Source of the DNA: Mucilaginibacter pineti
GTDB taxonomy: Bacteria; Bacteroidota; Bacteroidia; Sphingobacteriales; Sphingobacteriaceae
DNA length: 64,000 nucleotides
Assembly: GCF_900101875.1 (NCBI RefSeq)
Contig: NZ_FNAI01000018.1
Location: 1 to 64,000 of the forward strand
Direction of reading: 5' to 3'
Both the position numbers and the translations under genes were made by a program. Positions 1 to 64,000 of this stretch are shown here, piece after piece (positions within the stretch are counted from its first letter, which is position 1; every line of letters begins with the position of its first letter). The notes beneath the pieces were generated by a model. It was not told the origin of the DNA. It searched no databases and saw only the letters and a list, made by a program, of their open reading frames with translations.

Positions 1-42
1 CTTATGGACATCAATGCCGATAAATAATTGTGGAGTTTGCAT
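1..42 (-). CDS. IS110-family transposase, N-terminal fragment (cut by window edge)
   Basis: Only the first 14 codons lie in the window, starting at the ATG at 42 and reading off the left edge. They encode MQTPQLFIGIDVHK. The I-G-I-D-V-H-K string is the characteristic N-terminus of IS110-family (DEDD) transposases, the Asp being the first of the four catalytic acidic residues. The rest of the element lies to the left, so completeness cannot be judged. The non-coding flank at 43-330 would be the left end of this insertion sequence. Confidence 0.75.
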   Translation of the reverse strand, partial: MQTPQLFIGIDVHK

Positions 43-330
43 AAGCCTATGTTTTTGTTGCTAAATTATTGAACAACGCTTTAACATATATGCTTGACGA
101 TTTTGCTGCGGTGCTAATTTTGTAACAGTAGTGCAATGGATATTTAAAAGCCGGCTGTTGTGAGCGCAGCGAACATCAGCCTATTGCGCCGAGGCTGGCA
201 GTGGAATGGAACCCGGAGCGAAGCGCGTGGTGGAATGGAGGCTACCTGCCGCAGGTGCTGACCTTCTAACAAAAAGAAAGGGGCCAGGCAAGGTAATAAT
301 ACCAAACCTGAACCCCTAACCTTGCTGGTG
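43..330 (-). ncRNA. IS110 left-end non-coding region, possible bridge RNA
   Basis: This stretch lies upstream of the IS110 transposase start. In IS110-group elements the 5' flank encodes the bridge RNA. Visible structure: the direct repeat GTGGAATGGA at 201-210 and 230-239, a near-perfect hairpin ACCTGC-C-GCAGGT at 244-256, and an inverted pair GCAAGGT (288-294) / ACCTTGC (319-325). That structure density exceeds neighbouring spacers. The boundary of the IS and the role as bridge RNA are inference; the pair at 288-325 may instead be the terminator of the HEPN gene. Confidence 0.3.
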
Positions 331-360
331 GTCCTGGGAGCTTCTTTATTTATTTCTTTA

Positions 361-1863
361 TCATTTCGCTTTTTCGCCTTTGAAAACGAGTTTAGCTTTA
401 GCCATGAGTAAACCGACTCTTTCCAATGCCGTGTTGACCATATCTTCTTCTATCGAAAAGTTCTCATCGTATCGCGCTTTCGAGTAACCGTCATTGATCA
501 GCGTGAAAATCTTTAACCCTTCTTTTGTTTCCATTTCAAAGATATCCCTGAACTCATCTGTAAAAAGCAGCGTCAGTTTGATCAGCTTGAACAGGTTATG
601 CACCGACTGCCGGTAGCCAAACATGACCTGCAATAAACCAATCAAAGCATGTTCTGTTGCCTGGTGTAAAAGGAATAGCGCCAATCGCGCGTTTCCATCC
701 TGCATGTAGCGTTCTGCACCATGAAAGAACTCTTTGCTCATGATACCATATTTATTCCAGCTGGCCAATCGTATGGCCATATCCTGCTCGATGCGGATCT
801 CCTGCGGCTCGGGCAGGTTCAAATCTTCCGAGCGATAAATATGGAGACCCTTGCTAAAAGCCAGGCTCCAGAATTTCCCCTTGCTTTTTAACCCGTTGAT
901 GGCGCTTCCCACTTTATGTACAATGGCGTATATATTTGTCAGTGTCTTAAAATTGTCCTCGATCTTATTGACAATACTGTGTTCCGGCGTTTTTTCGTCC
1001 TCATCAACCAGTATGAGCAGGTAAAAAGTAAATGGCTTGGGATGAGAACCCAGGTAAGTGATCGAACGGATACTTGGTATAAATTTTACCAGACTTTCTG
1101 CAAGATGATCCAACCCCAGCTTTTCTGCAGGCGTAAGCTGAGGACAAAAAGGATGCAGGTTAGTACCATTTGTGCCTAAGACCACATCCGGTACTAACCG
1201 TACATCCTTTTTTCTTTCATCACCATCTTGCTCTTCCTTATCCGCGGAAACATCCGTCACAACATCTGTCCAAAACCCTCTTTTAAGAAAGGGTTTGCCG
1301 CTTTCTATCTGGTGTATAAGCCATGCAGCAGCATATAGGTTCAGCATATTATCATACACATTGATTACTTCGCCCGGCATTAAGGTTTCATCAATAGGAA
1401 ATGTATATAAAGCTGTGTGCGTCCATTCCGTCAGATAATCACGATACTCAGGCAAGCTGATCTTTTCAAAGATTTTCTTTAATAGCAGGTATGGGCTATG
1501 CTGATACTTTTCCGGCAGTTCATTAGGATAAAACGCCCACTGCTCTTTACCCTTCTCTAAAACCTCATCCGCTATCGCTTTCTTTTCCCAAGGCTCTTCG
1601 CGGTAACCTACAAATAGCAGGTAGCAAGCTTCCAGCAACCGGATATTCTGTTCATAGATAAACAACAGGTGGCCCGAGCCATTCCTCTTATTCTTATACT
1701 GCTTGTGGGATAAGGCAAAATCAAGCCACATCTTAAGTTCATCCCGATGTGTATTCATCCGGTCACCAAAAAATCTTGACAGCACCTTTAACGGGTTCTG
1801 TACCTCACTAAACCTTAACAACCTCGGGAAGCAATCCCAGGGCGCAAACCTGCCTATATGCAT
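361..1863 (-). CDS. HEPN-domain protein, element-associated
   Basis: A 500-residue protein with three visible parts: an N-terminal helical region (about 1-190), a middle alpha/beta region (about 245-345) with a hydrophobic strand pattern but no recognisable nucleotidyltransferase GS...DxD motif, and a C-terminal helical HEPN-like domain (about 373-490) containing a run of E-H-A-L-I-type helix residues and an Ala-Arg-Tyr motif near 463. HEPN domains often occur in nucleic-acid-targeting toxins, but no clear RxxxxH RNase motif is seen, so catalysis is unproven. The start at 1863 is kept because the F-x-x-V-Q-N-P-L-K-V-L N-terminus resembles family members; a Met at residue 36 is the alternative. 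It diverges from the XRE regulator. Confidence 0.65.
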   Translation of the reverse strand: MHIGRFAPWDCFPRLLRFSEVQNPLKVLSRFFGDRMNTHRDELKMWLDFALSHKQYKNKRNGSGHLLFIYEQNIRLLEACYLLFVGYREEPWEKKAIADEVLEKGKEQWAFYPNELPEKYQHSPYLLLKKIFEKISLPEYRDYLTEWTHTALYTFPIDETLMPGEVINVYDNMLNLYAAAWLIHQIESGKPFLKRGFWTDVVTDVSADKEEQDGDERKKDVRLVPDVVLGTNGTNLHPFCPQLTPAEKLGLDHLAESLVKFIPSIRSITYLGSHPKPFTFYLLILVDEDEKTPEHSIVNKIEDNFKTLTNIYAIVHKVGSAINGLKSKGKFWSLAFSKGLHIYRSEDLNLPEPQEIRIEQDMAIRLASWNKYGIMSKEFFHGAERYMQDGNARLALFLLHQATEHALIGLLQVMFGYRQSVHNLFKLIKLTLLFTDEFRDIFEMETKEGLKIFTLINDGYSKARYDENFSIEEDMVNTALERVGLLMAKAKLVFKGEKAK

Positions 1864-1943
1864 AACACTATTGATTTATACCGGTTCCCATTAACCGGCA
1901 GAACAAAGGAAGTGTGTATGTTACCGGTACCGAACCCAAACCA

Positions 1944-1979
1944 TGAGTAAAATACCCATACGCGTGAGTATTTTACTCA
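1944..1979. promoter_or_regulatory. 12-bp inverted repeat, probable operator
   Basis: TGAGTAAAATAC at 1944-1955 is repeated inverted as GTATTTTACTCA at 1968-1979 with a 12-nt spacer. It lies between the divergent HEPN gene and the XRE regulator, where an XRE autoregulatory operator would be expected. The core ATGAGTAA recurs inside the larger palindrome at 61213-61250. Confidence 0.5.
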
Positions 1980-2031
1980 CGGAATAATTATGCTACCTTG
2001 CATTTTATTATCCTTGTCCCAGACAAATAAT

Positions 2032-2039
2032 TATATTTG
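2032..2039 (+). promoter_or_regulatory. Bacteroidetes -7 promoter element of the XRE gene
   Basis: TATATTTG matches the phylum -7 consensus TAnnTTTG. It ends only 5 nt before the XRE start codon at 2045, so transcription would begin at or very near the ATG and the message may be leaderless. A TTG at 2014-2016 is a weak, closely spaced -33 candidate. Confidence 0.4.
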
Positions 2040-2044
2040 ACACT

Positions 2045-2443
2045 ATGGAAACAGCCAGACCAAATACAAAACATATCGGTAGGAAGATCAATCGTATACG
2101 TGAACTAAGGGGCATTAAACAGGAAACGTTTGCTGTCGAGTTAGGCATCAGCCAGCAAACCGTTTCACGCTTAGAGCAAAGTGAAGAGATCGAAGAAGAT
2201 ATGCTTGAAAAGATCGCTAATGTCTTAGGGGTTACCTCCGAAGGTATCAAGAACTTTAGCGAAGAGGCTGTTTTTAATATTATTGGCAATAATTACCACG
2301 ACAATTCAAGTTCGGTTCAATATCAATGTACATTCAATCCGATAGATAAACTTGTTGAAGTGTTTGAAGAAAACAAAAAGCTTTACGAGCAGTTGTTAGC
2401 CAGTGAGCGGGAAAAAGTAGAACTTCTCAAGAAATCAAAATAA
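2045..2443 (+). CDS. XRE-family transcriptional regulator
   Basis: A 132-residue protein with an N-terminal helix-turn-helix of the XRE/Cro type (about residues 12-68: IxxIRELRGIKQE, then GISQQTVSRLEQ) followed by a polar linker and a C-terminal coiled coil (about 98-130) suited to dimerisation. It is expected to bind palindromic DNA; the 12-bp inverted repeat just upstream is a natural target. It is followed by a hairpin terminator, and the RRM gene lies 55 bp downstream. Confidence 0.85.
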   Translation: METARPNTKHIGRKINRIRELRGIKQETFAVELGISQQTVSRLEQSEEIEEDMLEKIANVLGVTSEGIKNFSEEAVFNIIGNNYHDNSSSVQYQCTFNPIDKLVEVFEENKKLYEQLLASEREKVELLKKSK

Positions 2444-2448
2444 TGCTA

Positions 2449-2471
2449 AGCCCCGTTAAAGGGGCTTTTTT
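2449..2471 (+). terminator. Rho-independent terminator after the XRE gene
   Basis: AGCCCC, a GTTAAA loop and GGGGCT, followed by a run of T. It lies 6 bp past the XRE stop codon. Confidence 0.8.
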
Positions 2472-2498
2472 AATGATCTTTTAAGATCTTTTTTTAAT

Positions 2499-2858
2499 AT
2501 GGTTAAGTTATTTGTAGGCGGTTTCCCGCTTGATATAGAAGAAATAGAACTCGCACAGCTTTTTGGTCCGCATGGCGATATCAGCACCATTAAAATTGTA
2601 CGGGATAAGAAAACCAAAATATGCAAAGGTTACGCTTTCATTGAAATGGCAGACCGTTCCGGTGCAGAAAATGCTGCAGAAGCATTAAATGGCACCATGC
2701 TGGATGGCAAGACTTTAACGGTTAATATAAACGAAGAACCCGATATAATAGCCCAGCCTTTATCTGTCACCAGGAATTACGTCCGGACATTTGATTCCCA
2801 AAAAGTGGATATTCCAATTGCGGAAGTACGAAAGAAAAGGCCAAGAAGAGTTGTCTGA
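2499..2858 (+). CDS. RRM-type RNA-binding protein
   Basis: A 119-residue protein with a single RNA recognition motif (residues 3-80). RNP2 is visible as L-F-V-G-G-F near residue 4, and RNP1 as K-G-Y-A-F-I-E-M near residue 47, with the aromatic residues that stack on RNA. The C-terminal tail is basic (K-K-R-P-R-R). Small RRM proteins occur in Bacteroidota and Cyanobacteria and bind RNA, often in the cold response. This copy converges on the mobilization operon and looks like element cargo. Its RNA targets cannot be read from sequence. Confidence 0.85.
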   Translation: MVKLFVGGFPLDIEEIELAQLFGPHGDISTIKIVRDKKTKICKGYAFIEMADRSGAENAAEALNGTMLDGKTLTVNINEEPDIIAQPLSVTRNYVRTFDSQKVDIPIAEVRKKRPRRVV

Positions 2859-2868
2859 TTAGTGCTAA

Positions 2869-3795
2869 CTACGATATCCCCCTATCGTAACCTTTCCTTT
2901 TCTTTCTTTTCCGCTTCAAATCATCCGGCACCGGCGCAATATAATTCCCGCCTCCGTCTAACAATACTTCCAGCAATCCCTTGCTATGGCTATGATTCTT
3001 TTCAAAGTTTTGCGACAGTTCAATTTTTAGCTGCTCTTTAACATCCTGCTTCTGTTCATAGGAACCATTTTTAAGTGCATTGGCATAATTGAATGATTCT
3101 TTGATCTCCCGCTCATAACCAAACATCTGATCAAACAAGCTTTCCGTTGCCTGTTTGAAGGCCACCCGGTCAAACTGCCCAACCTTTTGGCTGTGTGCCG
3201 CGTTGGTTCCTTTGGAGTTGTTAAGTGGACTTAATTTAACACTATTGCTCGCATCCTTCCGGCTAACGATCACCTGTACATGCATCTGCTCGCCCGGTTT
3301 GACATCGCCTTTCTTAGCCAGCCCCTTTCTAACTTCCAAGTCTTTATAAGTGTAATACCGGTTATGTTCCAGTTTTCCGAAATAAACCAGGTTCCGGTTA
3401 CCGTTCACACCATTGCGCTTAAAGTTCTTTGCATAAGCGTCCATGACCGCGTTCGCATAAGCCTTTAGGTATACTTTTGTTTTTTCTTCTCCGAAACGTC
3501 CTTTCAAAAAAAGCAGTTCTTTACTGCTAGGGCTTATATTGACCAGGAAGAACTTCGCGTCGTCTTTGGAAAGCTTGGCTACATTGTTATCAATACTTTG
3601 CCTGACTTCATACGGCTGGATGCTATCGCCAGTATGGTTGAACCAATATTCCTCCATCAAATTATTATGTTGCGCCTCTGTAATTCGGTTCTCTTTTTCC
3701 AGGTAAGCCACCAGTTGGCTGCTGCTCCCTTTGTTATTACCCGTTTCACTTTTAGTGATGTTCACATGCATGCTAATTGTGTGTATGGTTATCAT
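2869..3795 (-). CDS. mobB: MobB-like mobilization protein / relaxase (DUF5712-type)
   Basis: A 308-residue protein resembling the DUF5712 mobilization proteins of Bacteroidetes elements. Visible features are an N-terminal M-H-V-N-I-T-K strand, a Y-F-G-K-L-E-H segment near 135, the motif M-H-V-Q-V-I-V-S-R (about residues 170-178) of the type used for metal coordination in relaxases, and a strongly basic C-terminus (K-R-K-R-K-K-R-K). It likely nicks or holds oriT with BfmA. Its ATG overlaps the BfmA stop as TAATG, implying coupled translation. No coupling protein (VirD4-type) follows, unlike typical elements. Confidence 0.75.
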   Translation of the reverse strand: MITIHTISMHVNITKSETGNNKGSSSQLVAYLEKENRITEAQHNNLMEEYWFNHTGDSIQPYEVRQSIDNNVAKLSKDDAKFFLVNISPSSKELLFLKGRFGEEKTKVYLKAYANAVMDAYAKNFKRNGVNGNRNLVYFGKLEHNRYYTYKDLEVRKGLAKKGDVKPGEQMHVQVIVSRKDASNSVKLSPLNNSKGTNAAHSQKVGQFDRVAFKQATESLFDQMFGYEREIKESFNYANALKNGSYEQKQDVKEQLKIELSQNFEKNHSHSKGLLEVLLDGGGNYIAPVPDDLKRKRKKRKGYDRGIS

Positions 3796-4349
3796 TAAAG
3801 ATTATTCACCTGCTGCCTGACATTTTGAATAAGGGCATCTTTCTCCACCTGCTTGGTCATCATACCCATCTGCTCCCTTGAGTTAATGTAAAATTCCAGT
3901 ATTGAAGAAAACATCGTTTTCAAACGCTTCTTGTCGTATTGGGCGACGTCGAGCTTCCTTAAATATTCTGCTATGTTGCTGACGCTCGTGGCTTGGGTTG
4001 CATTTGCCGCTTTCTGCTCATCGTTATGTTTGATAATCTGTTTATTAAAAAAATCCACAATCTGCAGTTGCCCGGCGATCATTCGCTCGGATTCTTTCTT
4101 TAACGGGATCAATAACTCCTGCTCCTGCGTCCGGATAAAAGCAATAATGTTATCTGTCTTTTTATTGATCGCATTTTTCAATAGCTCATCATTCAAGTCC
4201 CTGGGATCTTTCTTGCTCTTGTAGAAATAGTCCACCATATAAATAAAAAAGCCCAGTTTCGTCAGCCCGCATTTGTTTGCGATAGCCATTAGCTTCAGGT
4301 CCGTTTTTACCGGGAACCTTATCGTTTTTACATTTTCATCTTTTGTCAT
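3795..4349 (-). CDS. BfmA/BtgA-family mobilization protein
   Basis: A 184-residue protein of the BfmA/BtgA accessory mobilization family. It has an N-terminal ribbon-helix-helix-like segment (T-I-R-F-P-V-K-T-D then helices to about residue 45) that should bind oriT, followed by long charged helices. It is first in a two-gene operon with MobB (1-nt-scale overlap) and is preceded by a palindrome-rich spacer that is the probable oriT. The family role is to assist relaxosome formation. Confidence 0.8.
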   Translation of the reverse strand: MTKDENVKTIRFPVKTDLKLMAIANKCGLTKLGFFIYMVDYFYKSKKDPRDLNDELLKNAINKKTDNIIAFIRTQEQELLIPLKKESERMIAGQLQIVDFFNKQIIKHNDEQKAANATQATSVSNIAEYLRKLDVAQYDKKRLKTMFSSILEFYINSREQMGMMTKQVEKDALIQNVRQQVNNL

Positions 4350-4489
4350 TATTCAATTCACCTTTCATTATATAGCCTGGTCTATCATTATATACCTTGA
4401 TCTGCTATTATATAATTGATACCATTATCTAATCCTCGGTATACCCCTCAGTATACTATAATCCTTTAATGCAGCTAACAGCGGGGGGA

Positions 4490-4660
4490 AAGTATACCGC
4501 AGGTATACGCAAATCTGCTTTGCCCCGCAGGGCAAGCGGAAAAAGTCGGGTGCGCCCGACTTCCGCTTGCTCCCCCCGCTTTCGCGGAAGGACGCTAAGC
4601 GGCCTGACTTGTTGTTTAGGTACTTGATTACATAGCTGCGTATCTACGCAGCTATCCGGA
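4490..4660. other. Candidate oriT: cluster of palindromes upstream of the mob genes
   Basis: Three separate dyads lie here: GTATACC-GCA-GGTATAC (4492-4508); a long hairpin at 4532-4570 formed by GCAAGCGGAA and TTCCGCTTGC flanking GTCGGG...CCCGAC; and ATAGCTGCGTA-TC-TACGCAGCTAT (4632-4655, perfect 11-bp arms). It sits directly upstream of BfmA/MobB, the usual place for oriT in mobilizable Bacteroides elements. No nic site can be assigned. Confidence 0.45.
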
Positions 4661-4682
4661 TATACCGCTATAGCGTTACTTT

Positions 4683-5003
4683 TCATCCCGCCGCCTCCCA
4701 TCCGGCAGGCCAGTAAACCTGACTGCCAAGTTTTGGATGATAAGACGGCTGGTAACGGATATAACCAAATGCATCCAGTTCCCGGATGCATTTGTGATAG
4801 GTCGCAATCGATGCTATCTTACTGAATGCCATCAACTCGCGCCTTGTCACCGCAAAGGGACTGGCGAAGCCATTCCTTTGCCAGTGTACAAACAAAGCCG
4901 TAAACAGACTGACATGCGTGGCATTCAGCCTAACATCACCCCGCATACGTTTGAGCAGCTTACCGTAACCGGCCAGTTCCTGCGCTGAGATAGAAGACTT
5001 CAT
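4683..5003 (-). CDS. Small winged-helix-like protein of the element (copy 1)
   Basis: A 106-residue protein with the pattern T-H-V-S-L-F-T-A-L, W-Q-R-N-G-F, then A-T-Y-H-K-C-I-R-E-L and F-G-Y-I-R-Y-Q-P-S-Y. This looks like a winged-helix DNA-binding fold with a recognition helix around A-T-Y-H-K. Two paralogues with the same motifs lie at 39593-39889 and 40191-40475. Its start overlaps the stop of the upstream HTH gene by 4 nt, so the pair is translated together. Function is unknown; a role in element regulation or replication is inferred. Confidence 0.7.
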   Translation of the reverse strand: MKSSISAQELAGYGKLLKRMRGDVRLNATHVSLFTALFVHWQRNGFASPFAVTRRELMAFSKIASIATYHKCIRELDAFGYIRYQPSYHPKLGSQVYWPAGWEAAG

Positions 5004-5266
5004 TGCCGGCCTCCTTCCAGTAGCTTGTTAATGTCTTCCTGTTTGTAGTACAAAAGACTGCCTATCCGCGTAAACCGAAGCGTTCCATTGATGCGCAGGT
5101 TCTGCAACGTACCCGGTGAGATTTTCAATAATTTTCTCACTTCAGCGCTTTTAAGCCATTGTTTGGATTGCCCTTGTCCGGGCCGCATCAGTCGCGCAAT
5201 TTCACTGAGCATTTCATTCTTAAATTCCCTTAGATCTTCTTTTGTGATCACTTCCAGGTTCATCAT
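5000..5266 (-). CDS. Helix-turn-helix (excisionase/MerR-like) protein (copy 1)
   Basis: An 88-residue protein with an N-terminal charged helix and a C-terminal HTH_17-type domain: W-L-K-S-A-E-V-R-K-L-L-K-I-S, then T-L-Q-N-L-R-I-N-G-T-L, and a wing ending in L-Y-Y-K-Q-E-D-I. This is the fold of excisionase-like DNA-bending proteins of Bacteroidetes integrative elements. A close paralogue lies at 39882-40157, there also overlapping a winged-helix gene. It probably takes part in excision or transfer control. Confidence 0.8.
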   Translation of the reverse strand: MMNLEVITKEDLREFKNEMLSEIARLMRPGQGQSKQWLKSAEVRKLLKISPGTLQNLRINGTLRFTRIGSLLYYKQEDINKLLEGGRQ

Positions 5267-5413
5267 TCCCTCCTTGTTTAGTTAGACATTTAACCCGTTC
5301 AAAAGCGGCATAGAACAAAGCCGCCTGAACGATCTGGAAGCAAATGTCATGGCAAAAGGATAAAAATGAATGACCATTGAAGGCGTTTGGTCACGAATGG
5401 GGAAAGGGTTCTA

Positions 5414-6166
5414 CTATTTGTTTTTGGGGACGATTTTGAATAGCTTGTCTTCTTCGGATATATTCAGGTACTTGGATGGCTTATCATTCTTCCGGGCTGG
5501 AAAGTAATTACGAGCCGTATCAATGGAGATAGGTTTATCGCCATGCATAAAGTATTTGGCTATCATTTTATACCAGGGGCTTTGCCCTTGCGAAGTTGCC
5601 AGTTTCTTATCGCCCAGGCTTAAGCCCTGCAGCTGTTCTATCAGATCCATGAACGCTGCGATATAACCATTGGTGATCACGATCTTTTCATTCGCATCAA
5701 ATTCTCTGGCTTGTTTCAGTTGCGCTTCCAGTTCTGCAACACGCCCCTTTAACTGATCGATCAGTTTATCCTTTTCACCGATGACCGATTCCAATGGTTC
5801 AACCTTGTGCCAGCGGTCAACGGATTTTAGGAACGCTAAAAATGCTTCGAGCTTTCGCGCTTGTTCCAAACCAGACGCATATTTGGAAGTGAAAGGATCT
5901 TGTCGTTTGAAGTGCCGAATCCGGCTGAGTACGATATCGCAAACATGGTTAAAGAATACTTCTTCTTTACCGTTAGTTTTTAAATAAAAACCTAACTGGA
6001 AATCATAGAACAAACCATAATCACTTTCATCTATCTCATAGATCTTCAGTAAAAAGAAATTATCCTCAAGCTTCCTGTTACTAAACAACGGCCTGCCAAT
6101 ATCATACACGTGAGGGGAAAAATCGAAGCGATTTCGGAATTTGAAGAATATACTTTTATTAGACAT
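5414..6166 (-). CDS. Hypothetical element protein with central coiled coil
   Basis: I do not recognise a characterised family. The 250-residue protein has a mixed N-terminal domain (1-125), a coiled coil (about 128-160: K-D-K-L-I-D-Q-L-K-G-R-V-A-E-L-E) and a C-terminal domain with I-S-I-D-T-A-R-N-Y-F-P-A-R, weakly reminiscent of the C-terminus of RteC-type regulators. It is transcribed in the same direction as the HTH/winged-helix pair 150 bp downstream. An element regulator is possible but unproven. Confidence 0.6.
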   Translation of the reverse strand: MSNKSIFFKFRNRFDFSPHVYDIGRPLFSNRKLEDNFFLLKIYEIDESDYGLFYDFQLGFYLKTNGKEEVFFNHVCDIVLSRIRHFKRQDPFTSKYASGLEQARKLEAFLAFLKSVDRWHKVEPLESVIGEKDKLIDQLKGRVAELEAQLKQAREFDANEKIVITNGYIAAFMDLIEQLQGLSLGDKKLATSQGQSPWYKMIAKYFMHGDKPISIDTARNYFPARKNDKPSKYLNISEEDKLFKIVPKNK

Positions 6167-6884
6167 TATATTAATTTAAAGAATAACATAACTACAGCTT
6201 CGTGGTTTTTTTACGAATTGTGGAGATTTAAATAGTGCCTATCAAAAACCCTATACTAAATTATAAAACGTAAAACGTTCTAGTAACGGGCCGAAAAAAG
6301 CCAATTTATCCGTTTTAATCCTATATAACCTCTTAATTGACGTTTGTCTTTTATTATGGCGTATTATATCGTGGAATTTACTGATACTCTACGACACAAG
6401 CTTCTTTTTTGCTGAAACCGAAAAAAAAATCGCGTGACTTCGCTAGCATGAATTATTTAGAGCGTTACTTAAATACAATGCTATTATTTAAAATAGATAT
6501 GCACTGTTGCTGTATTGAGATTCAACGGAACAACAAAGTAGTATTATCAATAATTAATCGGATTTAGATGGCACCACAATGTCAGTATGGTCAGTTAAGT
6601 GCCTTAGGAAAACTCATTTTTTCACTTTACGAACAAAGACAATTGCATTCGCGCCTCCTTTTAAATCCAAACATTTCTAGATGCACCGTTTGACATGACC
6701 GTAAATGAGGTATTTTCTTTATTTATTGGGCACAAACGCTTAAGCCTTTACAACTTCCCATCTCCGTAAATTCTATTACCGCTGATATTATGTCTATTTT
6801 CTCTAATAAATCGTTTATAAATTCCTTAGTTATTATATAAGCTTGAAATAATTTCGTAAAAAAATCATCCTCAATATTAGGGTA
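6167..6884. other. AT-rich spacer, no gene seen
   Basis: About 720 bp of AT-rich sequence separate the element genes from the defence island. I see no convincing open frame, hairpin terminator or repeat. It may mark an insertion junction. Confidence 0.4.
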
Positions 6885-7658
6885 TTATTGTTCCCAAATA
6901 ACACTAAGTACAGAATTGTATAGCGGAGTTACAATGCAAAATTCATACATCGGAGTATCCCGATCATATTTACCAAGTTCGAACCATGTCGATTTGGTTA
7001 TTTCCTGAATGGCATCTTTCTTCGGATAAATGCGATTGAATACGTAAAATTCATTAGCTACTGAATCTGAGGGTACATTCAGTTTATTTATGTCTGGGAT
7101 TTTATAATATAAATCGGCAGATTTCTTCCAATATTGCACATTCTTGTTTTTGCTATAAAAAGTAGCGATAGGATGATTCCCTAAATCTACAAAGCGATAC
7201 ACAGTTGAGGTAAGGCTGGTATTAAATTTTTGAGCAAGTTCACTGATCAGCTCCGGAGAAAATTTCTTTTTTTCGCAGTTAGCTTCAAACAATTCTCTTG
7301 GCATCAATAATTCAGCGGCAAAGTCGTTAGCTTCTTTTTCTTGTGGTCCTTTTTTATACCCCTCTAATGTAGTATCATCATCTGTAAAGGATGCTTCTTT
7401 ATCAGCATGTAACAAGATATGGCCAAGTTCATGGGCTAATACGTAGCGCTTTCTTTGTTCAAATTCAATTTTCGAATCAATGGTTACGATAGAGCGTCCT
7501 TGTTTCATGACCAGCCGACCATCACAATTTTTGAGATCTGACTCTTTAACCATCCCATTATGGTAAATAATCAGTTCTTTAATATCGATGGGAGCCATAT
7601 CGGTAATGCCGAGTTGGTTTACTAGTTTTTTGGCAACAAAGGCAGGGGCTATTTTCAT
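6885..7658 (-). CDS. ImmA/IrrE-family metallo-endopeptidase (triad 1)
   Basis: A 257-residue protein. The zinc-metalloprotease motif H-E-L-G-H is at residues 76-80, and the third ligand is supplied by E-K-E-A-N-D-F-A near 109, followed by the family hallmark A-E-L-L-M-P. ImmA and IrrE cleave repressor proteins (ImmR, DdrO) in response to DNA damage or phage. Here there is no XRE repressor next door; the partner is the 131-residue protein just upstream, whose stop overlaps this start (TAATG). I infer that the small protein or the sigma-like protein is its substrate. The C-terminal 120 residues may be a sensor domain. Confidence 0.85.
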   Translation of the reverse strand: MKIAPAFVAKKLVNQLGITDMAPIDIKELIIYHNGMVKESDLKNCDGRLVMKQGRSIVTIDSKIEFEQRKRYVLAHELGHILLHADKEASFTDDDTTLEGYKKGPQEKEANDFAAELLMPRELFEANCEKKKFSPELISELAQKFNTSLTSTVYRFVDLGNHPIATFYSKNKNVQYWKKSADLYYKIPDINKLNVPSDSVANEFYVFNRIYPKKDAIQEITKSTWFELGKYDRDTPMYEFCIVTPLYNSVLSVIWEQ

Positions 7659-8053
7659 TAAAGTTCTTTCCGTTCAATTTTATTCATGAGATCAAGCAGG
7701 TCTGATTCATCAAGTATTTCCTTAAGATCCTGCTCATCCATCTTCTCCAGATTATTGAACTGTAATTGTGGTGCCCGCAACCTTAATAAATTTAAAATTC
7801 CTTCTTTAGTTGATTCTTTTGCGCTTTCAAATATCGTAAGGGCTATGGTATATAGGCTCTCCTGTGTCTGTTTATTTAGCGCTACTTTCTGTTTAAAGAG
7901 TAAGGCCTTTATTTTAGCAACACCATTTTTTTCCAGTTTTTCGGGGTCAAATCCACTGTTACGCAACATTTCATCCAATAATTCAGGCTCGCGATGCGTT
8001 ATCAGGAATAACTCCCGGTTCAGCTTGTCGATGTCTATCTTAGTGTTTTTCAT
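7658..8053 (-). CDS. Small helical protein between sigma-like and ImmA genes (triad 1)
   Basis: A 131-residue, almost entirely helical, acidic protein with no family I recognise. Repeated leucine-rich helices (L-L-D-E-M-L-R-N, L-N-L-L-R-L) and a C-terminal acidic stretch (E-I-L-D-E-S-D-L-L-D-L) are seen. It overlaps the sigma-like gene by 4 nt upstream and the protease gene downstream, so all three are made together. By position it could be an anti-sigma factor and protease substrate, analogous to the 121-residue protein in triad 2, but I see no clear sequence similarity between the two. Confidence 0.65.
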   Translation of the reverse strand: MKNTKIDIDKLNRELFLITHREPELLDEMLRNSGFDPEKLEKNGVAKIKALLFKQKVALNKQTQESLYTIALTIFESAKESTKEGILNLLRLRAPQLQFNNLEKMDEQDLKEILDESDLLDLMNKIERKEL

Positions 8054-8655
8054 GATTGCTTTTTATATAATGTTTTAACAATTCTAATGCCTCTTTTTAT
8101 GGCATTGTTAACTTCCGAAACCGGGATATCCCAAACTTCAGCTATAGTTCGGGGAGGGCTGTTATCCAGCCATTCACAAAAAATAGCATGGTCATCTTTG
8201 TTATCTCCAAAGGCTGATTCTATTTCCTGCCAGGTTTCCTGAGCAATCAGTATTTCATCAGCCCCTTCTATAGTACGGACATCATCACTTAAAAGTTCAT
8301 CATCATTTGCATCATCGCCGGCGATAACGGTGGTTTCATCCGAACTGCCTCCTGCTTTAACAATGGAACGGGTGGATGACTTGAAATGACTTGATATCAG
8401 ACTTTTTACAACGCCTGTTAAATGAATGGTTATATCAGGGAAACGTTCATAATCCCAGGCGCGGGTACCATCGAGTACCTTTTCAATCGCCAGTGTAGCA
8501 AAATGCTCCGCATCTACGCTGTCCTTTTCAGTGCGGATCTGAAATCCGGCTTTATTTAGTTTAAAATCTGCATAGAGTACGAGTTGCTTATAAATGAGTC
8601 CCCAGGACTTTTCATCTATTGCCGCTAATCTATCCAGCGTTTGAGCATCGATCAT
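8050..8655 (-). CDS. Sigma-70/ECF-like protein (triad 1)
   Basis: A 201-residue protein. A region-2-like segment spans about 15-105 (A-I-E-K-V-L-D-G-T-R-A-W-D, then H-L-T-G-V-V-K-S-L-I-S-S-H-F) and a region-4-like HTH lies near the C-terminus (R-T-I-A-E-V-W-D-I-P-V-S-E-V-N-N-A-I-K-R). It is first in a sigma / small / ImmA operon and divergent from the DUF2188-Pycsar operon across a 117-bp spacer with a large dyad. It probably directs RNA polymerase to the island promoters. The linker (110-150) is acidic and long. Confidence 0.75.
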   Translation of the reverse strand: MIDAQTLDRLAAIDEKSWGLIYKQLVLYADFKLNKAGFQIRTEKDSVDAEHFATLAIEKVLDGTRAWDYERFPDITIHLTGVVKSLISSHFKSSTRSIVKAGGSSDETTVIAGDDANDDELLSDDVRTIEGADEILIAQETWQEIESAFGDNKDDHAIFCEWLDNSPPRTIAEVWDIPVSEVNNAIKRGIRIVKTLYKKQS

Positions 8656-8683
8656 GTAATAGGTTTTTTGGTCCTTATAAAGG

Positions 8684-8741
8684 TATGCTCTTTAAAATTA
8701 TTTTTTTGCCACGTGGCGAAAAATAAATTCTGTGGAGCATA
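8684..8741. promoter_or_regulatory. 58-bp dyad between triad 1 and the Pycsar operon
   Basis: The 10-bp palindrome GCCACGTGGC (8708-8717) is flanked by T7 on the left and GAAAAA on the right. An outer pair, TATGCTC (8684-8690) and GAGCATA (8735-8741), has exactly the same centre (8712.5). The dyad centre is about 57 bp from the sigma-like start and 60 bp from the DUF2188 start, well placed to control both directions. Confidence 0.55.
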
Positions 8742-8772
8742 TCATAGTATAGGACATTATAAATATAGCGGT

Positions 8773-9000
8773 ATGAAAGATAACAAAAATGTATTTGTCG
8801 TGAAGCACGGCAATGATTGGGCGACCAAAACGGCGGGCAACCAACGTGTAACTAAAACATTTGACACACAAAAGGAGGCTATTAATGCAGGAAGACAACA
8901 AGCGATTAAAAACCAATCAGAATTAACCATTCAAAATAAACATGGACAGTTCCGCGAGAAAAATTCTTATGGCGGTGATCCCCAAAACATTAAAGGCTAA
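8773..9000 (+). CDS. DUF2188 small protein
   Basis: A 75-residue protein with the DUF2188 pattern: V-F-V-V-K-H-G-N-D-W-A-T-K, F-D-T-Q-K-E-A-I-N-A-G-R-Q-Q-A, then H-G-Q-F-R-E-K-N-S-Y-G-G-D-P near the C-terminus. The start at 8773 gives the family length; an in-frame ATG further upstream would run into the dyad. Function is unknown. It is the first gene of the operon with the Pycsar pair, ending 1 nt before the effector start. Confidence 0.75.
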   Translation: MKDNKNVFVVKHGNDWATKTAGNQRVTKTFDTQKEAINAGRQQAIKNQSELTIQNKHGQFREKNSYGGDPQNIKG

Positions 9001-9001
9001 A

Positions 9002-9493
9002 ATGGAAAAGGAAAGATTAAAATATTGTATAGACCGCTTTGATCACTATTATGATAGTGTGAATAATAAAAGTTCGGTTTTTCTTGGCTTAAGCACATTC
9101 ATTGTTGGGGGGCTTATTGCAGGGTATTTCGCTGTCGGGCCGTTGATCAATTGTGGGTTTTGGACACATGCGTTAATGATAGTGCTCATTGGGCTGGGAG
9201 TCGCTACGATGATCACGGTAATTATGGCGGCTACGCCATTTCTAAGCACCGATACTGACTCTTTGCACTTTTTTGGCGCAATTGCCCATATGGACAGTTC
9301 CGGTTTTTGCACAAAATCAGCTACCCCATGTACTGACGAAGATGAACTGAAGGATCTGAGAAATCAAGTTCATCAACTCGCCACTGGTTTGAGAGGCAAG
9401 TTTAAAAAACTGAAAACGGCTGGCATATTGTTTACCGTACAGTTTTACCTGTTTATACCACTGTTTCTTATTATCCTTTGTAACATAAAATAA
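9002..9493 (+). CDS. pycTM: Pycsar transmembrane effector (PycTM)
   Basis: A 163-residue protein with a charged N-terminus containing R-F-D-H-Y-Y-D-S-V-N-N-K, the typical PycTM opening, then two hydrophobic segments around 35-55 and 60-82, and a third at the C-terminus (about 140-160). Pycsar effectors of this type sense cyclic pyrimidine nucleotides and damage the inner membrane. The start at 9002 is preferred over an in-frame ATG at 8942 because it follows the DUF2188 stop directly and gives the family N-terminus. The cyclase gene starts 4 bp after the stop. Confidence 0.8.
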   Translation: MEKERLKYCIDRFDHYYDSVNNKSSVFLGLSTFIVGGLIAGYFAVGPLINCGFWTHALMIVLIGLGVATMITVIMAATPFLSTDTDSLHFFGAIAHMDSSGFCTKSATPCTDEDELKDLRNQVHQLATGLRGKFKKLKTAGILFTVQFYLFIPLFLIILCNIK

Positions 9494-9497
9494 TACT

Positions 9498-10517
9498 ATG
9501 CATATATTCGACGACTACGTAAAACCGATCCGTGCTGCCATCGCCGCGGACCCCAAATCAGGTAAGCTTTATGAAACCTTGTCTTTTTCTGAAAGAAGCC
9601 TTCAAAAAGGGCTGGACTTTAAAGTTTTTAATCAACAGGTCCCTGAGAAACGTTTATTACCAAACCTTGCTGATTTCGCGCGCGAGCTCGGGTTAACACC
9701 AAATTTTGAACAGGGTTTAGGCTTACATCCAGATTTCTCTCATCTTAAACATTCAGAAAGCCTTGAAGACCATTACATCGTTTCAATGTTCGTGGATATA
9801 AAGGGCTCTACCAATCTGTTTAAAAAGTATACACCACGCACGGTTTGGATTATTACTAATACTATCCAACGCGCAGCAATTCACACCTGTTTAATTTTCG
9901 GGGGCTACGTTCATCGTCTACAGGGTGACGGCTTGTTTGTATATTTCGGTGGTAAAAACATGAAACCTGATTTAGCGGTAAAACGAGCTTTGCAGTTTTC
10001 CAGTGTGTTCACCTATTTTGTTAAAGAGGATCTGAAGAACATTTTCATAGAACAAGGAATAGAGAATATTTATACCAGGATAGGTATCGATCTCGGTTAC
10101 GATACAGACGTGATTTGGGGCATGGCAGGCATAGGTGAAATCAGTGAGGTCACCACTTGCAGTTTACATACCAGCCTGGCCAGTAAAATGCAATCATACG
10201 CTGTTAGCAATGGTATCGTTGTGGGCGATCATGTTAAAAATGAAAGTCCAGCTTTAACGGAATTTTATACACCGGTTTGCCATCGCACTCAACGCGAGAA
10301 CGACCGTTACATTTTTCAAATTCCGGAAGAACGTTTCAACTATACGCAGTATGATTTTAACTGGTTGAATTTCTTAAAAAGACAGGATTTTATCGCAACG
10401 GATTTATCCGGCCAGCTTCAATTGAAACAAAAGGCAGTGGTTATCCCTAACCGAAACATAGCTAATCTCGCACCGATTGCAGCTGTAAGCAAGCCATATT
10501 ATGGTTTTGAAAGCTAA
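9498..10517 (+). CDS. pycC: Pycsar pyrimidine cyclase (class III-like nucleotidyl cyclase)
   Basis: A 339-residue protein with a class III cyclase domain at about 90-270. Metal-binding Asp residues are seen in F-V-D-I-K-G-S-T (D100) and L-Q-G-D-G-L-F-V-Y-F (D144). The usual Asn-x3-Arg pair of adenylate cyclases reads S-L-A-S-K here, fitting the divergent Pycsar clade rather than a housekeeping cyclase. Known members make cCMP or cUMP on phage infection; which one is made here cannot be read from sequence. It sits right after its membrane effector and overlaps the E2-like gene by 17 nt. Confidence 0.8.
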   Translation: MHIFDDYVKPIRAAIAADPKSGKLYETLSFSERSLQKGLDFKVFNQQVPEKRLLPNLADFARELGLTPNFEQGLGLHPDFSHLKHSESLEDHYIVSMFVDIKGSTNLFKKYTPRTVWIITNTIQRAAIHTCLIFGGYVHRLQGDGLFVYFGGKNMKPDLAVKRALQFSSVFTYFVKEDLKNIFIEQGIENIYTRIGIDLGYDTDVIWGMAGIGEISEVTTCSLHTSLASKMQSYAVSNGIVVGDHVKNESPALTEFYTPVCHRTQRENDRYIFQIPEERFNYTQYDFNWLNFLKRQDFIATDLSGQLQLKQKAVVIPNRNIANLAPIAAVSKPYYGFES

Positions 10518-11172
10518 CTCAGTATTCGAACGCGATTTTATTACCGCTAAAGAACGCTTCCCCAAGTTAAAATATGGTTGGGATGCTAAAATTAAAATGT
10601 GGGTGATTACGGGTGAACTGGATATTTGCGATACGGCTGGTGTTTATTGGAACACTTTTCAGATCGCTATGCTGGTTCCCCGTGGCTATCCATATTGTGT
10701 ACCTATAGTTGCAGAACGTAGTGATATTGTTCCGCGCGATATTGATTGGCATATATCTCCTGAGGGAATATGTTGCCTGGACACTGACAACTCTTTAATC
10801 GCTATGTCAAAATCAGGTATAAACGTAGGCGATTTTATCGCTGAAAAAGTGTATACCTTTTTTGCTAACCAAATACATAAACTGGAAAGTAAACAATATG
10901 CCGGTGCTGAATACGCACACCATACTGCCGGAGTAATACAGTATTACGTTGAGGAATTAAATATTCCATCCGCTGAGGCAGCAATTCAAATCCTAAAAAA
11001 AGTCCTCAATAAACAAGGATTGAGCAGGAATGATAGATGTCCTTGCGGGAGTGGTCTGAAAGTAAAAAGCTGCCATGAAACCGGCATTGAAACTATCAAG
11101 TCATTTGGCCCGGTTAAAATTAAAAAGGATATTGAAAATATTGAAAAACACCTTTCCGCTGAGCCACTTTAA
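10501..11172 (+). CDS. E2-like (UBC fold) protein with C-terminal SEC-C zinc motif
   Basis: A 223-residue two-part protein. Residues 1-125 fit a prokaryotic E2-like fold: a proline-rich turn (R-G-Y-P-Y-C-V-P), then W-H-I-S-P-E-G-I-C-C-L-D with H84 and the putative catalytic Cys at 92 (or 91). Residues 172-195 form a SEC-C motif, R-N-D-R-C-P-C-G-S-G...S-C-H, with C180, C182, C191 and H192 as zinc ligands. Overlap with the cyclase gene makes it part of the Pycsar operon. It may modify or anchor an operon partner; the partner Ubl is not in this operon, but a Ubl/E1 pair exists at 31.6-33.2 kb. Confidence 0.7.
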   Translation: MVLKANSVFERDFITAKERFPKLKYGWDAKIKMWVITGELDICDTAGVYWNTFQIAMLVPRGYPYCVPIVAERSDIVPRDIDWHISPEGICCLDTDNSLIAMSKSGINVGDFIAEKVYTFFANQIHKLESKQYAGAEYAHHTAGVIQYYVEELNIPSAEAAIQILKKVLNKQGLSRNDRCPCGSGLKVKSCHETGIETIKSFGPVKIKKDIENIEKHLSAEPL

Positions 11173-11209
11173 AACTTAGGGTAGGTAGTATATTCTTGAG
11201 CCTTTGGCA

Positions 11210-12073
11210 TTAGTACTCATTAATATAAAACTTCTTATACGTTGCCTTATCCTTTCGTTGTGCTAAATTGATAACACCTGCTTCATCTGGCTCAAATGCC
11301 TTATCAAAATCAATATATACATGTAAGAAGCTGGCAAATTCGACAACCTTTTTATGCATGTCTTGTAACAATATGGCCGATTCATCGATATCTAGTCCTT
11401 TATTCGCGGTAGCTGCACTTGTAAAGCCTTGATAAGAAGTTATTAAATAGTCTGGTTGTGTTTCCAAATCCTGAATATAAATATCGGCGTGATGTTTCAA
11501 TGAGTTTGCTATACTTTTAACTTGTTTCACAGTGTCATCATTATGAAATTTATCGATCTCGTTAAGTAAGTTGATAACTTCATTTTCATATTTTTTTGGT
11601 TCCAGTGCTTTTAATAAACTTTCCCAACGACAATCTTTCAACACCCTTTTATATTTTGCTTGCGTAGTTAATTTATTGGGGTCCGTAAAATCAAATGCAA
11701 ACCAAATAATTTGCAAGAAATAATCATCACAGCTATTGTACCACAGGACTGAATTTTTTAAAAACTGACTTCTTATCCACAGCTGTCCCAAATAACCTGA
11801 ACTCCAGGTAACCGGGCTCTTATGTAGCTTTTGATGGGCTTGGGTTAGTGCAAATCTTGCAGTAGCCAATAGGCTATAAAGATGTTTAAATTTATCTAAC
11901 GCTATTATGTAACCAAAATCCATTGACGAACTCACCAAAAGAGATGAATAATGCTTATTTAGCCGATCAGGTATTAAAATCAACTTGCTAAATTGATTAT
12001 TATCTTCAACCAGTTCTTTTAACGTATAATCTTTCCCTTTGTAAGATATTTTTAATAACTCTTCGCCTTGCAT
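11210..12073 (-). CDS. Hypothetical helical protein, possibly HEPN-like
   Basis: A 287-residue, mostly helical protein of no family I can name with certainty. A segment K-S-I-A-N-S-L-K-H-H-A-D (about 190-201) resembles the N-x-L-K-H motif of Cthe_2314-type HEPN proteins. It converges on the Pycsar operon (37 bp between stops) and has no partner downstream. It could be an independent defence or regulatory gene. Confidence 0.6.
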   Translation of the reverse strand: MQGEELLKISYKGKDYTLKELVEDNNQFSKLILIPDRLNKHYSSLLVSSSMDFGYIIALDKFKHLYSLLATARFALTQAHQKLHKSPVTWSSGYLGQLWIRSQFLKNSVLWYNSCDDYFLQIIWFAFDFTDPNKLTTQAKYKRVLKDCRWESLLKALEPKKYENEVINLLNEIDKFHNDDTVKQVKSIANSLKHHADIYIQDLETQPDYLITSYQGFTSAATANKGLDIDESAILLQDMHKKVVEFASFLHVYIDFDKAFEPDEAGVINLAQRKDKATYKKFYINEY

Positions 12074-12390
12074 GATTTTTCTTTTGGCAGCAATTTAACG
12101 TAATTTACTCCAAGTACACAAACTCAAAACAAACCTGGTATTCTTACAAAGCGCACATATATTTAATATAGAAGTATATATGTTATAAGTAATAACACAA
12201 TGGCAGCATGACAAATACTGCCACCATTATCTTTGCTTAGTGCATTTAAAGTTGCAATATGAGACTGCACTGACATAATGGCAAGTTATTTATAATGTGA
12301 AAAAAAATATAAAATAAGTTATTGAATGTTTCCTTATTATTTGATAGATATTTAAACCAAAGTGAAAATCAGTCTAAAAATACTAAAGTT

Positions 12391-12408
12391 TTTGGCAAGG
12401 CCTTTGCA
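12391..12408 (+). promoter_or_regulatory. Sigma-54-type (-24/-12) promoter
   Basis: TTTGGCAAGGCCTTTGCA carries GG at 12394-12395 and GC at 12406-12407 with exactly 10 nt between them, the invariant spacing of sigma-54 promoters, and TTTGGCA / TTTGCA match the consensus TTGGCAC...TTGC. Transcription would start near 12419 towards the CBASS genes, but a terminator-like hairpin follows within about 55 nt. Confidence 0.5.
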
Positions 12409-12433
12409 GAAGAAAAATGGTTTTAAAAACGAA

Positions 12434-12473
12434 AGCCCCTTGGATGTAGGAATCCAAATGGGCTCTCTTTTTT
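12434..12473 (+). terminator. Hairpin terminator, possible attenuator or short RNA end
   Basis: An AGCCCCTTGGAT / ATCCAAATGGGCT stem is followed by CTCTCTTTTTT. It points to the right, although no plus-strand gene ends nearby, so it either ends a short RNA made from the sigma-54-like promoter or attenuates a CBASS leader. Confidence 0.55.
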
Positions 12474-12691
12474 CTAGGCTAAAGAGGGTTCTCTAAAGCA
12501 TCGCATAGTGTTATTACGCCGTAAAGGTAAAAAAAGTTTCGTTTTAGCAATTTTTTTAATCAACCGTCTCAATAACCCGCTGAAATTACTCTTCTATTAG
12601 TAACGGGTTCTGTTCCTACCAGCAATCAGAAAATAATCTGAACTCATTTATATAAATGGGTAAGGGCATTTTTTAACCAAACTTTTAAATT

Positions 12692-12829
12692 ATGAAAAAA
12701 AGTTTTACAAGACAAGAATGGAACTCTAACCAAAAAAGGAGGAACAATTTTAACACGGAGCATGTTGGAACGTCAGTGTCTATGATGCATCTTTTATTTA
12801 GGAAGGAGGCTTGTCATGGCACAAAATAA
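12692..12829 (+). CDS. Possible 45-residue leader peptide ahead of CBASS
   Basis: An open frame MKKSFTRQEW... of 45 codons whose 3' end overlaps the CD-NTase start by 14 nt, with a GGAAGGAGG stretch upstream of that start. Translational coupling is plausible. No homology is recognised and it may be non-coding. Confidence 0.3.
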   Translation: MKKSFTRQEWNSNQKRRNNFNTEHVGTSVSMMHLLFRKEACHGTK

Positions 12830-13883
12830 TTACCGTGATTTAATTAATAATGTTCGGAACAGGCTGGATCCCGAAAATCTCATCATTGAAAAATCGATCA
12901 GAGAAGAACTCGCCAGTATTAGTTACAGTGATGTATTAGAATATGTCAGGTATGCTATGAATGGTGTTGAGCCAGCTTATACCCAACGGAGCAAAGATGC
13001 CGGCGAAAATGTAAAAACGCATTTAACCAATGGAGGTATTACTAATGCAAGCTATCGCTACCAGGGCTCTATCATGACAAACACTCATGTGAAAGGTTAC
13101 AGTGATATTGATTTGTTGGTTATTTCTGATAAATTTTATAGCGTCGATGTCCATAATGTTAAGGGTATCTTAAATGAATCGTCTCGTCAAATTCACTACT
13201 CATCTAATCAGATTTTTCGTTTGCAGGTAGAAAATGCGGTAAGTAGTTATAACGGTAATTCTTTGGATGATTTGCGAAAATTACGATTGGATAGTGAATA
13301 TATTTTAAAGAATAAATACATCATACACGATCTAACCAAGCCAAAGTCAATTAAAATTACAAATAGCGGGCTAAGAAGAGATGTAGATATCGTAATCGCA
13401 AATTGGTATGACGATATCACATCAGTTATAAATGGCAAAGGTGATAACCGTGGTATACAAATTTATAACAAAGATTACCATATCCAGGGTAAGGCTGATT
13501 ATCCATTTATCAGTATAGAAAGGATCAATAATAAGAGCACTATAACCAGTGGCCGCTTAAAAAAAATGATCCGTTTCCTCAAAAATTTAAAGGGTAAATC
13601 GACATTAGCTATCGAATTAAGCAGCTTTGATTTTAACGCTATATGTTATGATATTGATCAGGCGAAATATCAAAATTTGATATTTCATCAATTGGTCCCT
13701 GTTTTATACACTCAATTAAAGACTTTGGCAACTAACCAAACCGCAGCTGATAACTTGGTATCTGTTGACGGCAGGGAATATATTTTCAGGAACCAGCCGC
13801 ACAAAATGGAGAGCCTTAAAAATTTAGTAATTGAGATTGAATCGATTGTTGCAGACTTAAAATCTAACCGTGTTTTATTATGA
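12816..13883 (+). CDS. CD-NTase (CBASS cyclic oligonucleotide synthase)
   Basis: A 355-residue cGAS/DncV-like nucleotidyltransferase. The catalytic core is seen as Y-Q-G-S (G84, S85) followed by G-Y-S-D-I-D-L-L (D97 and D99), with the third acid in R-R-D-V-D-I-V (D189/D191). Unlike PAP-type enzymes it carries the extended C-terminal helical domain typical of CD-NTases. It makes a cyclic di- or trinucleotide when phage is sensed. The next gene encodes a TIR-STING receptor and overlaps by 4 nt; STING-linked CD-NTases studied so far make c-di-GMP, so this is the likely product. Confidence 0.85.
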   Translation: MAQNNYRDLINNVRNRLDPENLIIEKSIREELASISYSDVLEYVRYAMNGVEPAYTQRSKDAGENVKTHLTNGGITNASYRYQGSIMTNTHVKGYSDIDLLVISDKFYSVDVHNVKGILNESSRQIHYSSNQIFRLQVENAVSSYNGNSLDDLRKLRLDSEYILKNKYIIHDLTKPKSIKITNSGLRRDVDIVIANWYDDITSVINGKGDNRGIQIYNKDYHIQGKADYPFISIERINNKSTITSGRLKKMIRFLKNLKGKSTLAIELSSFDFNAICYDIDQAKYQNLIFHQLVPVLYTQLKTLATNQTAADNLVSVDGREYIFRNQPHKMESLKNLVIEIESIVADLKSNRVLL

Positions 13884-14857
13884 AAAAAAGATTATTTATA
13901 GGCTCTTCAGCAGAACAGATTACCACGCTAAATGAGATCATTGCCTTAATAGGTGATGCCGCTGATTGTACACCGTGGACAAATGCTTTTGGTCATAATG
14001 AAAGTACCTTGGGTGCATTAATCAAACAAACCCGCCTGTCAGATTTTGCCATCCTACTAGCAACTAAAGATGACATTACCAAACAAAGAACAGCGACGTT
14101 AACAACCCCGAGGGATAATGTGATCTTTGAATTTGGCTTGTTTTTAGGTGCGGCCAGCCCCGACAGGTGCTTTTTGGTTGCGGAGGAAGACGCCGATCTG
14201 CCTTCTGATTTAGATGGTGTAACTGTAGCCAAATTCTCCCGTAAACCGGGTGAATATAACTCATTGGATAAAATAGTCGAGAGTATAAAAACGCAAATCA
14301 TCAAGATATCTAATCTTAGTGAGTTGGGTCTGTTACCTTCCACTGCGCTAGCCATTGGATATTATAACAGTTTTATTAAAAGAGTTTGCGAAGAAATTCA
14401 CTCCAATAACAGCATTACTATTGAGGAGAAAGAAGTCAAGGTCAAAAGCTTTAAAATAAACATCGTTATACCCGCGACCTTAGATGATTCCGGTGTGGGT
14501 AATTTCACCATGCTGTACAATAAAAAGCATGAATTGAAAGGCGCATCTACGTTCGTAGCGGCTCACGCAACCAGTAAAAGAGGTTATCCGTTTCATTTTA
14601 AGGTTGACCCGCCTGATCAAGATATGGCTAACCCAATCGATATTCATATATCAGACATACCTGGTACGTTGAGTACTATCGTAGAATGCCTTAAATTGTA
14701 TTTACCAACAGGCTTGGTCGGCTTTAATATTGATATGGCCTATCTTGAAAAGCGTGAACTTCAAAATTTCACACAGGTGCTAAAATTTTTGATTGAACGC
14801 AATGTTGCAACAAATGGGTTTGTAGAAGTAGAAACCGAAGCAAAACTCATAAATTAA
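13880..14857 (+). CDS. cap12: TIR-STING effector of CBASS
   Basis: A 325-residue fusion. Residues 1-140 are a TIR-like NADase domain (R-L-F-I-G-S-S start; R-D-N-V-I-F-E-F-G-L-F-L-G with the catalytic Glu at about 84). Residues 150-320 match bacterial STING: L-P-S-T-A-L-A-I-G-Y-Y at the start, the I-V-I-P strand, and a closing lid region with F-H-F-K-V-D-P-P. Known TIR-STINGs oligomerise on cyclic dinucleotide and degrade NAD+, stopping phage by killing the cell. Overlap with the CD-NTase makes a minimal two-gene CBASS. No Cap2/Cap3 ancillary genes are present. Confidence 0.85.
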   Translation: MKKRLFIGSSAEQITTLNEIIALIGDAADCTPWTNAFGHNESTLGALIKQTRLSDFAILLATKDDITKQRTATLTTPRDNVIFEFGLFLGAASPDRCFLVAEEDADLPSDLDGVTVAKFSRKPGEYNSLDKIVESIKTQIIKISNLSELGLLPSTALAIGYYNSFIKRVCEEIHSNNSITIEEKEVKVKSFKINIVIPATLDDSGVGNFTMLYNKKHELKGASTFVAAHATSKRGYPFHFKVDPPDQDMANPIDIHISDIPGTLSTIVECLKLYLPTGLVGFNIDMAYLEKRELQNFTQVLKFLIERNVATNGFVEVETEAKLIN

Positions 14858-15346
14858 CACCTTAAAACTCGCTTTTAACTATCCGTAGTATTGATTCCTA
14901 GAGTGAGTACTACGGATTAATGATGTATGCTTTATATAGTGTTACATTAATCGTTAAGTTAGTTCTCGTTTAGTAATACCTTTTAAAATTCGGCTGGCTT
15001 CTCAAATTAATGATAACAAGTAAAGTAATTTTATAGATAAACATAGGCACACAATTTTACCTCATATTAAAAGAATAAATTCATTTTTTTTTCGAGGATT
15101 TAAGTATTGTACGAAATGCTGTTCGTATCCGTCTATTGATATCGCCGAAAATACAAATCGGCAATCCATCTTATCGCTAACTCCTATCTTCTAGCTCCTA
15201 TTTCAAATCAACCTGGTGACCTATTAGGGATTTGTAAGTAAAGTGGGTATTTAACCCTCAGTAATACAACAAGTAGCAAATCCAGTTAAAGTCCCTCCCG
15301 CTCCTATCACGATTTATCGGTACCCAATCTCCGAAAATCAAATCGA
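14858..15346. other. Spacer after CBASS with one hairpin
   Basis: A perfect 10-bp stem, ATCCGTAGTA (14881-14890) and TACTACGGAT (14908-14917), lies just past the TIR-STING stop and may end its transcript, though no T-run follows. The rest is AT-rich with no gene or repeat that I can see. Confidence 0.45.
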
Positions 15347-17650
15347 TTAAAGTCGGTTATTGTTCTCCGTGATGTTTGCCTCAGAGGGGAACTGCTTTTG
15401 CCACATTTTATAATACTGGCCCTGGGTTTTCATTAGTTCATGATGGGTGCCCTCTTCCATAAGTTTCCCGGTTTGCAGAACGATAATCTTATCGGCATTC
15501 ATGACAGTACTCAATCGGTGAGCGATGATGATGATCGTTTTTTGCTGTTCGCGCAATAAATTCACCGCATTTTGTACATGTGATTCGGATTCCGAATCAA
15601 GTGATGAGGTCGCTTCATCCAATATCAGGATCTCCGGGTTACGATAAAGCGCCCGGGCAATCGCCAGCCGCTGCCGCTGTCCGCCCGATAAATTGGTGCC
15701 ATTCTCTCCTAAAAATGTGTTAAAACCATTTGGCAGGCGCTCGATAAAATCGGTGATCTCCAAATCGGCGCAAATTTTTATTACGCGTTTCATATCCGGT
15801 TCCGGATCACCTACTGCAATATTTTCAGTTACATTGCCCGCAAAAAGGTGAACGTCCTGCGGTACTACACTTACCATCCTTCTAAGGCTTTCATTGGTAA
15901 TGTATTTGATATCATATTCGCCTATAAATATGGACCCCGACTGTAGCTCGTAAATATTCTGCATCAGCGATAGCAATGTTGTTTTGCCCGATCCGCTTTC
16001 GCCAACGATTGCTGTAATTGCCCCTTTGGCAATCTGAAGGTCGAGTCCTTCGAATACATTATTCCGCGTACCGTAGCGAAAATGTACATTTTTGAATTTG
16101 ACGTTTCCAACCATATCCGGTGTCAAGTCGGCACGGTTCTCAACCGGTTCCTGCTCCATATCCATAATTTCGAATAACCTGTCCGCTGCAATGCGCGCGT
16201 CCTGCAGCGTTTTGTTCATACCGATCAGGCTGGCTACCGGCCCCATAAAATAACCTATGATCGAATAAAATGAAAGCAGTTCACCCGGCGTAATGATCTT
16301 ATCCAGCACAAATGCCGAACCAGACCATAGCAGGATCACAGTAAAAGTAGTCGACGTAAAACTGCTGAGATTGCCTACCCATAAAGAGTTTGTTGCCGAG
16401 CGGAATACCGTTTTCAACATATTAATAAAACGTGTCTCGGTTTTAAAGTTGGCAAATTCTTCCAGCCCGAAACGCTTGATGGTCGAGATCGCGTTAACAG
16501 ATTCCACCAATTGCGTTTGCAGGTCGGCAGCGTTCTCCATCAGTTTACGCTGAGTAGTCCTGTTCAGCCTGTCTGATAATTTATAAATGAAAGCGAAGAT
16601 CGGGACGATCACCAGCATTATCAGCGCCAGTTTCCAGTAATAGGTGAACATTAGCGCGAAGGAAAAGATAAGAATGAAAATGTTTACCGCAAACATAACA
16701 AGCACTTCATTGATAAATGAGCGGATCTTGACCGCATCGTTTATCCGCGAAATGATTTCCCCCACTCGCATACTGTCAAAGAACTGCTGCGGGAGGCGCA
16801 ATAAGTGCTTATAATAACCCAATATTAAACGTGCATCGATCTGCTGGCCCGTTTTAAGGGTAATAATGGTGCGGGCATGATTAATAAAAACCTGCAGGAA
16901 TATGATGACAACCATGACCACGCCCATCAGATTTAACAAGTTCCGATTATCTTCGGGAAGGACGTTATCCACGATCTTCTGCAAGAATATCGCCGTAGAA
17001 AGTCCCAATATCGTATACACAATTGCTCCGAGCAGTACCTGCAGAAGCATGCCTTTATGTGGTTTCAGCAACTGCCAGAAGCGTTTTTCAACAGAGACTT
17101 TTTTGTCGCCGGCAATAAAAGCTTCGTTTGGTGCAAGCAATACTAAAACGCCGGTCCAGATCTTTTTAAACGCATCGTGCGGGATCTCGTGCAACAGGCC
17201 ATCGCCTGGATCCATCACCTCTACAAACGTATCCGTTACTTTATAAATGACCACGTAATGTTGCAAATGGTTTGGCAATAACACGTGCGCGATGGTGGGC
17301 ACCGGGATCTCGAACAGGTTATCAAAGTCACCCTTGACGCCTTTAGCTGAAAACCCTAACTGCCCGGATGCTTCGATCAGCCCGAGCAGGTTAGTCCCCT
17401 TTTTATCGGTAGAGGCCATTTGCCGGATGCGGGCAATGGGCATGTTCAAATTATAATAAGCAGCTATGGAGGCCAGACAGGCAGCCCCGCAATCCATGAT
17501 ATCGTGTTGCTGGATTTGGATCCGCCTTCTCATGCGCTTATCCGACGTGGCAGCCCCCCACTTTTTGTAAAGTACAGATTTTTCGATGCGGCGGGCGATA
17601 GTATTGTACCAGGCTTCGATATTGTCTACAAATCGGTCGAATTTTGCCAT
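15347..17650 (-). CDS. C39 peptidase-containing ABC transporter (PCAT)
   Basis: A 767-residue exporter that cuts double-glycine leaders and pumps out the mature peptide. An N-terminal C39 peptidase has Q48-Q49-H-D and C54 in D-C-G-A-A-C-L-A, with His and Asp in H-Y-V-V-I-Y and M-D-P-G-D. A six-helix membrane domain follows (about 195-480), then an ATPase with Walker A G-E-S-G-S-G-K-T, signature L-S-G-G-Q-R-Q-R and Walker B L-I-L-D-E-A-T. It is 3 bp downstream of the HlyD gene. The substrates are presumably the three leader peptides at 18973-19875. Confidence 0.92.
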   Translation of the reverse strand: MAKFDRFVDNIEAWYNTIARRIEKSVLYKKWGAATSDKRMRRRIQIQQHDIMDCGAACLASIAAYYNLNMPIARIRQMASTDKKGTNLLGLIEASGQLGFSAKGVKGDFDNLFEIPVPTIAHVLLPNHLQHYVVIYKVTDTFVEVMDPGDGLLHEIPHDAFKKIWTGVLVLLAPNEAFIAGDKKVSVEKRFWQLLKPHKGMLLQVLLGAIVYTILGLSTAIFLQKIVDNVLPEDNRNLLNLMGVVMVVIIFLQVFINHARTIITLKTGQQIDARLILGYYKHLLRLPQQFFDSMRVGEIISRINDAVKIRSFINEVLVMFAVNIFILIFSFALMFTYYWKLALIMLVIVPIFAFIYKLSDRLNRTTQRKLMENAADLQTQLVESVNAISTIKRFGLEEFANFKTETRFINMLKTVFRSATNSLWVGNLSSFTSTTFTVILLWSGSAFVLDKIITPGELLSFYSIIGYFMGPVASLIGMNKTLQDARIAADRLFEIMDMEQEPVENRADLTPDMVGNVKFKNVHFRYGTRNNVFEGLDLQIAKGAITAIVGESGSGKTTLLSLMQNIYELQSGSIFIGEYDIKYITNESLRRMVSVVPQDVHLFAGNVTENIAVGDPEPDMKRVIKICADLEITDFIERLPNGFNTFLGENGTNLSGGQRQRLAIARALYRNPEILILDEATSSLDSESESHVQNAVNLLREQQKTIIIIAHRLSTVMNADKIIVLQTGKLMEEGTHHELMKTQGQYYKMWQKQFPSEANITENNNRL

Positions 17651-17653
17651 GGC

Positions 17654-18850
17654 CTATAATTGTGCTGTTGTTTTTGGTGAAAGGCGCCCGGGGTTTAGCC
17701 AGTCGCTGGTCTTATCGTACAGTAATTGGAACAGCGTACGCCTTGTGACATAGAAATTAGCCTGTAGGGTCATACCTTTTTTGATGCGGCCCACATAACC
17801 ATTTTCTAATTTTAAATAACTTTGATCGAGCAGACAGCGCACTTTAAAATATGGCTGCTGCCCGTTATCGGTAAATATATCATTACTAACACTGAGCACT
17901 TTACCCGTAAGCAGGCCCCACTGGTTATAATTAAAAGCGTCAACCTGGAAGTTTACTTTGATATCCGGCCGAATCAAACCGATATCTTTTGGTAAGACAT
18001 AAACTTCGGCGATCATGCCTGTTTCGGGCGAGATCTCCGCGATCACTTCGTTCGAGGCAATCACACTGCCCGGCTGTACGCCTTTTACATTCTGCACGGT
18101 GCCGCTTACCGGCGCACGCAGGGTATAATAATCCTTTTGTTCCTCTATAGATTTCCCTTCTGATTGCAGGCTGCGCATTTGCGCTTTAAGGGTATTTAAT
18201 TCTGCCTGCCATTTACTGCCTTGTCCATCATAGATGAGTTGCAACCCGCTTTGTGCATTCTGGTAAATGAGGTGCTGCTCATCGTATTCTGCGGCGGAGA
18301 GCACGTGGTTCCGGTACAAGTAATTATATCTTTGCTCGTTACGGGTGGCGGCGGCCAGTTTTGCCGAAGCATCGCGCGCCTGTTGTTTCAATAATACCCA
18401 TTGTTGGCCATACAACGATGATTTTAGCTGCGGGTTCGAATTCCAGTTACGGGTTTTAGCAATATCCGAAAGCACCTGCAGGTCCGCCAGTTGCGCATCA
18501 AACTCTATTTGTTGAGTACGCGCGGCCAGGTCCTGTTGATTAATGGCCGCAGCAGTTAGGGTAACCAGTACCTGCCCTTTTTTGACATGCATATTCTCGG
18601 TCAGCAACATGGTGTCTATCCTGCCGGCCACCAGCGCTTTAATTTCGTTGTGCTCGGTGGTGGACTTGATCGTTCCCAAGCTTTTAACGTTGATATTCAC
18701 CTTAACAAAAAAAATTGCGACCAACGCCAGCAACACAAAACCTATAACCATTTTATAAATGATATTGGTTTGCGGATCATACTTACGGAAATGATACTCT
18801 GCCGTAAGTGACAGAAACTCCGCCGGAAAAACTTTATCCTTATTGTCCAT
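17654..18850 (-). CDS. HlyD-family periplasmic adaptor
   Basis: A membrane-fusion protein linking the PCAT to an outer-membrane channel. It has a cytoplasmic N-terminus, one membrane helix (F-V-L-L-A-L-V-A-I-F-F-V-K), a lipoyl half-motif (V-A-G-R-I-D...V-K-K-G-Q-V-L-V), a helical hairpin, a second lipoyl half (Y-T-L-R-A-P-V-S-G-T-V) and a beta-barrel domain. The start is set at M-D-N-K-D-K (18850), about 398 residues; the frame stays open to 18946, but those extra residues are unlike the family and enter the terminator region. Confidence 0.88.
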   Translation of the reverse strand: MDNKDKVFPAEFLSLTAEYHFRKYDPQTNIIYKMVIGFVLLALVAIFFVKVNINVKSLGTIKSTTEHNEIKALVAGRIDTMLLTENMHVKKGQVLVTLTAAAINQQDLAARTQQIEFDAQLADLQVLSDIAKTRNWNSNPQLKSSLYGQQWVLLKQQARDASAKLAAATRNEQRYNYLYRNHVLSAAEYDEQHLIYQNAQSGLQLIYDGQGSKWQAELNTLKAQMRSLQSEGKSIEEQKDYYTLRAPVSGTVQNVKGVQPGSVIASNEVIAEISPETGMIAEVYVLPKDIGLIRPDIKVNFQVDAFNYNQWGLLTGKVLSVSNDIFTDNGQQPYFKVRCLLDQSYLKLENGYVGRIKKGMTLQANFYVTRRTLFQLLYDKTSDWLNPGRLSPKTTAQL

Positions 18851-18923
18851 CCTATTTAGGTATTCGGTAAATAGTAAATTAAAAAATCTGCAAAGTGTTT
18901 TAAACTGCCCAAAATCTCTTAAA

Positions 18924-18953
18924 CAAAAAAGGGATAGCCAAGCCATCCCTTTG
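18924..18953 (-). terminator. Terminator between peptide gene and HlyD
   Basis: On the minus strand AAAGGGAT...ATCCCTTT is followed by TTTTTG. It lies between the last peptide gene and the HlyD start, so transporter expression would depend on read-through or its own promoter. Confidence 0.65.
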
Positions 18954-18972
18954 TATGTTAAAGCGATATAGC

Positions 18973-19206
18973 TTATGCCTTAGTGCCGTTTCCGTAGGCA
19001 TTTAAATTAAAATCGATATTATTTCCTACAGAGAGTTTATAATCACGTAAGTGCCCGCCATGCTGCCATTTAAATTCGATCGAAAGCAAAGAGTCTGCAC
19101 CGCTGGTCAGCGTCATGCTGGCACCCTCGGTGGTGCCACCATTTATATTTTTCAGTTCATCTGCGTTTAACACACAAAGTCCCGGGGTATTTACATCAGT
19201 TCTCAT
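18973..19206 (-). CDS. Double-glycine leader peptide, divergent type
   Basis: A 77-residue peptide with a leader ending in [12 protein letters not shown], matching the bacteriocin-type leader (L-x5-L-x-x-I-x-G-G) cut by C39 peptidases. The mature part (about 54 residues) has no Cys and looks like a beta-strand-rich secreted peptide with G-N-N-I-D-F-N near the end. It is unrelated to the two Ser-rich paralogues but shares the export system. Confidence 0.75.
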
Positions 19207-19235
19207 GTCGTTATTATTTTAGTTTAAATAATAAA

Positions 19236-19260
19236 GCGCGGGTAGTATGAGTACCCGCGC
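19236..19260 (-). terminator. GC-rich hairpin terminator of the second peptide gene
   Basis: Perfect 9-bp arms, GCGCGGGTA (19236-19244) and TACCCGCGC (19252-19260), followed on the minus strand by TTTATTATTT. Confidence 0.7.
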
Positions 19261-19280
19261 CCTGGTGTTTAATTTTTAAA

Positions 19281-19526
19281 TTACGCACTTTGTGATTTTT
19301 GGCCGAATAAGCCGCCAAGGCTTGACGTAATGCCGTTGCCTAAAGAAAAGGCAGAGGCGCTACTTTCATCGCCGTCCCGGCTTGCGCTTTGGAACGATAA
19401 TAAATTACCGATACCTAAGTTGCCTAATAAACCGCTTTCACTTGATGATGAAGAATCATTACCTCCAAAAATTGATCCGCCGTTTACTTCCAGTAACTCA
19501 GCGTTGTTTAATTCTTGCATTTTCAT
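19281..19526 (-). CDS. Ser/Gly-rich double-glycine peptide (paralogue A)
   Basis: An 81-residue peptide whose leader M-K-M-Q-E-L-N-N-A-E-L-L-E-V-N-G-G is cut after Gly-Gly, leaving S-I-F-G-G-N-D, a Ser run, G-L-L-G-N-L-G-I-G-N-L and S-S-L-G-G-L-F-G at the C-terminus. It is about 75 per cent identical by eye to paralogue B. A bacteriocin or signalling peptide is likely; activity is unknown. Confidence 0.8.
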   Translation of the reverse strand: MKMQELNNAELLEVNGGSIFGGNDSSSSSESGLLGNLGIGNLLSFQSASRDGDESSASAFSLGNGITSSLGGLFGQKSQSA

Positions 19527-19544
19527 GGTTTCTTGTATTTAAAA

Positions 19545-19590
19545 ATGTTTGCCTACTCTGTTAAAGGTTTTCAGCGTTCCCTTTTAATTT
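19545..19590 (-). repeat. Upstream repeat of peptide paralogue A
   Basis: A block reading ACTCTGTTAAAGGTTTTCAG and continuing CGTTCCCTT (plus strand, about 19554-19584) recurs at about 19901-19930 in front of paralogue B. It shows that the duplication included the promoter or 5' leader region. Confidence 0.7.
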
Positions 19591-19629
19591 ACAGAACAGC
19601 TTACGCCATTCTATCCTCTTCTGCCCGCC

Positions 19630-19875
19630 TTATGACTGGCTTGATAGCTGGTTAAAAATACCGCCCAGGCTTGATGTTATGCCGTTTCCTAAGGAGAAGG
19701 AAGTGGAGTGGCTTTCGTCACCGTCTTTGCTGGTACTGCTGAATGATAACAAATTACCAATTCCCAGATTTCCAATTAATCCGCTGTTGCTTGATGAAGA
19801 AGAATCATTACCTCCAAAAATAGACCCGCCGTTCACTTCCTGTAATTCGGCGTTGTTTAATTCTTGCATTTTCAT
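19630..19875 (-). CDS. Ser/Gly-rich double-glycine peptide (paralogue B)
   Basis: An 81-residue paralogue of the gene at 19281-19526, with the same leader (L-N-N-A-E-L-Q-E-V-N-G-G), the Ser-run linker and G-N-L-G-I-G-N-L-L-S-F core. The C-terminus diverges (I-F-N-Q-L-S-S-Q-S). The tandem copies, each with its own upstream repeat, suggest a two-peptide product or dosage duplication. Confidence 0.8.
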   Translation of the reverse strand: MKMQELNNAELQEVNGGSIFGGNDSSSSSNSGLIGNLGIGNLLSFSSTSKDGDESHSTSFSLGNGITSSLGGIFNQLSSQS

Positions 19876-20543
19876 GGTTTCTGTATATTAAATTTTGCTT
19901 ACTCTGTTAAAGGTTTTCAGCGTTCCCTTGTGCTGAGAATGTTACAGCAACTATGCCAAACAGATTAATTTGTAGTTAATTTCTAACAACTAAAACGAAT
20001 ATATTATAACTTGAGGTAGCAAACTACCGTCACATCATTTACGTAGTGTATGATGGCCCGGAAAGGTTATCCTATTGATTTACAGTCAAAAAAGAAATTA
20101 CAAGGTTCTAAACAATGACCTGAATCTTCTAAAGGCGCACAAAAAAGTTCATAGCTAAAACGAGTGAGGTTGTCATCCTAAAGGAACAATTGCCTTCTTT
20201 CATTTGGCATTTGGCAAACGATTTCGATCATTCGAAACGACTTTGTTCAGAAATAAGGGCTATATATTGTTGTAACAGACACGAAAAACAAATAATTATC
20301 TTTAACGATAGAAGAACACCATGCTATTTGATTATCTGCTGGATTCCCTGACGGCATCCTCGGTTGTCAAACCGGCAATCGGCATGTTATTATATTTATT
20401 TCGATTAAAAGATTGTGGTGATCTCCCTTAAGACCGGCACTAACCCACCACATAATGGCATCTGGCTTTCGACCACGCGGGACAATCACGCCAGTTTGAA
20501 GGTGTAGATACTTAAGGTCACAGACTTATTGTAAACTGATTCG
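19876..20543. other. Spacer upstream of the peptide cluster
   Basis: About 670 bp. Apart from the repeat in front of paralogue B (about 19901-19930), I see no gene, terminator or clear promoter. Confidence 0.4.
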
Positions 20544-21161
20544 TTAAGCTGACTGATGCTGTACAATGGCTATGACATAAGGGGAAAGAATCTTTACATC
20601 ATGCTCTTTACATAGTGGTATATCAAGATAATCTCCTTCATTTAATATAAATACATCCTCGCCGACGGTGCAGGAACACTGACCTTTCAGTATGAAAAAA
20701 CTTTCAGCGATATCCTCGTGGGTCTCTTCCGGCACATCCATTCTGGTGATAATAAGCATTTGAGCGACCCCGTTGTCCTGACGAAGCTCATTCATAAAAA
20801 AATCGTCAAACGGCTCGGCGGGAAGGAGGTGTTCTACTACTTTCAGCCAGGCTGCATAATCGGAATGTTTATGGGTTAAAGGTAAGTTATCAATATCCAG
20901 CCTTTCTTCAGACAGAAAGCCTAAAGAGGCAAATATTTTCTCCTTTAGGCTATCTTTTGGTTTTATGGCCTGGTTTTCCGCGAACTGCTCCAAGGCAACT
21001 TCAATCTCATTTAGCTCCTGCTTAATTTCCGGATTTGTTAATGACAAAGTTGCAATCTCTTGCTGCATTACAGTATTGAAAAATTCTAAACAATATTGTT
21101 CCAAATTTCCGGTCTCGATATACTTTTTTGCGTTCATCATATTCTGGTTAATCCGCGACAC
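20544..21161 (-). CDS. Cupin-domain protein, ChrR-like anti-sigma candidate
   Basis: A 205-residue protein with a helical N-terminal half (Y-I-E-T-G-N-L-E-Q-Y-C-L opening, typical of anti-sigma domains) and a C-terminal cupin (about 105-200: P-E-E-T-H-E-D-I-A-E-S-F-F-I-L-K-G, then L-N-E-G-D-Y-L-D-I-P). ChrR-type anti-sigmas have just this order. It is divergent from an ECF sigma gene 143 bp away, which it probably controls. M9 (21137) is an alternative start nearer the family N-terminus. The zinc-binding His cluster of ChrR is not evident. Confidence 0.7.
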   Translation of the reverse strand: MSRINQNMMNAKKYIETGNLEQYCLEFFNTVMQQEIATLSLTNPEIKQELNEIEVALEQFAENQAIKPKDSLKEKIFASLGFLSEERLDIDNLPLTHKHSDYAAWLKVVEHLLPAEPFDDFFMNELRQDNGVAQMLIITRMDVPEETHEDIAESFFILKGQCSCTVGEDVFILNEGDYLDIPLCKEHDVKILSPYVIAIVQHQSA

Positions 21162-21304
21162 TGTGCAAATTTACGCAATATCTTGTCTGTCAAAGTGCGA
21201 CGAAAACAATTCCCTACAACCAACATCTCTATTTCAACCTTTATTACCGCTCATGATTTCGCATGGCACTATTTTAGCAGCGTAACATTGATATACAAAG
21301 TGAT

Positions 21305-21877
21305 ATGCTGCCTGAAATTTTATTGGAATCAGAATTAATTCTTGCTATAAAGAATAAAAGCGCGAGAGGCGCTAAAATACTTTATGATAAATACTCGCAC
21401 ACGCTTTTCTATAATATAAATCGTATTGTCAAGTCTCGTACGGTAGCTGAAGATATTTTGCAGCAAACGTTCATCAAAATATGGGATTCATTTCATCAAT
21501 ATGACCAACAAAAAGGCAGGCTTTATACCTGGATGATAAATATTGCCCGCAATTTATGTTTCGATGAACTTCGCAAAAAACATTATCAATACCTGGTATT
21601 GAGTGATAATATGCAATCATCAGCAAGCTATTTTGAAAGAAATCACCATGAAATTATAAATACAGACCTATGCGACATCGGAAAATTCCTTAATCAATTG
21701 CGGAAAATTGATGCAAAAGTTATGTACCTAATTTATATAAAAGGGTATACACACGTCGAAGTTGCCGAAAATTTAAATATTCCCCTTGGAACAGTGAAAA
21801 CCCGAATCGCTAACAGCATTAAACTTCTAAAAATGTATCTTCAGAAAGATATTGCTATGCTAAAATTGGCGTCTTGA
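21305..21877 (+). CDS. ECF RNA polymerase sigma factor
   Basis: A 190-residue sigma factor. Region 2 (about 25-90) has A-E-D-I-L-Q-Q-T-F-I-K-I-W and the W-M-I-N-I-A-R-N-L motif; region 4 (about 125-180) has Y-T-H-V-E-V-A-E-N-L-N-I-P-L-G-T-V-K-T-R. It is divergent from the cupin anti-sigma candidate. The regulon may include the adjoining peptide cluster, but this is not shown by sequence. Confidence 0.88.
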   Translation: MLPEILLESELILAIKNKSARGAKILYDKYSHTLFYNINRIVKSRTVAEDILQQTFIKIWDSFHQYDQQKGRLYTWMINIARNLCFDELRKKHYQYLVLSDNMQSSASYFERNHHEIINTDLCDIGKFLNQLRKIDAKVMYLIYIKGYTHVEVAENLNIPLGTVKTRIANSIKLLKMYLQKDIAMLKLAS

Positions 21878-22556
21878 ATATATGATATAAATCGAACAAA
21901 GATTATGGTGCTTTAGCAGTAAAAAGTGAATTGCCCGATTGCCGGGATTTCAGCAGGTGGTAAATTGCAGCGTCTGCCAGGACGGTGTTGATTAGCCAGG
22001 ATAGCCAATACGACTACGAGTCCAAATGGCTAAAACTCAGGAGTGCAGATAAAATTGGCACCGACAGTAAGTAAACGAAGCTGATTTGTTGTGTCCGGTT
22101 TAAATCAGTTTGCCGGGTAGTTGTTTTAAAGCGGACGCTTCAGCCTAGTGAGTGCATGCGATTTTTCTCTGCTTATAACAGTTCAAACAATGGGATAATC
22201 AATTACAATCGAAAATTAACTATGCAAATGACACTAATATTATTTTCTGAACAAAGAGCGCAACGCCTACAGTGAAAACTTTCGCATTCTTCACTATAGC
22301 TTTTGAATATGTCTCATTTGATCGCCATTGATGAGTCAAGCACCCAAATAAAGGTAATAAGCTTTTATCGCCTATGGCTAATTGAACATTAGCAAGACAG
22401 AAATAAAGGGACGTTTTGACAATGACGGAACGCAGCGAATGCCATTATGCTTTTGTTCGATCGGGCTGACTGATCTTGAAGTTCTTTTAGTGTGGCTTCG
22501 TTGTAATTTAACATATGCAAACCGTCTGATCTCAGCATTAAATAACGAAAAAGATA
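21878..22556. other. Spacer, no confident gene
   Basis: About 680 bp follow the sigma gene. A 60-codon frame at 22382-22564 has no recognisable features and atypical composition. I see no strong terminator or repeat. Confidence 0.4.
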
Positions 22557-22850
22557 TTAATTAAAATCTTCAAACTGATCCCGCAGGCGAATCTCATGTA
22601 AGTATAATCGTTTTGTAAGCTGATCAAATTCATTTCGTAGTGAAATGTAGTGTTCGAATGATTCAAAATATTGTGCACATTGCCTCGCGTTTAGGTAGCC
22701 TTTATCACCCCTCAAAAATTTGTAAAGTGAGCGCACATTTCGAGCGGTTTCGTCCAGTTTAAATGAGAGGTTTTGATATTTTTCTATACAAGTCAACGAA
22801 AACAATAACACGCAAACTATAAAGGTAGGATTTTCAAGTTTCGTCGACAA
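22557..22850 (-). CDS. Small hypothetical protein
   Basis: A 97-residue basic/aromatic helical protein with an N-terminal hydrophobic stretch (F-I-V-C-V-L-L-F-S-L) that could be a signal or anchor. No family is recognised. It stands alone between spacers, so it may not be real. Confidence 0.35.
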   Translation of the reverse strand: MSTKLENPTFIVCVLLFSLTCIEKYQNLSFKLDETARNVRSLYKFLRGDKGYLNARQCAQYFESFEHYISLRNEFDQLTKRLYLHEIRLRDQFEDFN

Positions 22851-23054
22851 CTTCCTTTAATATAATATGTTACAGAGGACGAAAAAGTCATTGCATTTCT
22901 AAAGTTGAAGGCGTTTTATGGTAAACATCAATTGTAATAATCGATTCTTACGTAAAAATACCACCTTTTAGAAAATACTTTGTTTATCGTTGCCCTTGGG
23001 AAAGCTAAGCCTACATTCACTTTTTCTTTAATTTACCTAATATAAATCTTCAAA

Positions 23055-26000
23055 TTATCTGGCTTTAGGCAGTGAAAATTTGAACGTTGATCCTTTACCA
23101 AGTTCGCTCTCCACCCATATCTTACCGTAATGACTTTCTATAATTTCCGCACTTAAGTAAAGTCCAATCCCAAACCCTGATATGTTTTGGTAGTTAGCTA
23201 CTCTATAATACCGGTCAAATAATTTTTCCTGATCTGCCTGTTTGATACCGAATCCCTCATCTTTTATAGATACCGTAAATTCGTTATTATCTATTTCGGT
23301 CGAAACTACTATCGGTGTGCCGTCAGGTGAATACTTGATCGCGTTACCAAGAAGATTAGACAGAACCGAGCCAATTTTATCACGGTCGGCGGTTAATTCA
23401 ACGTTGAGCCCAGGATGAAATGCTATGCGGTGTAAAGTCATATGTAATTCCGTTTCCTCGATCATTTCCTCAATAAGGGTGTTAATGTCAAAGGCGTTTT
23501 TGTTTAACTGAATTTTACCGGACTCCAGTCTTGAGACATTAAGAAAACCGTTAATTAATGTGGTCATCTTTTTAAACTGGTTAGTCATCTTTTCCAGCTT
23601 TTCCTTAGCAAAATTATCATCCTTTTTACGGGCGTTCATTTGCAATAATTGTGCATATCCATTTAGCGAAGTCAAAGGGGTTTTTAATTCATGACTAACC
23701 ATGCCTATAAAATCACTTTTCCTGATCTCATCTTCCTTGCTTTCGGTAATATCCAGAATAGTCCCTATAACCGATTTTACTTCCCCCTTTTCATCAAGCT
23801 CGACCTTGCCGGTTGTATTCAGCCATTTTCGCTTACCGCCATCCAATGGTTGAATCTGATAATTCTCATTAAACCCGCCTTTGTTATACACTGCATTCCC
23901 AATTGCTACTTGAAGGCGTTCTCTATGTTCAGGCACTACCAGTTCAAGGGTTTCATTAAAAGATAGCGTTATACCTAAGGGTATCGCATGAATGTGCCGT
24001 GCACGATCCGAAACCAGTAATTCGTCTGTTCCCCATTCAGTTCGCCAAATACCCATCCCTGCTGTATCCATGGCCAGCTCAAGTGTGTCATTAGCTTTTT
24101 CAAGTTCGAGATTTGCTTCTTCCCGTACTTTGGTGATCTTGATCTGTGCGCGTACTTTGGTGAGCAACTCCGCTGCCGAAAACGGTTTTACCAGATAGTC
24201 ATCGGCTCCGGCCTCTAAACCATCAATTCGGGCCTCTTCGCCAGCACGTGCAGAAAGAAAGATAACAGGAAGTCTTATAGTGGCCGGATCAGCACGCAAT
24301 ATTTTGATCATCGTTTTACCATCCATCACCGGCATCATCACATCGCTCAATACCAGGTCTTGTTTTGATGTATTAATAATATCCAGCGCCTCAGCACCGT
24401 TTACAGCGGCGGTAATAGTAAAATAGGGTTCTAGTAAACGTTTCAGGTAGCCGCGCATGTCGCCATTATCGTCCACAATTAAAACGTTCGTTTTTTTATC
24501 TTTTGAAACATCCTTGTGACCCGAAATATCACCTGTTTCGGTAATGATCTCTTCATGAACAATTCGTTTATTTTCATCTTGCAGCAAGCTATAGGCCTCT
24601 TGTATGAACGCCCCCTTTAATGCAGTTGAGTCCGTATCTTTGGCCGTATCGATCACATTCTCCTTAGGTAAGTGTTGTTTACCTACCGGGATTTGTACCG
24701 TAAACGTACTCCCGGCACCTTCAATACTTGCGATATCAATTTTTCCTCCATGCAAGTTTACTAATTCATGCACCAAAGAAAGTCCGATACCTGTACCTTC
24801 GTGTGTTCTTCCGGCTGAATTCTCCACACGGTGGAAACGCTCAAACATATGCGGTAATTCTTTTTCAGGAATCCCAACACCTGTATCGGAAACCCTTAGT
24901 ATAACGGCACGTCCTTCCTGCGCAAGGGTAACGCTGATAGTGCCTTCCAATGTATATTTGAAAGCGTTAGACAATAAGTTGAGAACGATCTTTTCCCACA
25001 TTTGCCGGTCGACATAAACCTCGTCTTTGGCAGGCTGGCAATCAACCATTAATTCCATTCCTGCTTTTTCGATGATGGAGCGGAAACTGCTGGTCAGATC
25101 GGTGGTTAACTCACACATATCAATGCGCTGATAAGCAGCCTGTGCGCGGCCTGCTTCAACCCGGCTGTAGTCTAATAAGTTATTTACCAGTTTTAACAGC
25201 CTTAAAGCATTTCGGTGGGTTGCCTCCACAGATGAACGGCTGTTCATATCCAATTCTGCTTTCGCTAACAAGTCTTCTAACGGACCAAGCATCAGCGTTA
25301 GCGGGGTCCTGAATTCATGACTTACGTTACTGAAAAATGCGGTCTTAGAGCGGTCAATAGCTGCTAAAGCCTCCGCGCGTTTTTGCTCCTGCTCATAGGC
25401 GTAAACATTTGAGATCGCTGTATTGTAGGTATTGCTTAAAAGGTTATAAAAGTTACGGTAGTCGGTATCTAATGCGCGGCAGGCACTCACACCTGCTATG
25501 ATAAAACCAAATAATTCTTCCTGCCCGCTTAAGCGCAGAGGTATGAGCATCGCAGTTAATGGACTAATATCATAAGGCTCACAATCGAATGTGCCAAAAA
25601 TATCTCTTAGATCTGCCACTTCTTGAATTTCGCCTGAACTGATCATAGCAGTTACAGGCCAGGATACATTGTTTTGAGTATTACGGAAATCCATTGTTAA
25701 CGGAACCATTACCGAACCGGCTGGCAAACCTGAGTTGCTGATCAATTTGGCTTTGCCGTCCTGATGATCAATCTGATAGATCATTAGAAATGGAATATCC
25801 AGCACATAATCCTGATAAAGTTCAGTAGTAACACGCCCTATGTCGCTGAGGGATTTCACTTTTCCTATGGCTTCTCCCAGGTCTCTCAATTCCTTGGTTC
25901 GCCTTGCGCTCAGCATCTTTACTGTGGTCTCCGTGATCGGGTGAAAAATACCGCCAACTCCGCCTGATTCATCACGTATTGGTGCGAACGAGAACGTCAT

Positions 26001-26396
26001 CCAGGCTTCCTCCAAATATCCGTAGCGGTCAAGGAACATGCGCTGGTCATTTATATAAGTGCCTTCCCCCTGCTGCCCTCGTGTAAACGCATCACCAACA
26101 ACAACCAAGGCGGTTTCCCAGCAAATGCGAAAATTCATACCCATTGATTCGGGATGCTTTGCGCCACATATGGGACGGTAGCTGTCGTTGTATATCTGTA
26201 TGGTTTCAGGCCCCCAAGCGATGAGTATAGGAAACGTTGATGACAGGCAAAGGCTGACCGACGTTCTCAAACTTTGTGGCCAGGTCTCGACAGGTCCCAA
26301 AGCTGTTTTTGACCAATCCATTGTTCTAATGAGTTTGCCCATTTCACCCCCACCAGACAAAAACTGTTCAGTACTTTCAGTATTCAATAAATTCAT
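23055..26396 (-). CDS. Large hybrid sensor histidine kinase with two kinase cores
   Basis: A 1113-residue cytoplasmic protein. Domains in order: PAS-like (1-170), GAF-like (170-335), HisKA with S-H-E-F-R-T-P-L (about 360), HATPase (G-V-G-I-P, G-T-G-I-G-L-S), receiver (about 640-755; phospho-Asp in L-V-L-S-D-V-M-M-P), a second PAS (about 770-890), a second HisKA (M-V-S-H-E-L-K-T-P-L) and HATPase (G-F-G-I-G-L-Y). No membrane segment is seen. It is divergent from another histidine kinase (153 bp apart), which suggests a linked signalling pair. The output regulator is not in the window. Confidence 0.88.
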   Translation of the reverse strand: MNLLNTESTEQFLSGGGEMGKLIRTMDWSKTALGPVETWPQSLRTSVSLCLSSTFPILIAWGPETIQIYNDSYRPICGAKHPESMGMNFRICWETALVVVGDAFTRGQQGEGTYINDQRMFLDRYGYLEEAWMTFSFAPIRDESGGVGGIFHPITETTVKMLSARRTKELRDLGEAIGKVKSLSDIGRVTTELYQDYVLDIPFLMIYQIDHQDGKAKLISNSGLPAGSVMVPLTMDFRNTQNNVSWPVTAMISSGEIQEVADLRDIFGTFDCEPYDISPLTAMLIPLRLSGQEELFGFIIAGVSACRALDTDYRNFYNLLSNTYNTAISNVYAYEQEQKRAEALAAIDRSKTAFFSNVSHEFRTPLTLMLGPLEDLLAKAELDMNSRSSVEATHRNALRLLKLVNNLLDYSRVEAGRAQAAYQRIDMCELTTDLTSSFRSIIEKAGMELMVDCQPAKDEVYVDRQMWEKIVLNLLSNAFKYTLEGTISVTLAQEGRAVILRVSDTGVGIPEKELPHMFERFHRVENSAGRTHEGTGIGLSLVHELVNLHGGKIDIASIEGAGSTFTVQIPVGKQHLPKENVIDTAKDTDSTALKGAFIQEAYSLLQDENKRIVHEEIITETGDISGHKDVSKDKKTNVLIVDDNGDMRGYLKRLLEPYFTITAAVNGAEALDIINTSKQDLVLSDVMMPVMDGKTMIKILRADPATIRLPVIFLSARAGEEARIDGLEAGADDYLVKPFSAAELLTKVRAQIKITKVREEANLELEKANDTLELAMDTAGMGIWRTEWGTDELLVSDRARHIHAIPLGITLSFNETLELVVPEHRERLQVAIGNAVYNKGGFNENYQIQPLDGGKRKWLNTTGKVELDEKGEVKSVIGTILDITESKEDEIRKSDFIGMVSHELKTPLTSLNGYAQLLQMNARKKDDNFAKEKLEKMTNQFKKMTTLINGFLNVSRLESGKIQLNKNAFDINTLIEEMIEETELHMTLHRIAFHPGLNVELTADRDKIGSVLSNLLGNAIKYSPDGTPIVVSTEIDNNEFTVSIKDEGFGIKQADQEKLFDRYYRVANYQNISGFGIGLYLSAEIIESHYGKIWVESELGKGSTFKFSLPKAR

Positions 26397-26549
26397 GTTT
26401 GTAATAGAAAGTAACTTTATTGGAAAGTTGCTTATAGCAGTAAAGATAATTATTAGTTTGAGTATAAAACAGGGGGTAGGCAGGAATCCCTTAGGTATCT
26501 CGTCCTCATTTTGTTTATATTCGGCGTTTCCTGTAAAATTGAAGATTTT

Positions 26550-28955
26550 ATGAACAGACGCTTTAACCGTAACCTGCGAGCAGGCTATGGTTTTTCGATA
26601 TTTATCCTGCTCTTAACCGGTCTTTTTTCTTGGTTTACGCTCAATGAAATGCTCGCTAGCACCCGTGAGGTAAGACATAGTACGGATGTTATACGCCTGC
26701 TGGAACAAACCATTTCGCACATGAAAGACGCGGAAACCGGCCAGCGTGGTTACCTGCTTACCGGCAAAGACCAGTTTTTAGATCCCTATCGTGGCGCCGC
26801 TCAACAAGCACTCTTATTAGCCGACTCGACAAAGAAGATCACTGGTGACAACCCGATACAACAAAAAAATCTGCAAAAGATCCGCGGGATCATTACCCAG
26901 CGAATCGCCATTCTGCAGGTCCTAATCGAAAAACACACCGCAGGACAAACCATCAGCGAATCAGACCTTGACGAAGGCAAACAAGCTATGGATCAACTGC
27001 GTAGCGCAGTATCAAAGGCCGAAGACGACGAGCGCCGGCTGCTCAATACCCGCAGTGCACAATTGGAACGTTACACAGGTCTGGCACCCATTTTAATTCT
27101 TGCCGGCATCATATTCGCCCTTTTCATTGCTGTCGTTTCTTATTTCCGCGTCCTGAAGGATATCGCCGAGAAAGACAAGTTGTATGAAGAACTAGCCGAG
27201 GAAAAAGAAGAAACCGCTGCATTGAATGAAGAATTAACCGCAGCCAACGAAGAGATCAATGCTGCCAATGAAGAACTGACGGCCATTAACGAAGAATTGA
27301 GCGAAGCCCGCGAAGAACTTGTCCTGGTTAACGAGGGCCTGGAACAAAAGGTCGCCGAACGCACGCAGGAACTCGCAGCCAGTGAAGAAGAAACGCAGGC
27401 CCTGAACGAAGAGCTGATGTCCATCAACGAGGAGCTGGCGGCCAGTAATGAAGAGATCACGACCACAAATGAAGAGCTGTACGCCGCTAACGAACGCTTG
27501 AACGACAGCCACGAGCGTTTCCGGTTCCTGCTCAACGCCATGCCACAACAGGTGTGGACAGCGACGACTGAAGGCGCGCTGGATTATGTCAACGACGTAA
27601 CAAGTGAAGATTTCGGCAAGCCTGGGGACATTATTGTCGGCGCGGGTTGGCAGGAGGTAGTCCATCCCGAAGATCTGCCCTTAGCGGTTGAGCGCTGGGT
27701 GCGTGCACTTGGAAGCGGCAAAGAATACCTGACCGAATTTAGGTTGAAATTCGCCGATGGTGAATATTACTGGCATTTGGCGCGCGCCCTGCCACTGGTA
27801 GAAAATGGCAAACCCGTGTTATGGGTGGGCACCAATACCAACATTCACCAGCAAAAAACAAACGAATACAAAAAAGACGAATTCCTGAGCATTGCCAGCC
27901 ATGAGTTGAAAACGCCGCTCACCACCATCAAAGCCTTCTTTCAGCTCACCAAGCGGGAAATTGACGGGCAGTCAAAAATCGGCGGCTTTATCGGCAAAGC
28001 AGAACGTCAATTGGACCGGTTGGGTCGTTTGATCGAAGACCTGCTGGATGTCTCCAAGATCAACGCAGGCAAGATGGTCTATAACAAAACAGCGTTTGAG
28101 TTTAACCAGATGCTCAGCGATGTGGTCGAAGCGATGCAGGAAACGAAAGACCATCAGCTGGATTTCGTCACCAACTGTACCATCGATTACCAGGGCGACC
28201 AGCACCGAATCGAACAGGTCGTGGTCAACCTGCTGAACAACGCCATCAAATATTCACCGGACGGTAAGAAGGTCATCGTTCGTTGCGAGCTGGATGAGCG
28301 CAACATCATCGTCTCCATACAGGACTTCGGTATCGGCATTCCCGAGGAACACTTAAAAGGGCTGTTCGACCGTTTCTACCGGGTGGATAATTCATCGGCG
28401 CGTTTCCAGGGCCTGGGTTTGGGCCTGTTCATTTCCGCCGAGATCGTCAAGCGCCACGGCGGCAGTTTTTGGATTGAGAGCAAGCCGGGCGAAGGCTCGA
28501 CCTTTTCTTTCCTGCTGCCACTGAGCGGTAAACAGGAGTTTACAGATATCGCAGGCGACGGGCAAAGCTCCTATGAAGGTAACTTTATTAATATGCACTA
28601 CCGACCGGATGGGCAATACATGGACGTGGAGTGGACGGGTTATCAGAACTATGATTCGGTGGTCAAAGGCTGTACAATTTTGCAGGAACTGATGCAAAAG
28701 AATAATTGCAGCAAGGTGATTAACGACAATACGCTGGTCAAAGGTAACTGGTCGGAGGCATCGGACTGGGGCGCGGAGGTTTGGTTCCCGGCCATGGCCG
28801 AAGCGGGGCTGAAAAAATTTGCCTGGATTTACTCACCGAGCACTTTCAGCCGTATTGCCGCTAACGTAAGCCTGCCATCAAAATATGATGCGGTTCAAGT
28901 AGCGTTCTTTGGCGACCAGGAAACAGCGTTCAATTGGCTTCAAAAAACTCCGTAA
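26550..28955 (+). CDS. CHASE3-PAS sensor histidine kinase with STAS-like tail
   Basis: An 801-residue protein from the start at 26550. Two membrane helices (about 13-33 and 180-205) flank a CHASE3 sensor (A-E-T-G-Q-R-G-Y-L-L-T-G). A long coiled coil of repeated E-E-L-x-x-x-N-E-E units (215-320) follows, then PAS (325-440), HisKA (I-A-S-H-E-L-K-T-P-L) and HATPase (G-L-G-L-G-L-F). The last 120 residues are a STAS/SpoIIAA-like domain. An in-frame ATG at 26511 would add 13 residues. It may act on its divergent neighbour kinase. Confidence 0.88.
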   Translation: MNRRFNRNLRAGYGFSIFILLLTGLFSWFTLNEMLASTREVRHSTDVIRLLEQTISHMKDAETGQRGYLLTGKDQFLDPYRGAAQQALLLADSTKKITGDNPIQQKNLQKIRGIITQRIAILQVLIEKHTAGQTISESDLDEGKQAMDQLRSAVSKAEDDERRLLNTRSAQLERYTGLAPILILAGIIFALFIAVVSYFRVLKDIAEKDKLYEELAEEKEETAALNEELTAANEEINAANEELTAINEELSEAREELVLVNEGLEQKVAERTQELAASEEETQALNEELMSINEELAASNEEITTTNEELYAANERLNDSHERFRFLLNAMPQQVWTATTEGALDYVNDVTSEDFGKPGDIIVGAGWQEVVHPEDLPLAVERWVRALGSGKEYLTEFRLKFADGEYYWHLARALPLVENGKPVLWVGTNTNIHQQKTNEYKKDEFLSIASHELKTPLTTIKAFFQLTKREIDGQSKIGGFIGKAERQLDRLGRLIEDLLDVSKINAGKMVYNKTAFEFNQMLSDVVEAMQETKDHQLDFVTNCTIDYQGDQHRIEQVVVNLLNNAIKYSPDGKKVIVRCELDERNIIVSIQDFGIGIPEEHLKGLFDRFYRVDNSSARFQGLGLGLFISAEIVKRHGGSFWIESKPGEGSTFSFLLPLSGKQEFTDIAGDGQSSYEGNFINMHYRPDGQYMDVEWTGYQNYDSVVKGCTILQELMQKNNCSKVINDNTLVKGNWSEASDWGAEVWFPAMAEAGLKKFAWIYSPSTFSRIAANVSLPSKYDAVQVAFFGDQETAFNWLQKTP

Positions 28956-29327
28956 AACCAATGGCTAAACTGCTTTTTTTTAAAAAAAGCGATGACCATG
29001 AACACGAACGAAAACAAGCCCAAGGCTTGTGCCAGCAACCACCAGTTTCTTACAAAAAGCCTCATCGCACAGGTTCCCCGGAATCGCGGCCGCTTTGCGG
29101 CTGGCAGCCTTGATCAAAATCAACTACTTCGCGGGCAACAGCTTAATCATATTAGATGAGTTGTTATTAAATTCGATATCCATTTCATTTTTTGCGAAAA
29201 AATACCGATATTTATATCATAAGCATTAGCGAAAATTGAACTATTTTTTAGGTGACCTATTCGGTGACCTGGCAAGATATAAGATATATAAAGCACTGAT
29301 TTAGAGAGAGCAAGATAATCATCTTTG

Positions 29328-29344
29328 TTCCCTCCCTCTCCGCA
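29328..29344 (+). other. Candidate attachment site: 3' end of a tRNA-Ser gene
   Basis: TTCCCTCCCTCTCCGCA resembles the T-arm/acceptor 3' end of Bacteroidota tRNA-Ser genes. The rest of a tRNA is absent to the left, so this would be a partial duplicate formed by integration. It lies 250 bp upstream of the integrase. It is followed by a stem ACAAAAGCC / GGCTTTTGT (29365-29401) resembling a tRNA terminator. Confidence 0.35.
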
Positions 29345-29364
29345 CCGAGTATCATCAAAAACGA

Positions 29365-29401
29365 ACAAAAGCCTGTAAATCAATAGTTTACTGGCTTTTG
29401 T
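29365..29401. terminator. Bidirectional hairpin terminator
   Basis: ACAAAAGCC-T-GTAAA and TTTAC-T-GGCTTTTGT pair as a long stem with a 7-nt loop. T-rich flanks exist on both sides. Confidence 0.6.
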
Positions 29402-29594
29402 TATTTCATCAACTGCACAAAAAAACACAAAAAAAACACAAAATTGTGTGGCAAAATCGTGGCAAAAACTATTTTAAAAAAAAATGCCACGATTGACAGC
29501 ATAACTCATTGATTATCAAGTTGTACACGAGATGAACATCTTGATTTCCGGTAATTGCATATCGACATTTATTCACTATTTAAATTTTGTCGTT

Positions 29595-30905
29595 ATGTTG
29601 GAAAAAAGCTTTGCATTGCTTTACTTTTTAAAGCAGTCAAAAACCGGGGGGAGTAAAAAGTATATTTATTTACGCATTACCGTTGATGGCCATCCCGTAG
29701 AGGTGTCAACCAAAAAACAGTGGTGGGAGAACCGCTGGGATCAGGAAAACGGGCGCGTCAGTGGCACCAAGCCCGATGCGCAGGAATTAAATTTTTTCCT
29801 GGGTACACTGGAAAATAAGGTATTTCAGGCCCGGAAAAAACTGATCGAAGACGACGAACTGATAACCGCAGAAGCCCTGCGGGATTTGGTAACCGGCAAG
29901 GATGCCCGTAAAATGATCCTGGAAGTGTTTGCCGATCATAACCGGCAAATGGAAGCCCTGGTAGGCAAGGATTATGCCGATGGTACACTGGAACGCTACA
30001 TCACTTCTTACGAACACACTAAAGCGTTTATACAGTGGCAATATCTGGCCGATGATCTGTACATCCGCAAACTGGATCACTTCTTCATCGAACAATATGC
30101 TTTCTGGTTAAAAACGGTAAGGAACTGTAATCACAACACGACCATGAAGTACCTGTCGAACTTCAAAAAGATCGTGCTGATCTGCGTGAAGAACAAGTGG
30201 TTGCCCGGCGATCCGTTCGCCAATTTTAAGATGACCAAAAAGACAGTCATCCGTGAACCGATATCAGAATGGGAACTGGAAGCTATGATCAGTAAAGATT
30301 TTGAAAACGACCGTCTGAACCATGTCCGCGATATTTTTGTATTCAGTTGCTATACAGGGTTGGCTTATGCGGATGTAAAAAAATTGAAGCGCTCCGAGAT
30401 CGAAAAAGGTGTAGATGGTGAACAATGGATATTCACACCCCGTCAGAAAACGGATGCACCCTGCTCGATCCCCTTGTTGCCGGTAGCACTACAATTACTG
30501 GGAAAATATGCCCATCATCCAAAATGCGTCAATCAGGACAGGGTATTACCAGTATTGACCAACCAGAAAATGAATGCCTACCTGAAGGAGATCGCGGATT
30601 TATGCGGTATCAAAAAGGTATTAACCTTCCACCTGGCAAGGCATACGTTCGCCACTACGATTACCCTGAGCAATGGTGTGCCGATAGAAACCGTATCTAA
30701 GATGCTCGGCCATAGCACTATCAAGCAAACCCAGCATTATGCGAAAATACTCCATATTAAAATTAGTGCAGATATGGCTTCTTTACGCGAAAAATATGCA
30801 GTTATCGCCCCTCAACCTGCAAAACAATATACTGAACTACAACTAGAACCAGTTAAGCAGTCTTCGCCGTTGCCTAAATATAATTACGTGTTCGTTGTTT
30901 CATAA
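29595..30905 (+). CDS. Tyrosine recombinase / integrase
   Basis: A 436-residue site-specific recombinase of the Bacteroidetes integrative-element type. It has an N-terminal arm-binding domain, a SAM-like core-binding domain (about 100-190) and a catalytic domain with H-L-A-R-H-T-F-A, G-H-S-T-I and the nucleophile in T-Q-H-Y-A-K. The first catalytic Arg is replaced (T-G-L-A-Y-A-D), as in several Bacteroidetes integrases such as IntDOT. The start M-L-E-K-S-F (29595) is preferred to an upstream ATG at 29532. It probably integrates the element carrying the Ubl and tra genes. Confidence 0.88.
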   Translation: MLEKSFALLYFLKQSKTGGSKKYIYLRITVDGHPVEVSTKKQWWENRWDQENGRVSGTKPDAQELNFFLGTLENKVFQARKKLIEDDELITAEALRDLVTGKDARKMILEVFADHNRQMEALVGKDYADGTLERYITSYEHTKAFIQWQYLADDLYIRKLDHFFIEQYAFWLKTVRNCNHNTTMKYLSNFKKIVLICVKNKWLPGDPFANFKMTKKTVIREPISEWELEAMISKDFENDRLNHVRDIFVFSCYTGLAYADVKKLKRSEIEKGVDGEQWIFTPRQKTDAPCSIPLLPVALQLLGKYAHHPKCVNQDRVLPVLTNQKMNAYLKEIADLCGIKKVLTFHLARHTFATTITLSNGVPIETVSKMLGHSTIKQTQHYAKILHIKISADMASLREKYAVIAPQPAKQYTELQLEPVKQSSPLPKYNYVFVVS

Positions 30906-30988
30906 CTAATAAACGCATTCTAAACAGATTTATAAAAGGGCGCGACTCGGACTAAGAAAAAGGATCGGCTACAAGCCCGATGATGAAT

Positions 30989-31023
30989 AAAAAATGGAGG
31001 TTGCAAAGGTGACCTCATTTTTT
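30989..31023 (+). terminator. Integrase terminator
   Basis: AAAAAATGGAGGT and ACCTCATTTTTT pair around a short loop and end in a T-run, 85 bp after the integrase stop. Confidence 0.7.
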
Positions 31024-31218
31024 AATTCTTTGTCGATATACATTATCTGACTATGGAATTATTTAGCGACTTTAGATAATGTTCAGTTATCCTTTATTGA
31101 TAGGAGAAAATGTTTAGTTCAATAATTCGAGCATGTCGAATCATATTTTTAATAATTAAATCGATTGGCCCTAATTTCCGACCTAGCATGAACCATAAAA
31201 TCAAATAAATCCACAGGA

Positions 31219-31602
31219 TCAAAAATGAAACGTAACTAATTTTCGCAAGAGTGATGATAATGAAATCCGTTGCTTTCTTTTGTGGGTCGATTTGTCTTTT
31301 AATTTATTAAAAATTGGTTTAGTAGCTGTAATCTCATCTGACCAACTCACATCCCATTTAATGTTATTGTTAACAATCCAATAGTGCGATTTGCAATCGA
31401 AGTTCCAATTACCTATTGATGGGGATAGAGAAATTGATTCGCCATTGAAATTAAGTTTCCAATCTTTTGGAGATAATGGCGTAACAACTTTACTACCACA
31501 TCCACAAGCACATCGATGTATAGCGGTGGCATATTCCATAGAAATATAAAGAACACCGTCTTCGATCTCCTTTGGCATCAATTCTACGAAATTAAGCTTC
31601 AT
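31219..31602 (-). CDS. DUF6527 zinc-binding protein of Ubl operon
   Basis: A 127-residue protein with a Cys cluster H-R-C-A-C-G-C-G (C31, C33, C35) and a second ligand pair N-F-D-C-K-S-H (C70, H73), fitting a zinc ribbon, then a tail of basic residues. DUF6527 genes sit next to E1-like and multiubiquitin genes in many Bacteroidota. The start at M-K-L-N-F-V (31602) overlaps the E1 stop by 11 nt; upstream in-frame ATGs reach 31629. Its role is uncertain: a protease-like, E3-like or scaffold part has been considered for such partners, but nothing here decides it. Confidence 0.7.
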
Positions 31603-32776
31603 GGTCTTCATTGAGTAACTGGCTTTCATTTATGGTATAAGTTGTGTGATTCTCTTTTTCCGCATCGTGATATACCCCGAAAATTTTCTTCCATTTAATA
31701 ATGGCAAAGCTCGCATTGATTGCATTTAACTCTGCGATTTGAATGTTTTTGGCGTAGTCATTATTGTTATCGTCCACAAATGATATACGATTATTAGTTC
31801 TTACGTGATCCCTTTTATTTTCTGTGCTGGTAGTAGTTCTAACAACGCCGATCAATTGGTCACGTACAATTTGCACCCCAATACCGACATCAATAAACGG
31901 TATCTGATTTGATTCCAAAAAATCGATGATTGGCTCTTTTGCCTTGCTATCATCGATAGAAATGAAAACGAAGCTTTTACCGGTAAGTTCGCCAACGTTT
32001 TCCTCTGTTATGCTATAGGCATGCGGAACAATATTACTATGCATATTTCGATAGATACCAGCGAGATATTCAACCTTTGGAAGGCGTTCTCTCAATTGCG
32101 CTATTGAAGGCGCACCAGGGGCGCGAAATGCATTATGTTGTAAAAACACATCGCTGTCATAAATATCGATCTGCACCACCGGGGTTTTTGCAATGAAATC
32201 AAGTATATACGCGCCAGTACCCCCGCCCCCAATAATCACAACTTTCAAATTTTTCAGTTTGTCACTAATCGGTGATATTTCAGCACGAGACGAATTTGTA
32301 TCATAATAGTTAAAGACCGAATACTCGTCTTCGGTTTCGATGACTTTATAGGTTTTCTCATTCGCCCACGGATCTATTGCTTTTGCCTCCGAGCTTAGAA
32401 TATTTATGTAGGTAACCATCTTTTGAAAATAATCATCATAATAACCGACATCTGGCTTACTCGAAAAAGTAAGATTGATTGTGATTTTGTCATGCAATTT
32501 TTGAGGGGCGGTACCAATAATGATCGCATTGATGGCCCGCCCATCCCGATGATGTGGGGTTTCTCCAATAAAGGTTGTCACGTGAGTACCAGGCCGAACG
32601 GTTAGGTCTCCTGCCAAGTCTAACGTTGAGACCAGAGTTCCGTATTTAACCGTTAACTCATTGGCTAAATACGGAATATGGTGTATCATTAGAAACGCAT
32701 CTACTATCTCAATCTCATAACCCTCATCCCATAATTGCCTTAAATCGGGGTTAGGATTTATTAGTTTGTGTGGCAT
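31592..32776 (-). CDS. ThiF/E1-like activating enzyme with DUF6791 N-terminus
   Basis: A 394-residue protein. The N-terminal half (1-165) matches a DUF6791-type region; the ThiF-like adenylation domain follows from about 172, with G-G-G-G-T-G-A, an Asp-ending strand (D-I-Y-D-S-D) and N-A-F-R-A-P. No cysteine occurs anywhere in the protein, so it cannot make an E1 thioester; it should adenylate the Ubl and pass it on without a Cys intermediate, or use another protein. It overlaps the Ubl gene by 26 nt. It is the core of the conjugation-like operon. Confidence 0.8.
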
Positions 32777-33161
32777 TGAATCTCATTTTATCTTGAACTT
32801 TAACAACTTGCCCGCTGATCATGGAGCCTTCAGGATTTTCTTTCGGGCCCTTTTTATAAGTTACGGTATATGCTTTGGTGCCATTTTCTATCATCGAACC
32901 AAAAGCCAATTCAATAACCTTTTTAAAACTGATTTCCCGCTCGTGATAATCCTTTTCCTCAGCATTGACTATGATTGTAAAATCACAACGGCTGTGCTCC
33001 AGTTCCTCAGCTTTTTCTTCCAGGTATTCAATTTCCTTTTTTTCGTGCTGAATCTGCTTTTCTTCAAATTCAATTTCAGACTTCTCGTGTTGAATTTCTT
33101 CCTTTAAGTGTGCCAACTCCTCCTTGAAGTTTTCATCATTGCATTGCTCTTTATTTTCCAT
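32751..33161 (-). CDS. Multiubiquitin-family Ubl protein with N-terminal coiled coil
   Basis: A 136-residue protein. Residues 1-55 are a charged coiled coil (K-E-E-I-Q-H-E-K repeats); residues 58-134 are one ubiquitin-like multiubiquitin domain (F-T-I-I-V-N-A, E-I-S-F-K-K-V-I-E-L-A-F-G, Y-T-V-T-Y-K-K-G-P, N-P-E-G-S-M, F-N-A-T-Q-T). The C-terminus ends N-K-S, without a Gly-Gly tail, so processing or a non-standard attachment is implied. It is first in the operon and divergent from the sigma-like gene of triad 2. Confidence 0.8.
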   Translation of the reverse strand: MENKEQCNDENFKEELAHLKEEIQHEKSEIEFEEKQIQHEKKEIEYLEEKAEELEHSRCDFTIIVNAEEKDYHEREISFKKVIELAFGSMIENGTKAYTVTYKKGPKENPEGSMISGQVVKVQDKMRFNATQTNKS

Positions 33162-33210
33162 GATCTCAAATGGGGTTTGTTATTTGCCCCGTCACAATAA
33201 TTAAGTATGA

Positions 33211-33236
33211 ACCGTGACAAGTTCATTTGTCACGGT
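33211..33236. promoter_or_regulatory. Dyad between Ubl operon and triad 2
   Basis: Perfect 10-bp arms, ACCGTGACAA (33211-33220) and TTGTCACGGT (33227-33236), have a 6-nt loop. A further GTCACAA half-site is at 33191. The dyad centre is about 44 bp from the sigma-like start and 62 bp from the Ubl start, similar geometry to the dyad at 8684-8741. Confidence 0.6.
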
Positions 33237-33267
33237 CTTTTCTTATATTAGTAGAAACCTAATTATA

Positions 33268-33936
33268 ATGGAGATAATAAAAAGGGATACCCCTTTACCA
33301 ATGATTTCCGAAACGGATGAAGACTTGCTGGTAATCATGTCAATGAAAGATGATGAGAATGCTTGTAATAGTGCGTTTTCAGAGTTTCACCGAAGATATA
33401 AGGACCTGCTTTATTACATGGTCGGCGGAGTTTGTTCATCACATCCCAATAGTAGAGAACTGACCAAGGTGATTTTCAATAACGTTATGTTGAACGTTTA
33501 TCAATACTGTCATACATTCACCTGTGAGGGGCAAACCGACCCAGAAAAGGTAAAAAAATCTATATTAAGTTGGTTAGCAACAATAGCCAGGAATGAATAT
33601 AAAGCGCAATTCAAAAAACCTGAAAAAAGAGATGCGGAACGGTCTGCCTTCAAAACAATGGTAAAGTCTTCCCTGGGAAAACCCCAATATTCTTATTCGG
33701 AAGACCTGATTGAAAAAGCATATGCGCAAATTCCAAAAGAAAGAGATCGAGATATTTTGAGAACATATTGGGTGTTTTATGAAAAGGGAGAGAAATCACA
33801 AGCGAAAAATCTACCTGACGATGTGCTTGATGATCTTTCAGTTCGTTATAATACGTCGCGGGATAACATACGCACTATTATTTCCCGCACCAATAGAATA
33901 GTTAAAACATTCCTGGAAACCAACTACAAACAGTAA
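33268..33936 (+). CDS. Sigma-70/ECF-like protein (triad 2)
   Basis: A 222-residue protein from the start at 33268. Region-2-like helices (A-C-N-S-A-F-S-E-F-H-R-R-Y-K-D-L-L then W-L-A-T-I-A-R-N-E-Y) and a C-terminal region-4-like HTH (L-S-V-R-Y-N-T-S-R-D-N-I-R-T-I-I-S-R) are clear. It opens the operon sigma / small / ImmA and faces the Ubl operon across a dyad. An upstream in-frame ATG at 33214 would start inside the dyad and is unlikely. Gene order matches triad 1, but the sequence is divergent. Confidence 0.75.
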   Translation: MEIIKRDTPLPMISETDEDLLVIMSMKDDENACNSAFSEFHRRYKDLLYYMVGGVCSSHPNSRELTKVIFNNVMLNVYQYCHTFTCEGQTDPEKVKKSILSWLATIARNEYKAQFKKPEKRDAERSAFKTMVKSSLGKPQYSYSEDLIEKAYAQIPKERDRDILRTYWVFYEKGEKSQAKNLPDDVLDDLSVRYNTSRDNIRTIISRTNRIVKTFLETNYKQ

Positions 33937-33941
33937 ACCTC

Positions 33942-34307
33942 ATGTATCCTATCAATAACGACAATATTAACGAGAGGGAAGATCCTGAATTTGATCATTC
34001 ATTATATGAATCGTTGAAAAAAGCTGGTTACGCTTTCCCTGAAAATGAAGAAGATATCGAGCGGCTATTGGACAATTTCAAAAAAGCAAAATGTGTCGCA
34101 CCTGCAGATTTCGATAACCCGCTAACAATCCTTAAAGATGGCTTTTTGTCTGTTACCGCAGATTTCAATACTTCAAGAGATGATGAGATCGACGCAAATT
34201 TAGCACAAGCAGCAAGAGAGGGCGGCTCAATAGAGGAAGACGTCGATTCACAAATGAAAAAAGACAGAAAGGCCGCGGAAGATGAGCGAAGGAATAGTAA
34301 AGATTAG
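33942..34307 (+). CDS. Small acidic protein between sigma-like and ImmA genes (triad 2)
   Basis: A 121-residue acidic protein with an N-terminal D/E/N-rich tail, a helical middle (Y-E-S-L-K-K-A-G-Y, I-E-R-L-L-D-N-F-K-K) and a charged C-terminus (M-K-K-D-R-K-A-A-E-D-E-R). No family is recognised. It starts 5 bp after the sigma-like gene and its end overlaps the protease gene by 26 nt. Candidate anti-sigma or protease substrate, by position only. Confidence 0.6.
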   Translation: MYPINNDNINEREDPEFDHSLYESLKKAGYAFPENEEDIERLLDNFKKAKCVAPADFDNPLTILKDGFLSVTADFNTSRDDEIDANLAQAAREGGSIEEDVDSQMKKDRKAAEDERRNSKD

Positions 34308-35124
34308 CGAAGACCGACTATTAGCATATCGGAAAGCAGAAATAGCAGAGTTGGCTGAGGCAATCGCACTGCGCTTTTACAATGGGAGCATTATACATCC
34401 GGAATTAATCGCCAAAGAGCAAGGCATCACATTTTCATATAACAATTACAAGGATAGTTTTGACGGACTACTCGAACACCATTCAGGACGCTTCCATATA
34501 TACATTAATTTAAATCGTCTCCGTGGTGAAAACAATCCGCGTATTCGATATACTTTCGCCCATGAACTTGGACATTATTTTATTGATGAACATCGAAATG
34601 CATTAAAGAGTGGCAAAACCCCATCCCACCCATCGTTTAATGGTCTTGTAGCAAAAAACCCGGTAGAGCGCGAGGCCGACTATTTCGCATCTTGCCTATT
34701 AATGCCTGAAAAGTTATTTAGAAAACAGTGTTTCAGGCGCCCTCTTGATCCCAAATTGTTTGAAGACCTCGCGAAATACTTTGAAACAAGCATATCTTCG
34801 GTGATCTTTAGGTATTTCGAACTCAACTTATTTCCTATGCTAATTATTAAGGTGATAAATGGGCTGATTGATTGGAAAATGCCCTCAAAGGATTTTAAAT
34901 ACAAATATCTGCCAAAAAAAGGGGCACCTGTTCCGCCGACAACCGCTGCTGGGGAATATTTTAATATCGGTAAAAAATACCTTGAGAAACAATTGCTTTG
35001 GCCTGATGACTGGTTCAAAGACTTCAATATTAGTAAAGATGAGCAGCTTTTCGAAAAATGCTATTACTTATCTGAAACTTCAGTAATGAGCGTAATATGG
35101 AAAAGGGAGAAAGGTATGAGATGA
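34282..35124 (+). CDS. ImmA/IrrE-family metallo-endopeptidase (triad 2)
   Basis: A 280-residue protein with the zinc motif H-E-L-G-H at residues 94-98 and the third ligand in V-E-R-E-A-D-Y-F-A (about 131), then the family signature L-L-M-P. It ends with an extra domain (about 200-280) not seen in minimal ImmA proteins. As in triad 1 there is no XRE repressor next to it. A role as stress- or infection-triggered protease acting on its operon partners is inferred. Confidence 0.85.
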   Translation: MSEGIVKISEDRLLAYRKAEIAELAEAIALRFYNGSIIHPELIAKEQGITFSYNNYKDSFDGLLEHHSGRFHIYINLNRLRGENNPRIRYTFAHELGHYFIDEHRNALKSGKTPSHPSFNGLVAKNPVEREADYFASCLLMPEKLFRKQCFRRPLDPKLFEDLAKYFETSISSVIFRYFELNLFPMLIIKVINGLIDWKMPSKDFKYKYLPKKGAPVPPTTAAGEYFNIGKKYLEKQLLWPDDWFKDFNISKDEQLFEKCYYLSETSVMSVIWKREKGMR

Positions 35125-35240
35125 ATATGAGGCATCCTTACCCGTTTTTTAAATAAATTATGTTACTAATTAAGTATCAATACAATACTTATTTAGTAGT
35201 TTAGTAAATCCTTATTGCTGGCAAACCTAAATCATATCGC

Positions 35241-36374
35241 ATGGACGACGATTTTTTCAAAGAGCAGACACTTTCGTCTGAAGTTAAGGCGAATATTGTC
35301 GCCGAATACTTTCCTCAATATTGCAGGATATTGTTGAAAAAGCAACAAAATTCAGTGCGCTACTTGGATTTATTTGCAGGTCCGGGTAAATATGAAGATC
35401 AAAAACATTCAACTCCGTTATTGTTGGCCCAACTTTGTGCCGAAGACCCTTTACTTTGTGAAAAAGCACACCTGATTTTCAACGACAAGAATTACGCAAA
35501 AGAATTAGAGAAGAACTTCAAAGCGCTATTTCCAGACGACACTTTTAAATTCAAGCCAAGATTCGGCGATCGATCCGTTGGCGAGGATGACTCGATTAAG
35601 GCTTTTTTAAACCGGGAACCAAAACGAAATAATCCTAATCCAACTTTGTTGTTTTTTGACCCCTTTGGTTACAAGGGAATAGACACACTTATTTTAGCGA
35701 AATTTCTTCAAAATTGGGGAAATGAGCTTTTTCTTTTTGTTAATATTAAAAGGATAAATCAAGCTATTGCAGTAGGTAAATTTGATGAAATGATGAAAGC
35801 ACTTTTTCCCACATCGATAGAGAAATTGAGGAAGGAAAGGCAATATTCTGCATCGTCGGTTCAGGATCGATTGAAGTTAATTATCGCCAACCTGGCTGGC
35901 GAATTTGTTAGCGCAGTTGGCAGTAATAAACTTTATCATTGTGCCTTTCGTTTTCAAGAAGAAGATAGCACTGCGACAAGTCATTACATAATACATTTTA
36001 CCAAGAATGAACGAGGATATGAACTCGTAAAAAATGTATATCATAGCTATGATAATATTGGTGCTACCCTTGATAGGGACGGCAATTATACATTTGACGC
36101 AAAAAAAACGGACTCTACCACTGGGCTAGATTTTGGAAATGAGAATATCAAAGCATTGTCACGACTAATAGCCGAACGCTATAAAGGCCAGCAATGGACG
36201 GCGAAAGCGTTGTACGAAGACCATCAGAAAGACTCGAAATTCAGCTGGTCACATTACACCGATACACTTCGTTATATGATCGTCGAGGGAATGGCGGATG
36301 CGAGATTCACTGATACTGTAAATCATAAATATTCCGTTATTATATCGGAAACCTGTATCTTAAATATAAAATAA
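35241..36374 (+). CDS. tcmP: Three-Cys-motif partner protein TcmP
   Basis: A 377-residue protein with the TcmP pattern: Y-L-D-L-F-A-G-P-G at about 40 (SAM-binding-like Rossmann motif), L-L-F-F-D-P-F-G-Y-K-G (about 132-142) and a C-terminal winged-helix-like region. TcmP is regularly next to a radical-SAM-like three-Cys protein, as it is here (the next ATG follows its stop with no gap). It starts a tight five-gene operon. The nucleic-acid or nucleotide modification it performs is not known. Confidence 0.85.
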   Translation: MDDDFFKEQTLSSEVKANIVAEYFPQYCRILLKKQQNSVRYLDLFAGPGKYEDQKHSTPLLLAQLCAEDPLLCEKAHLIFNDKNYAKELEKNFKALFPDDTFKFKPRFGDRSVGEDDSIKAFLNREPKRNNPNPTLLFFDPFGYKGIDTLILAKFLQNWGNELFLFVNIKRINQAIAVGKFDEMMKALFPTSIEKLRKERQYSASSVQDRLKLIIANLAGEFVSAVGSNKLYHCAFRFQEEDSTATSHYIIHFTKNERGYELVKNVYHSYDNIGATLDRDGNYTFDAKKTDSTTGLDFGNENIKALSRLIAERYKGQQWTAKALYEDHQKDSKFSWSHYTDTLRYMIVEGMADARFTDTVNHKYSVIISETCILNIK

Positions 36375-37109
36375 ATGGCGACATCATCGATTGAGTGGAC
36401 GGAAATGACATGGAACCCTACTGTCGGGTGTACAAAAATCTCAGCAGGTTGTAAGTTTTGTTATGCAGAAGTTATGTCTAAACGCCTTCGAGGCATGGGA
36501 CAAGAAAAATACCAGTATGATTTTAGGGTAGTAAAACCCCATCCTGCTTCACTAAATATTCCTTACACCTGGAAAACTTCTAAGGTTGTGTTCGTTAATT
36601 CTATGAGTGATTTATTTCACGAAGACATTCCTGAAGAATACATAAAAGCTGTTTTTAGTGTTATGAATGATAATCCCCAACATGTTTTTCAAGTACTTAC
36701 TAAGAGGGCTGAAAGGTTGTTTTCAATGCACAAAAAATTGAAATGGACGCATAATATATGGATGGGGGTTTCCGTCGAAAATTATGAGTTAATTGGGAGG
36801 ATTGACTGTTTGAGAAAGACTTCTGCTAAAGTGAAATTCCTTTCTTTGGAGCCTCTTATTGGTCCTATTCCAAACATGAATCTTAAAAAAATTGATTGGG
36901 CGATTGTGGGTGGGGAAAGTGGACATCGACCGCGTCCAATGAAGGTTGATTGGGTTTTGGAAATCCAAGATCAATGCGCAAAGGCGGGCGTCGCATTCTT
37001 TTTTAAACAATGGGGCGGTAAAAATAAAAAAGCTGCTGGTAGGATCTTAAACGGCAGGACTTATGATGAAATGCCAGAAATCGTTGAATTAGGAAGAGAT
37101 TTTCAATAG
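36375..37109 (+). CDS. Three-Cys-motif (Gp37/Gp68, DUF5131) radical-SAM-like protein
   Basis: A 244-residue protein carrying C-x6-C-x2-C (C19, C26, C29: V-G-C-T-K-I-S-A-G-C-K-F-C-Y), expected to hold an iron-sulfur cluster, plus the family motifs F-V-N-S-M-S-D-L-F-H, T-K-R-A-E-R and L-S-L-E-P-L-I-G-P. It is found in phages and islands with TcmP. Substrate is unknown; paired with TcmP it may modify RNA or DNA. Confidence 0.85.
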   Translation: MATSSIEWTEMTWNPTVGCTKISAGCKFCYAEVMSKRLRGMGQEKYQYDFRVVKPHPASLNIPYTWKTSKVVFVNSMSDLFHEDIPEEYIKAVFSVMNDNPQHVFQVLTKRAERLFSMHKKLKWTHNIWMGVSVENYELIGRIDCLRKTSAKVKFLSLEPLIGPIPNMNLKKIDWAIVGGESGHRPRPMKVDWVLEIQDQCAKAGVAFFFKQWGGKNKKAAGRILNGRTYDEMPEIVELGRDFQ

Positions 37110-37145
37110 TTAATTTGATCTAAGGGACGGCGATTTAAGTCATTT

Positions 37146-37727
37146 TTGATATCGAAAATATTATCTTTGGTTATGGCAGGGAAAGTACTTTATACGATCG
37201 GTTATGGCTCTAGAGATTTTGAAAAATTTTTAGAATTATTGGTACGGTATGAAATTAAGTTTCTTATTGATGTTAGAACATCCCCCTATTCAAAAATGAA
37301 TCCTCCTTTCAATAAAGAAAATCTAGATATTAAGCTTAAGGAAAATAAGATTAAGTATGTTTTTATGGGCGACTCTTTAGGCGGTAGGCCCAGAGATTTA
37401 TCATGTTATGACGAAGAAGGGAAAGTAGATTATGATGTGATCAAAACTAGAAAGTTTTTTTTAGAAGGAATTGACCGGTTAAAAACAGCCTATTCAAAAA
37501 AAATTAAAGTCGCACTAATGTGTAGTGAGGGGAAACCATCTGATTGCCATAGAAGTAAATTGATCGGCTCCTTTTTGCATGCTGAGAAAATTGAAATTGA
37601 ACATATAGATGAGAATGGAAATCTTAAAGATCAAGCGACAGTAATTAATGAAGTCACTAAGGGTCTTAATACTACTGATTTGTTCGGTAACCCTACTGGT
37701 CTAACATCTCGAAAAGCTTATCAATAA
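37146..37727 (+). CDS. DUF488 protein (copy 1)
   Basis: A 193-residue protein with the DUF488 hallmarks: T-I-G-Y-G-S at the N-terminus, L-I-D-V-R-T-S-P-Y-S, and A-L-M-C-S-E-G-K-P-S-D-C-H-R near the C-terminus (conserved Cys and His). An internal ATG at 37173 (M-A-G-K-V-L-Y-T-I-G-Y) is the likelier start. DUF488 proteins are predicted nucleic-acid-acting enzymes. It is followed within 1 bp by a divergent DUF488 paralogue. Confidence 0.8.
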   Translation: MISKILSLVMAGKVLYTIGYGSRDFEKFLELLVRYEIKFLIDVRTSPYSKMNPPFNKENLDIKLKENKIKYVFMGDSLGGRPRDLSCYDEEGKVDYDVIKTRKFFLEGIDRLKTAYSKKIKVALMCSEGKPSDCHRSKLIGSFLHAEKIEIEHIDENGNLKDQATVINEVTKGLNTTDLFGNPTGLTSRKAYQ

Positions 37728-37728
37728 A

Positions 37729-38211
37729 ATGGATTTTTTTACAATAGGTGTCTTCAACACCATCGAGCAGGTATTTTTCAATAAACTTATCGACAATAAC
37801 ATTGATACGTTTTGCGATATTAGGCAAAGGCGTGCGGTACGCGGTGCCAAATATGCGTTTGTAAATAGTACGCGATTACAAGACAAGTTAAGGACGCTCG
37901 GTATTAAATATGTTTATGTAAAAGAATTGGCTCCCACCGCCGAAATAAGAAGTATTCAGAAGGCTATCGATCAGAAGAAAAATGAATTAAAAACTCAACG
38001 GCAAGAATTGGGCGAAGCGTTTGCCAGTTCTTATAATGGTCTAATTTTAGATAAATTTGATTTCCAGCAATTGTTTGCACATTTCCAAGCATTGGGATCT
38101 CAACGTGTCGTATTATTCTGCGTTGAGGAAAAAGCAAAAGCTTGCCACCGATCTTTAGTAGCAAGTAAGTTATTACAACTTTATAATCAGGATGCTATTA
38201 AGGACCTCTAA
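37729..38211 (+). CDS. DUF488 protein (copy 2, divergent)
   Basis: A 160-residue paralogue: F-F-T-I-G-V-F at the start, D-I-R-Q-R-R and V-V-L-F-C-V-E-E-K-A-K-A-C-H-R at the end, so the Cys and His of DUF488 are kept while the N-terminus differs (G-V-F in place of G-Y-G-S). Two different DUF488 genes in one operon suggest a heterodimer or two substrates. Confidence 0.75.
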   Translation: MDFFTIGVFNTIEQVFFNKLIDNNIDTFCDIRQRRAVRGAKYAFVNSTRLQDKLRTLGIKYVYVKELAPTAEIRSIQKAIDQKKNELKTQRQELGEAFASSYNGLILDKFDFQQLFAHFQALGSQRVVLFCVEEKAKACHRSLVASKLLQLYNQDAIKDL

Positions 38212-38213
38212 TT

Positions 38214-38831
38214 ATGAAAACACTGATAGTTTCTAAAACACGCATGGTAAAAGGAGTTTGTGTAGGAGGATTGCTTTATGATGGCACTGGAATACGGCTT
38301 TTAGATATAAATGGCCATAATCAACCCAGCGACTGTCCTTATAATGTCGGTGAAATTTGGAATCTAACGTTTGATAAGAAAGCTGGACTTGTCGAGCCTC
38401 ATTTAGAAGATGTAATGGTCTCAAAAGGACTACTCCTAGGTAATGAAAAAAATTTACTAACAACGTTAACCGATTCAATTGCACCGGAAATATGGGATGG
38501 CCCACCTAATGTATTGTTTGACAGCCTAATCCAATGGACAGGCAACGGAAGCGGGTATGTTTGCAATCGAACTGGTGTACCGGATAAAAGTGTTGGCTTT
38601 TTTAGGTCTGCCTGGGATTTATCTTTAGATGCTGACGGCAAACACTATACCTTTCAAAATCCGAATCCATTTTATCCGCCAAAAAAATTAAGTTATGTTG
38701 GGCTTCAGACGGCCCTGCCATTAATTTTGCGCGGAACATTACTACGAGTATCTTTAGCAAGATGGTGGAAACCGGAGGATATAGAAATCGAAGAACGGTG
38801 CTACGCTCAATTATCGGGCTGGTATTTATAA
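38214..38831 (+). CDS. Dual OB-fold protein, last gene of the TcmP operon
   Basis: A 205-residue protein starting K-T-L-I-V-S-K-T-R-M, with features of the dual-OB family (G-I-R-L-L-D, Y-N-V-G-E-I-W, and a C-terminal W-W-K-P-E-D). OB folds commonly bind nucleic acid. It starts 2 bp after the second DUF488 gene, closing the operon. It probably provides target binding for the enzymes upstream. Confidence 0.7.
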   Translation: MKTLIVSKTRMVKGVCVGGLLYDGTGIRLLDINGHNQPSDCPYNVGEIWNLTFDKKAGLVEPHLEDVMVSKGLLLGNEKNLLTTLTDSIAPEIWDGPPNVLFDSLIQWTGNGSGYVCNRTGVPDKSVGFFRSAWDLSLDADGKHYTFQNPNPFYPPKKLSYVGLQTALPLILRGTLLRVSLARWWKPEDIEIEERCYAQLSGWYL

Positions 38832-38906
38832 GACTGAAAACGAGAAAAAGGTTTTATTTATTGCAAAACCAAGTAAGTATTAATCGTAATATTCATTTTT
38901 CTTTTG

Positions 38907-38933
38907 CTACTTTTCTTTGCTAAAGAAAAGTAG
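38907..38933. repeat. Perfect 12-bp inverted repeat (REP-like)
   Basis: CTACTTTTCTTT, GCT loop, AAAGAAAAGTAG. A very similar CTACTTTTCTTT / AAAGAAAAGTAG hairpin is known to me from Sphingobacteriaceae spacers. It may also end the TcmP operon. Confidence 0.5.
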
Positions 38934-38943
38934 TCCGGGCATC

Positions 38944-38964
38944 AAAAAAGGGCCATCGCCCTTT
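38944..38964 (-). terminator. Terminator of the 49-residue gene
   Basis: On the minus strand AAAGGGC-GATG-GCCCTTT is followed by a T-run, just downstream of the stop at 38967. Confidence 0.65.
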
Positions 38965-38966
38965 AA

Positions 38967-39116
38967 TTATAATTCTATAACAATCCCGTCCTGACAGTCA
39001 TCCGCTTCTTGTTCCGCTTCCTCTATGCTGTCTAAGGTTTTATTAACCCCGTTTTCATCCGTCACAATAACAGTGTATGCCGGGCCTCCGTGTGTTTCCA
39101 TCACTACAAAGCTCAT
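38967..39116 (-). CDS. Small 49-residue protein
   Basis: The frame M-S-F-V-V-M-E-T-H-G-G-P-A-Y-T-V-I-V-T-D and onward to D-D-C-Q-D-G-I-V-I-E-L is followed at once by a terminator. The compact beta-like pattern (Y-T-V-I-V-T-D) fits small element proteins in Bacteroidota. It is too short for usual gene finding; function is unknown. Confidence 0.55.
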   Translation of the reverse strand: MSFVVMETHGGPAYTVIVTDENGVNKTLDSIEEAEQEADDCQDGIVIEL

Positions 39117-39155
39117 TTTTTAAAAATTACGGGGGATTTCTCCTCCGGTTAAATA

Positions 39156-39382
39156 TCAGTTCATTTCAAACGTAGCCCTGCCATGTTTGGCAAAAGCTCG
39201 GCAAAGTTTAAATGCCGCCTGTGTTTTGTTAAAGCCATTGACAAACAGGATGGATTTCAATTTCGCCTCATCATTCTTGTGGTGCATCACATTCTGGAAA
39301 TGTCCGGTGATCGCATTATATGCACCAAACAATGTGCCTTTGTGGTTTCCAGTTGTTGGGTTTCGTTGCTAAAACCATATTC
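39156..39382 (-). pseudogene. DUF932 fragment, frameshifted
   Basis: The minus-strand frame ending at 39156 reads G-T-L-F-G-A-Y-N-A-I-T-G-H-F-Q-N-V near its start and K-L-C-R-A-F-A-K near its end, the C-terminal signature of DUF932 (phage/plasmid-like) proteins. Just upstream (39339-39382) the preceding part (S-N-E-T-Q-Q-L-E-T-T-K) lies in another frame, needing one extra A to join, and the N-terminus is missing. It is a decayed element gene. Confidence 0.65.
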
Positions 39383-39592
39383 ACTGATTAATAACTACTT
39401 CAGGTATGTTTTCATTTTCCACACTTAAAGATAGTCAGTTAGCTTCTTTTAATAAAATTGATAGATACTCTGCTATCAATAAATGATAACTATTTATTAT
39501 CTCTGTATGATGCTAAATTTCGGGCAGTTAGTACGAACCATATTTTGACAAATTTCAAGTTCAATATTTCAACGAAAGTACTACTGCAAACA

Positions 39593-39889
39593 TCATTTAT
39601 TACCAAAGATCAACAACCTTATACAACTTCCAATAAAGGGATTATAAGACGGCTCATAAATGATGTAGCCAAAATCCCGCAATTGGCGGATACATTTATG
39701 GTAGGTTACGATACTTCGGATATGCGTTTGGCGCATAATTTCTCTGCGGGAAATCGACACGGGATTTACCCGGCCATTCGCCAACCATCTTTGGAACAGG
39801 CTCATATATATAGCAAAGTGCCATACATTAATACGCTCATCACCAGCCATGATCCCGAACAGCTTGCTAAAGAAAACATCGTTATTCAT
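39593..39889 (-). CDS. Winged-helix-like element protein (copy 2)
   Basis: A 98-residue paralogue of the 4683-5003 protein: W-H-F-A-I-Y-M-S-L, W-L-A-N-G-R, V-T-Y-H-K-C-I-R-Q-L and F-G-Y-I-I-Y-E-P-S-Y. It overlaps the upstream HTH gene by 8 nt, the same arrangement as at 5.0 kb. The C-terminal end (I-R-L-L-I-F-G) differs from the other copies and may be altered. Confidence 0.65.
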   Translation of the reverse strand: MNNDVFFSKLFGIMAGDERINVWHFAIYMSLFQRWLANGRVNPVSISRREIMRQTHIRSIVTYHKCIRQLRDFGYIIYEPSYNPFIGSCIRLLIFGNK

Positions 39890-40157
39890 GGCCCTTGTTT
39901 CCGTTAACTAAAGTGCTTTGAATATCCTGGTAGCGGTAATAATAAGTACCGCCGATCTTGGAATATTGTAGCTTACCTGTTGCCCGCAGCGTCAATAAAG
40001 TGCCTGCCGAAATTTTTAACAGCTTCCTGACTTCTGCGGCTTTTAACCATTCTTTGGGCGCTTCAATTTTTTTACCCAATAAGGATTTAATATCGTTAAG
40101 CAGGTCATTACGGAATGCCTGCAAATCTTCTTTTGTTATTACCTCTACACTCATCAC
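39882..40157 (-). CDS. Helix-turn-helix (excisionase/MerR-like) protein (copy 2)
   Basis: A 91-residue paralogue of the 5000-5266 protein with W-L-K-A-A-E-V-R-K-L-L-K-I-S-A-G-T and a Y-Y-Y-R-Y-Q-D-I wing. It lies between two winged-helix genes at the front of the tra operon, in the position of a transfer or excision regulator. Confidence 0.8.
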   Translation of the reverse strand: MMSVEVITKEDLQAFRNDLLNDIKSLLGKKIEAPKEWLKAAEVRKLLKISAGTLLTLRATGKLQYSKIGGTYYYRYQDIQSTLVNGNKGHE

Positions 40158-40190
40158 TACCTCACTTAATAATTAAAAAAGGATGTGCCG

Positions 40191-40475
40191 CTAAACCCGC
40201 AGGTACACCTTGCTTCGGCTGTTGCGTTTAAAGGAGGGTTCATAGCGGATATAGCCGAATGAATGCAAATCCTTAATGCACCTGTGATACGTAGCCTGTG
40301 CGGAAATTTTTGCGATCCGCATGATCTCGTAGCTAAAGGCGCTTAGCGGGTTTGCACACTCGTTCTGCTGCCAGTATTGAAGTAATGCGGCATAGATACC
40401 GATATGCGTAGTACCTATGCGCGCATCCTTTTCAATCGCAGTGAAAAAATCCGTTAATGGTTTCATCCCCTCCAT
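40191..40475 (-). CDS. Winged-helix-like element protein (copy 3)
   Basis: A 94-residue protein: T-H-I-G-I-Y-A-A-L, W-Q-Q-N-E-C, A-T-Y-H-R-C-I-K-D-L and F-G-Y-I-R-Y-E-P-S-F. It is closer to copy 1 than copy 2 at the C-terminus (S-K-V-Y-L). It is transcribed in line with the tra operon. Confidence 0.7.
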   Translation of the reverse strand: MEGMKPLTDFFTAIEKDARIGTTHIGIYAALLQYWQQNECANPLSAFSYEIMRIAKISAQATYHRCIKDLHSFGYIRYEPSFKRNSRSKVYLRV

Positions 40476-40505
40476 TCCTAAACTGCGTTTACTTATTCAT
40501 GCCCG

Positions 40506-41423
40506 TTAGGACATGCGCATACGTTGACGTCTGGCCGGTTTGTCGTTCTGCTCGTTTTTTTGAGTCTTATTTTGATCCTGACTCGTTTGTTCTTTACCGG
40601 CCGACTGCCCCGGCTGATCATTAGCCTGGTTATTTTGTAATGGAACCACTTTGGCCCCGTCTGCTTTCTGGTCAAGACTGGTGTTTTGATTTTCGCCCTG
40701 TTCCTGTTTTTGCGCCTTTTGTACTTCGATCTTCTTAACTTCCAGGCGTTGGTTGTTGCTGTCGTAGAAATCAAAACCAGTCTGGCGGGGGTTTGCGGCC
40801 ATTGTTCCCTTAATTTCCTGGTCATCTTTAATGATGGTCACTCTGGTAACATTGCCTTTTTCTAATGAGGCCAGCAAACGGCGGTAGTCGTAAATATCTT
40901 CCAGTTCTTTGATCGGATAGTTTTTGATTTCCTTTTCATGGTTCCAGAACATCATCTTTGGTAAAAAATTACCGCGCTCATCTGTTTTCTTAAAGTCCAG
41001 CGCGCGCCAGGCCGTATAGGTTTCATCCGTAGCTTTAAACTTCCTGTCTTCGCCTTCACCTACAGGTATCAGTTTATTTAATTCCTTATACACGGCGCGG
41101 GAATCCAGCATATTATACCGCTCTTTCAGCGTATAGTTATTTTCCTTCCCAACGAAATAGGTTTGTTTCAAGGATTCTTCCGCGCCCGGCTGTTTCAGTT
41201 CCAGATCGAACTTTTTAAAGAAATACAAGTCCCCGCCATTGGATTTACCAAAATGCAGGGTATTGTTTAATTCGTCCTGCCCGTATTTAATTTGATGCGG
41301 CACGGTAAACTCGTCCTTACCTTTTGCCATCCCTTCTTGGATAGCTTTAGCAGGTTCCTCCCCGAAGCCCAGGAACATGGCCTGGTTTTTCAGGTAATCA
41401 TAATTTTTCATGTTAATTTCCAT
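40506..41423 (-). CDS. Hypothetical conjugative-element protein, disordered tail
   Basis: A 305-residue protein. The ordered part (1-235) has G-T-M-A-A-N-P-R-Q-T-G-F-D-F-Y-D-S-N, a motif of Bacteroidetes element proteins related to DUF3945-type sequences. The last 70 residues are Gln/Asn/Lys-rich and ordered only weakly. It probably has a cytoplasmic accessory role. M-K-N-Y-D-Y at 41411 is an alternative start. Confidence 0.65.
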   Translation of the reverse strand: MEINMKNYDYLKNQAMFLGFGEEPAKAIQEGMAKGKDEFTVPHQIKYGQDELNNTLHFGKSNGGDLYFFKKFDLELKQPGAEESLKQTYFVGKENNYTLKERYNMLDSRAVYKELNKLIPVGEGEDRKFKATDETYTAWRALDFKKTDERGNFLPKMMFWNHEKEIKNYPIKELEDIYDYRRLLASLEKGNVTRVTIIKDDQEIKGTMAANPRQTGFDFYDSNNQRLEVKKIEVQKAQKQEQGENQNTSLDQKADGAKVVPLQNNQANDQPGQSAGKEQTSQDQNKTQKNEQNDKPARRQRMRMS

Positions 41424-41457
41424 AGCAATTGAATTTTTAATGGTTAATCTTTCGTAA

Positions 41458-42363
41458 TTAAATTGATCGGGATAGGTTGATACTTTTCAGGTCTTCGGGC
41501 CTTGTTTCCTGTAGCCGGTCATTATAGAGCGTTAATTTTTCGCTCTCCGGGTCGAAACGCGCATACAGAAAATGCCGGATGCCTTTCGGTTCATCCAGCG
41601 TACTAATCTCCTGCACGTTCCAGATTTTGGCCTGCAGGTCGTTATCATATTGGTAATTGGCTGTTTTAAGCGTTAGGCCGCTGTAACTTTCCGGCCAGCC
41701 CTCCATATCCTGTACCACCTCACGGCCCTTATACTGGCCGATCAGCAGGTAATCGTTTTTATCGGTATTATCCGTGTATTGCCTGACCTGTTCCTTAAAG
41801 CATTTTTCAGCTTCCGCTAAGGAAGAAAAGGAACCCACGACACGGGTACTGTGGCCGATCTCATAAACCTGGTGCCCGGCGTGCCGGTGACCGATCACAT
41901 GGAACCGGTCAACTTCCTGTGCCGGGTCGATCAGTTTATTCCATTGTACAGGAAAAATAGTTTCAGCTTGCAGAAGCGGCAAAGCCTGCTCTGTGGTCTG
42001 TCCGGGTAAAAACTGAACTGACTGGCTGCTCATTGCCTCCTTTAATGAACCAAGCGGAAAATTAATTGTCGTAATCCCTTTGTCGGCATGATAAGCCTTT
42101 TGTAAAGCCTCGACCGGCATAAAGCGGTAGTCCAGGTATTCTTCCCTGACATCATAAGGGTCGTCCTCGTAAGGATAGGATCGGGACACGCCATTATCAT
42201 TGCAATAAGCCTGCGCTTTGTCAGCAGATATAAACCCCTCGAAATCCGGCGGTCGCTGATCTTCGTTAGGCCTTGTGCTGAAAGCCGTCCAATTCCAGCC
42301 CGATGCTCCGGCGTTTTGCAAAAAACGGGCGATATCCCGCTGGCTTGTTTCCTGAATTTCCAT
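41458..42363 (-). CDS. Hypothetical conjugative-element protein
   Basis: A 301-residue soluble protein with no recognised domain. It lies between TraM and the previous gene and is transcribed with them, starting with R-D-I-A-R-F-L-Q-N-A-G-A-S-G-W-N. TraN and TraO genes, normally next to TraM, are missing at this place, so it may have replaced them in position only. Confidence 0.6.
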   Translation of the reverse strand: MEIQETSQRDIARFLQNAGASGWNWTAFSTRPNEDQRPPDFEGFISADKAQAYCNDNGVSRSYPYEDDPYDVREEYLDYRFMPVEALQKAYHADKGITTINFPLGSLKEAMSSQSVQFLPGQTTEQALPLLQAETIFPVQWNKLIDPAQEVDRFHVIGHRHAGHQVYEIGHSTRVVGSFSSLAEAEKCFKEQVRQYTDNTDKNDYLLIGQYKGREVVQDMEGWPESYSGLTLKTANYQYDNDLQAKIWNVQEISTLDEPKGIRHFLYARFDPESEKLTLYNDRLQETRPEDLKSINLSRSI

Positions 42364-42374
42364 CTGATGAACCC

Positions 42375-43514
42375 TTATAACCTGACCTCTCTTAGTTTCT
42401 TATTATCGCGCAGCAAAAGGGGATGCCCGTCTTTAAGCTTGGCTTTAATGCGCTTGACCTTTTTGGTAAAAAGCCCTTTGGCCGCGTTTACCCCGGCCCC
42501 GGCGAGCTGCGCACTCATCGACGGGTCAAAGCTCATAAACTCCATTCCTTGTACACCACCGGCCGCGCCGTCTTTAACCGCATCGCCGGTAACGGCTTCC
42601 GGCACGCAAATTCCTTCCAGGCCGTCCGTCATGTCAAACACGGTCAGGTCTACCGGCAGGATCATCGTACCCATACGGATGATCTTGATATTCATGGTCA
42701 GCCGCTGGTTATACAATTCACCACTGCCATAGATCAATTGTCCTTTAGGGATCAGTTGGCCATTGATCGTTACCGTATCGAGGAGCTTCAGGCGTACGAC
42801 CGTGCCCTGCGTGATCTTTTGTTTGCCGTCGATCACGGCAGGTATAGCCTTAAAGCGTTTGTTTTCCAGTTCCTTAGCCTGCGGGTCGGTTTTTTCCGTT
42901 ACCCGGTCAGGATGCTGAATGTCCATGATCTTTTCAAGCAGGCCATTCATTTGCTTGAGTTCAGGATCTTCCGCCTTTTCCTGGGTTATCTGTTGCGATT
43001 TGCTGACCGCATCGTTAGTGTTGACAGAAGCGGCAGTACTGGTTTTGACTGGTTGCACAGGTTTGTTAATAGCCGTTTGCAATTGCGCCAGTTTCTGATA
43101 GACCTGCGCTTCATTGGCGCCCTGCGTATTACCGCCTGTCAATTTGGACGGTTGAATAGCGGCGCTATTCCGCCATGCAGGTTGTGCATTAGCAGAAAGC
43201 TGAAGACCGGCAGCGGAATCAGCAGCATGGTGGTAATAAGGATCACTTTTCATTTGTTCCTTTAGCTTCACCGAATCCGCAGCCGCTTTATCATAATAAC
43301 TGAGCTTGTTTAAGTCCTTGCCGCCTTTCAGCACGGCATCCGGCAGGTTCATGTTTAAACCTTTTGCGGTGTCGGCCTTGGCCTCAGCCGGGTTAACCTT
43401 ACCGCCGCCCAATGCCCAAAAGAACATCGTTAAAAAGGGCAATACGAGTAAGGGCAGCGCCAGCAATACTTTTCGCTGGCGAAGCATCTTTGAGGATAAT
43501 GTTTTCTTTTCCAT
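42375..43514 (-). CDS. traM: TraM conjugative transposon protein (VirB10-like)
   Basis: A 379-residue protein with a basic N-terminal tail, one membrane helix (about 16-34: L-L-A-L-P-L-L-V-L-P-F-L-T-M-F-F), an Ala/Gln-rich periplasmic linker and a C-terminal beta domain (from about 235: G-T-V-V-R-L-K-L-L-D-T-V-T-I-N-G, I-P-K-G-Q-L-I-Y-G-S-G), as in VirB10-type proteins. It bridges the inner membrane and the outer-membrane pore of the transfer channel. Confidence 0.85.
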   Translation of the reverse strand: MEKKTLSSKMLRQRKVLLALPLLVLPFLTMFFWALGGGKVNPAEAKADTAKGLNMNLPDAVLKGGKDLNKLSYYDKAAADSVKLKEQMKSDPYYHHAADSAAGLQLSANAQPAWRNSAAIQPSKLTGGNTQGANEAQVYQKLAQLQTAINKPVQPVKTSTAASVNTNDAVSKSQQITQEKAEDPELKQMNGLLEKIMDIQHPDRVTEKTDPQAKELENKRFKAIPAVIDGKQKITQGTVVRLKLLDTVTINGQLIPKGQLIYGSGELYNQRLTMNIKIIRMGTMILPVDLTVFDMTDGLEGICVPEAVTGDAVKDGAAGGVQGMEFMSFDPSMSAQLAGAGVNAAKGLFTKKVKRIKAKLKDGHPLLLRDNKKLREVRL

Positions 43515-43531
43515 AATTTTGATTTTTTATT

Positions 43532-44149
43532 TTAGTGATTGACCGTTTTTAAATCCTTATTTTCAAGCGTATTCCAGCGTTCTATGAGGAAGCCATGCGG
43601 GTTATTGTCGCTGCGGGACACATTCCGCAGGTCGCCCTCCGTCACCAGGCTTCGGGTAACGGTACTGGTCGTCCGGATAATGCTTTGAGTAGCGTAGCAA
43701 CGAAAATGATAGGGATAGCTCCGCAGGTCTACCGATACGCTGTCCACCCCAATCTGCTGGCTGATGTTCCCGGAGATGATATTGGCGTAATAGCCGTTTT
43801 CTGAGAGGTTATCGTATTCTCGTTTTGCCGAGCCATCCGCGAGATAAAGCGCTTTAGTTACATTGGCCTGTATGACTTTATCATCCGGTGCCAGCGTAAA
43901 AAATAGCTGGTGAAAGGTCTTGACATGATCCCTGGCCTCCACCGCTACGTTATCCTTACGGTCGGCGGCATAGGCTTCCAGCACTTTGCCGTTGTAAAGC
44001 ACATAAAGCCTGCTTTGGATCGTGGCGATCAAAGCCTTGTTCTGATATTCGATATAGCATATCGCTATAAAATAACCCACCGTCAGCACGATGACCAAAC
44101 CGCGCAAATGCTGAAAAGCGGTTTCTATATTTCGCATTTTTTTAAACAT
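43532..44149 (-). CDS. traK: TraK conjugative transposon protein (VirB8-like)
   Basis: A 205-residue protein with a short cytoplasmic N-terminus, one membrane helix (about 16-32) and a VirB8-like periplasmic domain (F-H-Q-L-F-F-T-L-A-P, A-L-Y-L-A-D-G-S-A, I-E-R-W). It forms part of the inner-membrane complex with TraM and TraJ. Confidence 0.85.
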   Translation of the reverse strand: MFKKMRNIETAFQHLRGLVIVLTVGYFIAICYIEYQNKALIATIQSRLYVLYNGKVLEAYAADRKDNVAVEARDHVKTFHQLFFTLAPDDKVIQANVTKALYLADGSAKREYDNLSENGYYANIISGNISQQIGVDSVSVDLRSYPYHFRCYATQSIIRTTSTVTRSLVTEGDLRNVSRSDNNPHGFLIERWNTLENKDLKTVNH

Positions 44150-44224
44150 AATTCCCTCCTGATCCCTTCCACTTTTGCGGAATACTTTTATAAATTGTTG
44201 ATTAATTCAATGACCTAATGCACG

Positions 44225-45367
44225 TCAAGACTTAGGGGGTGAACCGGACAGTTTACTTTGGTTAGCTGTGTTACCGCCATTGTTACCCGTGTTATTTTGT
44301 TGCGGGGGCTGGCTTTGCGTGTTACTTTTAGAAAAGCTCTGCATGATTGCGCCGCTGGCATAGGACATGGCCATAGAACCGAGGGCGCTCGTCTTGGCGA
44401 ACAGCGCATGGCCGCCCACATTCATGATATAGTTGGCGATGCTCGGCACGGTGAAATACCCGACGATACCGATCAGAAGAAAGATCAGGTAAGCCGTGTT
44501 ACTGTTTCCGAACTCGTTTCCCGGCAGGTTACCGCTTTGCGCCGCCGCGATCATATTCTCCTGTATCTTGGCGATGATCGCCCCGAAAATATTGGCGATA
44601 GGCAGCCACATAAAAACGTTGACATAGCGGGCCACCCATTGCTTCAGGGTATGCTGAAAGCCGTCGAAAATGCTGAGGCCAAAGCAGAGCGGGCCGAGAA
44701 TAGCCAGCACGATCAGCTTAAACGTGCGTATGGTATCGAGGCAGAGCGCCGCCGCCTGGAACAATACGTTCAGCACTTCAGCGATGAACTTGCGCGCCCA
44801 ATTCTTAATGCTCCAGCCCGAAAAGGCATCGGATATAGGATTGGTGTTCGTCGCGTTGGCTCCCGAATTATCCGGGTGACTGTACTGGTACCACTTGTCG
44901 GGGTCGGAATTGGTGGACGATGGTTCCTGCCCTTCAGTTGTGCTTTGTGGTTTGTCGGCCAGCATTCGCGCAATGGCCTGGTTAGAATTAGTGACCATGC
45001 CCTGCGTAGCGGTAACCACCGGCTGTAACAGGCCGTTAATCAGGCCCAGCACCAGCGGGAAGAACGCAATACAAAACCCGATAGCAAAAGGGCGCAGCAA
45101 CGGATAAATATCGACCGGCTCCGCCGCCGCGATATGTTTCCATATCCTGGCACTGATGTACCACAATGCCGCAAACCCGGCGATACCCCTGGCCACGCCG
45201 ATCATCCCGCTGCAAAGCGGCATCATCTGGTTGTACAGGTTTTCCAATATACCCTGCAAACTATGCAGATCATCCGCGATGCCGGTATCCTGCGCATGGG
45301 ACAGCAAGGGCAAAAGCGTGGCTAATGCTGCGAGTACCGCAGCCTTTGAAATGCTCTTTTTCATCAT
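44225..45367 (-). CDS. traJ: TraJ conjugative transposon protein (VirB6-like)
   Basis: A 380-residue protein with a signal-like N-terminus (A-A-V-L-A-A-L-A-T-L-L-P-L-L-S-H-A) and at least five membrane segments, with the conserved I-A-G-F-A-A-L-W-Y-I and L-L-R-P-F-A-I-G-F-C. The C-terminal tail is Gln/Asn-rich. It is the polytopic core of the transfer machine. Confidence 0.85.
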   Translation of the reverse strand: MMKKSISKAAVLAALATLLPLLSHAQDTGIADDLHSLQGILENLYNQMMPLCSGMIGVARGIAGFAALWYISARIWKHIAAAEPVDIYPLLRPFAIGFCIAFFPLVLGLINGLLQPVVTATQGMVTNSNQAIARMLADKPQSTTEGQEPSSTNSDPDKWYQYSHPDNSGANATNTNPISDAFSGWSIKNWARKFIAEVLNVLFQAAALCLDTIRTFKLIVLAILGPLCFGLSIFDGFQHTLKQWVARYVNVFMWLPIANIFGAIIAKIQENMIAAAQSGNLPGNEFGNSNTAYLIFLLIGIVGYFTVPSIANYIMNVGGHALFAKTSALGSMAMSYASGAIMQSFSKSNTQSQPPQQNNTGNNGGNTANQSKLSGSPPKS

Positions 45368-45371
45368 TAAA

Positions 45372-46025
45372 TCAGTTGATGCCGTATAAATTTTTGAGTG
45401 TTTGCCGGTCGTTGGTTTCTTTTGACCTTTGCAATGCCGTCCGGTACGCCTGGTCGTTAAAGCGCCTTAAAAAACTTAACTGGCTGTGGCTGTCGGTATA
45501 GATGCGGTCAATCGCGGCAAGCCGTTCGGCATCGCTCATCCGCATCTGGTTATCGGTCATCACCATTGCCAGGTCATCAAGATTTTTAAGACTGGCGCTG
45601 ATCAGATGATTATATACATCCATCATATAGCCGACCTCGTCCGGGTTAAAATGCTTATCCTGCCGGAAGGCAAAAGAAGCCGACTTATATTCGCTGATGA
45701 GCGAAGCCTGATCGCTGATAATGTCGGTGGCTCTCGGATATTTCCGCACGGTCGGACTAACGACCATCAGCCCGTCGAGAAAGGCCTCATGCAGACTGAA
45801 ATTGCCCTGTGATACGTCCTTTACCGAATTGTAACCCTTGCTCAACACCTCATAGCCCTGGTACATCTGCTGTAAAATGCTTTTCAGTCCCGCCAGTTTC
45901 TGATAATCCAGCGTCAGTTGCTGAATACAATCCGCGATGGACTGTGCCCGGCTGCGCACCGGCACCAGCATGGTCAGCGCGAGTATGATAACCATGCCTT
46001 TTACTAATCTTTTCATCCCTTTCAC
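45372..46025 (-). CDS. TraI-like secreted conjugation protein (paralogue 1)
   Basis: A 217-residue protein with a signal peptide (I-I-L-A-L-T-M-L-V-P-V-R-S-R-A) and an all-helical mature part ending in L-K-N-L-Y-G-I-N. It resembles the periplasmic TraI-type proteins that precede TraJ in Bacteroidetes conjugative elements. Two paralogues follow upstream with the same end motif. Confidence 0.7.
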   Translation of the reverse strand: MKGMKRLVKGMVIILALTMLVPVRSRAQSIADCIQQLTLDYQKLAGLKSILQQMYQGYEVLSKGYNSVKDVSQGNFSLHEAFLDGLMVVSPTVRKYPRATDIISDQASLISEYKSASFAFRQDKHFNPDEVGYMMDVYNHLISASLKNLDDLAMVMTDNQMRMSDAERLAAIDRIYTDSHSQLSFLRRFNDQAYRTALQRSKETNDRQTLKNLYGIN

Positions 46026-46047
46026 CTTTATCCTTTCTGCTTTTAGC

Positions 46048-46701
46048 TTATTGTACGCCGTATAATTTTTTTAGCTGTTCCTTTTCCTGTATGGCCTGCT
46101 GCCTGCCCAAGGCGAGCTTCCTGCATTTACCTGTAAAATCCCCGGCAAAGGCATATTTATCTTTCACGCTGGCATATAGGCGATCCAGCCTGTCCAGTCT
46201 TTGCTGGTCGGTCAGCTGCATTTTACCGGGCGTCAGTACCAGGGTTAGCTCATCTACATCCTTTTTATCTTCTTTTAAAAGGTTATCATACACACTTTGC
46301 AGGTAGGCCAGTTCGTTCGTCTGCAATAATTTTTGCTGTTGCTGCCAGCTGATCTCTGCGGTAAAGCGGCTGATGAGCTGCTGTTGCAAATCAAGAATGG
46401 CTTTACCGTTGGGGTCGTTTGACACCACGGGGTTGACCTGCTCCAATGAATTGAAATAGGCGCTATGTAAACCGAACATACCGTTTTTCAGGTCCTGCGC
46501 CGTATTCAGCCCTTTTTGCGCAATGCCATAACCTTTTGTTAATGCCTGCTCGTAGATTTGCAGGTCTGCGATCTGTTCTGCCATGATCTTTTCCTTGTTG
46601 GATTGCTGACTGAAGAAACCGGCTAAAAATTGCGCTTTCACCTGCGTCAAAGCGAGGCCGGTGAAAAGAAAGGATAACGCGATTATTTTTATATGTTTCA
46701 T
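46048..46701 (-). CDS. TraI-like secreted conjugation protein (paralogue 2)
   Basis: A 217-residue paralogue with a signal peptide (A-L-S-F-L-F-T-G-L-A-L-T-Q-V-K-A), Y-G-I-A-Q-K-G-L-N-T-A-Q-D-L-K-N-G and the closing L-K-K-L-Y-G-V. Identity to paralogue 1 is low by eye, but the helix pattern and ending match. Confidence 0.7.
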   Translation of the reverse strand: MKHIKIIALSFLFTGLALTQVKAQFLAGFFSQQSNKEKIMAEQIADLQIYEQALTKGYGIAQKGLNTAQDLKNGMFGLHSAYFNSLEQVNPVVSNDPNGKAILDLQQQLISRFTAEISWQQQQKLLQTNELAYLQSVYDNLLKEDKKDVDELTLVLTPGKMQLTDQQRLDRLDRLYASVKDKYAFAGDFTGKCRKLALGRQQAIQEKEQLKKLYGVQ

Positions 46702-46745
46702 TATTTTTAAGTTTAGAAATGCCTTTTGCCTTTTCAGCTTTTACC

Positions 46746-47426
46746 TTAATTAAGTCCGTACAGCTGTTTCACTGACAGCCTGTCCTGCTCGTCTTTCGCG
46801 CGGGCAAGGCTTACCGTGACGTTTTGCTGGTTAAACTGCCGCAGGTGATCGAGGTTGGTCTGCATACCTGCGGACGCTTTATGTATCCGCAGCATTCTTT
46901 CCGCATCATCCATTTGTGTGCTGAAGGAATTAACCGCCAGCAGCACTTCATTCAGGTTGCGCAGGCTTTCCTGCAGAATGCCGTCATAGATATTGCCCAT
47001 GTAGCTGATCTCCTCTGCTGAAAAATGCTGATCCCGGTGAAAGAGCGCGCTGGCGTTCTGATATTCGCCGAGCAACTGTTTTTGCTGGCTGATGATATTT
47101 TTTACTTCATCATAATCGGAGATAATGGCTTTGACCTGCGCCAGCTCCTGGTAGTATTGCTGGTACAGATTCCTTTCCTTGTTCAGCCAGCCCGATATAT
47201 CGTTCAGGCTGTTGAGGTGCAGGTTGTTTTCCAAAGCCTGTTCCGCATTTTGCAGGGCGATGGTCTGGTTTTGCAGTTGCTGCACTTTCAGGTCGAGCGC
47301 CGTAATGACTTTTTTTATGGCCGAAGTGAACAGCCCTACAATGGGTATCTGCGCCTGGGCTTTTTGCTGTAGGACGAGTAAAGCACAAAGGCTTACGGAT
47401 ATCATCATGATCTTTTTCATAGCCAT
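46746..47426 (-). CDS. TraI-like secreted conjugation protein (paralogue 3)
   Basis: A 226-residue third paralogue: signal peptide (C-A-L-L-V-L-Q-Q-K-A-Q-A), long helices rich in Gln and Leu, and the ending V-K-Q-L-Y-G-L-N. Three copies in a row point to an expanded module, possibly assembling as a hetero-oligomer. Confidence 0.7.
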   Translation of the reverse strand: MAMKKIMMISVSLCALLVLQQKAQAQIPIVGLFTSAIKKVITALDLKVQQLQNQTIALQNAEQALENNLHLNSLNDISGWLNKERNLYQQYYQELAQVKAIISDYDEVKNIISQQKQLLGEYQNASALFHRDQHFSAEEISYMGNIYDGILQESLRNLNEVLLAVNSFSTQMDDAERMLRIHKASAGMQTNLDHLRQFNQQNVTVSLARAKDEQDRLSVKQLYGLN

Positions 47427-47812
47427 TAGATTTGGGTGTAGTGTTCCAGGATACGTTCATCCGCATCGTTATATATTTCCAGGCAAACTGACCGGTGCAA
47501 AGGATTAAACATCAGGTAGCAGGTGCCACGGCCCAGCGCGGTGAGATGACCGTTAAAATGCCAGCCATAGCTCGCCAGCCAGTTTTCCTCACGGCTGTAG
47601 ACGCCGCCATTGTAAAAGACCTGCGTGATCCGGAACAGGCTGCCATACGAACTAATGCCTAAAATCACCTTGCAAGGGCCGCCTTTTTCGTCAGCGTACT
47701 CACGCACATAAAGTTTCTTCATCGCCGCCAGGCTGTCCGCATGGTCACCCCAGTATTGTAAAACCGCACCAAGCGCCGCCCGCAGACGGCTGTATAAACT
47801 TTTCCTTTTCAT
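47426..47812 (-). CDS. Hypothetical protein in the tra operon
   Basis: A 128-residue protein with a possible weak N-terminal amphipathic helix (R-L-R-A-A-L-G-A-V-L-Q-Y-W-G) and beta-strand pattern in the centre. It overlaps the start of paralogue 3 and is 19 bp from the TraG stop. No family is recognised. Confidence 0.6.
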   Translation of the reverse strand: MKRKSLYSRLRAALGAVLQYWGDHADSLAAMKKLYVREYADEKGGPCKVILGISSYGSLFRITQVFYNGGVYSREENWLASYGWHFNGHLTALGRGTCYLMFNPLHRSVCLEIYNDADERILEHYTQI

Positions 47813-47831
47813 CTTTTCCTCCTCTTTATAG

Positions 47832-50282
47832 TTATTTAATCTTTTGTCTTTCCTTCACCAGCATTTCAATGCCTTTTTCCATGCTGCCATATTTATCCGC
47901 AAATCCACGCACCTGCACCCGTTCGGTTCCTTCAGTCGTATAGGCATAATATTCCTGCGGGCACAGTTCGTTCTTATATACTTTCATCACCTGGCCGCCG
48001 ATGTCGATATAGATCTCCCGGTTATCTTTATTGACCGAGAGCAGGATCGTTTTGCCTTTTTCACTCATGCCTAATACGTCCTGAAGTTTTTCGATCTTGC
48101 CCTGGAATTTCCGCATGTCCATCAGTACCTTGATGTCGGCATTATTGATAATGGCGTCCTTGATGATCGGTGAGCTGATCAGGTCATCGAGTTCCTGTGT
48201 AATGACGATAGGAATGCCGTTAAACTTCCGGATCGTTTTAAAAGCGTATTTCAGAAATTCGGCCATGCCGGATTTGGCAATCGCTTTCCAGGCCTCGTCA
48301 ATCGTCAGTACCTTTCTCACGCCTTTCAGCTTGCGCATTTTGCTGATGAACAGCTCCATAATGATGAGAGTCACCACGGGGAACAGGATGGGATGATCCT
48401 TAATGTTATCTAATTCTATAACAATAAAGGGCTGATCTAACAAGTCCAGGTTTTCGCTGCCATTGAGCAGGTAATCAAATTCCCCGCCCTCGTAGTAAGG
48501 CCGCAGTACGTACAGAAAATTATTTACGTTAAAGTCGCTGTCTTTTACCCGCTGGCCTTTCAGCACTTCCACATAATACGTTTCAAGGTATTCGTAAAAG
48601 GTATTGAAGCAGGGGAACAGGCTTTTGTCTTTCGCCAGGTGCAGGTAATACCCTTGTATAGCATTGGAAAGAGCCACGTATTCGGAGCGGTTAAAACCTT
48701 CGTTCTCCTGTTTCCACAAGGCAGTTAAAAGCGCCTTTAAACTCTCCTTTTTTTCCGTGTCCAGGATTTCGCCCGCCTTGATATAAAAAGGGTTGAAGCG
48801 GATCGGGTTATCTTCGGTATAAGTGAAATAATACCCGCCTACCAGTTCGCACAGGCCGAGATAGCTGCCGCCAATATCTACCGTTACGCAGTGCGCGCCC
48901 TGGTCGAACAGGGAACGCAGGATATGGTTAACGGTCATGGACTTGCCGCCTCCCGATGTGCCGCAAACCAGCATCCCCATATTGGATGCGATGCCCTCCC
49001 TGCGCGGCGCATCGAAAAGGTCAACATAGACCGGCCTCCCTGAGCGGTCGCAAAAGCGGATACCCTCGTCGGGTTGCGCGCTTTTATAATTGCTTTCCAG
49101 GTTCAGGAAGCAGCAGGCCTGTTCCGCGAACGTATCGAAGGTGTCGTTGACCGGGAAGTCCGCCGCGTTTCCGGGGATCCCCGCCCACCATATTTGGGCG
49201 GCTCCCGTTGTTTCGGGTTTGGCGGCGGCATCCATACCCGCCAGCGCCGAGGCGACCTGATTTTTCATGTCCTTCAGTTCTTCAGGATTATCAGACCAGA
49301 TCATCACATTGAAATGCGCTTTGACAGGCAGCCGTTGCTGGCTGATGGCCTCGTTTAAAAAGGCGTTCGTCGCATCCAGCGAAATGGCGTTTTCCCGAGA
49401 ATACACCGACAGGGATTGCAGGCGCAGCCGCTTTTTTTCCAGTTGCTTGAGCGTGGCCTGCGCATCGCCCACCAGGATGAACTGGTTATAAACATGGTTG
49501 CAGGGCAAGAGCAGGCCGAGCGAGGCGGCGAAACTGACCGGGAACTTAGTTTTGTCCGTAGAATAAGCATCATAAGTGATCCGCGAACCGCACATGCCCG
49601 GCAGGTTTTCCGCATCGCCCAGCGTATAAAGCGCCGCCTGCTGATCGCCGATCTGAATGCCGTCCTGTAAGGCGATATCCTTATATAAAAAATGGTCTTC
49701 CCGTTCAGACAGGTAGCAGTACCGCTCGATCAGCCCGGTTTTACGCGCCTGGCTTTGCAGCGCACCCGCAGTTTGCCGGGTTAACCGAATCAGGCGGCTG
49801 TCTTCCAATAATCTTTTGAACTGGCTGGCCATGTCCACAAATTCACGTAGCGCCTGCGGCTTCAAGGTTTCCTCGGGCACCAGGGTAGGGCGAAGCAGGT
49901 TGGAAAACATGGAGCTGCTCAATTTCCGCCCGCTGCCCTTTTTGGTCAGCATGATATAGCAGTCATGCTGCATATAAGGCCTGCCGGAAAAATAACGCTC
50001 ACTGCTTTCGCTCAAAAAACTGCCTTCTGTTTTCTTTTGCCCGGCACCGTAAAGCTGGCGGGTAAACCAGTCCTGTTTATGCAGCACGCTGTCTTTGGGC
50101 AGCAACCTGATCGCCTTGACCCAGGCTTGGTGTAAATTCTCATAATCCTCGTCCGAGAGCGTAAACACCTCCGGCAATTCGGCCTTAAACACGATGGTCA
50201 CATCGCCCTGTTTCGACAGGATGCAGTCATGCTCCACACCCATAACGGGTAAAATATCCTTCAACTCTCTTTCCATCTGCAC
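47832..50282 (-). CDS. traG: TraG conjugative transposon ATPase (VirB4-like)
   Basis: An 816-residue ATPase that powers the transfer channel. The Walker A motif is G-T-S-G-G-G-K-S (about 435), Walker B is in V-L-T-I-D-E-A-W-K, and the C-terminal RecA-like domain has V-I-T-Q-E-L-D-D-L and I-L-L-S-V-N-K. The N-terminal half is the VirB4 family domain. Intact by motif and length. Confidence 0.9.
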   Translation of the reverse strand: MQMERELKDILPVMGVEHDCILSKQGDVTIVFKAELPEVFTLSDEDYENLHQAWVKAIRLLPKDSVLHKQDWFTRQLYGAGQKKTEGSFLSESSERYFSGRPYMQHDCYIMLTKKGSGRKLSSSMFSNLLRPTLVPEETLKPQALREFVDMASQFKRLLEDSRLIRLTRQTAGALQSQARKTGLIERYCYLSEREDHFLYKDIALQDGIQIGDQQAALYTLGDAENLPGMCGSRITYDAYSTDKTKFPVSFAASLGLLLPCNHVYNQFILVGDAQATLKQLEKKRLRLQSLSVYSRENAISLDATNAFLNEAISQQRLPVKAHFNVMIWSDNPEELKDMKNQVASALAGMDAAAKPETTGAAQIWWAGIPGNAADFPVNDTFDTFAEQACCFLNLESNYKSAQPDEGIRFCDRSGRPVYVDLFDAPRREGIASNMGMLVCGTSGGGKSMTVNHILRSLFDQGAHCVTVDIGGSYLGLCELVGGYYFTYTEDNPIRFNPFYIKAGEILDTEKKESLKALLTALWKQENEGFNRSEYVALSNAIQGYYLHLAKDKSLFPCFNTFYEYLETYYVEVLKGQRVKDSDFNVNNFLYVLRPYYEGGEFDYLLNGSENLDLLDQPFIVIELDNIKDHPILFPVVTLIIMELFISKMRKLKGVRKVLTIDEAWKAIAKSGMAEFLKYAFKTIRKFNGIPIVITQELDDLISSPIIKDAIINNADIKVLMDMRKFQGKIEKLQDVLGMSEKGKTILLSVNKDNREIYIDIGGQVMKVYKNELCPQEYYAYTTEGTERVQVRGFADKYGSMEKGIEMLVKERQKIK

Positions 50283-50328
50283 TGATCTTTTTCACGTTAT
50301 TGTTTGGTAATTCGCCCCTGATGCCGCT

Positions 50329-51132
50329 TTAGAAATGCGGCCAGTGCGGGGGCCTGATGCGCCGGGCGATTTCCGCATGTTCTTTTTGCAGTTGTTCCCT
50401 GTTCTGCCGGATCAAAGCGGGCAGGCCTGTATCCGCCAGTGGGATGACCGCCGCCTGGAGGTCTTTTTTGGGCGGGTAACGGCGCAACAGGTCGTTCTCA
50501 TCAACACCATAGCGGCGGGCGGTAGCCACCGGGTCAAGCCCGAGTTCATTGGGCAGCCTGATCTGTATTATGCTTTCCGGAAATTCCGTCAGCTTAGGAT
50601 CGATGCTGACCACCTGTTTCATGGCCGGGTGGTAAAAAGCCTGGTAGTATTCCCCGTCAGTTGTGAGTTCAAAACTTTTCAGGCTGATCACCGGAAAGAA
50701 ATACTTGGTATGGCGCAGTTCCTGCAGCCGCAGGTCGATGGTAAATTCTTCACCGGCGATATTAATACGCGGCAGCACACCGTTTTGGCGTTCCTTTAGC
50801 CAATCCTGGTCAACGATCACCTCGAAGTCGGTTTTGCCCTTCAACCGGTTTTCGGGAATGCCATATCTGACGGACATACCTTCCGGATCGAGTTCGGTCA
50901 GCGGCGGAATATCAATTACTTTGACCCTGCTTTGATCGATCAGGTCCTCTGCAGAACATTTCTCATCCGGGTCGTATAATAAGCGGTAAAATGTCCCGTG
51001 ATCTTGCATGTTATTGATAAATGATATTTCGTTATCCTGATCGTTGGTCTGCCGTAAAACCTGTTTGTGTACATCTACCAGGAAGCTGGTGCCCTCGATG
51101 GTGAAAATCGGCACCTGCCTTAGCTTGTTCAT
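50329..51132 (-). CDS. Hypothetical soluble protein of the tra operon
   Basis: A 267-residue protein with beta-rich repeats: V-P-I-F-T-I-E-G-T-S-F-L-V-D and later L-P-R-I-N-I-A-G-E-E-F-T-I-D-L-R, suggesting two related halves of about 120 residues. It overlaps TraF's stop. It occurs beside TraG in Sphingobacteriaceae elements; function is unknown. Confidence 0.65.
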   Translation of the reverse strand: MNKLRQVPIFTIEGTSFLVDVHKQVLRQTNDQDNEISFINNMQDHGTFYRLLYDPDEKCSAEDLIDQSRVKVIDIPPLTELDPEGMSVRYGIPENRLKGKTDFEVIVDQDWLKERQNGVLPRINIAGEEFTIDLRLQELRHTKYFFPVISLKSFELTTDGEYYQAFYHPAMKQVVSIDPKLTEFPESIIQIRLPNELGLDPVATARRYGVDENDLLRRYPPKKDLQAAVIPLADTGLPALIRQNREQLQKEHAEIARRIRPPHWPHF

Positions 51133-51461
51133 TTCTTTTCCTCCTTATCTTTTGTTTGAAATAATCTCCGGCTGTAGGATTTCAGCACTTTTGGCACCTG
51201 CTTTTTGGCCATTGCTTTCATCAAGCCGTGTTCACCGTGCTTTTTGCTCATCACAAATATTTTGATGCTCATGTAGGTTCCGGACGAACCGATCACGGCC
51301 ATGCAGATGACCGTTCCGGCACCGGCGATATACAGGATGGCGAACACGACCATCAGGATGATCACCATGCCACCGAAGTACCAAATATATTGCGCCCGCA
51401 ATCCCTGGAACTCGATGCTTTTGTTAATGCCTTTGTTAATATGATAAATACTGTTGCTCAT
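51129..51461 (-). CDS. traF: TraF conjugative transposon protein (DUF4133)
   Basis: A 110-residue membrane protein with two closely spaced hydrophobic segments (W-Y-F-G-G-M-V-I-I-L-M-V-V-F-A and T-V-I-C-M-A-V-I-G-S). The start at 51461 (M-S-N-S-I-Y-H-I-N-K-G-I-N-K-S-I) gives the family N-terminus; the open frame to 51584 is upstream read-through. VirB3-like inner-membrane part of the channel. Confidence 0.85.
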   Translation of the reverse strand: MSNSIYHINKGINKSIEFQGLRAQYIWYFGGMVIILMVVFAILYIAGAGTVICMAVIGSSGTYMSIKIFVMSKKHGEHGLMKAMAKKQVPKVLKSYSRRLFQTKDKEEKK

Positions 51462-51654
51462 GTTGTTATGGTTATATTCTTGACCCTTGTTTATGACCGA
51501 TGCGTTTAGCGGGCATGGTTTCAACCGATCTGACCGACGCGCCGTTGGCCCTGGCCAGTTGCGGTTTGCCCGCTTTTGGTTCATCCTGTTTTCAGGGCAC
51601 TAATTGTCGCCTCTTAAGATGATGCCGACACCTCAGGCGCAGCTTCATTGGCAT

Positions 51655-51987
51655 GGGCGACCGACAGTCCGTCTGCCTTAGTTGCTTCTCCTTTATCGTT
51701 ACGGCGATCTGCCTACCAGACTCCTGAGTTCAATTTTCAATTGCTGTATTGCGCGGTCTTTTTCAAATGGCTTATTCAGCAGGTTTTCAAGTTAGGGAAT
51801 GCTCTCATTCAGTCCGGCCAAATTCTTTTGGTGTTTCTCCAGCAAGCCCTATACCTTATCGCCAAAGCCGGAATATGTTTGCAGAATGGCGGCATCCGCA
51901 TCGCTAAGTAGATTCTTCCTGATATTCCAGGGCAATTTTAATTGCCGGTATATTATCCCTTAATTTCTGAAACAGATTGTGAGCCAT
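51655..51987 (-). pseudogene. Remnant of a conjugative-element DNA methylase/helicase
   Basis: From the ATG at 51987 the minus strand reads M-A-H-N-L-F-Q-K-L-R-D-N-I-P-A-I-K-I-A-L-E-Y, the start typical of the very large methylase/SNF2-helicase proteins of Bacteroidetes elements. A stop follows 27 codons in. Shifted by one base, A-A-I-L-Q-T-Y-S-G-F-G-D-K continues the family sequence, then E-N-L-L-N-K-P-F-E-K-D-R. Several stops and a big internal deletion make it a relic within the tra operon. Confidence 0.55.
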
Positions 51988-52022
51988 GATTCCGCACTTT
52001 TCTTTTCACTCTTGCTCTTTTG

Positions 52023-52454
52023 TTATCTTTCCAGGTATTCGGCGATCATACCGATCAGGGCATATTTCAGCTCTTTATCATCTTCGTTATCTTCAGAAAA
52101 GCTGAATACTTCAAATACGGGCTCACAAGCCCCTATAAGGCTGATTACTTCATAAGTAAGGATGCCGCTGTCTGCCATGTGCTGATATTCCGACTCAAAT
52201 TCCTGTTCAAGCAATGACCGCATATACTCGAAACGGGATGGACGAAGATCCCGGGTGAGTTCTTCCAGGCACAGAGCTTCAATTACATACGCCGGACGGC
52301 TTTCGGCTTGTAGACCTTCGTAAAGTTCCTTGACTGATCCTACCTTGGTTTCGAGGTAATGCGTCAAACGGTGATCTTCCTGCAAAGCGATCAGCAGATC
52401 CAAATGGTTGTCCAACAGGTAGCTGTATAATTTATTAATGAGTAATTCCTTCAT
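52023..52454 (-). CDS. Hypothetical acidic helical protein of the tra operon
   Basis: A 143-residue acidic, helical protein (I-N-K-L-Y-S-Y-L-L-D-N-H-L-D-L-L-I-A-L, C-L-E-E-L-T-R-D-L-R-P-S, E-D-N-E-D-D-K-E-L). It is just downstream of TraE (2-bp gap) and upstream of a decayed gene. Nothing assigns a function. Confidence 0.6.
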   Translation of the reverse strand: MKELLINKLYSYLLDNHLDLLIALQEDHRLTHYLETKVGSVKELYEGLQAESRPAYVIEALCLEELTRDLRPSRFEYMRSLLEQEFESEYQHMADSGILTYEVISLIGACEPVFEVFSFSEDNEDDKELKYALIGMIAEYLER

Positions 52455-52456
52455 GA

Positions 52457-52792
52457 TTACATTCCAAAAAATGATTTAATGATGGTTGCCACCACCACCA
52501 GAAAGATGCAGGAGCCGAACCACGCGGCAGCAACTTTACTGGTATCCTGGTCGCCCGCATTCCATTTTGAATAAACTTTAACTGCCCCGATCAGGCCGAG
52601 AATCGCACCTATTGCATACATAAGGTTGGTGCCTGATTCAAAATAACTGCGAACCTGAGTGTTCGCCTCGTTGATGCCCGCATTGCCATCCTGACTTTTG
52701 GCTATCAGGCTGATGATTAAACCAAACGCGGTTAATACACCTGTTTTCAAGGTTCTACCCTTCAATTTTTTACTCCACTTTTTCATCTTCAC
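52457..52792 (-). CDS. traE: TraE conjugative transposon protein (DUF4134, pilin-like)
   Basis: A 111-residue protein with an N-terminal signal-like helix (T-A-F-G-L-I-I-S-L-I-A-K-S-Q) and two membrane segments (M-Y-A-I-G-A-I-L-G-L-I-G-A and F-G-S-C-I-F-L-V-V-V-A-T-I-I), like VirB2-type DUF4134 proteins. The first clear tra gene of the operon. Confidence 0.85.
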   Translation of the reverse strand: MKMKKWSKKLKGRTLKTGVLTAFGLIISLIAKSQDGNAGINEANTQVRSYFESGTNLMYAIGAILGLIGAVKVYSKWNAGDQDTSKVAAAWFGSCIFLVVVATIIKSFFGM

Positions 52793-52977
52793 TTATCTTT
52801 TTTTTTAAAAATTCAGGCAAAAGCTTTCCCATACCGCCCGCAACCCGATTTTTTTTCGGGGCGGACGGTTAGGAAAGTCGGCTGGCTAGGATTACCCTTC
52901 TCCACCTACATCTTTGCTCTACAGCACAGGGGTTATCGGCGCGGCCTTATTTCAAAGTTTGGTTTGGGATTTACTTT

Positions 52978-53026
52978 GTTCCGTTGCCCGGCGGCCACAA
53001 ACAATAAGGTCGCCGGGACGGAACTG
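52978..53026 (-). terminator. Large GC-rich hairpin after the 160-residue gene
   Basis: On the minus strand TTCCGTCCCGGCGACC pairs with GGCCGCCGGGCAACGGAA around a 12-nt loop. No T-run follows, so it may be a partial terminator, processing site or regulatory hairpin before TraE. Confidence 0.45.
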
Positions 53027-53039
53027 GAAACACACAACA

Positions 53040-53522
53040 CTAATCACTCCACCACTCATCTACTTCATCTTCACTTAGTTCTGCTGTTCCGGTTCTTTCG
53101 CATTCAGATACCACCAGCTCATTGATAGCTGGCCGATGCGGGGATTTTTTTAAACTGGCGTATGCTTTGAAAATATTTTTAAGCTGGTTCACCAAATTAC
53201 CGGGAGCGTATGCTTTTTCTGATGCCCCATGAATGCTTCTTTTCAGCTTACCGATCAGTTCATCAGCATCCTCTAAGTCGCTATCTATATATTCATCCAC
53301 TATAAAATTGTCGGGGATTTCCGGCTTAAGTACTGCCTGCGATTCAGCCTGGTAGACCAGTTGCTCCGGCAGGGTGTGAATGGTTGGGTTTTGGTCTCCC
53401 TTACGTGCGAATAATTCTTTGATGTCCGAACCATAAAAGCGCGCGGCTACAAATGCATAATAAATAATGAGTGCAACAATGACGGCCTCGATATAACCGG
53501 CCCATGAAAGGTGACTTAGCAT
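53040..53522 (-). CDS. Hypothetical membrane-anchored element protein
   Basis: A 160-residue protein with one N-terminal membrane helix (about 9-25: Y-I-E-A-V-I-V-A-L-I-I-Y-Y-A-F) and an acidic soluble part (D-E-Y-I-D-S-D-L-E-D-A-D-E-L-I) ending D-E-W-W-S-D. It heads the tra gene block behind the repeat-rich control region. Confidence 0.6.
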   Translation of the reverse strand: MLSHLSWAGYIEAVIVALIIYYAFVAARFYGSDIKELFARKGDQNPTIHTLPEQLVYQAESQAVLKPEIPDNFIVDEYIDSDLEDADELIGKLKRSIHGASEKAYAPGNLVNQLKNIFKAYASLKKSPHRPAINELVVSECERTGTAELSEDEVDEWWSD

Positions 53523-53592
53523 GATCTTTAATTTTTAATTGTTATAAATCTTTTCTTCATTCGTTATCGCTACTTTTCTGAGCGTGTTTAAC

Positions 53593-53665
53593 GATACAAA
53601 GGAACTATCCCCCGCATCCCTGTACAAGTACAACTTGCAGTTGTATCCTTTTTGTATCCTTGTAC
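53593..53665. promoter_or_regulatory. Repeat-rich control region upstream of the tra operon
   Basis: Contains TACAACT-TGC-AGTTGTA (53629-53645), the outer pair GTACAAG (53622-53628) / CTTGTAC (53659-53665), TTGTATCCTT twice 11 bp apart (53641-53650, 53652-53661), and GATACAAAGGA (53593-53603) matching the inverse of the last block. It looks like a multi-site operator or promoter for the leftward operon. Confidence 0.55.
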
Positions 53666-53790
53666 CCCATTGATAATCAGTAAGAAAAAAATAAACTTTA
53701 ATATAGTTGGTTAAGTTCCCGTAAAAATTAATCGCAAAAAAAGCCCCTGTTTCCAGGGGCTAAATGTTAAAAATGTTAAATATCAATCTG

Positions 53791-54471
53791 CTAATATCCT
53801 CTGATCTGCCGGATAAGTTTTTCGAGAGCTGCAATAGCTACATCCTTATCTTTCTCCTCGGGATAATAAGAATTGCTTCTTACGCTTTCCCAGGACAAAT
53901 CAGATTTGTTGGGTGTAGACAAGAAAGGTACAATGGTTTTAAAAACCTGCCTGATCGAGCGGGATATGATCATTTTGGTGTCATCGGCAGCTTTTAGAAT
54001 GATTCCGATCTGATCAACGCTCAGATCAAGCAGGATTTTAAAAGAACCCGGAGTTGGTATAGCAGGGTTGGTTGCAGGCGGTAATGGGCCTGGAAGGTAA
54101 CAGAAATACCTTTTTTCAATAGCCTTTGATAATTCATCCAGGTAATTAATAATCGCCGTACCCGCATCTCTTAAAACCGGATTTTCAGGGTAGTTGTCAA
54201 GATTATACTGCGATTGCTGTTTTAAAAGCGAAATTGCCGTGGTGTATTGTTGCACCACCAGTTTTTTCTTGTCGCTTGAAAGCAGGAAAAATGTTTGTGT
54301 TTTTAAATGTCTTAAAACCTGCCGCACTTCAGTTTCAAATTGTTCCTGCAATCTCGTTAATACATCCACCTGTAATTCAGCTACTTTACCCTTTGAAGGA
54401 TTCAAAGTTACTTCGGTTACTTCATCTAACCAGCCAAACGGATAGTTTAGTTCTTCTAATCGTGTTTTCAT
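53791..54471 (-). CDS. Hypothetical element protein, possible regulator
   Basis: A 226-residue protein with helices in the first half and a conserved-looking C-terminal part: L-S-V-D-Q-I-G-I-I-L-K-A-A-D-D, I-S-R-S-I-R-Q-V-F-K-T-I-V and L-S-W-E-S-V-R-S-N-S-Y. That end resembles proteins beside Bacteroidetes conjugative elements. It lies upstream of the repeat-rich control region. Confidence 0.6.
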   Translation of the reverse strand: MKTRLEELNYPFGWLDEVTEVTLNPSKGKVAELQVDVLTRLQEQFETEVRQVLRHLKTQTFFLLSSDKKKLVVQQYTTAISLLKQQSQYNLDNYPENPVLRDAGTAIINYLDELSKAIEKRYFCYLPGPLPPATNPAIPTPGSFKILLDLSVDQIGIILKAADDTKMIISRSIRQVFKTIVPFLSTPNKSDLSWESVRSNSYYPEEKDKDVAIAALEKLIRQIRGY

Positions 54472-55004
54472 ACGCTTCTCTAATTAATCAGGGATTACCA
54501 ACCCTTTAACTTCAATGCTTTATTTATTACTGTAATACACAGCGGCATCAGCCCACAATCCGGCAAGGCGCTGTAATAAAAAATGGCTCGAAACAAGTAA
54601 TGGGTAATTCTGAGCATCACTTGCTTAGCCAAATAAAACCCGAAAACACAGCAAAACTAATGGGTAGTAAAAGCCTGGTAAATAATCAATTTGGGTATTT
54701 CTATTCATTAAATAGTGGTAAATTTTATGACAATCCGGCCAGTTTATGCGATTAGATCTGAAGAATTTTTTGGTTAGGCGTTAGAATTTTATTCTTCTGA
54801 TTTAAGCAGATTAGATATTTTCGGGATAGAAAGGCTAAAATTCGTGCTGAAAGCGGTTTCTAACTACCTGAAAGTTCATTATTTTCCATAATTAGCATTC
54901 GCAGAAGGGAAATAAAAGTAATCGTTTAATGCCAGGGAAATGACTGGCTGTTCTTTTTTAAATTCGGGATCCAATATTTAAAAAGGAAATATATACAATG
55001 ACTT
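54472..55004. other. Spacer at the right side of the conjugation genes
   Basis: About 530 bp. The octamer TAATGGGTA occurs twice (about 54598 and 54659). On the minus strand a short open stretch without an ATG ends near 54526. I see no clear gene; this may hold an element end. Confidence 0.4.
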
Positions 55005-55286
55005 ATGGCTACCATTTGGACAGGCAGGCTGTTTTTAAGAATCCTTTCTATCATTCTGATTTTGTTAGGTTGGGTCTTAAAGTACTGGTTAAACCGTAGA
55101 AAGTTTTACCGGCGAAATGCGGCAGGGGTCGAAAGCTTCAAATCTTACGAGAAGATGAGGCTGACCGTGCTACTGGAAAATGTAGGCTGGCTAATAGGCA
55201 ATATTTTGATCACTATTGGCATTTTGGCGTTTTTATTGACACTCCTACCTCCATTACAGCATTATAAACCGTTACCTGGATCGTAA
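55005..55286 (+). CDS. Small two-helix membrane protein
   Basis: A 93-residue protein with two hydrophobic segments (I-L-S-I-I-L-I-L-L-G-W-V-L and L-I-G-N-I-L-I-T-I-G-I-L-A-F-L-L) and a basic loop (N-R-R-K-F-Y-R-R-N). No family is recognised. Confidence 0.5.
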   Translation: MATIWTGRLFLRILSIILILLGWVLKYWLNRRKFYRRNAAGVESFKSYEKMRLTVLLENVGWLIGNILITIGILAFLLTLLPPLQHYKPLPGS

Positions 55287-55358
55287 AACGAAGCGTTAAG
55301 GTTCTTATGATGACCTATTGATGCGACTTTAAAGTGCTGAGCAAATTAATTTTTAAAT

Positions 55359-55598
55359 ATGGAAACAGGACAAGGTATTATTGAAAGTCAAATCGGAGAA
55401 TTTTTTGGTGATGAGCCCTGGGCTCCGGCTGAAGAAGAACTTTTTAAATGGTTGATGTTTACTTATACACCACATGGAGGTACTATGAAGAATTTGGATA
55501 ATGTAAATTTTCAACGGTTCAAAGAAAGGATTGGGCCATTGATGGAATTGGTTTACAGTAGGTTTCAGGCAATTGCATCGGAAAATAATTCCAAATGA
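55359..55598 (+). CDS. Small hypothetical protein
   Basis: A 79-residue acidic/aromatic protein (F-F-G-D-E-P-W-A-P-A-E-E-E-L-F-K-W-L-M-F-T). It lies 72 bp after the two-helix protein and in the same direction. No homology is recognised. Confidence 0.5.
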   Translation: METGQGIIESQIGEFFGDEPWAPAEEELFKWLMFTYTPHGGTMKNLDNVNFQRFKERIGPLMELVYSRFQAIASENNSK

Positions 55599-55795
55599 GG
55601 AAAAAACTTAACTATATTCTAACTTCCTATCAATCAAAATCAATTAGCCACGCCAAAAGTTTAATATTTTTCATCGGTGTTAGTACCCTTTTTTAAAAAG
55701 TTATTTAAAGGCTTGAATTTATCGGAGTCAAAATGCCTGATCGTTGATTCGTAAATTTCTTCGTTATCCGGCCTTCCCAAAAATGACAGGAGTGT

Positions 55796-55870
55796 TCATC
55801 TCCGCATGCCGAAGCGCTTCGCCTCATAGCTGGCAGCAAGGATGCAAGTCAGTATCGACATTTGCCATCG
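55796..55870 (-). pseudogene. Short Y-family DNA polymerase (DinB-like) remnant
   Basis: On the minus strand L-A-A-S-Y-E-A-K-R-F-G-M-R-R stands before a stop at 55796. The A-S-Y-E-A-K/R-F-G pattern is the first conserved motif of Y-family polymerases. The rest is missing, so this is a tiny relic in a gene-poor spacer (55599-55987). Confidence 0.35.
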
Positions 55871-55987
55871 GACAATGCCTTTATTAAGTAGGGTTTTAAG
55901 TTAAATCTCCTTGTTCTTTACCTGTAATTAGTCCTTTTACACCCAAAATTTCAATATAAACTTCCACGTAGGAATTACTTCTACCAA

Positions 55988-56854
55988 TTAACTGTATATG
56001 TTTTTCAAAAAATCTTTTAAACTGACCGGACTCCTGCCTAGTAGTTGTTTCACATCACTTTTATTGGTATCGAATTCTCCGTTAGCGATCGCCCCACAGA
56101 ACCTTGCAATGTACGCTGCATCATCTTCAGAAGCACCGGTCTGGATAAGCTGTGCGATATATGAACTTACCTTTGGTTGGTGATAAGCTATTATTTTTCC
56201 GGTAATCTCTGATAGCTGGTCAGCAATCTCCGCGAAGGAGAAAGCGGTTTCTGCAGCGATGGTATATTCTTTGTTTTCATGCCCACGAGTAGTCAATACA
56301 ACGGCATTCGCTTCAGCCATTTCTTTTATTGGCAAAAAGGGAGTTCTGCCATCTCCGGCAGGAATGGAAATACCATTATTTAATATATCCTTTCCTATAA
56401 GAAAGGGGATCATGTCAGCATACATGGTATTATCCATTAAAGTATAAGGAATACCTATTTGCTTAAGATAATCAGCAGTGTATGCATGATATTGCACCTC
56501 TTCACCCATGACACTTTGATGTAAATTCTTCATGTCGAAACTCGTATAAATGATGTGGCCAACACCCGCTTCCCTGGCTGCGTTGATCGCATTTTTGTGT
56601 TGCTCAAACCTCTTGCTTATATCTGATGAAGAAGACACAAGCAGCAATTTATCCACGCCTTGGAAGGCACTTTTTAAAGACCCAAGATCCTGATAGTCGC
56701 CAATTTTGATCTGAAGTCCTTTTGACCTTAGTTCTGTCGACTTTGTTTCATCTCTTACTAATGCAGTAATGCTGTTTGGGGATACACCCTTGTTTAATAA
56801 TGAATCAATGGTGGCTTTACCTAAATTCCCTGTTGCCCCGGTTACTAAAATCAT
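55988..56854 (-). CDS. NmrA-like NAD(P)-binding reductase
   Basis: A 288-residue protein of the atypical SDR/QorB type. Start M-I-L-V-T-G-A-T-G-N-L-G (56854) is the Rossmann motif G-x-x-G-x-x-G, so the open frame to 56899 is upstream. V-D-K-L-L-L-V-S-S-S and Y-T-L-M-D-N-T-M-Y match the family. It reduces or senses quinone-like or oxidised substrates. Divergent from an HxlR regulator, probably its controller. Confidence 0.85.
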   Translation of the reverse strand: MILVTGATGNLGKATIDSLLNKGVSPNSITALVRDETKSTELRSKGLQIKIGDYQDLGSLKSAFQGVDKLLLVSSSSDISKRFEQHKNAINAAREAGVGHIIYTSFDMKNLHQSVMGEEVQYHAYTADYLKQIGIPYTLMDNTMYADMIPFLIGKDILNNGISIPAGDGRTPFLPIKEMAEANAVVLTTRGHENKEYTIAAETAFSFAEIADQLSEITGKIIAYHQPKVSSYIAQLIQTGASEDDAAYIARFCGAIANGEFDTNKSDVKQLLGRSPVSLKDFLKNIYS

Positions 56855-56967
56855 ATTTTGTGTTTTAAGATTAATTACTTTTGTTCTGTAAAGAAACATA
56901 TATTGATTTTGAAAAGTAACCCTTGCTGTGGATAATAAGACAAAAAGCGGTAACCTAAAAGTGACTA

Positions 56968-57303
56968 ATGGAAAAGGAATTAGATGATACTGACTGTCCG
57001 GTTACAGCAACGATAGCGCTGTTCGGAGGGCGATGGAAGCTGCCAATTTTATATATACTTTCAAAAAACACCAGACGTTTTGGCGAGATTCAGGTAAGAG
57101 TACCTTCTATTTCAAAAAAGGTATTAACCAACCAATTGAGAGAGCTTGAAGCTGATGGCTTGATCAGCAGGAAACAATACAAGGAGCTGCCTCCCCGGGT
57201 AGAGTACGCGCTCACTGATTTTGGAAAAACCCTTTGCCCTTTGTTAATTGATATAGCAGCTTGGCAACGAAAAAGCATTGATAATCTTACCAAGGTGAAA
57301 TAA
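56968..57303 (+). CDS. HxlR-family transcriptional regulator
   Basis: A 111-residue winged-helix protein: C-P-V at residue 11, F-G-G-R-W-K-L-P-I-L-Y-I-L, then R-R-F-G-E-I-Q, S-K-K-V-L-T-N-Q-L-R-E-L and E-Y-A-L-T-D-F-G-K-T-L. The Cys near the N-terminus is typical of redox- or electrophile-sensing HxlR proteins. It faces the reductase gene. Confidence 0.9.
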   Translation: MEKELDDTDCPVTATIALFGGRWKLPILYILSKNTRRFGEIQVRVPSISKKVLTNQLRELEADGLISRKQYKELPPRVEYALTDFGKTLCPLLIDIAAWQRKSIDNLTKVK

Positions 57304-57487
57304 AGCTTTCCGATTGAAGGCGTAACCAAAACCCCTAATAAACATGTTTGTGAAGTAGCTGCTGGATATGGAAATCATTTTCCGTTACATTGATGAACTA
57401 ATAGATAAAAAAGAGCGACCGAAAAGACGAAACCGATCGGCTTCAGGCCCGATAGCTTATAAATTATCCGAAGTTTTAATGCATCTA

Positions 57488-57832
57488 CTAATGTGTAGTT
57501 ACCACTTCGTTGATGCCTTTAGACAATAACCTTAGCTTGTTGATTATCGAAGTATCGGGAATAGACGCGGTATATATGATGGTAATATTATGATTGGTAG
57601 CAGTTACATTACTCCCTTTGTAAGGTGTCCATACTGATTTAGACGATGATATGGAATCAGCCTTGCCTATCTTATGATCTAAATAATCCAATAAAACCTT
57701 TTGCTTTTTAGCATCAAAGGCAACATAATAGTAAAAGTTATTGAAGGTCAGCCCTGTTGTTTTTTGAATGTTTTGTTGAGCAAATCCAAAACAGGTAATT
57801 AGTGTAGCCAGAAGAAAAATCGTCGCTTTCAT
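57488..57832 (-). CDS. Small secreted hypothetical protein
   Basis: A 114-residue protein with a signal peptide (A-T-I-F-L-L-A-T-L-I-T-C-F-G-F-A) and a beta-rich mature part. It lies 14 bp after the S41 peptidase gene and may be co-transcribed. No family is recognised. Confidence 0.6.
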   Translation of the reverse strand: MKATIFLLATLITCFGFAQQNIQKTTGLTFNNFYYYVAFDAKKQKVLLDYLDHKIGKADSISSSKSVWTPYKGSNVTATNHNITIIYTASIPDTSIINKLRLLSKGINEVVTTH

Positions 57833-57846
57833 ATTATATTTTCAAG

Positions 57847-59634
57847 TTAATTGGTCTTTTTAATCAGGTGTTTTGCTAAGTCCATCTGTGCATCATCACC
57901 CTTTAAATATTCTGTGATATTACCTTGCACCTGATAGTCAGGTATAACACCATGTCCAAAAGGAATAGAGTCATTCGGCGTATCTAATACAAATTTGAGC
58001 AGCGGTATTCCAATTTGCAGTTTGGAATAAGGCAATTTTAAAACGATGCGATTTCCGCTGGTGTTTCCGTAATAGCCGCCCCCCGCTTCTTCACCTATGA
58101 AAATAGCATTTGTGTAATTTTTAGCTAAAGCCGCAAATTCAGAGCCGCCCGAGTAGGTTAAGCCACTGGTTAATATATACAGGTCTCCTGAAAAAGGATC
58201 AGTCTGCGGTTTTTCATGTTCTTCAATCCCCGGCTTTCTCAAAATTCTGCCATCTTTATCTAAGTAGTGTTCTCGTTTTAACATTTTTTCAAGTTTATAC
58301 CAGTCATTTTTATAATCTGAATTGGCATAGAATGAGTAGCTAAAGGCGGACGCCTGAACATATTTGTATTTAATATAATCTCCTGTGATCAAATATGACA
58401 ACAGATAATCCTCGAAACCTTCGTCGCCCCCGCCATTGTTCCTGATGTCAATAACTAAGTGATGAATGCCGTGCTTCTTAATTTGCGTAAAAGAGTCTTT
58501 TACGAACTGATGAAATTCCATTTTAGCGCCATCATACAGATAACTTGAAAAAGAATTAAAAGTCAAGACACCTGTATGAGTTGCAGTATCAAGCTTAAGT
58601 ATAGCGGGTAAGGTGTATGTACTATTAGGAATGTTGCTTAATGTTTCGCGGTAGCTTTTATAGAATGAAGTATAAGTAACTGAAGGTATATCTGAATAAG
58701 TAAACTTCTTCCCCGTAGCTGGTTCAACTGCTTCGATTGTAAAATGATCAGCGGTTGGAAAACTGTAGGCATAATAACTCGAAAACTTTCCATTCTCCTC
58801 TATCCACCGGTATTTGCTTGTTGTATTAAATCCGTCGGAAGGTTCAAAGCTCAAAAATCTTTTCATTATATGGCCCATTGAAACGCCATTAATGCTGGTT
58901 AACACGAGGCCTTTAATCTTGATATTGCCCAAATCGTTAATGATAAATGGCAGGTTATTTAAAAACTTAAGATGGATCGGGAAATATTTAGCACTAAAAC
59001 CCATATACGCCAATGCCTGATCACCTAACCTTGTATAAGTGTGTCCTTCTTTTGTAAAAGCAACTACAGGAGCTACAATATTATAAAAATCTAAAGCGGT
59101 CATGCCGTTGGTAATTAACATACGCTGCGCATTACATATACTGTCAAAGGCGGGTTTGGAATTATACCAATACAGGCCGGTGTGGGCTTCCTTTAATGCT
59201 GACACCAGTAAGTCAAAGTCCTTGTATAGCTTATCCTTACTAATTTTGGTCAATCTTGTCTTTTTGATTTTATCAAGCAGGGGATTCCACCTGGTATCTT
59301 TTCTAAGTGTGGTCAGATCTTTGTCGGTAGTTAATAAGGTATATTTAAAGAAGCTTATACCAACTATAGTCTTAAGAGTTTTAAAAGCACTATCCGGTTC
59401 GAGAGCTAAAGCCCATGAGCAGGCCTCATTATAAACTTCGGATGGGTCGGGTTCAGTTACAGACCGGTTGGCAGCTGAATAAGCAACGGCGGCATTTTTA
59501 TATTCCTTTGCGTCATATAGTTTTTTTGCGTTGCCAATTTGCTCGCTGAAAGATAAAGACTGGCCATTGGCCAAATCACTATATAAAATTAATATAAGGA
59601 AAAATAGGATTGATTTAATTTGAGTACTTTTCAT
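57847..59634 (-). CDS. S41-family serine peptidase
   Basis: A 595-residue protein with a signal peptide, a helical N-terminal region, and the C-terminal S41 peptidase domain (about 345-560): V-I-D-I-R-N-N-G-G-G (about 395) and the catalytic Ser in S-G-L-T-Y-S-G-G-S-E (about 495). It is likely periplasmic or outer-membrane associated. The family cleaves unfolded or tail-tagged proteins. Confidence 0.85.
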   Translation of the reverse strand: MKSTQIKSILFFLILILYSDLANGQSLSFSEQIGNAKKLYDAKEYKNAAVAYSAANRSVTEPDPSEVYNEACSWALALEPDSAFKTLKTIVGISFFKYTLLTTDKDLTTLRKDTRWNPLLDKIKKTRLTKISKDKLYKDFDLLVSALKEAHTGLYWYNSKPAFDSICNAQRMLITNGMTALDFYNIVAPVVAFTKEGHTYTRLGDQALAYMGFSAKYFPIHLKFLNNLPFIINDLGNIKIKGLVLTSINGVSMGHIMKRFLSFEPSDGFNTTSKYRWIEENGKFSSYYAYSFPTADHFTIEAVEPATGKKFTYSDIPSVTYTSFYKSYRETLSNIPNSTYTLPAILKLDTATHTGVLTFNSFSSYLYDGAKMEFHQFVKDSFTQIKKHGIHHLVIDIRNNGGGDEGFEDYLLSYLITGDYIKYKYVQASAFSYSFYANSDYKNDWYKLEKMLKREHYLDKDGRILRKPGIEEHEKPQTDPFSGDLYILTSGLTYSGGSEFAALAKNYTNAIFIGEEAGGGYYGNTSGNRIVLKLPYSKLQIGIPLLKFVLDTPNDSIPFGHGVIPDYQVQGNITEYLKGDDAQMDLAKHLIKKTN

Positions 59635-59725
59635 TTGCAGCGGGCCTGATGAATTGGCTATGCCACAAAAATAGCTGGGTTAAGGCAAGAATAATTGAAC
59701 ATAATTAGCCTTTTAAACGATGTGT

Positions 59726-60535
59726 TTAAATTTTACGGAAATCTTTTGGCACAAACCCCGTATGCATTTTAAATGAACGGGTGAAATGTGCCTGGTCAGC
59801 AAAGCCGCAGGTATAAGCAATCTCAGTAAGCGATAAGGATGTCGTTTTGATTAGGTTTATCGACTTTTCAACTCTGATGGATCTTAGATAGCTGCTTAAT
59901 GTTGAGCTAAAATATTGCGGAAAATACCTTGAGATAGTTACTGGATGGACACCAGCTTTATGGGCAAGATCCTGAAGATCAAAGCGGACATCCCATTCAT
60001 CGTTAAGTATCTCTTTTAAACGTAACACCCAAAGGGGTAATTTGCCAGAATAACTTTTTAAGTCGGCGTTCACCGGGTGAAATAATTCATACAGTAATAG
60101 TTGTAAGGACGCCTGACCATATCCATTTTTGTCATGAATTTCATGGTATAGCTTTAGCAATGTAAACTTAGTTTGACGATTCTGAAGCAGTCGTTCCAAT
60201 AAGACATCTTCACTTAAAGTCATCTCGTGAAGCAAACTATGTTTTAAGTCTAAATTGATTTTTTTTGTGCTGGCGGCATACGCGTTACAGCGATGCATTT
60301 CACCGGCTGGAATAAATTTGATGTCGCCTGGAACCCTTTTATAGTGTTTACCTAAAAGATCTTCTTCATGCACTCCGTTTAAAAGAAAGCTAATGCTAGC
60401 GTTTTCATGACAATGCCATTCTTCAAAAATCCGTTTATCACTGTATTGTGTTAATGCAACGAAACCGCCATCTATCGCTTTTGAAACAGAGATGTTTCCC
60501 AGGAATGTTTTTGAAGGCATTTCTTTCATTGGCAT
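59726..60535 (-). CDS. AraC-family transcriptional regulator
   Basis: A 269-residue protein. The N-terminal cupin-type ligand domain has H-C-H-E-N-A-S-I-S-F-L-L-N-G and P-G-D-I-K-F-I-P-A-G-E-M-H. The C-terminal double HTH (about 168-265) has L-A-H-K-A-G-V-H-P-V-T-I-S-R and the second helix G-F-A-D-Q-A-H-F-T-R-S-F-K. It probably controls the adjoining peptidase or other nearby genes. Confidence 0.88.
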   Translation of the reverse strand: MPMKEMPSKTFLGNISVSKAIDGGFVALTQYSDKRIFEEWHCHENASISFLLNGVHEEDLLGKHYKRVPGDIKFIPAGEMHRCNAYAASTKKINLDLKHSLLHEMTLSEDVLLERLLQNRQTKFTLLKLYHEIHDKNGYGQASLQLLLYELFHPVNADLKSYSGKLPLWVLRLKEILNDEWDVRFDLQDLAHKAGVHPVTISRYFPQYFSSTLSSYLRSIRVEKSINLIKTTSLSLTEIAYTCGFADQAHFTRSFKMHTGFVPKDFRKI

Positions 60536-60824
60536 CAGTGTATAGTTACGGTCTAAATTACTTTTATTCTATTAAATATGACCATAATCTCAACGAAACT
60601 CTTTCGTTAAAGGATAGTATGTTTTTCCATCCGGTACATTATTTCAACTCTGAACATCTGAATGATGCCCTGAAAGTCCCTTTTAAGGAAGTTGCAGAAA
60701 TGTGCGCATTACTAAACTTCTTACCTTCGTATTGCCCGGCACAATCACCAACACAGTAAAAGCATTGAGGGTAAAGGCGCTAAATTTTATATAAGTTTAT
60801 AATATGCAGCCACGTAGATAACGG

Positions 60825-61163
60825 CTAAGCTTTTTTCTTACTATAATATTTCGTTCGGTGTTTCTCAACCCTTTCGACTTCGGCTTTTATCAGTTGTTTT
60901 CGTATAACTTTCATAATGTAGCTATCGTCGACATCCAACACAAGCGAAATTCTAATGATCTCTGAGGGAGTAAATTTATCAGGATGGAATAATTTTGCCC
61001 CGTATCTTCCTTGATTTATACCCGCTAATGCAGCAATTTTAGTAGAGCTGAGTTTTTCTAAATCGCTCATCTTTTCAATTTTGCCATTTTCGAAAGCAGC
61101 TTTAATTATCGCTAAATCCTTATCCTTCTGTTGTGCTTTAAATTCAGCGTTATCTTCTTCCAT
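60825..61163 (-). CDS. Small HTH-like protein facing a large palindrome
   Basis: A 112-residue basic protein. The segment S-S-T-K-I-A-A-L-A-G-I-N-Q-G-R-Y-G-A-K-L-F-H-P looks like an HTH with a recognition helix. The C-terminus is very basic (K-H-R-T-K-Y-Y-S-K-K-K). It is divergent from the 17-bp palindrome at 61213-61250, a likely binding site. Confidence 0.6.
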   Translation of the reverse strand: MEEDNAEFKAQQKDKDLAIIKAAFENGKIEKMSDLEKLSSTKIAALAGINQGRYGAKLFHPDKFTPSEIIRISLVLDVDDSYIMKVIRKQLIKAEVERVEKHRTKYYSKKKA

Positions 61164-61212
61164 AAGTGTTAAAACCCAATTTCGGAAGAATTAATAATCA
61201 TGTCTTTTTTTA

Positions 61213-61250
61213 ATTACACATGAGTAATTAAAAAATTACTCATGTGTAAT
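61213..61250. promoter_or_regulatory. 17-bp perfect palindrome
   Basis: ATTACACATGAGTAATT (61213-61229) and AATTACTCATGTGTAAT (61234-61250) with a 4-nt centre. It sits between the small HTH-like gene and the structured RNA / sigma gene. The ATGAGTAA core is also in the repeat at 1944-1979. Confidence 0.6.
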
Positions 61251-61340
61251 CTTTTTTTCTATCTTTACTTTTAATCAACATATAATTAGAAAAGGTAAAT
61301 GATTTAAATAATTTTGCAGCATCTTTTTAAAAGTAAATAA

Positions 61341-61560
61341 GGTGCTCACCAAGAGCCTCGCTAACCACACGAACGTAGGAAATTCAATGGAAGCATAGAG
61401 GACAAGTGAGCGCCTGGTAATACACCTGTAATTTTTTACAGGCTACCAGGCCTACTTGCGATTTAGCTTCCCAGTATTGCTTTCGGGCAATAAAGGCAAA
61501 GTGCTTTCGAGTACAATGCCTTACCGATCCTACGCGGGCTGTCGTGTGTTAATCAATAGT
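61341..61560 (+). ncRNA. Multi-stem structured RNA leader of a sigma gene
   Basis: Pairings found by eye: CACACG (61366-61371) with CGTGTG (61543-61548) and CGTAGGA (61374-61380) with TCCTACG (61528-61534) form an outer stem. A long rod is made of GGAAGC/GCTTCC (61389-61394, 61466-61471), CAAGT/ACTTG, GCCTGGTA/TACCAGGC and CCTGTA/TACAGG. Two more hairpins are TATTGC/GCAATA (61475-61492) and AAGGCA/TGCCTT (61493-61522). It may be a regulatory leader or a free RNA; I do not recognise a known class. Confidence 0.5.
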
Positions 61561-61616
61561 AGCCTGGCCCCTTTGGGGGCAAGTTGCATTGTCGAGGTTG
61601 TCCAACCTTTAAGGCA

Positions 61617-62234
61617 ATGAACAATGAACACCGTATATCTTATAGGGGCGAAGTAAATTTATTTTTCTTACTTCAGCAACTGCAACAAGGCAGCGAACCG
61701 GCCTTTGCCAAAATTTACGATCAATTCAGCAGGCAATTATACCGTAACATACTACGTATGGTCAACGACGAAGATATTGCACAAGAAATCCTACAAGACC
61801 TTTTTTTAACGGTATGGGTTAAGCGCGCCAAACTTGACCCTAATAAATCATTCACGCCATTTCTATATAAAGTCGCCAAAGATATGATTTATGATCATTA
61901 TCGGAAGGTGGCCAACAATAAACGCATTATCGATCATTTGATCATCACTACGGTAGATCATGTCACTAATGCAGAAGATTCCATAATCGACCGAGAAATG
62001 TACGACCTCCTTATGCGCGCAATAGAGCATTTACCTGCGCAACGGAAACAAGTTTTCAAGCTGTGCAAGTTTGAGGGTAAGAGCTACCAGGAAGTAGGTG
62101 AAATTTTAGGAATCTCACCCAACACCATTCGCAATCAAATCGTTGCAGCCAATAAATCCGTAAAAGAATATTTTCTTTTAAATCATGATGTAGCAATACT
62201 TTTTATAGTAACTTCCTTGGCCCACTTGTTATAA
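61617..62234 (+). CDS. ECF-type sigma factor (FecI-like)
   Basis: A 205-residue sigma factor from the start at 61617 (M-N-N-E-H-R); an in-frame ATG at 61584 is less likely. Region 2 has A-Q-E-I-L-Q-D-L-F-L-T-V-W, region 4 has K-S-Y-Q-E-V-G-E-I-L-G-I-S-P-N-T-I-R-N-Q. The C-terminus ends in a hydrophobic tail (A-I-L-F-I-V-T-S-L). A hairpin AGGTTG-TC-CAACCT lies right before the start. No FecR-like anti-sigma follows within the window. Confidence 0.85.
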   Translation: MNNEHRISYRGEVNLFFLLQQLQQGSEPAFAKIYDQFSRQLYRNILRMVNDEDIAQEILQDLFLTVWVKRAKLDPNKSFTPFLYKVAKDMIYDHYRKVANNKRIIDHLIITTVDHVTNAEDSIIDREMYDLLMRAIEHLPAQRKQVFKLCKFEGKSYQEVGEILGISPNTIRNQIVAANKSVKEYFLLNHDVAILFIVTSLAHLL

Positions 62235-62380
62235 AATGCCCTAAGTATAACTACTGAAATTATTATAAGCAATTTAGCTTGAGGACATTTCCTTTAAAGG
62301 CTTAGGCTATTTTGCCTCAATTGCTCGAAGTGATTTCGAATTGTGGATTGTACGCTATTATTTAAAATTAAAATGTAAAA

Positions 62381-64000
62381 TTATTCAGGCTTTATACTGT
62401 CCACCGGATTGGCCCGCGCCGCTTTAATGGATTGAAAGCTTACGGTCAGCACTGCTATGGCGATAGCCGAAGCGCCCGATAGAACAAATGGCTGCCAGCC
62501 GATACCTATGCGGTAAGTGAAATCCTGCAGCCATTTATTCATCAAGAGCCAGGATACCGGGACGGCTATGAAGATAGCGATCGCCACCAGTTTGGCAAAA
62601 TCCCCGGTTAGCATGCGGGTAATTCCGGCCACGCTGGCTCCTAACACTTTGCGTATACCGATTTCCTTGGCCCGGTTCTCGGCCATATAGGACGCCAGTC
62701 CGAATAAGCCTAAGCAGGAAATAAATATTGTCAGCCCGGCGAAGATAGCTGCCAGCTTACCTGTTTGCTGCTGATCATTAAATTTCTGCTGATACTCGCT
62801 ATCGACAAAATGGTAGGTAAATGGATAGGCCGGGTTGTATTTCTTAAAAATATCCTCAGCCAGCTGCAGTGCATGCGCAGTACCCGTTTGACCATTCAAG
62901 CGGATGACCGTGTTATAGATCCATTTTTTGGTAGCTAAAACGATCATTGGTCCTGTATTCACATAAGGCGACTGGATAATAAAGTCTTTAAAGACACCTA
63001 CAACTTTAATCGGTGATGTGCCATTTTTGATAAAGTTCCCCACCGGATCTTTTAGGCCGAGTTGCTTAACAGCAGTTTCATTAAGCATGCAGGACAAGCT
63101 GTCTGAAGGATAGGAGTTAAAGTCAATGTCACGTCCGTTGGTAAGCGTCAGCCCCATCGTTTTTATAAAATCGCCGGAAGTGCCGAACCTTGAAAAAGAA
63201 ATATTTTGCTGGTCCTTGTTGCTACCGTCTATAGAAAACCCGCCGGAGGTCGCGCCGTCTACCGTCACATCCAAACTGGTCTGACACATCGCTGTAGCCA
63301 CGCCCGAGACGATCAGGTCGTTTTTGATCAGCGCATAATTTTTGCGAATGTCTCCTTCTACCGGGACTTGAACCAAGTGATCGATATCATAACCGGTATC
63401 GCGGTTTTGTGCGTAATCGATCTGCCGGTAGATCACGATAGCTGAAATGACGAGGATGATGGATACTGAAAACTGGAGTACAACCAGCACTTTGCGCGGG
63501 TTAAAGGTTGTATTTGTAGTATGGCTACCTCCTTTTAAAGTCTTTACGGGCCGGAAGGCCGACAGAAAAAAGGCGGGATAACTACCTGCCAGCAAGCCGG
63601 TCAATAATATAAATCCAACGAAAGCAAGCCAGTACACGGGGTTTCCATAACTTATAAAAAGTTGCTTACCTGTCAGTTCGTTGAAAGCCGGTAGACCTAA
63701 CTGGGCGATAAGCAAGGCCAGGAGGCCGGAAATGCTGGTCATTGCCAGTGATTCAGTCAGAAACTGGAAGACTAAGCTGGTCCGAACAGCACCCATCACT
63801 TTGCGCACCCCAACTTCTCTGGCCCGTTTTTGGCTTTGAGCAGTGCTCAGATTCATGAAATTGATACAGGCGATCAGCAGGATTAACGCAGCAATACCTA
63901 GTAAGAGATGAACAACCTCAATGCGGCCGCCCGCAGGCTGACCATTTTCGAACTTGCCGTAAAGATGCATCCTGCTGAACGGATAGAGAAAGACCTCGGT
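62381..64000 (-). CDS. FtsX/MacB-like ABC transporter permease, 5' end outside window
   Basis: About 540 residues are visible, reading in from the right edge without a stop (E-V-F-L-Y-P-F-S-R precedes the Met at 63970). Visible parts: hydrophobic helices (V-V-H-L-L-L-G-I-A-A-L-I-L-L-I-A), R-E-V-G-V-R-K-V-M-G-A, a periplasmic core (about 190-390) and a second FtsX domain with K-E-I-G-I-R-K-V-L-G-A and four C-terminal helices. Permeases of this type export antimicrobials or act as mechanotransmitters in Bacteroidota. The ATPase gene is not in view. Confidence 0.85.
   Translation of the reverse strand, partial: TEVFLYPFSRMHLYGKFENGQPAGGRIEVVHLLLGIAALILLIACINFMNLSTAQSQKRAREVGVRKVMGAVRTSLVFQFLTESLAMTSISGLLALLIAQLGLPAFNELTGKQLFISYGNPVYWLAFVGFILLTGLLAGSYPAFFLSAFRPVKTLKGGSHTTNTTFNPRKVLVVLQFSVSIILVISAIVIYRQIDYAQNRDTGYDIDHLVQVPVEGDIRKNYALIKNDLIVSGVATAMCQTSLDVTVDGATSGGFSIDGSNKDQQNISFSRFGTSGDFIKTMGLTLTNGRDIDFNSYPSDSLSCMLNETAVKQLGLKDPVGNFIKNGTSPIKVVGVFKDFIIQSPYVNTGPMIVLATKKWIYNTVIRLNGQTGTAHALQLAEDIFKKYNPAYPFTYHFVDSEYQQKFNDQQQTGKLAAIFAGLTIFISCLGLFGLASYMAENRAKEIGIRKVLGASVAGITRMLTGDFAKLVAIAIFIAVPVSWLLMNKWLQDFTYRIGIGWQPFVLSGASAIAIAVLTVSFQSIKAARANPVDSIKPE

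What the first reader, a model, noticed from the sequence alone, without database searches (positions are those of the whole stretch)
33161..35124. A second copy of the triad opposite a ubiquitin-like operon
33268-33936, 33942-34307 and 34282-35124 repeat the same order sigma-like / small / ImmA, again divergent from a conflict-type operon and again with a dyad about 44-62 bp from both starts. Two such units in one window, with different partner systems and divergent sequences, suggest a portable control cassette for defence genes rather than a chance arrangement.
Basis: partly seen in the sequence, partly recalled or inferred. Interest (0 to 1): 0.8.

Follow-up and report, generated by a model that had tools for sequence, protein, structure and literature searches.

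The report
Swappable sigma-factor switch for defence operons
Bacteroidota carry a movable three-gene control cassette (an alternative sigma factor, a small probable inhibitor and a CapP-type protease) that sits back to back with different antiviral operons and probably turns them on when the protease destroys the inhibitor.

Summary
Window 33268-35124 encodes an ECF-type sigma factor, a small HTH-less protein and a CapP-type peptidase, divergent from a Ubl/E1/DUF6527 operon, with a perfect 10+10 bp dyad between. A second triad (6885-8655) faces a Pycsar operon. I found 61 such loci in Bacteroidota and relatives. Of 54 with a divergent operon, 41 face CBASS (23), E1/Ubl (15) or Pycsar (3); 111 random proteins of the same genomes gave no cyclase or E1-E2 hit. 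DNA shows real swapping: one cassette pair is 96.6% identical over 1,878 bp (triad plus about 105 bp of promoter region), yet one copy faces CBASS and the other an E1 operon; conversely, one CBASS operon is driven by triads of two different clades. The dyad looks like two outward-facing copies of one sigma promoter, clearest in clade A. Loci with an HTH repressor beside CapP never had the sigma (0 of 42). Best reading: the small protein is an anti-sigma factor that CapP cleaves, freeing sigma to fire both divergent promoters: a sigma/anti-sigma version of CapH+CapP that works like Calp. Anti-sigma binding, cleavage and ssDNA trigger are inferred.

The parts
33268..33936 (+). ECF-type sigma factor of triad B (222 aa, region 2 + region 4)
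   Evidence: Family profile matches ECF SigH 5zx2 4e-13 and sigma-E 1or7 4e-10 over most of its length; model: residues 14-122 like ECF sigma region 2 (Z about 10), residues 142-222 like sigma region 4 (Z about 7). The window protein alone has no significant Pfam hit.
33942..34307 (+). small HTH-less protein (121 aa), PADLOC 'capH'-model family; proposed anti-sigma factor and CapP substrate
   Evidence: PADLOC capH 3e-4, relative L155 8e-19 over nearly full length; no HTH match. Role inferred.
34282..35124 (+). CapP-type ImmA/IrrE zinc peptidase (280 aa), overlaps the small gene by 26 bp
   Evidence: PADLOC capP 2.8e-57 over 3-240 of 242; PDB 7t5t CapP 4.6e-9; HELGH and E129 invariant in 8 homologues
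33211..33236 (.). dyad ACCGTGACAA-N6-TTGTCACGGT; read as two back-to-back -35 elements
   Evidence: inverted TTGTCAC pairs also at L067, L068, L152, L276, and at L070 with mismatches in one arm
32751..33161 (-). multi-ubiquitin-domain Ubl protein, first gene of facing operon
   Evidence: PF14452 6.1e-8
31592..32776 (-). E1-like (DUF6791-ThiF)
   Evidence: PF20590 7e-53, PF00899 1e-9
31219..31629 (-). DUF6527 protein
   Evidence: PF20137 4.8e-26
8050..8655 (-). sigma factor of triad A
   Evidence: member of sigma family profile A3; NCBIfam sigma70-ECF 0.019 alone
7658..8053 (-). small protein of triad A (clade A; C-terminal LQFNNLEKMDEQDLKEI)
   Evidence: motif resembles the canonical CapH C-terminus, hhalign P 5e-4
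6885..7658 (-). CapP of triad A
   Evidence: PADLOC capP 1.7e-64
8684..8741 (.). nested dyad: outer TATGCTC/GAGCATA, inner GCCA-TGGC; read as two outward promoters TGGCRAA-N14-GAGCATA sharing the centre
   Evidence: bipartite dyad 14/14, reached in 0 of 200 shuffles; coordinates
8764..9000 (+). DUF2188 protein, first gene facing triad A
   Evidence: PF09954 1e-20
8942..9493 (+). PycTM-like Pycsar effector
   Evidence: PF18967 5.9e-10
9498..10517 (+). nucleotide cyclase (PycC-like)
   Evidence: PF00211 1.7e-4, just under its cut-off
10501..11172 (+). SEC-C-tailed protein of the Pycsar operon
   Evidence: PF02810 3.9e-6

Best explanation
A transferable sigma / anti-sigma / CapP switch. The first gene is an ECF-type sigma factor. 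The small second protein lacks the HTH of canonical CapH and acts as the anti-sigma factor. CapP, the third gene, is a zinc peptidase that, when activated (by ssDNA, judging from its family), cleaves the small protein and frees sigma. Sigma then fires two divergent promoters that share a centre: one for its own operon (positive feedback) and one for the facing defence operon. Because the sigma, its inhibitor, the sensor-protease and the two-way promoter travel as one block of about 1.9 kb, the block can be placed in front of different operons. SHOWN: gene content, homology, linkage, promoter-like symmetry, swaps. INFERRED: anti-sigma binding, cleavage, ssDNA trigger, activation of the facing operon.
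For: (1) The sigma profile matches ECF sigmas over most of their length and the model matches regions 2 and 4. (2) CapP is a clear family member with its C-terminal domain. (3) Complementarity: of 135 CapP-like loci, 59 had small+sigma, 42 had an HTH regulator (37 separate, 5 fused) and none of these the sigma, 34 had neither small nor HTH by profile, 2 of them with sigma; of 62 CapPs scoring >=130, 61 had the sigma. With a laxer cut-off all 61 also show the small protein, in 4 of them with a gap of 128-381 bp and in one of 1,168 bp before capP. The profiles were trained on 38 of these loci. (4) HTH_3 hits 11 of 49 proteins, and 11 canonical CapHs were in that set beside 38 small proteins (the table does not name the members). 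(5) Clade-A small proteins share a C-terminal motif (FRNLEKLDEEDLREI) with the CapH C-terminal domain (FFRKFNKLDPDDKKKI), P 5e-4 on the C-termini, 0.0048 on whole proteins; L176 carries an intermediate-looking form. (6) In clade A the intergenic region holds two copies of one bipartite element, -35-like TGGCRAA inside and -10-like GAGCATA outside; the gap within a copy is 14 at 83% weight while the distance between copies varies; bipartite dyads exceed shuffles, Fisher p 1.5e-4 (16 loci), held-out p 0.0018 (9 loci). (7) In clade B the simple dyad is significant overall (Fisher 9.5e-6, 6 of 16 loci); the spacer between arms differs among loci (1 bp in L153, 6 in WINB, about 18 in L152), and the sigma-facing half lies 29-41 bp before the start codon in 11 of 12 loci with the two main motifs (starts of WINB, L067, L068 re-read at the downstream ATG). 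(8) Words taken blindly cluster on the sigma tree: AACGGTTT 2 changes, GAGCATA 2, TGGC[AGT]AA 7 (0 of 200 shuffles as low for each), TTGTCACG 4 (5 of 200). (9) DNA swaps with breakpoints at the promoter region.
Against: No experiment. No fold or homology shows the small protein to be an anti-sigma factor: its model is poor (pLDDT 66, pTM 0.26) and PDB profile searches gave nothing credible. Small A and small B do not align with each other, and small B does not align with canonical CapH, so 'one substrate family' is weak for clade B. Clade B failed the bipartite test (Fisher 0.57, 1 of 16), and held-out clade-B regions failed both dyad tests (0 of 10); clade A failed the simple-dyad test (Fisher 0.67, 1 of 16). 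A leave-one-out motif model reached p<=0.05 on both strands in only 3 of 19 clade-A loci. Whole-arm symmetry alone is modest (12 of 38 at <=5 of 100 shuffles). Only 8 of 38 sigma proteins hit Pfam Sigma70_r2 individually, and Foldseek gave no match at E<=0.001. Operon type is itself clustered on the sigma tree (14 changes, shuffled mean 24), so cassettes and operons also travel together for a while. The trigger is taken from the CapP family.
Confidence: 0.7

Rival explanations
1. Split CapH repressor: the sigma-derived protein is only a DNA-binding subunit, the small protein is its dimerising co-repressor, together they sit on the dyad as an operator and block both promoters; CapP cleaves the small protein and derepresses.
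For: Canonical CapH+CapP is a repressor system, with 'the DNA-binding repressor CapH' cleaved by ssDNA-activated CapP (PMC13373217, passages); a dyad exists; clade-A small proteins share the CapH C-terminal motif.
Against: The first gene keeps both sigma regions; in clade A the two-box spacing is nearly fixed while the distance between half-sites varies, and in clade B the arm spacer varies from 1 to about 18 bp, unlike one rigid dimer operator.
Confidence: 0.17
2. The triad is a stand-alone stress-response module (or toxin-antitoxin-like unit) that merely rides in defence islands and does not control the facing operon.
For: 13 of 54 facing operons are not recognised defence genes and one (L168) holds a TnsB-type transposase; 7 of 61 loci had no divergent operon or lay at a contig edge.
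Against: Head-to-head orientation, shared promoter-like region and swap breakpoints at that region.
Confidence: 0.08
3. Ordinary CapH+CapP regulation, already described, with an unrelated neighbouring sigma gene.
For: PADLOC already names the two smaller genes capH and capP; CapH+CapP beside Bub, Pycsar and CBASS is in print (PMC13373217 passages).
Against: The sigma gene is in 61 of 62 high-scoring CapP loci and in 0 of 42 HTH loci; the small protein has no detected HTH, so something else should contact DNA.
Confidence: 0.05

Closest known systems
CapH + CapP (XRE repressor + ssDNA-activated ImmA/IrrE peptidase; Lau et al. 2022, recalled, not held; described in PMC13373217, passages read)
   Same: CapP homologue with the full profile; located next to CBASS, Pycsar and Ubl operons; small partner gene just before capP; short C-terminal motif shared in clade A
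   Different: the small partner lacks a detectable HTH and a sigma-factor gene is added; promoter-like divergent elements in place of a repressor operator
Calp (CalpL-CalpT-CalpS) of type III CRISPR (PMC12751052, abstract and passages read)
   Same: protease cleaves an anti-sigma factor and releases a sigma factor in an antiviral response
   Different: CalpL is a Lon-SAVED protease triggered by cA4; here the protease is a CapP zincin, and the module is a movable upstream controller
CapK + CapS and CapW/BrxR (PMC13373217, abstract and passages read)
   Same: small regulatory modules next to many immune operons, responding to ssDNA
   Different: kinase/STAS or WYL proteins; the window triad proteins show no such Pfam match
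PprI/IrrE-DdrO (PMC10904395, title and start of abstract in search listings only)
   Same: metallopeptidase of the ImmA/IrrE kind that senses ssDNA
   Different: substrate is a repressor, not an anti-sigma factor

Membership tests
CapP peptidase | CapP sequence profile over peptidase and C-terminal domain | tested here: met
   PDLC04141 2.8e-57 and 1.7e-64; 7t5t 4.6e-9
CapP peptidase | HExxH...E zinc site | tested here: met
   HELGH and E invariant in 8; HExxH in 38 of 38 triad CapPs of the first set (37 by the strict pattern, HEIGH in L167)
CapP peptidase | activation by ssDNA | not testable with these tools
   needs biochemistry
canonical CapH | N-terminal XRE-type HTH | tested here: not met
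   no HTH in either window small protein; HTH_3 hits 11 of 49, equal to the 11 canonical CapHs included
canonical CapH | C-terminal domain recognised by CapP | tested here: inconclusive
   clade A motif P 5e-4, probability 32%, whole protein P 0.0048, probability 7%; clade B P 0.12
ECF sigma factor | sigma region 2 and region 4 | tested here: met
   family profile against PDB 4e-13; model
ECF sigma factor | window protein passes a curated family cut-off alone | tested here: not met
   8 of 38 family members hit Sigma70_r2 at 0.01
ECF sigma factor | binds core RNA polymerase, initiates transcription | not testable with these tools
   needs biochemistry
anti-sigma factor | binds and inhibits its sigma | not testable with these tools
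   model poor; position and overlap only
Calp | Lon-SAVED protease | tested here: not met
   the protease is Peptidase_M78/CapP

The most novel reading that the evidence does not exclude
In Bacteroidota, CapP controls immunity not through a repressor but through an anti-sigma factor: a DNA-damage-activated ImmA/IrrE peptidase releases an ECF sigma factor that fires a symmetric two-way promoter. The 1.9 kb block is a plug-in 'on switch' with its own promoter code, swapped among CBASS, Ubl-conjugation, Pycsar and still unknown systems, so that its uncharacterised partners (e.g. the operons with a 227-231 aa gene) can be nominated as new defence systems.
Probability: 0.62. Interest if true: 0.82.

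Novelty: new variant of a known kind. Interest (0 to 1): 0.7.

Why it matters
How toxic immune operons are kept silent is an open question; [quoted passage not shown] A sigma/anti-sigma version would add positive feedback (a switch rather than a release), would explain how one controller serves unrelated effectors (it brings its own promoter), and gives a search key: genes facing this triad are candidate defence systems. It also tells annotators that PADLOC 'capH' hits in Bacteroidota can be HTH-less proteins paired with a sigma factor.

Tried and rejected
Whole-arm palindrome test: only 12 of 38 loci at <=5 of 100 shuffles; too blunt, replaced by bipartite and short-dyad tests. Leave-one-out motif EM: unstable register, both strands p<=0.05 in only 3 of 19 (6 of 19 on each strand alone); not used as main evidence. 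Bipartite test in clade B: Fisher 0.57. Simple-dyad test in clade A: Fisher 0.67, held-out 0.19. Held-out clade B failed both tests (0 of 10); by eye these regions show shorter or imperfect pairs. In these tests I left out near copies (L074, L157, L076, L071, L162) and L151; WINB and L067, which are related, were both kept. Homology small A - small B and small B - CapH: none found. No fold search was run with the small-protein model because the model is poor. In the nested-dyad DNA alignment the L272 row was taken at wrong coordinates and must be ignored. In one search I had assigned four motif classes to 28 of 53 rows, partly by pattern, partly by eye and knowing the clade; they needed 3 changes (the minimum), operon type 9 on the same rows; because this was not blind I rely on the blind word counts. 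Near copies (L071, L162, L076, L279, L277, L275) were dropped from that tree. Profiles used were trained on 38 of the loci counted. Discovery used PADLOC capP, whose training set may favour CBASS neighbours. Partner classes of the later loci rest on similarity (phmmer 1e-4) to members identified in the first set. Viral contigs gave CapP relatives of 26-42% identity and were not analysed further; of 69 plasmid records with hits none was opened. Literature: searches showed no paper on a sigma-CapP triad in their listings, but Lau et al. 2022 is not held, and subscription papers and preprints are mostly missing.
Full report
WHAT IS THERE. The three ORFs exist as described. Gene 3 is CapP: PADLOC capP 2.8e-57 over 3-240 of 242, nearest solved structure by sequence CapP 7t5t at 4.6e-9, HELGH plus a downstream glutamate invariant among eight homologues. 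Gene 2 is a small protein without a detected HTH; the PADLOC model called capH matches it weakly (3e-4) and matches its clade-B relative L155 at 8e-19 over nearly the whole length, so that PADLOC model appears to be built on this family. Gene 1 alone is hard to name (best NCBIfam ECF sigma 4e-4; no significant Pfam hit), but the profile of 38 relatives matches ECF sigma factors over most of its length (SigH 5zx2 4e-13, sigma-E 1or7 4e-10; one higher hit, 8vd6 'CAP REPEAT', covers a short stretch and I take it as spurious). The AlphaFold model (pLDDT 77, pTM 0.49) matches sigma region 2 at Z about 10 and region 4 at Z about 7. These are middling values for a helical protein and Foldseek gave no match at E<=0.001, but its best 17 rows (E 0.005 to 0.06) are sigma factors.

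TWO COPIES. Triad A (8655 down to 6885) has the same order; its CapP matches PADLOC capP at 1.7e-64. It faces DUF2188, PycTM (5.9e-10), a cyclase (1.7e-4) and a SEC-C protein. A protein search with sigma B finds no sigma A in the genome at E<=10, and the profiles of the two small families do not align: these are old, divergent versions, not a recent duplication.

SURVEY. PADLOC capP was searched in 198 genomes of the class (E<=1e-15: 29 with a match), 395 of the phylum (E<=1e-30: 36), 201 of the order (E<=1e-40: 15) and 196 of the order of G372 (7); the sets overlap. A scan of genome contigs returned 80 loci, of which L067-L077 hold high-scoring CapP. I compiled 61 loci with sigma, small protein and CapP: 38, and L148, L069 (cut at a contig end), L170, L173, L175, L176, L178, L180, L181, L183 and L271-L283; L270 was dropped as a copy of L070; recount. 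In L173, L175, L176, L181 and L183 the small gene lies 128-1,168 bp before capP rather than next to it. Two clades appear. Clade A: sigma about 190-205 aa in most, small protein ending in an FRNLEKLDEEDLREI-like motif. Clade B (the finding): sigma mostly 210-300 aa, small protein with AARxGxxIPxxI. In the first set of 38 the small gene runs into capP within 20 bp in 38, overlapping or abutting in 33.

PARTNERS. Classification of divergent genes (built; recount): CBASS CD-NTase 23, E1/Ubl 15 (two of them with BilD matches), Pycsar 3, other 13, none or contig edge 7. So 41 of 54 with a divergent operon, or 36 of 49 after collapsing L275/L277/L278/L279 and WINA/L074/L272. A control set of 111 proteins from 20 other stretches of the same genomes gave 0 cyclase and 0 E1-E2 matches (11 other PADLOC models had 1 or 2 hits), against up to 13 (cyclase) and 10 (E1-E2) of 111 per model for the facing genes. 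The 13 others include a KAP-ATPase/trypsin-like operon (L147), an operon with a TnsB-type transposase (L168) and a recurrent 227-231 aa gene (L165, L176, L179, L181, L182).

SWAPS. blastn of sigma-anchored loci (5 kb upstream, 3.5 kb downstream where held, E<=1e-20) gives the strongest evidence. Same cassette, different operon: L071 (E1) and L153 (CBASS), 96.6% over 1,878 bp from -106 to +1771 of the sigma start, with no further match (L071's contig ends about 950 bp after CapP); WINB (E1/Ubl) and L067 (CBASS), 67.7% over 1,928 bp, ending at the promoter region; WINA/L074/L272 (Pycsar) and L157 (CBASS), 68-69% from about -90 (-124 with L272) to about +1780. Same operon, different cassette: L157 (clade A) and L274 (clade B), 72.8% from -4299 to -108 with no match in the triad; L271 (A) with L281 and L282 (B); L075 (A) with L148 (B); and within clade B L067 with L276, L068 with L273 and L280. 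The joints fall in the promoter region in both directions. On the sigma tree operon type changes at least 14 times among 48 rows; that is fewer than in shuffles (mean 24), so operons stay with a cassette lineage for some time and then change.

PROMOTER REGION. In clade A the intergenic region carries outer TATGCTC/GAGCATA and inner GCCA/TGGC boxes. A motif model of one strand found TATGCTC-N14-TTTGCCA, the reverse complement of TGGCAAA-N14-GAGCATA, and scoring the other strand found a second copy in many loci; the 14-bp gap holds 83% of the weight while the span between copies runs mostly from about 54 to 64 and up to about 94. The bipartite dyad exceeds shuffles over 16 loci (Fisher 1.5e-4; 4 of 16 at 0.05) and over 9 held-out loci (0.0018; 3 of 9). 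A gap of about 16 bp between hexamers is what ECF promoters use (recalled), with -35 inside and -10 outside for outward transcription. In clade B the clear part is the -35-like dyad: inverted TTGTCAC pairs in WINB, L067, L152, L068, L276 and an imperfect one in L070; AACGGTTT in a sister group. Simple dyads: Fisher 9.5e-6 over 16 loci (6 at 0.05), but 0 of 10 held-out regions passed, and clade B shows no bipartite signal (Fisher 0.57). Words counted blindly cluster on the sigma tree (AACGGTTT and GAGCATA 2 changes each, TGGC[AGT]AA 7, 0 of 200 shuffles as low; TTGTCACG 4, 5 of 200).

MECHANISM. Canonical CapH loci pair CapP with an XRE repressor: L083's upstream protein matches 7t5u and 7t5v, the CapH structures as I recall them. 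Of 135 CapP-like loci, 42 have an HTH regulator and none of these has the sigma; 59 have the small protein and all have the sigma; 34 have neither by profile, 2 of these with sigma. The simplest account is that the DNA-facing job lies with a sigma factor in place of the CapH HTH, leaving the small protein as inhibitor and substrate. Clade-A small proteins have a CapH-like C-terminal motif, and L176 has an intermediate-looking form. Steps inferred, not shown: anti-sigma binding, cleavage, ssDNA as trigger (from PMC13373217 passages on CapP), autoregulation.

COMPARISON. It works like Calp, where a protease cleaves anti-sigma CalpT to free CalpS (PMC12751052, abstract and passages), but is not a member (no Lon-SAVED protease). 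CapP is a member of the CapP family; the small protein fails the HTH test for CapH. CapH+CapP next to Bub, CBASS and Pycsar is already in print, so the new parts are the sigma factor, the two-way promoter, the survey and the swap evidence. I saw no paper on the sigma triad in the search listings named in Tried and rejected, with the limits stated there.

SCORE. Interest 0.7: solid, unexpected layout and a testable mechanism; lowered because the CapP controller and a protease/anti-sigma immune switch are each known.

Noticed in passing
window 12816-14857: A nucleotidyltransferase-like gene (NTP_transf_2 1e-4) followed by a TIR-STING effector (CAP12 TIR 2e-26, prok_STING 1.5e-32): probably a CBASS operon a short distance beyond the Pycsar operon.
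   Followed up: partly
window 29532-30905 and about 40500-54500: A tyrosine integrase on one side of triad B and a long run of genes that look like conjugative-transfer genes (by eye, ORF lists) on the other: triad B appears to be cargo of an integrative conjugative element.
   Followed up: no
window 35241-38831: Directly downstream of CapP: a 377-aa protein with a GMT-like wHTH match just under its cut-off, DUF5131, and two DUF488 proteins in a row; may be a further defence or stress operon.
   Followed up: partly
L168: A clade-A triad faces an operon with a TnsB-type transposase: possibly DNA-damage-controlled transposition.
   Followed up: no
L165, L176, L179, L181, L182: Recurrent unrecognised partner gene of 227-231 aa behind one or two short genes (no Pfam or PADLOC hit for the L165 copy): candidate new defence system.
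   Followed up: partly
L070, L077, L153, L164: A 57-65 aa protein is the first gene facing the triad in both CBASS and unrecognised operons.
   Followed up: no
L067 9221-12356: Downstream of the WINB-like cassette, genes resembling SIR2 and a short Argonaute by eye, untested.
   Followed up: no
L183 sigma: A 457-aa version with what looks by eye like a second region-4-like stretch at its C-terminus.
   Followed up: no
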